Shown: positions 1 to 32,748 of the stretch, in pieces
How positions within the stretch are numbered: the first letter of the stretch is position 1
Layout of the letters: each line of letters starts with the position of its first letter
Origin: Bacteroidaceae bacterium
GTDB taxonomy: Bacteria > Bacteroidota > Bacteroidia > Bacteroidales > Bacteroidaceae
NCBI GenBank assembly: GCA_024398665.1
Contig: JAKSIS010000025.1
Coordinates: 1-32,748 of the forward strand
DNA: 32,748 nt
Direction: 5' to 3'
The notes under the pieces: generated by a model
Told to the model about the DNA's origin: nothing
Databases searched by the model: none
What the model saw: only the letters and a program-made list of their open reading frames with translations
Position numbers and translations under genes: made by a program

Positions 1-83
1 ACTATGAAAATATCTGTCCGTAATGGCAACTGGAAAAATTTGACAACAACCAATAACTGATAAAACTGACACCCCAACATAAT

Positions 84-236
84 ATGAAATCCTCAACAAT
101 CCCCCACCGCCACAGCATCGCAGCCGTCATGTTCTTTGTGATGCTGGCTTTGCCGCTCCAGGCACATGCTGACGTAGTGAAATACACCTATGACAGCAGC
201 GGGAACCGGACGGTCTGGAAGATTGTATGGCAGTGA
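84..236 (+). CDS. Small secreted peptide with one YD (RHS-like) motif
   Basis: This is a 50-residue reading frame. It starts with a basic N-terminus followed by a hydrophobic stretch (about residues 14-26) ending in QAHA, which looks like a signal peptide with cleavage after an A-x-A site. The mature part is only about 22 residues and contains KYTYDSSGNRT, a close match to the YD-repeat signature of RHS and wall-associated proteins, and then ends at TGA. Full YD proteins have many such repeats, so this is either a stand-alone small exported peptide or a remnant of a larger gene. No clear promoter box is visible upstream. It converges on the LRR gene that ends at 264. The function is unknown; the call rests on the signal peptide and motif only. 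Confidence 0.5.
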   Translation: MKSSTIPHRHSIAAVMFFVMLALPLQAHADVVKYTYDSSGNRTVWKIVWQ

Positions 237-263
237 GGGTCCGTATATGTCCTGAGTCAATTG

Positions 264-2096
264 CTATTGCATCTCGATGAAGTTGTAACCTTCAGGGTAC
301 GCCCTCCGGTATGCCTTACCTGAGCCTTTGGGAATATAGAATCTGATGCCCGCAGGAAAGGTCTCGCGTTCAAATTCCGGAGGAACTGGACTTTTCAGGG
401 TCACTGTTATGTCTGAATCGGAGCCGAAGCCGAAGATATACGGTTCAATCCTTGTCACTTTCGCGGGAATGGTGAGAGCTTTCAGACTCTTGCAATCTGA
501 AAATGCGGCACGGCCGATATACCTTACGGAATCTGCAAGTCTGACATCGGTCAGTCCTATACATCCGTAGAATGCGACATTGCTGATTGTATCGGCCCAT
601 ATGGTTACGGCTTTCAGACTGGAACAGTTTTCGAAAGCAGATTCTCCAATATATCTGACTGATTCCGGTATGTTGACTGATACAAGGTTGGCACAGTAAG
701 CAAAGGCAAGCATGCCTATTTTACGGATTGATTCAGGCAACCGGACCTCCTTCAGTGAATGACAGCTCAAAAAAGCCCGGTCACCCATTTCAGTAACTGA
801 TTCCGGGATAACGATACCGGAAAGCCCGGTAAATGCAAAAGCTGACTTGCCTATGCCGGTCACGGAATTAGGGATGACTATGGACTTGAGACTCTCGCAG
901 CCGGAGAAGGCATCATCGCCTATACTCTTCACGGTTTCCGGGATACGTGTATTCATACAACCGGCTATCATACAACCGGATGCAGTCTCTATAATGCCGT
1001 TGCAGTCACTGCGGCTGTCATAATACATGTTGCCGCTGTCAACCGTGATGGAGGCCAGTCCGCTGCAGGTCCCGAACGCCCCGGCACCTATATGGCTTAC
1101 ATTCCTGTGAACAGTCAGAGACGGCAGGCTGGAACAGCCGTAAAATGCCCTGCCGCCTATGCCCGTCACAGTTTCCGGAATGTCCATGTGTGACAGTTCG
1201 CTGCAACCATAGAACGCATTGTCTTCAATCCATGTCACCGTATTCGGAATGACCACAGATTTCACCTCTGTACAATGTTCAAAGGCACGCTCACCTATGC
1301 GTGTTACCGTATAGGTCCTGCCGTTATGCTCTACGGTTGACGGAATGACTATACTGCCGGCGGTATAAACTTCCTGGTCCAGCATACTGCCTGTACATGG
1401 AGGGAATGTCACTTTGCAGGTCAGTTCAGAGGCCGATGTAATGACATAGCTTATCTTGACGCCGTCATTGTTGGACGCGCTGAAAATGGACTTGTCATAC
1501 TCAAGATCCGGTCCGGGCTGAAGTGAACGGAAACTGTCAGCAAGCGTACGGATGTTGTCCTGCAGTTCGCTCACCGAAGTTGCGTCACCCTTTGTGACAC
1601 CACTTATTACCTTTTCCACCAGACTGACAAGTTCGTAGGTGGCGGAACCTGCTGCGGGCGAGTGGCTGGAAGCTTTCTTTCCTGACGGATTTGAGAAAAC
1701 CCACATGACTCCGTCAAGTTTGATACTCCACCTGTCATCGGCATGCTTTGAGCGTGTGCCTATGGCGACTTCAAAAAGTCCCTGTAACGCTTTGCATATT
1801 TCCCCGTCAACTTTCAATGAGACACATTCTGACGATATCGGTTTTTTCCTCTCATACCATATCTGCGTGTTTGAAGTGAGGACCTCAAGTCTGTCATCAT
1901 ACACCAGAAGAGAATATTCGTTCGAGAATGACGGCTTTACCACACAGGCATATACACCTTCCCGATTCAGCAGGTTATCAACTTTACGTTCATAATCATC
2001 GGGCGTGCGTCCGGTACTCAGCCTTTCCTGCCCGCATACTGAAACTGATGACAGCAGGCACAGCAATGATGCAAAAACAAAAGATCTGACACTCAT
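264..2096 (-). CDS. Secreted BspA-type leucine-rich repeat protein
   Basis: This encodes a 610-residue protein with an N-terminal signal peptide ending near CGQ (residue 23). Residues of about 24-200 form a non-repetitive domain I do not recognise. From about residue 205 to 590 there are tandem LRR_5 (BspA, Treponema-like) repeats of the type IPNTVTWIEDNAFYGCSEL, with the invariant AF-x-GC core. The C-terminus closes with the family's usual cap (FYIPKGSGKAYRRAY). One repeat carries an insert of the form YYDSRSDCNGIIETASGCMI. In known members this family is surface-exposed and binds host or bacterial ligands; no ligand can be inferred here. It lies 21 nt after the larger LRR gene on the same strand, so the two are probably co-transcribed. 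A TAnnTTTG-like box (2105-2112, - strand) sits just before the start but lacks a -33 partner. Confidence 0.85.
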   Translation of the reverse strand: MSVRSFVFASLLCLLSSVSVCGQERLSTGRTPDDYERKVDNLLNREGVYACVVKPSFSNEYSLLVYDDRLEVLTSNTQIWYERKKPISSECVSLKVDGEICKALQGLFEVAIGTRSKHADDRWSIKLDGVMWVFSNPSGKKASSHSPAAGSATYELVSLVEKVISGVTKGDATSVSELQDNIRTLADSFRSLQPGPDLEYDKSIFSASNNDGVKISYVITSASELTCKVTFPPCTGSMLDQEVYTAGSIVIPSTVEHNGRTYTVTRIGERAFEHCTEVKSVVIPNTVTWIEDNAFYGCSELSHMDIPETVTGIGGRAFYGCSSLPSLTVHRNVSHIGAGAFGTCSGLASITVDSGNMYYDSRSDCNGIIETASGCMIAGCMNTRIPETVKSIGDDAFSGCESLKSIVIPNSVTGIGKSAFAFTGLSGIVIPESVTEMGDRAFLSCHSLKEVRLPESIRKIGMLAFAYCANLVSVNIPESVRYIGESAFENCSSLKAVTIWADTISNVAFYGCIGLTDVRLADSVRYIGRAAFSDCKSLKALTIPAKVTRIEPYIFGFGSDSDITVTLKSPVPPEFERETFPAGIRFYIPKGSGKAYRRAYPEGYNFIEMQ

Positions 2097-2117
2097 ATTA
2101 TATTCAAAATTACTTAC

Positions 2118-4559
2118 TCACTCCCCGAATCCCATCAGAGCGTCAAGGGCGCTGGCAGCCATGGAGCGGTTGTAGTTGTGGGTGGGGCGCGGCATTTCCA
2201 CGGGTTCAATTCTTATGCTGGAGGCGTTGCGTATGTCCTTCAGCTGCCAGCAGTCACTGAAAGCCCGTGAACCTATTGACGTAACGCTGGCGGGAATTGT
2301 AATGGACTTCAGGCCGGTGCAGCCCTCGAAAGCATAAGCGCCAATGGACTTCACGCCTTCAGGGATGGTGATCTGCTCAAGTGACGTGCAGCCCAGGAAC
2401 GCGCTCTGCGGAATCTCTTCAAGCCCTGCAGGAAGGTCAACTGACGTTACAGACGAACAGTAGCAGAAAGCCACGTTCCCAATGGTCTTCAATGTTGAAG
2501 GAAGTTCCAGATACCCGGCATTCGAACAGCCCCAGAATGCCCCCTCGCCTATTGACGTCACTCCCTCAGGTATCTGTATGCCATGAATGTCAATGGTGTG
2601 GAATGCACGCCTGCCAATTGACCTGACGCCGTCAGGAATGAAGGCCGATGCGCTACCTGCAACAAGTTCACCGCTGCTGCGGTCAACAATCACATTGCAG
2701 CCATCGGAATAATAACGTTCATTGCCGGAATCGACCGTCACGCTGTCAAGCTGACAGCCCATGAAGGCCGATGTTCCTATCTTCTTAACGCTGGCCGGAA
2801 TGCGCACATATGTAATGTTGTGGCATGCGTCAAATGCCGAATAGCCTATAAGCTCCAGCCTGTCACCGAATTCCACATGGTCAATCTGCGTATAGCTGAA
2901 TGCCATGCTTCCTATGTACCTGACTGACAGAGGCAGTTCAGCGGTCTCCAGACTGCGGCAGTTTGAAAATGCACTTCCACCTATGTATTCCAATGATTGC
3001 GGCAGAACGGCACTTACAAGCGGATTGTCACTGAAAGCATGGTCTCCAATCTTCCTTACGCCATCGGGGATTGTGACAGTCCGGAGCTGGGCCAATGAAA
3101 AAGCGCCGTCTCCAATGACAGTCAGCCCCTTGGGAAGCAGAATCGAATCAATGGCGGTGACACAGAAAGCGTTATTGCCCAATTTCTGCAAGCCGGCTGG
3201 AAGGCTTACTTCCCTGAGCATGCGGCAACGCTGGAATGCACTGTTGCCCAACTCCTTGAGTGATTCAGGCAAGTACAGTTCACTCAATTCGCCACAATCC
3301 AGGAACGCGCTGTCACCTACAGACACCAGTCCTTCTGGAAGGTGTACTGTCTTTATTGCACAGTTCTGGAAAGCGCCGAATCCTATACTTCTTACCCCGT
3401 CAGGAATGACTGAACTGCTGCAGCCCAGCAGCAATGCGCCATCGGATTTCCTTATCAGTACATTGCTGCCCTGAGGAGATTTGAACTTGCGGTTACGTGG
3501 ATCAACGCTGACCGATTCCAGTTTGCGTCCTTCATTGAATTCTTCAAGCGCAAATGCCTTCTCACCTATTTCACGCACACCTGCAGGAATGCGGACTGAT
3601 TTGAAACTGTTGCCGTAGAATGCCCTGTCACCTATCCTTTTCAGTCTTTCATTCAGTATGATTGAGTCACCCAATTTTATCCCGTTGAACGCGTCATTGC
3701 AAATTTCCCTTACATCTTCAGGAATTTCAGTCATGCCTTCAGTTCCTGCCACAAGGCGTCCTGTCTTCTTTTCCACAATGCAGTTCAGCCCCGGGGTCGC
3801 ATCATAAACCCTGTTGGCCGGATCAATCACAATGCAGCCTATGCTGCTGCCGGCCAGTGCTTTCTGTCCTATGCTCTCCACGCTGGAGGGAATGAACAGA
3901 GTGTCAGTCTTCACGCCACCTAAAGCACCGCCTGCAACAGTTCTGACTGATGCAGGTATTGCACTGGTGTTAAATGCCTTGAGCAGTTCACCTTTCTTCT
4001 TGTCTATAATTACTGCAGCGCCGTCAACGGAACTGTAGAGAGGATTGTCCGGTGAGATTACAATAGAACTGAGTTTGCTGCAGGAACTGATTGAACCGGC
4101 TGCAAGCCTTTCAAGCGTTGAAGGTATACGGATTGTGACTGCACCGGCTCCGCGTATGGCGCCGTCCTCGATTTCCGTCACGCCTTCAGGTATGTCTATG
4201 GAACTTACATCGAATGCCGAACCGAAGGCTGAATTTCCAATTTTCCTTACAGGATAAGTTTTCCCATTCAAGCTGACAGTCTTCGGGATGACAACGTCAC
4301 CTCTGTAATAACCTGCATTGATGGCCTTTATACTCATCAGATCACTTACACTCGGGGCAATGACGGCAATACTGTCTTCAATGTAGAAACACACATTCCC
4401 GTACTCGAATATCTCATTATCGTTCTGATAACCGAAACTGGGTTCACCGGCTGACTCGAAATCCGAATTCCAGTCTTCATCACAGTCCCATGTCACAACA
4501 ATCCTGCACGAACACAAAAGCGCTCCAGCCAGAGCAATCAATACATACCTGAATTTCAT
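2118..4559 (-). CDS. BspA-type leucine-rich repeat lipoprotein
   Basis: This encodes an 813-residue protein with a lipoprotein signal: hydrophobic residues 5-15 and lipobox LCSC with the acylated cysteine at position 18. A short acidic linker follows, and then about 650 residues of LRR_5 (BspA) repeats with IGxxAFxxC cores. Four repeats are extended by a similar cassette ending in patterns such as NVIVDRSSGELVAG or NCIVEKKTGRLVAG, which gives a modular look. The C-terminal tail of about 40 residues (from IRNASSIRIEP) is not repetitive. It is probably anchored in the outer membrane and displayed on the surface, in keeping with BspA proteins used for adhesion. It is the first gene of a two-gene LRR operon and has an excellent promoter (4578-4609) just upstream. 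Confidence 0.85.
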   Translation of the reverse strand: MKFRYVLIALAGALLCSCRIVVTWDCDEDWNSDFESAGEPSFGYQNDNEIFEYGNVCFYIEDSIAVIAPSVSDLMSIKAINAGYYRGDVVIPKTVSLNGKTYPVRKIGNSAFGSAFDVSSIDIPEGVTEIEDGAIRGAGAVTIRIPSTLERLAAGSISSCSKLSSIVISPDNPLYSSVDGAAVIIDKKKGELLKAFNTSAIPASVRTVAGGALGGVKTDTLFIPSSVESIGQKALAGSSIGCIVIDPANRVYDATPGLNCIVEKKTGRLVAGTEGMTEIPEDVREICNDAFNGIKLGDSIILNERLKRIGDRAFYGNSFKSVRIPAGVREIGEKAFALEEFNEGRKLESVSVDPRNRKFKSPQGSNVLIRKSDGALLLGCSSSVIPDGVRSIGFGAFQNCAIKTVHLPEGLVSVGDSAFLDCGELSELYLPESLKELGNSAFQRCRMLREVSLPAGLQKLGNNAFCVTAIDSILLPKGLTVIGDGAFSLAQLRTVTIPDGVRKIGDHAFSDNPLVSAVLPQSLEYIGGSAFSNCRSLETAELPLSVRYIGSMAFSYTQIDHVEFGDRLELIGYSAFDACHNITYVRIPASVKKIGTSAFMGCQLDSVTVDSGNERYYSDGCNVIVDRSSGELVAGSASAFIPDGVRSIGRRAFHTIDIHGIQIPEGVTSIGEGAFWGCSNAGYLELPSTLKTIGNVAFCYCSSVTSVDLPAGLEEIPQSAFLGCTSLEQITIPEGVKSIGAYAFEGCTGLKSITIPASVTSIGSRAFSDCWQLKDIRNASSIRIEPVEMPRPTHNYNRSMAASALDALMGFGE

Positions 4560-4577
4560 ATTGAGTTATTTTTTACG

Positions 4578-4609
4578 CAAAAATACACGCGGCATCACAT
4601 TTGTCCAAA
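4578..4609 (-). promoter_or_regulatory. Bacteroidota-type promoter for the LRR operon
   Basis: Read on the - strand, TTTG (4609-4606) is followed after 20 bp by TATTTTTG (4585-4578). This matches the Bacteroidota primary-sigma consensus TTTG-N19-21-TAnnTTTG in both boxes and in spacing. The predicted start of transcription is near 4572, leaving a leader of about 13 nt before the ATG at 4559. Confidence 0.75.
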
Positions 4610-4616
4610 GAAAACA

Positions 4617-4637
4617 CCGTTGCAATGCCGTTGCAAT
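4617..4637. repeat. Tandem 10-bp direct repeat CCGTTGCAAT, candidate operator
   Basis: CCGTTGCAAT occurs at 4617-4626 and again at 4628-4637, separated by one base, so the period is 11 bp, about one DNA turn. Each copy contains the palindrome TTGCAA. The pair lies between the divergent LRR and MgtC promoters, ending 13 bp before the TATCTTTG box of the latter and overlapping where its -33 element would be. That position would suit a regulator binding one face of the helix; the regulator is not known. Confidence 0.45.
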
Positions 4638-4650
4638 TTGTAGCGTTTGC

Positions 4651-4658
4651 TATCTTTG
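4651..4658 (+). promoter_or_regulatory. -7 promoter box upstream of the MgtC-type gene
   Basis: TATCTTTG matches the Bacteroidota -7 consensus TAnnTTTG and lies 22 nt before the ATG at 4681. The best upstream partner is GTTG at 4630-4633, with a short 17-bp spacer inside the direct repeat, so this promoter may need an activator or be repressed there. Confidence 0.6.
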
Positions 4659-4680
4659 CAGAAATACGCGCGTACATATT

Positions 4681-5121
4681 ATGATAACTGAGAACGAAGC
4701 GCTCATCAGAATAGGTGTCAGCCTGCTGCTGGGCGGCATAATTGGAATAGAGAGATACATTCACCGTCATCCGGCTGGCGTGAGGACATTCATGCTTATC
4801 TGTCTGGGTTCCACGCTGGCTACGCTGGCATCGATTTGGATTTGCCAGACCAACACCCACCTGATAAACGGTGACCCCGGGCGAATTGCGGCTCAGGTGC
4901 TTACCGGAGTGGGATTCATTGGCGCCGGACTTATCATAAAGAACAACAATGACATTTCAGGTCTGACCACTGCCACCGGCATATTCGTGACAGCAGCAGT
5001 GGGAGTGGCCGTGGGTGTGGGTATGATACGGACCGCCGTCGTGTCAACCGTGGCTGTGGTGCTCATACTGTTCTCGTCATTCCTGTTCCATAACAGCGAA
5101 AAGAAAAACAAGCAAAAATAA
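4681..5121 (+). CDS. MgtC/SapB family inner-membrane protein
   Basis: This encodes a 146-residue membrane protein with the MgtC N-domain layout: GGIIGIERYIHRHPAGVRT, then a glycine/serine helix, then the conserved block QVLTGVGFIGAGLII, and four to five membrane helices in all. It lacks the soluble C-terminal domain of Salmonella MgtC, as most short homologues do. The family is linked to Mg2+ limitation and membrane ATPase control in pathogens; its role here is not shown. The frame is open from 4561, but the ATG at 4681 is chosen because it lies just after the TATCTTTG promoter box and starts the conserved domain. The next gene begins 7 nt later, so the two are probably co-transcribed. Confidence 0.8.
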   Translation: MITENEALIRIGVSLLLGGIIGIERYIHRHPAGVRTFMLICLGSTLATLASIWICQTNTHLINGDPGRIAAQVLTGVGFIGAGLIIKNNNDISGLTTATGIFVTAAVGVAVGVGMIRTAVVSTVAVVLILFSSFLFHNSEKKNKQK

Positions 5122-5128
5122 CAGCATT

Positions 5129-8100
5129 ATGAAATTCAAACTATCATTCATCCTTGCAGCACTTCTGTCTGTGCTGCCGGCCAGGGCCCAGCAGCCTGAC
5201 CCCAACTTTTTCATCTACCTGTGTTTCGGACAGTCCAACATGGAGGCCGGCGCGCGTCCGGCTGAACAGGACCAGGACTTCAACGACCCGCGCTTCCAGT
5301 TCGTGGCCGCAGTTGACAACCCCCGCATGAACCGCAAGATGGGACAGTGGTACACCGCCGTACCGCCCATCTGCCGTCCCAGCAACAATATGGGCCCGGT
5401 TGACTTTTTCGGCCGCAAGATGATTGAAGTGCTGCCTCAGGAGTACAGGGTTGGCGTCATCAACGTGTCAGTGGCCGGTGCCAAGCTGGAGCTGTGGGAC
5501 AAGGACGCATGTGAAGAGTACCTTGCCATGGAGGCCGCTGACCCCAGCCGCTCCTGGCTTGTGAACATGGCCAAGGAATATGACATGAGCCCCTACCAGC
5601 GCCTGCTTGACATGGCAAAGATTGCCCAGAAGAGCGGTGTCATAAAGGGCATGCTTGTACACCAGGGCGAATCGAACCCCAACGACTCACTGTGGTGCGG
5701 CCGTCTCAAGAAGATCCATGACGATCTGTGCCATGACCTTGGAATAAATCCCGATGACGTTCCCCTGCTGGCCGGCGAACTGAAACAGGCCGAAGAGGGC
5801 GGCGTATGCGCAGGATTCAACCGGGAAGTGCTGGCCCACCTGCCTGAAGTCATGCCCAACGGCTACGTAATCTCATCAATAGGCTGCGAAAGCACCGGTG
5901 ACCAGTTCCATTTCAGCACTGAAGGCATGCGCCTGATGGGTTACCGCATGGCTGACAAGATGCTTGAACTGCAGGGATTCAAGGAGCCCCAGAACCGCAC
6001 CGTCAACATCAACCTGAACCTGAAGAAGAAAAAGAAGAACGGTCTTGGAATAGATATCAGCCCCACCCTGGCCGGCATATTCTTTGAAGACATAAACCAG
6101 TCTCTTGACGGCGGCATATGCGCCCAGCTTATCCAGAACCACTCATTCCAGGCCTACAACGTGCCTGACGCCCCCAACGCCAAGGAATTCTCCAAGTCCG
6201 ATACCGTGTTCTTCGGCTGGACTGTAATAAGGAAGGATGGTGCCGCAGGCCAGGCCCATGCAGTCAGTGACCACCCGCTGGTCAGTAATCTGAAACGCTA
6301 CTATGACTTCGATCCCAATGACAGATATGACGATGAACTGCGTTACGCCCAGTACAGCGTACGTTTTGACATCGAGAACCCGGGCGACGGTTTCGGCATT
6401 GCCGCAAACGGCTACGGCATAGCTCCCTACGGAAACGAGCGTCAGGGCAACTACTATTCCAACAACACACAGACCGCATCGATCCCCGTCCAGCAGAACG
6501 TCAGTTATGACCTGACAATGTACCTGCAGGGCCAGCAGTATCCGGGCAGTATCAGAGTACGCCTTGAGGATGCAAATGGCAATCCCAATTCGAACGAAAT
6601 CACAATAAGCGGTCTCAAGAACAGTTGGCAGAAATATACCGGACAGCTCAAGGCCCAGAAGTCAACTGACAGCCGCCTGGCCATCATGGCCGATGCCGCC
6701 GGAACATTCTACCTGGATTACGTTACCCTGCTGCCTGAAGCATCACAGCTGTGGAATGAAGGCAAGAGCGGTCCTTTCCGCAAGGACCTCATGCAGGCGC
6801 TGTCTGACCTTCACCCCACATTCATGCGCTTCCCCGGAGGCTGTGCAAGTGAGGGAACCAACTATTTCGGCCAGCCCTTCTGGAAGAACTCCATCGGACC
6901 TGAAGAGGAACGCATAGGATTCCGCAACCACTGGGGATACTGGACTTCACAGTACGTAGGCTTCTATGAGTACCTGCTCATGGCCGAATCTCTGGGCGCC
7001 ACCCCGCTGCCAGTCCTGAACAACGGCGTGACCTGCCAGTTTGCAGGACATCAGTACATAGCTCCGCTTGAGACCGATGCTGACCGCAAGCGTTTCCATG
7101 ACATATTCGTCAAGGACGCTCTTGACTTCATTGAATTCTGCAACGGATCCACTGACACCGAATGGGGAAAGAAACGTGCTGAAATGGGCCATCCCGAACC
7201 CTTCAACCTGAAGTATCTTGGCATAGGAAATGAAAACAAGGGTCCCGAATTCTGGGAGCGTTTCGACATCATATACAATGAGGTGACGGCAAAATACCCG
7301 GACATCATAATCGTGTCCACTGCCGGTTCAGCCGCTGACGGCCCGGAATTCAACGCCAACATGCACGAAATCGACACCAAGTACCAGAACACCGTGGTCG
7401 ATGAACACTACTACCGCAACAACCAGTGGTTCTACACCAACGGCAGCCGTTACAATGCTGACAAGGTGCGCGGAGCCGACGGCCTGACCTATGACCGCCA
7501 GCGCCCCACCCGCGTGTTCGTGGGCGAATTCGCCAACAACAGCAGCAACAACGACTATGCCAGCGCAATGGCCGAGGCCGCATACTGGATCAGTCTTGAG
7601 CGCAATTCCGATATGGTCGTGATGGCCGCCTACGCCCCGCTGCTGTGCAAGAAGGGATTCAACAAGTGGAATTCAAACCTCATCTGGTTCGACAACCGCG
7701 GAATGTGGCGCACCTGCAACTACTACTATCAGCAGCTGTTCTCAAAGGCCGGCAACAAGGCATTTGAAATGAGCGGATTCATGAATGGAACTGAGGCCGA
7801 TGCCACCATCTACTCATCGCCCACAGTCAATACGGAAACAGGCGAGATATTCATCAAGTTCGTCAATTCCGAAGCTCAGAACAAGTACATCACTTTCAAC
7901 ATGGGCAAGGCCCTGAAGAAACAGAAATACACGGCAACAGTTGAATTCGTCACATCACCTGACACCAAGATAAAGAACCAGGGTGAGCAGAACAGCTACT
8001 CCAGCGCACAGCCCGCAGCACCTGCAGGCGGACGCGGCGGATTTGGCGGCATGGGCGGATTTGGCGGCGGCAGCCGTTTCAACTATACCGAAAAGGTTGT

Positions 8101-8197
8101 ACCACACACATCGGATCTTGGTGAAATAAAACAGGAATTCACCATGACCATGCCTGAAAATTCAATAGGAATCATTCACCTGACACCGGTCAAGTGA
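5129..8197 (+). CDS. Secreted sialate-O-acetylesterase-like / GH51 alpha-L-arabinofuranosidase fusion
   Basis: This 1022-residue protein has a signal peptide (cleavage near ARAQ, residue 21) and two catalytic modules. Residues of about 25-285 are an SGNH/SASA-type carbohydrate esterase: GQSNM with Ser36, HQGESN at 178-183, and DQFH with Asp258 and His261. Residues of about 305-1020 are a GH51 alpha-L-arabinofuranosidase: an N-terminal GIFFEDIN block, MRFPGG near 566, GNE with probable acid/base Glu702, and FVGE with probable nucleophile Glu800. A glycine-rich insert (about 966-981) interrupts the C-terminal beta domain. The two modules could deacetylate and release L-arabinofuranose from plant arabinan or arabinoxylan. 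A run of five lysines (299-303) lies at the junction. The next gene follows after 16 nt. Catalytic assignments follow family knowledge; substrate is inferred. Confidence 0.85.
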   Translation: MKFKLSFILAALLSVLPARAQQPDPNFFIYLCFGQSNMEAGARPAEQDQDFNDPRFQFVAAVDNPRMNRKMGQWYTAVPPICRPSNNMGPVDFFGRKMIEVLPQEYRVGVINVSVAGAKLELWDKDACEEYLAMEAADPSRSWLVNMAKEYDMSPYQRLLDMAKIAQKSGVIKGMLVHQGESNPNDSLWCGRLKKIHDDLCHDLGINPDDVPLLAGELKQAEEGGVCAGFNREVLAHLPEVMPNGYVISSIGCESTGDQFHFSTEGMRLMGYRMADKMLELQGFKEPQNRTVNINLNLKKKKKNGLGIDISPTLAGIFFEDINQSLDGGICAQLIQNHSFQAYNVPDAPNAKEFSKSDTVFFGWTVIRKDGAAGQAHAVSDHPLVSNLKRYYDFDPNDRYDDELRYAQYSVRFDIENPGDGFGIAANGYGIAPYGNERQGNYYSNNTQTASIPVQQNVSYDLTMYLQGQQYPGSIRVRLEDANGNPNSNEITISGLKNSWQKYTGQLKAQKSTDSRLAIMADAAGTFYLDYVTLLPEASQLWNEGKSGPFRKDLMQALSDLHPTFMRFPGGCASEGTNYFGQPFWKNSIGPEEERIGFRNHWGYWTSQYVGFYEYLLMAESLGATPLPVLNNGVTCQFAGHQYIAPLETDADRKRFHDIFVKDALDFIEFCNGSTDTEWGKKRAEMGHPEPFNLKYLGIGNENKGPEFWERFDIIYNEVTAKYPDIIIVSTAGSAADGPEFNANMHEIDTKYQNTVVDEHYYRNNQWFYTNGSRYNADKVRGADGLTYDRQRPTRVFVGEFANNSSNNDYASAMAEAAYWISLERNSDMVVMAAYAPLLCKKGFNKWNSNLIWFDNRGMWRTCNYYYQQLFSKAGNKAFEMSGFMNGTEADATIYSSPTVNTETGEIFIKFVNSEAQNKYITFNMGKALKKQKYTATVEFVTSPDTKIKNQGEQNSYSSAQPAAPAGGRGGFGGMGGFGGGSRFNYTEKVVPHTSDLGEIKQEFTMTMPENSIGIIHLTPVK

Positions 8198-8213
8198 CAC
8201 ATACAGTCAGCAA

Positions 8214-8822
8214 ATGGACAAATTAAGTTATTCATTGGGCCTGAACATAGGCCAGCAGCTTAAGCAGATGGGGCTTAAGGACGAATTCGTTGCAAGTGAC
8301 TTTGCAGCGGCAGTAAATGACATGATAAAGGGCAGCAGGCCTCAGGTAAGCATAAATGAGGCCCAGCAGATACTGAACGACTTCTTTGCCGGTCTGGAGA
8401 AACGCCAGCAGGCTGAAGCCGCCAAGGCCGGAAAGGCCGCCCGTGAAGCAGGTGAAAAGTTCCTGAAGGAGAATGCCGGCAAGGCCGGTGTGACGGTTAC
8501 CGCCAGCGGTCTTCAGTACACGGTTCTCAAGGAAGGCACAGGCCGCAGGCCTACTGCTGACAATACCGTACGCTGCCACTATGAGGGAACGCTCATTGAC
8601 GGCACTGTTTTCGATTCGTCATACCGCCGCGGCGAACCCGCCGAATTCGGTCTGCGCCAGGTCATTGCCGGCTGGACTGAGGGCGTACAGCTTATGCAGG
8701 AAGGTGCAAAGTACCGCTTCTTCATACCCTACAACCTTGCCTACGGCGAGCGTGGTGCCGGCAGCGACATTCCGCCCTACGCCGCCCTTATCTTTGACGT
8801 CGAACTTATCAAAGTAATCTGA
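8214..8822 (+). CDS. FKBP-type peptidyl-prolyl cis-trans isomerase
   Basis: This encodes a 202-residue protein with an N-terminal helical dimerisation region (about 1-95, beginning MDKLSYSLGLNIG, typical of Mip/FkpA-type FKBPs) and a C-terminal FKBP domain (about 98-202). The domain shows the active-site segments GTVFDSS, VIAGWTEGVQLM and AYGERGAGSDIPPYAALIFDVEL, so the isomerase looks intact. No signal peptide is visible, so a cytoplasmic location is most likely, although related proteins are often exported. It follows the GH51 fusion by 16 nt on the same strand and may be its co-transcribed chaperone, but the link may be only positional. The gene stops eight bases before the palindrome cluster at 8830. 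Confidence 0.92.
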   Translation: MDKLSYSLGLNIGQQLKQMGLKDEFVASDFAAAVNDMIKGSRPQVSINEAQQILNDFFAGLEKRQQAEAAKAGKAAREAGEKFLKENAGKAGVTVTASGLQYTVLKEGTGRRPTADNTVRCHYEGTLIDGTVFDSSYRRGEPAEFGLRQVIAGWTEGVQLMQEGAKYRFFIPYNLAYGERGAGSDIPPYAALIFDVELIKVI

Positions 8823-8829
8823 TTTCCAA

Positions 8830-8884
8830 TGGGGACAGTCCCTGTCTAATGGGGACAGTCCCCGTTAGACAGGGACTGTCCCCA
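8830..8884. repeat. Palindrome cluster 1 (three GGGGACAGTCCC units), 20-bp inverted repeat
   Basis: Three copies of GGGGACAGTCCC lie at about 20-bp period: 8831-8842 and 8851-8862 forward, and 8872-8883 inverted. Bases 8830-8849 and 8865-8884 are perfect 20-bp inverted repeats around a 15-base loop that is itself the near-palindrome GGGGAC-A-GTCCCC. The ATG of the next gene starts at the very next base (8885). The forward copies also carry ATG codons: 8829-8849 is a six-codon frame whose TAA overlaps an in-frame upstream ATG at 8849. It resembles a REP/BIME-type interspersed palindrome; a second cluster lies at 11508. Confidence 0.8.
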
Positions 8885-11509
8885 ATGAACAAACTGCTGT
8901 TACCCGCCCTGCTGTTGCTCTTGCCGCTTGCTGATGCCGGCGCGCAGCAGCATTCCAGAACGGACCGCAAGTCCGATTCTGTCACTGAATCTGCCCCTAC
9001 CGCTGTGAGTCCGGCTGACAGTCTTGTCATGTGGGCAGGCAACATACATCAGTTCAACAGCCTGTTTCCTCAGGAGAAGGTATATCTGGAGTTTGACAAC
9101 AGCGCTTATTTCCAGGGTGAGAACATCTGGTTCAAGGCATTCGTCACACACGCCAGCACACTTCAGCGCGCTCCCAGCAAGGTGCTGTATGTGGATCTCA
9201 TTTCACCTGAAGGCATGGTGCTGGAGACCCGCAAGCTGAAAGTGGTAGCCGGTCAGGCTGACGGTGTCTTCCCGCTCATTGAAGCATCGACCGGTCAGGC
9301 ACGCGCCCAGCGCGGCATGATGAACTACCCCAGCGGATTCTATGAAATCAGGGCCTATACCCAGAACCAGCTGGATTTCACATCTGAAGCCCTTTTCTCA
9401 AGAATCATCCCCGTATACACCAAACCCAAACATGACGGTGAATTCGAAGAGTCAAAGGTTGTAGAAATAAAGAAGCCGGAACTGGGAATAAAACGTGAGG
9501 AGGCCGATGTCCAGAAACGTGACATAGAAGTTGCCTTCTTCCCCGAAGGCGGTGACATTGTCCAGGGGCTGCCGTGCAACGTCGCTTTCAAAGCCACAGG
9601 ACCGAACGGGCTTGGCCTGGACGGACAGCTCATACTGTCTGACGGTCATACTGTGGAAACTGTGCATGACGGCATGGGGGCTGTCAGGTTCACTTCCTTG
9701 CAGCGGTCCGGAGAATCGGCCCAGTTCATAAGTGCCGGCGGTGACAGACGCCGCGTGACACTTCCGCGCGCAGTCAGGTCAGGCTATTCCATGATTGTGA
9801 CCCAGCGCACGGACTCCACCCTGAAGGCCAGGGCCTACCGCACGCCTGACCGCATGGAAAAGGAAGTGGGCGTTGTGGTGACATGCCGCGGCGAAGTGGT
9901 GCATTTCTCACGGATTGAGGCAGCTGACTCCATGGACATAAGCCTTGATGCCACAAACTGGCCGCTTGGCGTATGCCGTCTCACACTCTACAACCGGGAC
10001 GGCATGGTCCTGTCGTCACGCAGCCTGTTCCACAACAACAGCAGTTTCACCGCTCCGACAATAGAAATATCGACAGACAGTCTGCTGGGCATACCGTTCA
10101 TGCCTGAAATAATCAACCTGCACCTGAGCGACCGCGACGGCAATCCCATACGCGACCGCTTCTGCCTGTCCGTACGTGACATCACGGACTACGGTTGCGG
10201 CAACACGGACAACATACTTTCCAACCTGCTGCTTTCATCGGACCTGAAGGGATACATTCAGGACCCGGCATGGTATATGGAGTCCGATGATACGCTGCAC
10301 CACCGTGCCATGGACCTGCTCACCCTGGTGCAGGGTTGGGAACGTTACGAATGGAAGACCATGACAGGACAGGACGGCTGGAGCGAGCAGCACCGTGTCG
10401 AGGACAGCCTTACCATGAACGGCTGGATAATGTCATACATGGGCTATGACAAGCTGCCTGACGTAACAGTCATGGCCAGCCTCATACCCAAGGACAAGAC
10501 AAAGTTTGAGGAATTCCAGTATACGACTGACACGACCGGCTATTTCGGATTTGACCTGGCTGACTTTGAAGGCAACGCCACATTCAACATCTCTCTCATG
10601 GAGTGGACAAAAAAAGGCAAGCCCAAGTACCCCACCAAGACAAGGATACGTTTTGAAAGGGCCGATGTCCCCCAGTCACGCTCCATTGACATACTTGAGA
10701 AGGACATGGCAGGGCTCAACGCAAGGCGCTATGACCCGAATGATGAAGAGCCCGAGGAGGAGGATCCGTACAGGAACATTGTGAACATGGACATGGGGGT
10801 GATACTCGATGACGTTGACATTGAGGCCCGCCGCCAGTTCGTTGACTATGACACCTTTCATGCATGGAACGCCCACAAGGATGCCGAGGCCGAGCTTGAC
10901 AAGGGCGAATACACATCGGACCTTTACGGCTGGATGCTGGAAAAGGGCTACATATTCCACGAACGACTGTATTACTATGTCCACAATTCCCAGAAGTATG
11001 TGATGGACCGCAAGCCGTTTGACATACCGGAATCAATTGACATGGCCGATGTCATAAGCGTCAACATCTATGATGAGGTCATGACCCCCAGCCACCTGTA
11101 CAAACTCATTCCGCTTGAAGTCGAATACCACCGCAAGCACATGGACATTGGCTGGTTCGTGGATATGGACAATGACTGGCAGAAACTGTACCGTCTCATT
11201 GATGTGCTGGTAAAGGAAGAGCATCAGCTTGAGCCGGGCAAGGACCTGCGTAACCTGAGCCGCAGAAAGACTACCGTCACCGGCTATTCTGAAACAGTAC
11301 AGTTCTACGCACCGACCTACCCGAACGGTCCTGTCCCCGGTGAAAAGGATTTCCACAGAACCCTGTACTGGAACCCCAACGTCATCACTGACAAGGACGG
11401 AAATGCAAGAGTGGAATTCTACAACAACGGATTCAGCCGCCACTTCACGATAAGCGGCGCCGGCATCACCGCATCCGGCACCCCCTACTCACTTAACATC
11501 GAATTTTAG
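8885..11509 (+). CDS. Secreted MG2-domain (macroglobulin-like) surface protein
   Basis: This encodes 874 residues with a signal peptide ending at DAGAQ (about 21). Residues of about 62-155 resemble the MG2 domain of bacterial alpha-2-macroglobulin-like proteins (VYLEFDNSAYFQGENIWFKAFV). Further beta-sandwich segments follow, then a short plug-like region (MGVILDDVDIEARR), and the C-terminus has the family's closing pattern YWNPNVITDKDGNARVEFYNNG. Bacteroidota carry many such proteins in the outer envelope; none has a firmly known job that I can assign here. The start at 8885 is chosen because it begins the signal peptide; an in-frame ATG at 8849 would add 12 residues encoded by the repeat. 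The TAG stop shares two bases with the second palindrome cluster. Base composition resembles that of the neighbours. Confidence 0.75.
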   Translation: MNKLLLPALLLLLPLADAGAQQHSRTDRKSDSVTESAPTAVSPADSLVMWAGNIHQFNSLFPQEKVYLEFDNSAYFQGENIWFKAFVTHASTLQRAPSKVLYVDLISPEGMVLETRKLKVVAGQADGVFPLIEASTGQARAQRGMMNYPSGFYEIRAYTQNQLDFTSEALFSRIIPVYTKPKHDGEFEESKVVEIKKPELGIKREEADVQKRDIEVAFFPEGGDIVQGLPCNVAFKATGPNGLGLDGQLILSDGHTVETVHDGMGAVRFTSLQRSGESAQFISAGGDRRRVTLPRAVRSGYSMIVTQRTDSTLKARAYRTPDRMEKEVGVVVTCRGEVVHFSRIEAADSMDISLDATNWPLGVCRLTLYNRDGMVLSSRSLFHNNSSFTAPTIEISTDSLLGIPFMPEIINLHLSDRDGNPIRDRFCLSVRDITDYGCGNTDNILSNLLLSSDLKGYIQDPAWYMESDDTLHHRAMDLLTLVQGWERYEWKTMTGQDGWSEQHRVEDSLTMNGWIMSYMGYDKLPDVTVMASLIPKDKTKFEEFQYTTDTTGYFGFDLADFEGNATFNISLMEWTKKGKPKYPTKTRIRFERADVPQSRSIDILEKDMAGLNARRYDPNDEEPEEEDPYRNIVNMDMGVILDDVDIEARRQFVDYDTFHAWNAHKDAEAELDKGEYTSDLYGWMLEKGYIFHERLYYYVHNSQKYVMDRKPFDIPESIDMADVISVNIYDEVMTPSHLYKLIPLEVEYHRKHMDIGWFVDMDNDWQKLYRLIDVLVKEEHQLEPGKDLRNLSRRKTTVTGYSETVQFYAPTYPNGPVPGEKDFHRTLYWNPNVITDKDGNARVEFYNNGFSRHFTISGAGITASGTPYSLNIEF

Positions 11510-11562
11510 GGACAGTCCCCCGCACATGGGGACAGTCCCTCGCACATAGGGACTGTCCCCAT
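11508..11562. repeat. Palindrome cluster 2 (three GGGACAGTCCC units)
   Basis: Units lie at 11508-11520 and 11528-11540 (forward) and 11548-11560 (inverted), in the same forward-forward-inverted order and 20-bp period as cluster 1. Both spacers are CGCACAT. Bases 11526-11540 and 11548-11562 form a perfect 15-bp inverted repeat around a 7-base loop. The first unit overlaps the TAG stop codon of the preceding gene. No other copy was noticed in this window. Confidence 0.8.
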
Positions 11563-11564
11563 TG

Positions 11565-11605
11565 AACAACAGACGGACGGCCGAATTGGCCGTCCGTCTG
11601 TTGTT
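11565..11605. terminator. Bidirectional terminator hairpin between convergent genes
   Basis: Bases 11565-11582 and 11588-11605 form a perfect 18-bp inverted repeat around the loop GAATT. It lies between two convergent genes, 56 nt after the MG2 gene stop and 19 nt beyond the barrel gene stop. T-runs are weak on both sides, but the stem is long and GC-rich and can serve both strands. Confidence 0.75.
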
Positions 11606-11623
11606 TCTGGTTCTGTCGGGGGA

Positions 11624-14600
11624 TCAGAAACGGCCACCGCCGAATCCGCCGCCAAAGCCGCCCATAGGCATACCGCCGCCCATGCCGCCGCCAAAGCCGC
11701 CCATGCCGCCGCCAAAGCCGCCGCCGAATCCGCCCATGCCGCGTCCGCCGCGTGCGCTGCGGTCACCGAATATTGACAGACGGTAGGTCAGAGTAGCCAT
11801 GATGTAGCTGGTAATGTTGACGGTCTCAGTATCAGTACGTGAGTTGGTCGACATACTGCGGTTAATCTCGCTGCGCTGGTGCAGAAGGTCATATGCTGAC
11901 AGTGACAGGCTGGCCTTGTTGCCCTTCAGGAATGAGAATGACATTGAAGCGTTCCAGATAAGTTCGTCACGGTTCATGTCACCGGAGTAACCGCGGCGGC
12001 TTGACATGTTCAGGTCTGTGCCCAGACGCATGTTCCTCCAGGGAATGTATGCCATGATGCTGGTACCGTAGCTGTAGTTATAGGTGTCCATATCCCTTTC
12101 AGGCTGCAGGTCATTGGTTGAATGCTGATAATTCAAATCACCGTCCAGTGAGATTGACAGATAATCGTCACGGTATTCAGCCTGCAGGCTTTCAGTGGCG
12201 CCTACGGTGTGTGAAGTTCTGATTTCTTCCGATGCGGACATCATGTGAGTGGTCGGGTCAATGATCTGGATTGATGACCATCCCTTCTGCTGACGGAAGC
12301 TGCCCTGTGTGTTCGAGTTGATCGAGTAGCGCTCATCAGGCAGAGTGATCATGAAGTTGGCATTGGCTGATCCGTTCCAGTTCATGAAGAAGTTCTTGAA
12401 CTTGTTGTCATCAGTCATGTTCTCATAGGTGGTGTAGTTACCGCCGTCAAGGTTACGTCTTGACTTGCTGACAATGCTGTTAAGCGTATTGCCGAAGTTC
12501 AGGCCGAATGTCATTGAACTCATTGTGACTGCATCATAGTTGTTGAAGTTGAGACGCAGGTTGTGTGAGAATGTTGGCTTCAGGTTAGGATTACCCTTGA
12601 CAATGTTCAGGTTGTTGGTGTTGTCTTCGATATCCAGCAGCTGTTCCATTGTAGGCTGGCTTGAACGGCCGTTGTAGTTGAACTGGATCTGTTTCTGGCG
12701 GGTCCAGCGGTAACGCATGGTTGCTGTAGGAGTCCAGTTGAACACGGTCCTTTCCTGGGGAACGGTCCTGTTCATTGTGGTGGTAAGGTTCTTTGAATAC
12801 TGGGGGAGCAGTGAGAGACCTACTGTGAAATTGTACTTCTGGTCAGTGCTGTTCTTGCGGAACTGGATCTGGATGGTCTGGTCCAAGTTCTGATACTGGG
12901 TCTTGCGGCTCAGGGAGTCGTCAAGGTATGACTGGTAATCGTCTTCCAGAACCCATTCAGGAGTGTTCAGAGGCATGCCCCAGTTTGCGTATGCGTCACC
13001 GAAATCATAAGTGGAACGGTCGCTGTTCTGCTTTCTTGAATTGAACTGGTAGCTGAACTGCAGGTATGTACCGGTTGAAATGGGTTCCGAATATGTCAGC
13101 TGCATGCTGTAGTTCAAAGTTCTTGAAGGAGTGTCGTTGAAACGGTTCAGGGTATCCTGAGTAAGGGCGCCCTTCTCTCTCACAAGCTGTGTGGTGCCTG
13201 GAGCGAAAACGTAGGAAGTGGCATATCTCTTCTGGTCGTTTCTTGAATAGCTCTCACTGTTGCTGTTTGAATACTGGTATGTTCCGCGGAATGAAACGTT
13301 GCGTCCGCGGTTGCCGAAACGGCGTGTGAGCTGAGCGGTACCGTTGGTACTCTTGCTTGTCGAAACTGAATGCTGACGGCTTACCTGGCTGTTCCACAGT
13401 GCCTCGTTAAGTGAATCCAGATAGTTTGCATAGGGATCAAGCTCCAGGTTGTTGGGGTTGAACTGCATAGAATAATAGGTGGAATCATCCAGAGGATTCT
13501 GTGCGTACTTGTAAGGATCCATTTCCATGAATGTACGTGAATCCGATGCTGAATTGCTGAACGACTTGCTCCATGAAACTGAAGGAGTGAAGATAAGGCT
13601 GGTGTAGATATCCTTGTTCCATTCAATTCTCATCTGGCCGTTGACGCTGTTGCTTGAACTGTTGCTTGAATTGGAGTTGTTGGAGAATGTTGTCTCTTCC
13701 AATTTGGTGAACGTGTTCTTGTCCCAGCGCTCTGAGTTTGACTTTGAACTTGATGAGTTCTTGCCGTGGCTCCAGGTTGCGCTGCCGCCCACCTCATACT
13801 GGTAGTTGTCCTGTGAAATCTCCTCACCAAGGTTCATGGCAAAGTTGGCACCACCGCTGTAGTTGGTGGAGACACCGCCACCGCCGCCGAATCCGCCGCC
13901 GAATCCGCCGCGCATGCCGCCGCCAATACCGCCGCCCATGGCCATCATACCGCCACCCATGCCGCGGATACCGCCTGATGACTGGCTTGCTGAACCCTGC
14001 ACCGTGAACTGACGGTCCTCAGTGAAACGGTTCAGAGAAGCGTTGACCTGATACAGTGAATTGACGTCAAATCCTTCCTTCTGGAGAGGTTTGCCGCCAC
14101 CGCCCTGGATGTTTCCGAACCAGCCCTTGGCCATACCCTTCTTAACCTGGAGGTCAAGAACCGTTTCCTCCTCACCGTCATCGATACCGGTCTGGCGTGC
14201 AAGGTCACTCTGCTTTTCGTAAGCCTTGACACGTTCAATCATATCGGCGGTAAGCTGTGTCAGAGCCTGCTGTGTGTCATTGTTGAAGAATTCCTTTCCG
14301 TTTACAAGAATTCTTGATACGGACTTTCCGTTTACGGTTATTGAACCGTCACTTGCAATCTGCACACCGGGAAGCTTGCGGACCAGGTCCTCAACGCTTG
14401 CACCTTCAGGAAGTTTGAAGGCTGCGCTGTTGAACATGACGGTATCGTTGTCAATCTGAATCTTTGAAACGGCTGCGTTGATGGCCACATCATCAAGCAT
14501 GACACCACCTCTCATGGTGATCTTGCCAAGATTGGTTGTACCTGAACCTTCCTTAAGGGTAAAGTTCTTGTCAGTGTCGTCATAACCCATGTATGAAGCA

Positions 14601-14839
14601 CGGATAACATAGTTACCGGCACTGAGCTTACCCATTGTGAACGTTCCGTCCTCATTGTTGGCTACGCCGTTGATGTAGGTTGAATCCGTACCGGCTATTT
14701 TCCACACCTGCAGGGCTGCAGGATACATGGGTTCACCGGTGTCATAGTCATAGACACTGCCTGTAATCTCCAGATTCTGGGCAAATGCCATTGTAGCGCT
14801 TGTTGCCAGAAGTGCAAACAGAATTGCGATTCTTTTCAT
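11624..14839 (-). CDS. Outer-membrane beta-barrel protein (carboxypeptidase-regulatory-like domain, plug, OMP_b-brl_3)
   Basis: This 1071-residue protein has a signal peptide (cleavage near FAQ, 21). Residues of about 23-110 are a carboxypeptidase-regulatory-like beta-sandwich (ITGSVYDYDTGEPMYPAAL). About 125-235 is a TonB-receptor-plug-like region (LPGVQIASDGSITVNGKSV). From about 240 to 1024 is a barrel of the OMP_b-brl_3 type, ending in the strand YIMATLTYRLSIF. A glycine-rich segment occupies residues 289-322 in an early loop, and a 44-residue Gly/Met/Phe tail (1028-1071) follows the last strand and ends in phenylalanine. No TonB box was identified. This type of protein is usually a TonB-dependent-receptor relative without a SusD partner. 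The substrate is unknown. It is monocistronic, with the hairpin at 11565-11605 as terminator. Confidence 0.85.
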   Translation of the reverse strand: MKRIAILFALLATSATMAFAQNLEITGSVYDYDTGEPMYPAALQVWKIAGTDSTYINGVANNEDGTFTMGKLSAGNYVIRASYMGYDDTDKNFTLKEGSGTTNLGKITMRGGVMLDDVAINAAVSKIQIDNDTVMFNSAAFKLPEGASVEDLVRKLPGVQIASDGSITVNGKSVSRILVNGKEFFNNDTQQALTQLTADMIERVKAYEKQSDLARQTGIDDGEEETVLDLQVKKGMAKGWFGNIQGGGGKPLQKEGFDVNSLYQVNASLNRFTEDRQFTVQGSASQSSGGIRGMGGGMMAMGGGIGGGMRGGFGGGFGGGGGVSTNYSGGANFAMNLGEEISQDNYQYEVGGSATWSHGKNSSSSKSNSERWDKNTFTKLEETTFSNNSNSSNSSSNSVNGQMRIEWNKDIYTSLIFTPSVSWSKSFSNSASDSRTFMEMDPYKYAQNPLDDSTYYSMQFNPNNLELDPYANYLDSLNEALWNSQVSRQHSVSTSKSTNGTAQLTRRFGNRGRNVSFRGTYQYSNSNSESYSRNDQKRYATSYVFAPGTTQLVREKGALTQDTLNRFNDTPSRTLNYSMQLTYSEPISTGTYLQFSYQFNSRKQNSDRSTYDFGDAYANWGMPLNTPEWVLEDDYQSYLDDSLSRKTQYQNLDQTIQIQFRKNSTDQKYNFTVGLSLLPQYSKNLTTTMNRTVPQERTVFNWTPTATMRYRWTRQKQIQFNYNGRSSQPTMEQLLDIEDNTNNLNIVKGNPNLKPTFSHNLRLNFNNYDAVTMSSMTFGLNFGNTLNSIVSKSRRNLDGGNYTTYENMTDDNKFKNFFMNWNGSANANFMITLPDERYSINSNTQGSFRQQKGWSSIQIIDPTTHMMSASEEIRTSHTVGATESLQAEYRDDYLSISLDGDLNYQHSTNDLQPERDMDTYNYSYGTSIMAYIPWRNMRLGTDLNMSSRRGYSGDMNRDELIWNASMSFSFLKGNKASLSLSAYDLLHQRSEINRSMSTNSRTDTETVNITSYIMATLTYRLSIFGDRSARGGRGMGGFGGGFGGGMGGFGGGMGGGMPMGGFGGGFGGGRF

Positions 14840-14993
14840 TTGATTGATATTATTGTTGTTTTTTGTTCGTAAAAAAATACATCAATACTATATTTGCAAA
14901 GTGCATTGGTTAAATGCAAAAAATGTCAAATTAACATTTGTTGTTCTTTGGATAAAAAAACGGCCCCAGGGTTTAATTCCAGCCCGTTTTTTA

Positions 14994-15001
14994 TACCTTT
15001 G
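14994..15001 (+). promoter_or_regulatory. -7 promoter box for the esterase-GH127 pair
   Basis: TACCTTTG fits TAnnTTTG and lies 26 nt before the ATG at 15028. The nearest -33-like element is TTTA at 14972-14975 with an 18-bp spacer, so this is a moderate match. A second + strand box, TATATTTG (14889-14896), with TTTG at 14862-14865 and a 23-bp spacer, is a weaker alternative. No clean - strand promoter was found for the barrel gene in the 188-bp divergent region. Confidence 0.5.
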
Positions 15002-15027
15002 CATTAACATTATTTACCTGTTGGCAT

Positions 15028-15831
15028 ATGAAATTGAAATTTTCGCGATTTTTCTTCATACTTTGTGCGGCCGCTGCACTGACGGCATGTTCGAAAGCAC
15101 TGGAAGAGTCGCGTTTCGATGAATTCGAAATGGAGTCTGTAGACGGTTCTACAAGAAAAGGCGGGGTCTACCTGCCCAAGGGATACAATCCGAAAAAAGA
15201 ATATCCTGTAATATATATGGAGGACGGTCTTGTGTTCAAGGACTGCAAATTCGCCGGAATGATTGACTCCCTGATAGACATAGGGGCAGTCAGGCCTGTC
15301 GTCATTGCCTGCAGTTATGAGAACAAGCTCAGGGTGCCGGGCAAGAACTACGCCTACCGCAACGCCGAATATCTTGAATCACTTGCCAGGTCCGATGCCG
15401 CGTTCCTGAAAATTTTCAACGCTCATCTCAAATATTTCCAGAACAGTTTCATTCCTTATGTGGAAAAGAACTACTCGGTGTCGCATGAACGTGAAAACCG
15501 CATCTATTTCGGAACATCAAACAGTGCCGACTGGGGGCTGACCCTGAGCATGAAGCATCCGGAACTGTTTGCCGAATACTGGTGCTTCTCACCCGTCTCA
15601 TCGGACATCAGCACATATGGAATGCTTGAACAGCCCACACAGTACCGGATATGCTGGGGCATCAAGGAGGAAGTAGGCAATTTCGACTATTTCCCGTCAC
15701 TGGTCAGTTCCATAAGAAAACGTGGTGGCAAGGTCCAGGACTGGTCATTCAACGGCGGGCATGACCGCGAATGGTGGAAATACCTGTTCGGAGAAGAGCT
15801 GGTACGCCGTTTTCCTGTAGAAAAACAATGA
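15028..15831 (+). CDS. Esterase-like alpha/beta hydrolase lipoprotein (esterase D/IroE-like)
   Basis: This 267-residue protein has a lipoprotein signal with lipobox LTAC (Cys21). The mature part has the putative-esterase (PF00756-type) layout: a beta-strand start VYLPKGYNPKKEYPVIYMEDG, the nucleophile segment FGTSNSADWG with Ser164 (GxSxS in place of the usual GxSxG), and a late histidine in GGHDREWW (His245). The family covers carbohydrate esterases such as feruloyl and acetyl-xylan types and siderophore esterases; which applies here cannot be read from sequence. It is 19 nt upstream of a GH127 gene on the same strand, so an ester-removing role on arabinose-bearing plant glycans is a reasonable inference. 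Confidence 0.75.
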   Translation: MKLKFSRFFFILCAAAALTACSKALEESRFDEFEMESVDGSTRKGGVYLPKGYNPKKEYPVIYMEDGLVFKDCKFAGMIDSLIDIGAVRPVVIACSYENKLRVPGKNYAYRNAEYLESLARSDAAFLKIFNAHLKYFQNSFIPYVEKNYSVSHERENRIYFGTSNSADWGLTLSMKHPELFAEYWCFSPVSSDISTYGMLEQPTQYRICWGIKEEVGNFDYFPSLVSSIRKRGGKVQDWSFNGGHDREWWKYLFGEELVRRFPVEKQ

Positions 15832-15850
15832 CAAACAACCATTTATAAAC

Positions 15851-18226
15851 ATGAAAAGAATCATTTTATCAGCAGTAATTGCCGCTGTCGCAATGACTGC
15901 CGGAGCTCAGGACAAGCTCTACACCAACACGTTCAACTTGAGTCAGGTGGAACTTACTGACGGTCCGTTCAAGCATGCCTTGGACCTTAATGTGAAAGTT
16001 CTTCTTGAATATGACACCGACCGCCTGCTGGCACCTTTCCTCAAGGAAGCCGGACTGCCCAAGAAGGCCGAACTTTTCCCCAACTGGGAAGGTCTGGACG
16101 GACATGTGGGCGGACACTACGTATCGGCCCTGGCCATACACTATGCCGCAACAGGCAACAAGGACTGCTATGACAGGCTGGTCTACATGATTGACGAACT
16201 GGAAAAGTGCCAGAACGCCAACGGTGACGGATATCTGGGCGGTGTGCCAAACAGCAAGCTGCTGTGGGGCAATCTCAAGAAGGGAGATTTCGGGCTGTTC
16301 CGCGGTGCCTGGGTTCCATGGTACAACGTTCATAAGATGTACGCGGGCCTGCGCGACGCATGGCAGTATGCCGGAATAGAGAAGGCAAAGACCATGTTCC
16401 TGAAGTTCTGCGACTGGGGGCTGGAAGAGTTCAAGGACCTGACCGACGCCCAGATGGAACAGATGACAGGCACCGAATTCGGCGGAATGAACGAAATATT
16501 CGCCGATGCGTTCCAGATGACCGGCGAAAGAAAGTACATTGAGGCTGCAAAGCGTTTCCGCCACAAGGACATCTTTGAGAACATGGCAGACGGCAATGAC
16601 AATCTGGACGGCAAGCATGCCAACACACAGGTTCCCAAGGCCGTAGGTTACGCACGCGTGGCAGCTCTCGACAATGACGCACGCGCACGCCAGGCTGCAG
16701 AATTCTTCTGGGACCGTGTGGCCAACCACCGTTCAGTGGTCATAGGAGGCAACAGCCGCAGCGAGCATTTCCCTTCTGCATCGGACTACAAGAGTTACGT
16801 TGAACACCGTGAGGGACCTGAATCCTGCAACACCAACAACATGCTCAAGCTGACAGAATTCCTGTTCGCCATTGACCCCAGGGCTGAATACGCAGACTTC
16901 TATGAGAAGGCCATGTACAACCATATTCTGTCAACACAGCACCCCGAACACGGCGGTTACGTGTATTTCACTTCAATGCGTCCGGGTCACTACCGCGTCT
17001 ATTCGGCCGTAAACCAGGGCATGTGGTGCTGCGTGGGCACAGGTATGGAGAACCACGGCAAGTACGGCGAATTCATCTACACCCATGACGGAGCCAGTGA
17101 ACTGCGCGTGAACCTGTTCATAGCATCAAAGCTGACATGGACTGAAAATCAGGCCGTAATCACTCAGGAGACACAGTTCCCCTATGCCGAATCTTCAAAA
17201 CTGACATTCAAGATGAAGAAGGCAAAGACCTTCCGTCTTATGGTGCGCTGTCCGGAATGGACGACTGACGGCTACAGCATAAAGGTCAACGGCAAGGAAT
17301 ATGCCGCCGGCGCTGAAAAGCAGTCATATGTAGCCATTGAGCGCAAGTGGAAGAACGGTGACGTGGTTGAGATTTCACTGCCCATGAAGACCACCGTCGA
17401 AGCGCTTGACAACCAGCCTTCATACCTGGCCGTAAAGAAGGGCCCCATTGTGCTGGCAGCACGCACAGGTACAAATGACCTGGCAGGTCTGGTGGCCGAT
17501 GACGGCCGCTGGAGCCACATAGCACACGGTTCGCTGACTCCGATTGACGAAACGCCCATCATGATAGGTTCACGCCAGCAGATTGAGCGCAAGCTTGAGA
17601 ACATGCAGCCCGTTGAAGGCAAGCCGCTCCACTTCACCGTTCCCGGCCTGTTTGACAGCAAGCGCTACGCAGACCTTGAACTGGAACCGTTCTACAGCCT
17701 GCATGACAGCCGCTATGCAATATATTTCCTGTCACTTTCAAATGATGACTATGATGCCATGCTGAACAGAATGCGCCAGGCCGAAGAGGCAATGCTGCAG
17801 CTTGACCGCCGCACGGTCGATGCCATAGTCCCCGGCGAACAGCAGCCCGAGGCTGACCACAAGTTCCAGAACGACGGTTCCAATTCAGACCGCCAGGAGA
17901 ACAAGACATACCGTACGGTACGCCGCGGCGGCAGTTTCAGCTATGACCTCTACACTGACGGTAATGAGAAACTGAATCTCTGCATAGGCTACTGGGGCAA
18001 TGAGAACGGCCAGTTCGGCCGTCAGCGCGGACTTGACATTCTCATTGACGGACAGCTGTTCAAGGCTGAAACAGATTTTGCCAACAACGGCCGTGAGGAG
18101 ATTGTACGCAAGGAATACGCCGTTCCTGAAGAACTCATCAAAGGCAAGGAGAAGATACGCATCACCTTCCGTCCCACTGAAGGCGCTGTCTGCCCGCGCA
18201 TCTTTGACATACGCTTCCTGAAGTGA
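15851..18226 (+). CDS. GH127 beta-L-arabinofuranosidase (DUF1680)
   Basis: This 791-residue enzyme has a signal peptide (MKRIILSAVIAAVAMTAGAQ). The (alpha/alpha)6-barrel spans about residues 25-420 and carries the family's metal and nucleophile set: Glu324 and Cys326 in GPESC, and Cys393-Cys394 in MWCCVGTGMENHGKYG. These correspond to the zinc-bound E-x-C and CC of Bifidobacterium HypBA1, in which the first of the paired cysteines is the catalytic nucleophile. Beta-rich domains follow, and about 120 residues at the C-terminus form an additional domain. The activity removes beta-L-arabinofuranose, for example from hydroxyproline-linked arabinans. It is the second gene of a pair with the lipoprotein esterase, and the hairpin at 18242-18288 ends it. 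The related GH146 family has the same cysteines, so linkage preference is not certain. Confidence 0.88.
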   Translation: MKRIILSAVIAAVAMTAGAQDKLYTNTFNLSQVELTDGPFKHALDLNVKVLLEYDTDRLLAPFLKEAGLPKKAELFPNWEGLDGHVGGHYVSALAIHYAATGNKDCYDRLVYMIDELEKCQNANGDGYLGGVPNSKLLWGNLKKGDFGLFRGAWVPWYNVHKMYAGLRDAWQYAGIEKAKTMFLKFCDWGLEEFKDLTDAQMEQMTGTEFGGMNEIFADAFQMTGERKYIEAAKRFRHKDIFENMADGNDNLDGKHANTQVPKAVGYARVAALDNDARARQAAEFFWDRVANHRSVVIGGNSRSEHFPSASDYKSYVEHREGPESCNTNNMLKLTEFLFAIDPRAEYADFYEKAMYNHILSTQHPEHGGYVYFTSMRPGHYRVYSAVNQGMWCCVGTGMENHGKYGEFIYTHDGASELRVNLFIASKLTWTENQAVITQETQFPYAESSKLTFKMKKAKTFRLMVRCPEWTTDGYSIKVNGKEYAAGAEKQSYVAIERKWKNGDVVEISLPMKTTVEALDNQPSYLAVKKGPIVLAARTGTNDLAGLVADDGRWSHIAHGSLTPIDETPIMIGSRQQIERKLENMQPVEGKPLHFTVPGLFDSKRYADLELEPFYSLHDSRYAIYFLSLSNDDYDAMLNRMRQAEEAMLQLDRRTVDAIVPGEQQPEADHKFQNDGSNSDRQENKTYRTVRRGGSFSYDLYTDGNEKLNLCIGYWGNENGQFGRQRGLDILIDGQLFKAETDFANNGREEIVRKEYAVPEELIKGKEKIRITFRPTEGAVCPRIFDIRFLK

Positions 18227-18241
18227 TACATATGCACAAGT

Positions 18242-18288
18242 AAGACAAGTCCCTGCCGCGCACGAAGCACGGCAGGGACTTGTCTTTT
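18242..18288. terminator. Terminator between GH127 and the ATP synthase/ndpA operon
   Basis: Bases 18242-18258 and 18270-18286 form a perfect 17-bp inverted repeat around an 11-base loop, and the + strand has TTTT across 18285-18288. It lies between the converging GH127 gene and the last gene of the ATP synthase operon, so it may serve both. Confidence 0.8.
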
Positions 18289-18304
18289 ACAGCATGTTGC
18301 AGGC

Positions 18305-19330
18305 CTATTCCTCGTTCTGGAAATACAGTTTGTAGAACTTTCCGTGTTCGTCTTCGCCCTGCTCTATGAGATTACGGCTTCCGTGTACGTAGATATGGAA
18401 ATTCTTGTCAAGCTTTATCACACTCTTGTAAAGGCGGTTCTGCTTCTTTACAGCGGTGGGGTTCACATCGAACTGATCCTCAAGCTGCAGCTGGCGCTCA
18501 TCCTGATAGCGCTGCCGGTAATCGTCGAACATGCCCATGACTTCAGGCTGGCCCATGATCTGCTGCTGGAACCCGGCCATTTCAAACTTAGGCGTGTTCT
18601 TGAAGTAGTTCATAGAACGGTTAAGCAGGTCAGCCTGGTCAGCACGGCTCACTTCGAACTGTCTGGGCAGTTCCTGCGCCACGAAGTTACGCGTCATGTC
18701 CATTATGTTCTCAGTCTGGAAATACGAATCCTGGCGGCGTGTCAGGTGGAGATAGTCGTCAATCCAGTATGCGGCCTCCTGGCTGTTGGTCTTGTCAACG
18801 ACAGCCACGTAATACCCCTTTTCACGCTCGAAATTGTAAATGAGACAGCCCTTGTCAAGCTTCTTGAGACTGACGCCCTGAACAGTGCTCATGTCAAACA
18901 CGTCATCTTCATGTTCCACCGTAAGGAAAGTGTCCTTGTTCTCAATCTTGAACAGTCCTATGGCATCGCACTGTTCGGCCCCCACTCCCAGCCCGGTGAT
19001 GTAGGCCACATAGAAGTCACCTCCCTTGATTTTGGGGTGCTGGCAGTTCTCATACAGGTGTGTTGCCAGGTCTACGGAAAAGTCGTAGACCATATCAGGA
19101 TTGTCAAAGATATCGGACACAAGGCGGCAGACACGGTTGTTCTCCAGTCCCGTGTCGTCATGGAAATGGAAACGTTCCTCACTTTTGAACGCACCCACAA
19201 AGTAGTCACTGAGCAGTGTGTTCATGTCTTCTGTCATGGCAAACAGTTTTCTTGAGAGCACAAAGGGCTCGTCATTGGCCTGGTTTCCGACATAGTGAAG
19301 CGCCAGGGCGCTGATTCTGGGTTCGGGCAT
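18305..19330 (-). CDS. ndpA: 37-kDa nucleoid-associated protein (NdpA/YejK family)
   Basis: This 341-residue protein matches the nucleoid-associated NdpA/YejK family (PF04245) along its length. It has the conserved N-terminal start (ISALALHYVGNQ), the block FYVAYITGLGVGAEQCDAIGLFKIE, and the helical C-terminal half with KLYFQ near the end. The family binds the bacterial chromosome; its precise role in Bacteroidota is not known. No signal peptide or membrane segment is present. The ATG is 5 nt after the atpG stop, on the same strand and with no terminator between, so it looks like the tenth gene of the ATP synthase operon. The symbol is by family resemblance. Confidence 0.82.
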   Translation of the reverse strand: MPEPRISALALHYVGNQANDEPFVLSRKLFAMTEDMNTLLSDYFVGAFKSEERFHFHDDTGLENNRVCRLVSDIFDNPDMVYDFSVDLATHLYENCQHPKIKGGDFYVAYITGLGVGAEQCDAIGLFKIENKDTFLTVEHEDDVFDMSTVQGVSLKKLDKGCLIYNFEREKGYYVAVVDKTNSQEAAYWIDDYLHLTRRQDSYFQTENIMDMTRNFVAQELPRQFEVSRADQADLLNRSMNYFKNTPKFEMAGFQQQIMGQPEVMGMFDDYRQRYQDERQLQLEDQFDVNPTAVKKQNRLYKSVIKLDKNFHIYVHGSRNLIEQGEDEHGKFYKLYFQNEE

Positions 19331-19335
19331 AAATG

Positions 19336-20193
19336 TCAGTTGTTCTGACTGCCGCCGGCAAGATCCAACAGTTCGCTGGTGATTGCCTGCTGACGCAGTT
19401 TGTTGTACTGGAGCGTAAGCTCCCCTATCAGTTTGTCGGCATTTTCAGTGGCGGCCTGCATGGCCACGACACGTGCCGCCTGTTCGCTTGCATACGAATC
19501 AAGCACTGCCGAATACAGTTTCATCCTTATCACTTTAGGCAGCAGTGTCTCAATAAGCTGCTCAGCTGACGGTTCAAGAATGTAGTCATTCGCATATCGG
19601 GAACCGCCCGTCTCCACGCTGACCGGCAGCAGAACGGTGTCAACAATCTGCTGTGATCCGGCACTGCGGAAATGCGTATATGAAAGCACCACCTTGTCAA
19701 TGACGCCTTTCAGGTACATGTCCATCAGTTCGTCGGCCAGCGACACGGCCTGGCCGTATACACGCTTTTCCATCATCCCGCTGTAGCCGGTATCGGCTTC
19801 CAGCCCCTCTTTCCGGAATGCATCAGTTATGCGCTCTCCCACGGTGTACACCAGCGGACTCTCTCCTGAGTCGGACAGCTTGGCTATCAGCGACCGGCTG
19901 TGACGGATTATGTTGCCGTTGAATGCTCCGCACAGACTTGAATCCGATGAGAAACATACCACAGCCGTCCTTTTCACTTCACGGCTTACCACCAGCGGCG
20001 AAAGCAGTCCGGCCTGAGGCATAGCGGAAAGAGATGACAGGATATGGTCAAGCTGCCGGACATACGGCAGGGCTGTCTGTATGCTCTGCTGCGCCTTGCG
20101 CAGTTTCACGCTTGAAACCATCTTCATGGCCGAAGTGGTCTTGCGCGTGTTGGACACGGACGCAATCCTGTTCTTTATCTCCTTGAGTGACAT
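19336..20193 (-). CDS. atpG: F1 ATP synthase gamma subunit
   Basis: This 285-residue subunit is the central rotor stalk of F1, turned by the c-ring to drive the alpha3beta3 catalytic cycle. The N-terminal coiled helix (MSLKEIKNRIASVSNTRKTT, then SAMKMVSSVKLRKAQ) and the C-terminal helix (ATENADKLIGELTLQYNKLRQQAIT) are the family's two signature strands of the stalk. The protein is cytoplasmic, bound to F1. It starts one base after the atpA stop and is followed 5 nt later by ndpA. Length and both termini are typical, with no sign of damage. Confidence 0.96.
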   Translation of the reverse strand: MSLKEIKNRIASVSNTRKTTSAMKMVSSVKLRKAQQSIQTALPYVRQLDHILSSLSAMPQAGLLSPLVVSREVKRTAVVCFSSDSSLCGAFNGNIIRHSRSLIAKLSDSGESPLVYTVGERITDAFRKEGLEADTGYSGMMEKRVYGQAVSLADELMDMYLKGVIDKVVLSYTHFRSAGSQQIVDTVLLPVSVETGGSRYANDYILEPSAEQLIETLLPKVIRMKLYSAVLDSYASEQAARVVAMQAATENADKLIGELTLQYNKLRQQAITSELLDLAGGSQNN

Positions 20194-20194
20194 A

Positions 20195-21784
20195 TTACTG
20201 CAATCCCAGTTCCGATTTGGCCATATCGGCTATCTTCTCAATTTCTGCACCTATCTCATCATTCATCTGACCGGCCGCCAGCCTGTCAGTCACGCTTTCA
20301 CTGAAACGGGTGCGCAACAGTTCCACAAAGCGGTCCTCGAATTCATTCACGCGCTCCAGCGGCACATCCTTGAGAAGGCCGTGTATTCCGCAGTAGAGAA
20401 CGGCTATCTGTTCTCCCACCGGCATGGGCGAATACTGCGGCTGTATGAGCAGACGGTTGTTCTTGCGGCCCTTGTCCAGCACCATGGCGGTAATGGGATC
20501 CATGTCACTGCTGAACTTTGAGAAGGCCTCAAGTTCACGGTATTGCGCCTGGTCAATCTTCAGGGTTCCGGCAACCTTCTTCATGGACTTTATCTGAGCG
20601 TTGCCGCCCACACGTGAAACCGATATGCCCACATTCACAGCCGGACGGAAGCCCTGGTTGAACAGGCTTGACTCCAGATAAATCTGACCGTCAGTAATGG
20701 AAATGACGTTTGTGGGAATGTAAGCCGATACGTCACCGGCCTGGGTCTCGATGATTGGCAGTGCAGTAAGCGAACCTCCGCCTTTGACATGCCCTTCAAG
20801 AGACTTGGGAAGGTCATTCATCTTTTCAGCGACCTCCTGCTGGCCTATAATCTTGGCCGCACGCTCAAGCAGACGGGAATGCAGATAGAAGATGTCACCC
20901 GGGTATGCTTCGCGGCCCGACGGACGGCGCAGGATAAGTGACACCTCACGGTAGGCGACAGCCTGCTTTGAAAGGTCGTCGTACACCACAAGGGCATGAC
21001 GGCCGGTATCACGGAAATACTCGCCTATTGCGGCACCTGCCAGAGGTGCATAGTACTGCATTGCGGCAGGGTCAGCAGCCGTAGCGGTGACCACTATGGT
21101 ATAGTCAAGAGCGCCGTGCTGGCGCAGGGTGTTCACAATGGTTGCAACCGTAGAACCTTTCTGGCCCACAGCAACGTAAATGCAGTAGACAGGGTCTCCG
21201 GCCTCAAAGTTGGCACGCTGGTTTATGATTGTGTCAATTGCAATGGCTGTCTTGCCGGTCTGACGGTCGCCTATTATGAGCTCACGCTGGCCGCGCCCTA
21301 TGGGAATCATGGCGTCAATGGCCCTGAGACCTGTCTGCAGGGGCTGCTTCACAGGTTCACGGAACACCACGCCCGGAGCCTTGCGTTCCAGGGGCATCTC
21401 AAAGAACGGACCTTCAATCTCACCCAGTCCGTCAACAGGCTGGCCCAGAGGATTGACTACGCGCCCTACCATCCTTTCACTTACATCAATTGATGCTATA
21501 CGGCCGGTGCGGTGAACTGTCATGTCCTCTTTGATCCTGTCAGTAGGACCCAGCAGAATGGCTCCTACATTGTCCTCCTCAAGATTCATCACTATGGCAC
21601 GGATGCCGTTGTCAAACTCAATCAGTTCATCGGCCTGGGCGTTTTTCAGTCCGTATATGCGGACCACGCCGTCACTCACCTGAAGTACGGTTCCAACCTC
21701 CTGGAAGCTGGCTGACGTGTCTATGCCGCGCAACTGCTCCAGAAGTACGTCCGACACTTCACTTGCCTTTACTGCGTTTGCCAT
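20195..21784 (-). CDS. atpA: F1 ATP synthase alpha subunit
   Basis: This 529-residue subunit carries the non-catalytic nucleotide sites of F1 and forms the alpha3beta3 hexamer with AtpD. The Walker A motif GDRQTGKT is at residues 172-179, and the arginine-finger region ([16 protein letters not shown]) follows near residues 370-385, both as expected. The C-terminal helical bundle has the usual length. The ATG overlaps the atpH stop by one base (TAATG), so translation of the two is likely coupled, and atpG starts one base after this gene. Confidence 0.97.
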
Positions 21785-22347
21785 TATATGATTCTGTTGT
21801 TCTTTTCTATCAGTTCCTTGCGGATACGCTGCAGTTTTGCCGCCACACTGGCGTCAAGACGGTATCCGCCAACCTGCAGCACGAACCCGCCTTCAAGAGC
21901 GGGATCCACAGTATGGGTCCACTCAAGCGTTCCGTGTTCAACACACTCGACAAGTTTCTTTAGGCGCTCCCTGCGTTCATCACCTACAGGAGCCGCCGTA
22001 ACAAGCTGAACCGGCACTATTCCATTGTTTCTGCGGTACAGGTCCATGTAGCTCACCGCCATGAACAGAAGCATGTCGCTGCGCCCTGCTGACACGGCCA
22101 GTCTGAAGAAGCGTGCAAGCGCATCACTGAGAGTTCCTTTCCCGTCAGTGACGACAGTCTCCAGAAGGCTGCACTTCACGCTGTCTTCAAGCGTCGGGTC
22201 TGCCAGACGCTGGCGTATGGCATGCACATGGCGCAGACGTTCAGCCAGGATATGCATTTCTGAATATACCTGTCCGTCCTGGCCCTTCTCTTCAGCGTAC
22301 TGGAGCAGGGCTTTGGCGTATCTGACTGAAACTGTACCCGTATTCAT
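21784..22347 (-). CDS. atpH: F1Fo ATP synthase delta subunit
   Basis: This 187-residue subunit caps the alpha3beta3 hexamer and connects it to the peripheral stalk (subunit b). The N-terminal start [17 protein letters not shown] is the family signature (RYAxAL), and the C-terminal part [26 protein letters not shown] matches the conserved delta ending. It lies in the peripheral stalk on the cytoplasmic side. The gene is 3 nt after atpF and overlaps atpA by one base. Sequence is divergent, as is normal for delta subunits, but length and order fix its identity. Confidence 0.94.
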
Positions 22348-22350
22348 GCC

Positions 22351-22848
22351 TTACTTGCCGGTCTTGACGTCTTCTATCATGCGGTCTATCATCTCAAGCT
22401 GCTCCTCATCGGAATCCAACTGCTTGAGGACCACCTTTTCAGCAACCTGTACTGACAGTTCCGCCACCTGACGTCTGAGACTTCTCATAGCCTCCTCCTT
22501 CTCCTGACGGATCTGCTCCCGCGCATCGGATATGATTTTCTCTCCAGCCTCCTTTGCACGGCTTTCCGCTTCTGCAATGATTTCATCACGCCGGTCCGAC
22601 GCTTCCTTCAGGATACGCGCCTTTTCGGCACGCGTCTCCTTGAGCAGCGCATCACACTCGCCCTGAATGCCTTCAAGCCGCTCGGTGGCCTTCCTGGCTG
22701 CATCAAGCGACTTGTCAATGTAGTCACTGCGCCTGTCCACCATACCGGTAATCATGGGAAAGCCCCACTTGACCAGTATGAAGAACACTATTCCGGCAGC
22801 GAGAAGCATCCAGACAAGCGTTCCGACTTCAGGAATCAGCAGGTCCAT
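22351..22848 (-). CDS. atpF: Fo ATP synthase b subunit
   Basis: This 165-residue subunit has one N-terminal membrane helix (residues 9-30, LVWMLLAAGIVFFILVKWGF) and then a long charged alpha-helix rich in Glu, Lys, Arg and Ala, which forms the dimeric peripheral stalk that holds AtpH and the hexamer against rotation. No second, b'-type gene is present, so this is the homodimeric form. It begins at the base directly after the atpE stop and ends 3 nt before atpH. Confidence 0.95.
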   Translation of the reverse strand: MDLLIPEVGTLVWMLLAAGIVFFILVKWGFPMITGMVDRRSDYIDKSLDAARKATERLEGIQGECDALLKETRAEKARILKEASDRRDEIIAEAESRAKEAGEKIISDAREQIRQEKEEAMRSLRRQVAELSVQVAEKVVLKQLDSDEEQLEMIDRMIEDVKTGK

Positions 22849-23115
<267 letters not shown>

Positions 23116-24195
23116 TTATTTGTTGGTTATCTCCTTTTTTCCCTCATGCTCAGGTCTTGACAGACCGATGAATACCGCTGACAGCATTGTGAACACATAT
23201 GCCTGAATGTATGCCACCAGCAGTTCCAGACAGTTCATGAACACCATGAAGAACACTGAAATCACTGTCATGGGCGTTCCTATGAACGGCCCCATACGTG
23301 CTGTAATGAATATTACGCATGTAAGTGACAGGATGATGGCATGCCCTGCTGTCATGTTTGCGAACAGACGTACAGTAAGAGCGAAAGGCTTTGTGAATAT
23401 TCCGATTATCTCAATGAACGGAAGCAGCGGAACTGGTGCCTTGAGGAACACCGGGACATCGGGCCAGAGTATCTCCTTCCAGTATTCGCGGTTACCGAAA
23501 ACGTTGACTGTGAAGAATGTGATCAGGGCCAGGAACAATGTCACGGCAATGTTGCCGGTCACATTGGCACCTGCCGGGAATATGGGAATAAGGCCCATTA
23601 TGTTGCTCAGGAGTATGAAGAAGAACAGCGTGAGCAGCAGCGGCGCATACCGCCTGTAATCCTTGCCTACTGAAGGTTTTATCACATCGTCCACTATCAT
23701 GGCAATGACATACTCCATAAGACCCACGAATCCGCGGGGAGCGGCATCGGACTCACCCCGGCCGCGGTACCAGCGCGCCGTACACATTATTATAATGCAC
23801 AGCAGCGTGCAGTTTATGATAATGCCCAGAGCGACTTTAGTGAGTGACAGGTCCAGCGGTTTGAGTTCGCTTCCGTCCGGCAGCACCTCCATCAGCCGGC
23901 CGGCATGCGCGCCTTCACTGGCGATACGGAAACCGTCATAGCTTCCCGTCTCTTCAAGCTTGTCGGACATGAAGAAATGCCAGCCGCTAACCTTGCTGTA
24001 CAGTATCACAGGCAGGTCAATTATGAAGTCCCGGCTGCCTGTACTAAGAACATGCCACTCATAGGAATCCTTGAGATGTCCGAAAATGATGCCCTTCACA
24101 TCGACTGATTCCTTCTCTTCCGATGCATTGTCCTGCGCAGTTGACGGAAGCGCCCATGCAAGAACCAGAACCAATATGGCAAACAGTTTCTTCAT
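23116..24195 (-). CDS. atpB: Fo ATP synthase a subunit with signal peptide and periplasmic N-extension
   Basis: This 359-residue protein is the stator channel that carries protons to and from the c-ring. The essential arginine is in ALTVRLFANMTAGH, and six or so membrane helices fill the C-terminal two-thirds. Before them lies an N-terminal signal peptide (MKKLFAILVLVLAWALPSTAQ) and about 115 residues of hydrophilic sequence, so the N-terminus is expected in the periplasm. E. coli AtpB is about 270 residues; the extension is a Bacteroidota trait. The start overlaps the preceding membrane-protein gene by 4 nt. Confidence 0.94.
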   Translation of the reverse strand: MKKLFAILVLVLAWALPSTAQDNASEEKESVDVKGIIFGHLKDSYEWHVLSTGSRDFIIDLPVILYSKVSGWHFFMSDKLEETGSYDGFRIASEGAHAGRLMEVLPDGSELKPLDLSLTKVALGIIINCTLLCIIIMCTARWYRGRGESDAAPRGFVGLMEYVIAMIVDDVIKPSVGKDYRRYAPLLLTLFFFILLSNIMGLIPIFPAGANVTGNIAVTLFLALITFFTVNVFGNREYWKEILWPDVPVFLKAPVPLLPFIEIIGIFTKPFALTVRLFANMTAGHAIILSLTCVIFITARMGPFIGTPMTVISVFFMVFMNCLELLVAYIQAYVFTMLSAVFIGLSRPEHEGKKEITNK

Positions 24196-24569
24196 GATTT
24201 CTTCTCCCCCTTCATGAAATGCACGGTTTCATATGCCATGAGCACAAGATAGAACACCGCGAACGTTATGGCAAACGGCAGCAGATATTCCCTTACTGCC
24301 ACACAATAGACAAGAATGAATACGGCTGATAGCAGCATACGGCAAACCCTGTATGCCATGAAAATGAAACTGCGGTCCTTATGTTTCCTTTCACAGCGGC
24401 GTCTTATAAGGACAAACATAATGTGAACCAGCAGGAAGAACAGCGGAACAAGGAACAGAAGCGGCGGAAACTGTGCCGGAGCGAATATGCGCAGCATGGT
24501 CACAGCCACCAGTGTAAGGACCGATGTCAGTGCAATGTAATTGACTGAAAACCACTTGTTCCTGTTCAT
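24192..24569 (-). CDS. Four-helix membrane protein in the AtpI position
   Basis: This 125-residue protein has four hydrophobic segments (about 10-28, 33-53, 69-88 and 92-114) with a basic loop RRRCERKHKDRS between the second and third. It starts one base after atpC and overlaps atpB by 4 nt, so it is translated as part of the ATP synthase operon. Its position suggests an AtpI/AtpZ-like assembly or Mg2+ factor for the c-ring, but I cannot confirm sequence similarity by eye, so the role is inferred from position and topology only. Confidence 0.7.
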   Translation of the reverse strand: MNRNKWFSVNYIALTSVLTLVAVTMLRIFAPAQFPPLLFLVPLFFLLVHIMFVLIRRRCERKHKDRSFIFMAYRVCRMLLSAVFILVYCVAVREYLLPFAITFAVFYLVLMAYETVHFMKGEKKS

Positions 24570-24570
24570 A

Positions 24571-24807
24571 TCATTCCATACATACTGTTACCGTATCATT
24601 TGCAACCTCCACGAATCCTCCGTCCGTATCGAACCCGATGTCACCATTCTCAGTCCGGCACACCACCCTTCCTTTCTCAAGTGAGGAAATGATGGGGGCA
24701 TGACCCTTCAGGACCGAAAAGCTTCCGGCTGTCCCGGGCAGTGTCACGCTTTCGGCCTGACCCTCAAAGAGGAGCTGCTGCGGAGTGAGTATCCGTATAT
24801 AGGGCAT
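24571..24807 (-). CDS. atpC: F1 ATP synthase epsilon subunit, short form
   Basis: This 78-residue subunit has only the N-terminal beta-sandwich domain (start IRILTPQQLLFEGQAESVTLPGTAG; LKGHAPIISSLEKG). The C-terminal helical hairpin that inhibits ATP hydrolysis in E. coli and Bacillus is missing; the E. coli protein is about 139 residues. It still should couple gamma to the c-ring. It follows atpD by 6 nt and precedes the AtpI-position gene by 1 nt. The short form is common in Bacteroidota, so it is not a truncation. Control of ATP hydrolysis must come from elsewhere. Confidence 0.94.
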   Translation of the reverse strand: MPYIRILTPQQLLFEGQAESVTLPGTAGSFSVLKGHAPIISSLEKGRVVCRTENGDIGFDTDGGFVEVANDTVTVCME

Positions 24808-24813
24808 GGCGGC

Positions 24814-26529
<1,716 letters not shown>

Positions 26530-26594
26530 CTAACTTTGTTTCAACAATTGCAATAATCCTTTTTAATACAGACTCCCGAATAGTATTATCGTCT

Positions 26595-26618
26595 CCCCTT
26601 GCCTGTGAAGGTAGGGGG
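26595..26618 (-). terminator. Possible terminator downstream of the cation exchanger gene
   Basis: CCCCTTGCCT (26595-26604) and AGGTAGGGGG (26609-26618) can pair over 10 bp with two G-U-type pairs and a 4-base loop. It lies after the stop of the - strand exchanger gene, but no U-run follows on the - strand, so this is a weak call. Confidence 0.3.
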
Positions 26619-26650
26619 ATTCTTTTGAATACATGCCAACGGCTGAATCT

Positions 26651-27592
26651 TCAGAACAGGAAATACGCGTATGCCGCATATCCCAAAAACAGTATCAGGC
26701 CTGCGGTACGTGACAGGCGGCCGTTTTTTCTCCACGGTGAGATGAAAAGCAGCAGCGCTACGGAAAAGACAAGCATGACCACAAAATCACGCATGTAGTT
26801 CCCCAAATCAAACCGTATAGGTGTAACCGCTGCAGAAAGGCCCAGGACAGACATTATGTTGAAGATATTAGATCCTATTATATTGCCTATCGAAATGTCC
26901 ATCTGTTTCTTGAATGCGGCGGCCAGTGATGCTGCAAGTTCAGGCAGGCTGGTACCGAACGCCACCAGTGTCAGACCTATCACACGGTCACTCACGCCTA
27001 TGGCACGGGCAAGTGTGGTGGCGCCGTCCACAAGAAGATCAGCACCGTAAGCCAGCATCACGCAGGACAGCATGACCAGCAGTATGGCCGGCAGCGTGCG
27101 CATCGGACTCTTTCCGTCATCATCGGACCCAGCCCCACTCCTGCGGCCTATACGTATTGACAGCCATGTGTATGCCAGCAGGCCTGCGAACAGAATTGCG
27201 CCTTCAAGACGGGAAATTTCTCCGCCCAGCGAGAACAGCATAAGCAGCAGCGAAGCAAAAAACATGACCAGCCAGTTGCCGGTGACTGATTTCGTTTCAA
27301 CCACAATTGGACATATCAATGCCGTAAGGCCCAGAATCAGACCTATGTTGACAATGTTGGACCCCACCACGTTACCTATGGCAATGCCGGCATTTCCCTT
27401 CAGGGCCGATGTCACACTTACCAGCAGTTCAGGCGCCGAAGTGCCGAATGCAACGATTGTGAGTCCTATCACCAGCGGTGAGATTCTGAACCGGCGCGCA
27501 ATTGCAACGCCCCCGTCAACCAGCCAGTCGCCGCCGAAAAGCAGCAGCAGAAAACCTCCTGCAAGCTGTGCCGCAACAGTAAGTGCGTTCAT
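26651..27592 (-). CDS. CaCA family Na+/Ca2+-type cation exchanger (YrbG-like)
   Basis: This encodes an inner-membrane exchanger of 313 residues, about 10 helices in two inverted halves. Both halves carry the ion-binding alpha-repeat: GTSAPELLVSVTSALKGN plus VVGSNIVNIGLILGL in the first, and GTSLPELAASLAAAF plus IIGSNIFNIMSVLGL in the second, with the acidic residues of GTSxPE kept. The family exchanges Ca2+ against Na+ or H+; the ion is not decided by sequence. The ATG at 27592 lies 2 nt after the upstream transporter's TGA. A GTG at 27598, which overlaps that stop, would add two residues and is an alternative start. It is translationally linked to the OPT gene. Confidence 0.85.
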   Translation of the reverse strand: MNALTVAAQLAGGFLLLLFGGDWLVDGGVAIARRFRISPLVIGLTIVAFGTSAPELLVSVTSALKGNAGIAIGNVVGSNIVNIGLILGLTALICPIVVETKSVTGNWLVMFFASLLLMLFSLGGEISRLEGAILFAGLLAYTWLSIRIGRRSGAGSDDDGKSPMRTLPAILLVMLSCVMLAYGADLLVDGATTLARAIGVSDRVIGLTLVAFGTSLPELAASLAAAFKKQMDISIGNIIGSNIFNIMSVLGLSAAVTPIRFDLGNYMRDFVVMLVFSVALLLFISPWRKNGRLSRTAGLILFLGYAAYAYFLF

Positions 27593-27594
27593 TG

Positions 27595-29595
27595 TCACTT
27601 GCGTTTCTTGAGTACGTCACGTATGAAATACGCTATCAGCGCAATGTACATGATGAGTGAAAGCCATTCGGCTGCGTGACCGCCAGTCCATGAATCGGAC
27701 ATCATGAGGTCAACTCCGGCAAAACGCAGAGCGGCGCTGACGACACCCATCAGGGCACCGCCGGCAATGAAGCCCGATGCAAGGAGTGTGCCGTGTTCCA
27801 CGCGGCTCTTGTTCAGGGATTCGTCCTTTGAACGGCTGCCCACATACCAGCTGATGGCACCGCCCACTACCAGAGGGATGTTCAGGTTGAAAGGTATGAA
27901 CATGCCCAGAGCAAATGCCAGGGCGGGTATCTTGCAGAAATTCAGGATCAGTGCAATGACAGCACCTGTGGCATACAGCCACCACGGTGCACCTGTGCCG
28001 GACATGAGCGGATCTATGACGGCGGCCATTGCATTTGCCTGCGGAGCCACCAGTGCGTTCTCGCCTACAAAACCGTAGGTCTTGTTCAGGATAATGAGTA
28101 CGCCTCCAACTGTCAGTGCAGACACCAGAGTGCCAAGGAACTTCCATCCCTGCTGCACTGCAGGCGTGGAACCCAGCCAATAACCTATCTTGAGGTCAGT
28201 GATGAAACCGCCGGCCATTGAAAGTGCCGTGCAGACCACACCGCCCATAATCAGGGCCGCTACAATTCCCGCTGTACCCTTGAGACCGACCGCAACCATA
28301 ATGACCGATGCCAGAATCAGCGTCATCAGCGTCATTCCGGACACAGGATTCGAACCGACAATAGCTATTGCATTGGCTGCAACTGTCGTGAACAGGAAGG
28401 CAATGACGCCAACAACCAGAATGCCGACTACTGCATGCAGCAGATTGAAATCCATCACGCCAAAGAAGAAGAATGCGAATACGGCAAGCAGAGCCACAAC
28501 TATTCCAATGACCACAATCTTCATTGGAAGGTCCTTCTGGGTACGTTCTACCTCAACCCCTTGGGCCGATGCGCCCTTCAGTTCACGACCGGCAAGACTG
28601 ACAGCGCCCTTGATTACAGGCCATGACTTTACAATTCCTATGATACCGGCCATCGCTATTCCACCTATTCCTATATGACGCGCGTAATTCGAGAAAATCT
28701 GTTCAGGCTCCATACCCGCAATGGCATCGGTCACAGCGGGATTCAGCGACTGCATGAATACATCGCCCAGCAACGGAAGAACCGGTACAATAACGAACCA
28801 CACCAGTGCCGAACCGGCGGCAATGATACATGCGTACTTGAGACCTACAATATAGCCAAGGCCAAGTACTGCCGCGCCTGTATTGATGCTGAACACCAGT
28901 TTCGCCTTGGTTGCCAGAGCTGCTCCCCACTTGCATACACGGGTCGAGAACACCTCTGTCCAGGTACCGAATGTGGCTACGATAAAGTCATACAGACCGC
29001 CTATGATGCCCGATATTATAAGGGGACGGGCCTGTCCGGCTCCCTTTTCACCTGAAATGAGCACCTGGGTTGTTGCAGTGGCCTCAGGGAAAGGATACTT
29101 GCCGTGCATGTCCTTTACGAAATACTTGCGGAAAGGAATCAGGAACAGGATTCCAAGCACACCGCCCAGCAGCGAACTGATGAACACCTGCATGAAGTTC
29201 ACCGTCATGTCAGGATACTTGGCCTGCAGTATATACAGGGCAGGCAGAGTGAATATGGCACCGGCCACAATCACGCCCGAACATGCGCCTATGGACTGTA
29301 TTATGACGTTCTCGCCGAGAGCGTTCTTTCTCTTCGAGACCGATGACACGCCAACTGCAATGATGGCAATCGGAATGGCCGCTTCAAACACCTGGCCCAC
29401 CTTCAGTCCCAGATAAGCCGCTGCTGCAGAAAACAGCACCGCCATGAGCAGGCCCCATCCGACTGACCACAGATTGGCTTCCGGATAGACCTTGCCGGGT
29501 TCCATAATCGGCTTGTATTCTTCACCTTCCTTCAGTTCGCGATACGCATTCTCAGGCAGTTCGACCGTCTTTTTCTCTTCTTCCATATGTGTCAT
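27595..29595 (-). CDS. OPT family oligopeptide/metal-chelate transporter
   Basis: This 666-residue inner-membrane protein has about 15 hydrophobic segments and the family start EANLWSVGWGLLMAVLFSAAAAYLGLKVGQVFEAAIPIAI, quoted here in abbreviated sense for residues 40-80, followed by repeated GxxGG-rich helices. OPT proteins import oligopeptides or peptide-like siderophore and metal chelates with protons. The frame is open to 29667, but the first 24 codons are poor; the ATG at 29595 (MTHMEEEKK) has an A-rich leader as expected in Bacteroidota, and an ATG at 29586 is also possible. It is followed directly by the CaCA exchanger. The - strand box at 29665-29672 is the likely promoter. Confidence 0.85.
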   Translation of the reverse strand: MTHMEEEKKTVELPENAYRELKEGEEYKPIMEPGKVYPEANLWSVGWGLLMAVLFSAAAAYLGLKVGQVFEAAIPIAIIAVGVSSVSKRKNALGENVIIQSIGACSGVIVAGAIFTLPALYILQAKYPDMTVNFMQVFISSLLGGVLGILFLIPFRKYFVKDMHGKYPFPEATATTQVLISGEKGAGQARPLIISGIIGGLYDFIVATFGTWTEVFSTRVCKWGAALATKAKLVFSINTGAAVLGLGYIVGLKYACIIAAGSALVWFVIVPVLPLLGDVFMQSLNPAVTDAIAGMEPEQIFSNYARHIGIGGIAMAGIIGIVKSWPVIKGAVSLAGRELKGASAQGVEVERTQKDLPMKIVVIGIVVALLAVFAFFFFGVMDFNLLHAVVGILVVGVIAFLFTTVAANAIAIVGSNPVSGMTLMTLILASVIMVAVGLKGTAGIVAALIMGGVVCTALSMAGGFITDLKIGYWLGSTPAVQQGWKFLGTLVSALTVGGVLIILNKTYGFVGENALVAPQANAMAAVIDPLMSGTGAPWWLYATGAVIALILNFCKIPALAFALGMFIPFNLNIPLVVGGAISWYVGSRSKDESLNKSRVEHGTLLASGFIAGGALMGVVSAALRFAGVDLMMSDSWTGGHAAEWLSLIMYIALIAYFIRDVLKKRK

Positions 29596-29664
29596 TGTTA
29601 TTATTTTTCCTTTTATTGTCGCGAATATAGTGAAAATTTGCACTACCTTTAACGCAGAATAAAC

Positions 29665-29672
29665 CAAACCTA
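29665..29672 (-). promoter_or_regulatory. -7 promoter box for the OPT transporter
   Basis: On the - strand this reads TAGGTTTG, matching TAnnTTTG, 70 nt before the ATG at 29595. A correctly spaced -33 TTTG was not found. On the + strand, TACCTTTA (29644-29651) is a one-mismatch box for the divergent hydrolase gene, 40 nt before its ATG. Confidence 0.45.
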
Positions 29673-29690
29673 ATCATTTTCAGTACAATT

Positions 29691-30758
29691 ATGAGAAAAT
29701 CAGTTCTATTTGCAGTTGTGGCATCACTGGCATTCGCCATGCCCGCTACTGCACAGCAGGAAAGAACAGTCGAAGACGGCGGCACAGGCCCCTTCAAAGC
29801 AGTCATGACACAGGATACAAGTCTGTCCACACACACTGTCATACGTCCCGCTGACATGAGCAAGTTCGGCAAGGACAACCTGATTCCAGTTCTTCTTTGG
29901 GGTAACGGCGGTTGTGCAAAATCTTGCAGCGGTCATGTAAATTTCCTTAGCGAAGTCGCTTCACAGGGCTTCTTCATCGTTGCCATAGGTCCTATGCCTG
30001 CAGCAGGTGCAGGTCCTCAGGCCGGCCAGACCGGCGGATTCCCCGGTGGCGGTATGCCCCAGGGCGGATTCGGCGGATTCCCCGGTGGCGGTATGCCTCA
30101 GGGCGGATTCGGCGGATTCCCCGGCGGCGGTATGCCCCAGGGTGGATTCGGCGGTTTCCCCGGCGGCGGACAGGGTGGTCCCAGTGTTGCACCTGAAGCT
30201 CCCCAGATGGGAGGCGGCATGTCCATGGGTGACCCCGCAGACATGAAGATTGCCCTGGAATGGGTCATAGCACAGAACGCAGACAAGAACAGCCCCTACT
30301 ACGGCAAGCTTGACATTGACAACATTGGTGCTGCAGGCATGTCATGCGGCGGTCTGGAGGCTCTGCACATGTCAGGTGACGCACGCATCAAGACCATCAT
30401 GGTAATGAACAGCGGCTACATTGGCAATGGAGGAGCTGACAAGGAAAGTCTCAACTCAATGAAGACCAAGTCTGTAATCTGGATACTGGGCGGTTCAACG
30501 GACATTGCATATGAGAACGGCACTGATGACTTCAAGCAGATCAGGAACCAGATGCCGGCATTCTGGTCAAGTCTTGACGGTGTAGGTCACGGCGGCACAT
30601 ACATGCAGAACCACGGCGGTGACTACGCCAAGGTTGCAGGCGCATGGCTCAAGTGGCAGCTCAAGGGTGACAAGGAAGCCGGAACAATGTTCACAGGCGC
30701 AGAACCGGGCATTTCAAAGATGGCCGGCTGGTCATTTGACCGCAAGAACATCAAGTAA
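29691..30758 (+). CDS. Secreted alpha/beta hydrolase with glycine-rich tandem-repeat insert
   Basis: This 355-residue protein has a signal peptide (to about residue 22, ATAQ). The fold is an alpha/beta hydrolase: an oxyanion-region strand VLLWGNGGC (67-75), the nucleophile elbow GMSCG with Ser218, an acid in GGSTDIAY (Asp271), and a histidine in GVGHGG (His300). The layout resembles chlorophyllase- or cutinase-like esterases, but the substrate is unknown. Between the strand ending IGPMP (about 103) and the helix before the nucleophile lies an insert of about 75 residues, including 3.75 copies of the 13-residue unit GGFPGGGMPQGGF (115-163). It has its own terminator at 30780-30812, so it is probably monocistronic, divergent from the OPT operon. 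Confidence 0.8.
   Translation: MRKSVLFAVVASLAFAMPATAQQERTVEDGGTGPFKAVMTQDTSLSTHTVIRPADMSKFGKDNLIPVLLWGNGGCAKSCSGHVNFLSEVASQGFFIVAIGPMPAAGAGPQAGQTGGFPGGGMPQGGFGGFPGGGMPQGGFGGFPGGGMPQGGFGGFPGGGQGGPSVAPEAPQMGGGMSMGDPADMKIALEWVIAQNADKNSPYYGKLDIDNIGAAGMSCGGLEALHMSGDARIKTIMVMNSGYIGNGGADKESLNSMKTKSVIWILGGSTDIAYENGTDDFKQIRNQMPAFWSSLDGVGHGGTYMQNHGGDYAKVAGAWLKWQLKGDKEAGTMFTGAEPGISKMAGWSFDRKNIK
30033..30179 (+). repeat. 39-bp in-frame minisatellite inside the hydrolase gene
   Basis: Three full units of 39 bp (30033-30071, 30072-30110, 30111-30149) are followed by a partial fourth unit. Units differ at only a few silent third positions (for example CCC or CCT before CAG). Each unit codes for GGFPGGGMPQGGF. 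The multiple of three keeps the frame, so copy-number change would alter loop length only. Confidence 0.9.
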
Positions 30759-30779
30759 TCAACACCTGATTTATCATAA

Positions 30780-30812
30780 GGCGGGCCTCACGACAGTGGG
30801 GCCCGCCTTTTT
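30780..30812 (+). terminator. Rho-independent terminator of the hydrolase gene
   Basis: GGCGGGCCTCAC (30780-30791) pairs with GTGGGGCCCGCC (30796-30807) around the loop GACA, with one G-U pair, and is followed by five T residues (30808-30812). It lies 22 nt after the stop codon. Confidence 0.88.
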
Positions 30813-30855
30813 CACATCTGATTCAATCACTGCAGGCTGTGTAAAAAGTTATCAT

Positions 30856-30863
30856 TACATTTG
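30856..30863 (+). promoter_or_regulatory. -7 promoter box for the MATE-kinase fusion gene
   Basis: TACATTTG matches TAnnTTTG and lies 33 nt before the ATG at 30897, downstream of the hydrolase terminator, so the fusion gene probably has its own promoter. No good TTTG is present 19-21 bp upstream. Confidence 0.5.
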
Positions 30864-30896
30864 CTGTACATTTCCTAACCTGAAAGCGCCAGAACA

Positions 30897-32654
30897 ATGG
30901 TCAACCGACGCAATTCGTACATCATTGGCAAAGCATTGAAGAATTTTCTTCTCGCTTCTGTACTCACAATGGCCGTCCAGCAGCTGAACGTTACTGTTGA
31001 CGGCATTATTGTTGGCAATTTCGTCAATCCTGACGCCTTTGCTGCAACCAGTCTGTTCATGCCGCTGTCACTCGCCATATCTTCATTCGGGGCATTGTTC
31101 GGCATTGGGGCGACAATCATCGCCGCCAGACACATAGGAGAACTTGACCGGGAAAAAACTGACAGGACCCTGTCCACCGCCGTACTCGCAGTTCTGGTTT
31201 TCGGCATCCTGCTGGGTGCGGTCTCCCTGCTGACCAGAGATTCAATATCATCATTGGTATGCCACGAGGAAAGACTGGAAGGGCATTTCACATCATACAT
31301 GTCCATTATGATGGGCGGTTCGGTCATAACCATGTTCTCCACGCTTACCAACCACATGATCAGCATTGACGGTCACCCCGAATATGTGATAGCAGCCGTA
31401 TCGGCATCGGCTGTCACCAACCTTATCCTGGACATTGTATTCGTAGCTTTTGCCGGATGGGGTATTGCAGGTTCCGCATGGGCTACGGTAATTTCCACAC
31501 TCTGCGGTATCATCTACCTGTGGAAATACATCATGTCGTCCCGTTGTCTGTTCAGTATCAGGCCATTCCGGTATTTTTCGTTCAGCAATCTGAAAAACAA
31601 CATGAAACATGGCGCTTCCATTGCGATAAGCAATCTGCTGCTGATGGCACTGTATGCCACCCAGAACAACATAGTTCAGGACAGACAGGGCGCCGACGGC
31701 ATGTTTGCATTCGCCATCTGCCTGAACCTGCTTACCTTGGGCATGTCCATGACTACCGGCGTTGTTGCACCACTCATGTCGATTGGCGGATTCCTTAACG
31801 GACAGCATGACTACGTCGGACTTAAAATGCTTGTTCATCGCGGCATTGCACTGCTTGAAATCTGCATGTTCACCATTGTTGCGGTTATACAGCTGTTTCC
31901 AGGTTTCATTTCAACATTGTTCGGTGCCGATACTGTAGAACTGCAGCTCTATTCAAGCATGGTTCTCCGTACATTCTCATGGTTTCTCCCCTGTGTGATG
32001 TCCGTTCTTCTTCTCAGCAATGTCTATCAGCTTCTTGGAAAGCTGATTCTGGTACCTGTCATAGCTCTGATGACCTTCCTTGTGCTGATATCAAGTCTGC
32101 TGCTGTGGTCGTATCTGGCAGGAGACGAAAGAATCTGGTACGCCTTTCCCCAGACCGGTCTGACACTTTTATCAGCAGTACTGGTAATTTCACAGATTAT
32201 ACGGCGCAAGGAACCGGACCGTGAATGGCTGACCCTTGTGCCCCATGCGGAGAGCGGAAGAAAAATTGACATTTCAGTGAAAGCCGATACTAAAGCCATG
32301 GCCGGCTCAATGGCTGAAATATCAGATTTCCTGTTGTCGTCAGGTCTTGAAAAGAAGTTGTGCAACGACATCAATCTGTGCGTTGAAGAGGTTGTGGTCA
32401 ATGTTGTGGAACATTCCGGACACAAAAGGGATAATCACTATTTTGATGTGAGCATAAACCTGCAGAAGCATTGTGTGACAGCTTCCATAAAGGACGATGG
32501 AAAGCCGTTCGACCCCGTAAGGTGCAGCGAAAGCCAGAAGGGAATGGGGTTGAAAATTCTGCACGCCCTGTGTCCCGATATCGAGTACCGGTACATGTAT
32601 GGACTGAACATGATTTTCATGCAGTGGAATATATCTGAAGGTGTGCCGGATTGA
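30897..32654 (+). CDS. MATE-family transporter fused to an RsbW-type ATP-binding (anti-sigma kinase-like) domain
   Basis: This 585-residue protein has two parts. Residues of about 1-440 are a MATE/MatE multidrug-exporter core with about 12 membrane helices in two halves (first half starts with QQLNVTVDGIIVGNFVNPDAFAA; second half near 240-250 with GASIAISNLL). Residues of about 455-580 are a HATPase_c_2 domain: the N-box CVEEVVVNVVEHS with Glu498 and Asn502, the G1 box DDGKPFDP (533-540), and the G2 box KGMGLKI (548-554). These are the ATP-binding residues of RsbW/SpoIIAB anti-sigma serine kinases. The family's usual role is to phosphorylate a STAS-domain partner; no such gene, sigma factor or PP2C phosphatase is visible in the window. 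Transport partner and signal are unknown. A short stalk (RRKEPDREW) joins the parts. Confidence 0.85.
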   Translation: MVNRRNSYIIGKALKNFLLASVLTMAVQQLNVTVDGIIVGNFVNPDAFAATSLFMPLSLAISSFGALFGIGATIIAARHIGELDREKTDRTLSTAVLAVLVFGILLGAVSLLTRDSISSLVCHEERLEGHFTSYMSIMMGGSVITMFSTLTNHMISIDGHPEYVIAAVSASAVTNLILDIVFVAFAGWGIAGSAWATVISTLCGIIYLWKYIMSSRCLFSIRPFRYFSFSNLKNNMKHGASIAISNLLLMALYATQNNIVQDRQGADGMFAFAICLNLLTLGMSMTTGVVAPLMSIGGFLNGQHDYVGLKMLVHRGIALLEICMFTIVAVIQLFPGFISTLFGADTVELQLYSSMVLRTFSWFLPCVMSVLLLSNVYQLLGKLILVPVIALMTFLVLISSLLLWSYLAGDERIWYAFPQTGLTLLSAVLVISQIIRRKEPDREWLTLVPHAESGRKIDISVKADTKAMAGSMAEISDFLLSSGLEKKLCNDINLCVEEVVVNVVEHSGHKRDNHYFDVSINLQKHCVTASIKDDGKPFDPVRCSESQKGMGLKILHALCPDIEYRYMYGLNMIFMQWNISEGVPD

Positions 32655-32662
32655 CCGGCAAG

Positions 32663-32690
32663 AAAAAAGGGTCCACCGTGAAGTGAACCC
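32663..32690 (-). terminator. Terminator of the tRNA-Gly gene
   Basis: On the - strand, GGGTTCAC (32690-32683) pairs with GTGGACCC (32676-32669) around a 6-base loop and is followed by six T residues (32668-32663). It lies 5 nt after the 3' end of the tRNA. Confidence 0.75.
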
Positions 32691-32695
32691 TCTTG

Positions 32696-32748
<53 letters not shown>

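Follow-up and report, generated by a model that had tools for sequence, protein, structure and literature searches.

A MATE exporter fused to an RsbW/SpoIIAB-type domain in gut Bacteroidales and Clostridia: a candidate partner switch on export

A single open frame of the Bacteroidaceae DNA analysed here - the window, 32,748 nucleotides in all - joins a MATE exporter core to a HATPase_c_2 domain of the RsbW/SpoIIAB type, and the same architecture recurs in genomes of two phyla, in many of them with genes for STAS proteins, SpoIIE-type phosphatases or nonribosomal peptide synthetases (NRPS) close by. We propose tentatively, leaning slightly to doubt, that the exporter-borne domain may be a kinase that binds and phosphorylates a STAS protein and in this way gates release of NRPS products, which would amount to a post-translational secretion switch in gut Bacteroidales and Clostridia.

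The fusion gene and its two domains

The features of the gene and of the DNA just upstream are as follows.

30780..30812 (+): GC-rich inverted repeat with T tail, probable terminator after the upstream hydrolase gene (by eye)
30856..30863 (+): TACATTTG, possible Bacteroidota -7 element (consensus match)
30897..32654 (+): MATE-HATPase_c_2 fusion gene, 585 aa plus stop
30897..32216 (+): MATE exporter core (MOP superfamily, DinF/PfMATE-like), residues ~1-440 (Pfam, phmmer to solved MATEs, fold match)
32244..32651 (+): HATPase_c_2 domain (RsbW/SpoIIAB-type), residues 450-585 (Pfam and profile match)
32385..32414 (+): N-box region, residues 497-506, with E497, E498, N502 and H506 (alignments)
32493..32516 (+): G1 box, residues 533-540, DDGKPFDP (alignments)
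32538..32558 (+): G2 box, residues 548-554, KGMGLKI, preceded by a short flexible lid (alignments)

An earlier note on this DNA had read a MATE core and a HATPase_c_2 domain in one frame, and so it is: in the 585-aa protein MatE scores 70 bits over two stretches (Pfam cut-off 24.9) and HATPase_c_2 (PF13581) 52.4 bits (cut-off 27.4). By fold match the MATE fold (PF01554) spans the whole core, and a hydropathy count gives 10 strong segments. When the protein is compared by phmmer with solved MATEs, D35, N175 and D179 align with D41, N180 and D184 of PfMATE, which we take to be its ion-coupling residues, and the columns of these positions are near-invariant. Judged from such conserved positions, ion-coupled substrate export is a putative activity of the window's protein.

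The N, G1 and G2 boxes, which the same note had called intact, indeed keep E498, N502, D533, G535 and G551 in our alignments. Profiles match the domain to RsbW (6m36) and SpoIIAB (1tid/1th8/1til); they are needed for these structure matches, since a phmmer search of solved structures with the domain sequence by itself gave 0 matches at E 10. Scores lie below the NCBIfam equivalog cut-offs for RsbW/SpoIIAB (18.7 vs 145 bits, 18.9 vs 135 bits). A structure model of the full protein predicts alpha/beta order for the domain, with a mean pLDDT of 51 at residues 541-550 in the lid before the G2 box. The fold-search rows cover residues 4-453 only, and that those shown include no HATPase protein is not evidence against a Bergerat fold.

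With a probable terminator upstream of it, the fusion gene is probably a separate transcription unit, although a terminator scan confined to loops of at most 8 did not list the inverted repeat. TACATTTG was compared with what we assume to be the Bacteroidota -7 consensus, a pattern no commoner in the window than chance (16 found vs 12.7 expected). The product of the upstream gene (29691-30758, +) is a secreted, hydrolase-like protein in which a GGMPQGGFGGFPGG-type insert is repeated in tandem, and its match to the PETase family is sub-threshold only; homology of this GGF-repeat hydrolase to the one beside L051 was considered and rejected (best E 0.45). Further away lie two adjoining BspA-type leucine-rich-repeat proteins (264-4559, -) as well as arabinofuranosidase/acetylesterase and GH127 beta-arabinofuranosidase genes (5129-8197, + and 15851-18226, +), perhaps an arabinan-degrading neighbourhood. 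The contig ends 94 bases downstream of the fusion gene and cuts what by eye looks like part of an antisense tRNA gene, tRNA-Gly-like (32690-32748, -), at which place ARAGORN listed no tRNA.

Spread, origin and gene neighbours

Among the matches listed, at least 11 of 37 genomes in the window's genus carry the fusion at whole length, and in the family at least 28 of 399 have one (9 of 30 genera, one fusion being split); the searches of the family, the order and the class used a profile of the last 220 residues. A draw from the order gave the fusion in 4 of 295 genomes, 3 of them outside the family, while the class of a Faecalibacterium genome has it in 24 of 391 when open frames from 570 aa upwards are counted. 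Rumen Prevotella and horse-gut Bacteroidales MAGs are among the named carriers; the viral contigs searched yielded no relative. Pfam places both domains above cut-off in L058, L060, L075, L172, L176, L177 and L178 and, from the Faecalibacterium class, in L249, L239 and L242. Custom family profiles brought into the fusion set L039, L041, L079, L097 and L104, where Pfam scores the C-terminal domain below cut-off, and L046, L053, L182 and L185, where Pfam leaves it unscored.

That the fusion is genuine, as the earlier note had read it, follows from this recurrence. We found nothing in support of an assembly or frameshift artefact, and as many independent genomes, from two phyla, share this frame and both parts are under purifying selection (see below), we regard an artefact as scarcely conceivable. 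In one locus, L181, the MATE-HATPase gene does run in two frames (222 and 345 aa; 3224-4904, +) next to STAS and NRPS genes, a split that is either real or an assembly error.

In a MATE tree of 96 representatives, L058 and L172 join the window's protein with full support, and three changes of fusion label are needed. This fits one gain and two losses of the HATPase domain, a putative history that assumes a root among plain MATEs in a tree made by a quick method and weakly rooted. The two domain-free groups nested in the fusion clan include L190/L018 and L085-L087. Here the domain has changed place: in L190, L086 and L087 Pfam puts HATPase_c_2 on the neighbouring SpoIIE and finds the MATE without it, and in L085 a custom profile likewise puts it on SpoIIE. 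This check covers L190, L085, L086 and L087; L017 and L019 also belong to the second nested group.

Gene neighbours were annotated over 8 kb with profiles built from Pfam-confirmed members, and rows were collapsed at 70% identity into fusion and plain-MATE clusters, with the degenerate L180 outside both sets. STAS or SpoIIE genes lie near 26 of 60 fusion clusters vs 4 of 33 plain-MATE clusters (Fisher p=0.0024), or 2 of 30 plain clusters once nested swap operons are removed, and partner-switch or NRPS genes near 35 of 60 vs 7 of 33 (p=0.0009). NRPS genes alone are not enriched (14/60 vs 5/33, p=0.43), so the plain-MATE control does not show an NRPS link; three of the five NRPS-linked plain clusters are nested swap operons, without which the control is 2/30 (p=0.08). 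Counted by row, partner-switch or NRPS neighbours occur in 22 of 63 members of the Bacteroidales set, which includes L081, labelled proteobacterium, and in 25 of 31 of the Clostridia set; 47 of the 94 fusion rows, the window included, have none within 8 kb, some flanks being short.

Many members adjoin NRPS genes, and those of the closest relatives, L058 and L172, start 22 and 16 bp downstream. STAS genes adjoin the MATE-kinase gene on the same strand in L176 (27 bp), L177 (102 bp), L249 (20 bp) and L250 (54 bp) and overlap it in L178, again on the same strand, where a 2472-aa NRPS and a phosphopantetheinyl transferase follow. The order in L177 is SpoIIE, STAS, MATE-HATPase, a condensation-like gene and an AMP-binding gene; its SpoIIE is without a HATPase, and our profiles recognised no other within 8 kb here and no second one within 8 kb in L178. 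L249 assembles NRPS, MATE-HATPase, STAS and SpoIIE-HATPase inside 11.3 kb. The serine motif is kept in 14 of 14 STAS proteins listed. Three relatives with eroded ATP sites (L062, L074, L075) keep the SpoIIE neighbour and have no nearby STAS.

Some loci show further arrangements. In L180 an operon-like run (1-7303, -) holds SpoIIE-HATPase, STAS, AMP-binding, a MATE with degenerate C-terminus (567 aa) and a condensation-domain gene. L248 encodes STAS, an APH-like kinase and HATPase_c_2 in one 529-aa protein (8452-10041, +) adjoining the MATE-HATPase gene, and in L261 a GH3-family protein (6077-7681, +) sits between the STAS and MATE-HATPase genes. Four MAGs share a cassette of a Cys-rich FliB-like protein, a dCache-HAMP-SpoIIE phosphatase gene and a MATE fusion with eroded HATPase:

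L062 5020-9685, L074 2680-7344, L075 7125-11773, L079 737-4552: FliB-like/SpoIIE/MATE-fusion cassette

The L043/L075 member of the FliB-like protein reaches 78.6 bits with NF038110, under the cut-off of 85, and the SpoIIE gene of the L079 cassette is cut by the contig end.

The window's own copy stands alone at the end of its contig, with no STAS or phosphatase gene in view. The window is contig C18 of a 2.24 Mb genome (84% complete), and within it we found neither STAS nor SpoIIE; the only pair is on contig C13, where the genome's one SpoIIE gene, one single-domain STAS (100 aa) and one free HATPase_c_2 lie together. The genome also encodes a long-frame STAS protein (564 aa), and no condensation domain was found in its 84% complete sequence at E 0.001. 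The suggestion in the earlier note that partners would be elsewhere suits the window and does not carry over to the many relatives that have them in the same operon; the NRPS genes that often neighbour relatives also lay beyond what that note could see.

The ATP site, selection and co-occurring partners

Of the ATP-site residues, E498 is present in 90 of the 94 fusions, N502 in 63, D533 in 78, G535 in 72 and a G2 glycine in 64. E498, N502 and D533 stand together in 61, and at least one of them is missing in 33. Not all members, then, are likely to have an active kinase, and the loss of ATP-binding residues in homologues, which the earlier note had named as refuting its reading, is seen in part. 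Partner-switch or NRPS neighbours accompany 40 of 61 intact rows vs 7 of 33 eroded ones, counts that are not independent of phylogeny; with independent pairs the direction is right (3.6 to 0.2) in an underpowered comparison (median p 0.25-0.5). In many eroded relatives a YxYxxGxN-like C-terminal stretch persists.

The HATPase domain is under purifying selection, eroded copies too. Its dN/dS is 0.04-0.32 in 20 of 21 pairs (one pair is without a value) and 0.07-0.24 in the five eroded pairs. In 17 of the 20 pairs with a value it exceeds that of the MATE part, which changes more slowly.

Co-occurrence was searched in 54 fusion genomes. Each of the 34 with an unbroken intact fusion has a single-domain STAS together with strong SpoIIE matches. 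Another 19 are without an unbroken intact fusion, and 13 of these, plus one split-gene genome, still have a single-domain STAS; as STAS persists in most such genomes, its link to the fusion is one-way. Group g21, with 6 fusion genomes, all eroded, has no single-domain STAS and no strong SpoIIE, its STAS proteins being long-frame only (498-597 aa) or absent. Being the loss of one lineage, this counts about once, and genomes of other eroded members have both single-domain STAS and SpoIIE.

A putative switch on export, its alternatives and known systems

Since switch parts are found again and again beside the exporter, with the kinase domain borne by either the MATE or the phosphatase, the simplest account is that exporter activity is the output, and that the HATPase domain is a kinase or docking partner of STAS. 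Whether the partner switch acts directly on the exporter, rather than on a sigma factor, is a point on which our own judgement is evenly balanced. The transporter tied to a phospho-switch that the earlier note had envisaged gains from the gene context in two phyla, the domain swap between MATE and SpoIIE and the co-occurrence across genomes, and it loses from the eroded ATP sites in a third of relatives; kinase activity itself is putative, being read from motifs.

From these patterns we infer a model of ATP binding, STAS phosphorylation, docking, direction of control and cargo. The protein would be a secondary-active MATE exporter with a cytoplasmic C-terminus that serves as kinase and docking partner of a partner switch. 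In the presence of ligand, a membrane sensor phosphatase (dCache-HAMP-SpoIIE) would dephosphorylate the single-domain STAS, which may then dock on the exporter's HATPase_c_2 and change its transport state; the ATP-charged domain would in turn phosphorylate the STAS serine, so that STAS is released and the exporter reset. In many relatives the linked NRPS probably makes the cargo. With no local partners in view, the window's exporter, its kinase motifs intact, would use the STAS/SpoIIE pair on contig C13.

The same gene context would also suit an exporter that acts as a sensor, in which cargo load or the ion gradient alters the HATPase, which in turn binds or phosphorylates STAS, the switch thereby signalling the state of export to a different output, for instance the expression of NRPS genes. 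Regulation of NRPS expression by such switch genes has been proposed for a methanogen (Leahy et al. 2010, PMC2812497), and a second HATPase, on SpoIIE or alone, could hold another target in L081, L175, L249 and L237-L239. Against this stand L177 and L178, with no second recognised HATPase within 8 kb (sigma genes lie outside our profiles), and to our minds the sensor is a possible if rather unlikely reading. We are more doubtful that the domain is mainly a docking module, a pseudokinase through which the exporter is brought to STAS/SpoIIE or the NRPS machinery and which can dispense with ATP. The 33 of 94 eroded sites, the constraint seen nonetheless in five eroded pairs and the C-terminal stretch that survives in many eroded relatives speak for such a module, yet E498, N502 and D533 are all present in 61 rows, the window among them, and erosion goes with missing context (7/33 eroded vs 40/61 intact), a phylogeny-dependent count.

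Finally, an ATP-binding fold family attached to a transporter may bring to mind a domain that energises transport directly, making this an ATP-using MATE. The residues aligned with the PfMATE ion-coupling positions are conserved, however, plain MATEs without the domain are nested in the same clan, and we know of no Bergerat-type kinase domain that serves as a transport motor; we hold this to be very improbable.

The bacterial phospho-switch is best known for holding sigma factors. Should our preferred reading, a switch on the exporter itself, be true, the switch would also govern transporters directly, it would explain the timing with which gut anaerobes release uncharacterised nonribosomal peptides, and the combination of MATE-kinase, STAS and SpoIIE would serve in genomes as a marker by which such clusters, and the signals belonging to them, could be found. 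Because intact, eroded and domain-swapped members all occur naturally, the mechanism can be tested.

Anti-sigma kinases of the RsbW/SpoIIAB type operate by partner switching with RsbV/SpoIIAA and RsbU/SpoIIE. The fusion domain resembles them in its HATPase_c_2 profile match, its N, G1 and G2 boxes and the STAS and SpoIIE neighbours of relatives, but it differs in being attached to an exporter, in its short lid, in falling far under the NCBIfam cut-offs and in having no known sigma partner (sigma genes were outside the profile searches). DinF-type MATEs (PfMATE, DinF-BH) differ in that the matched solved chains, of 440-492 aa, have no kinase domain, and so does ClbM, a natural-product MATE exporter of 431 aa. 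A cluster of similar make-up is described from Methanobrevibacter ruminantium M1, where an NRPS has on its flanks two serine phosphatases together with an anti-sigma antagonist and a MatE protein, for which environment sensing, control of NRPS expression and export were proposed; in a third cluster there is, in addition, an anti-sigma kinase encoded by a gene of its own (Leahy et al. 2010, PMC2812497). The same gene types come together there as in the fusion loci, whereas a kinase domain on MatE goes unmentioned in the part of the paper used here, the comparison being by description only (PMC2812497). A similar methanogen cluster has thus been known in outline since 2010, and in the literature searched, with subscription journals mostly outside its scope, we found no report of a MATE-HATPase_c_2 fusion itself. 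SulP/SLC26 transporters with a STAS domain (PMC8256260) offer a further parallel: there too a transporter is fused to one component of a partner switch, but it is the STAS side rather than the kinase side, and the transporter is an unrelated one.
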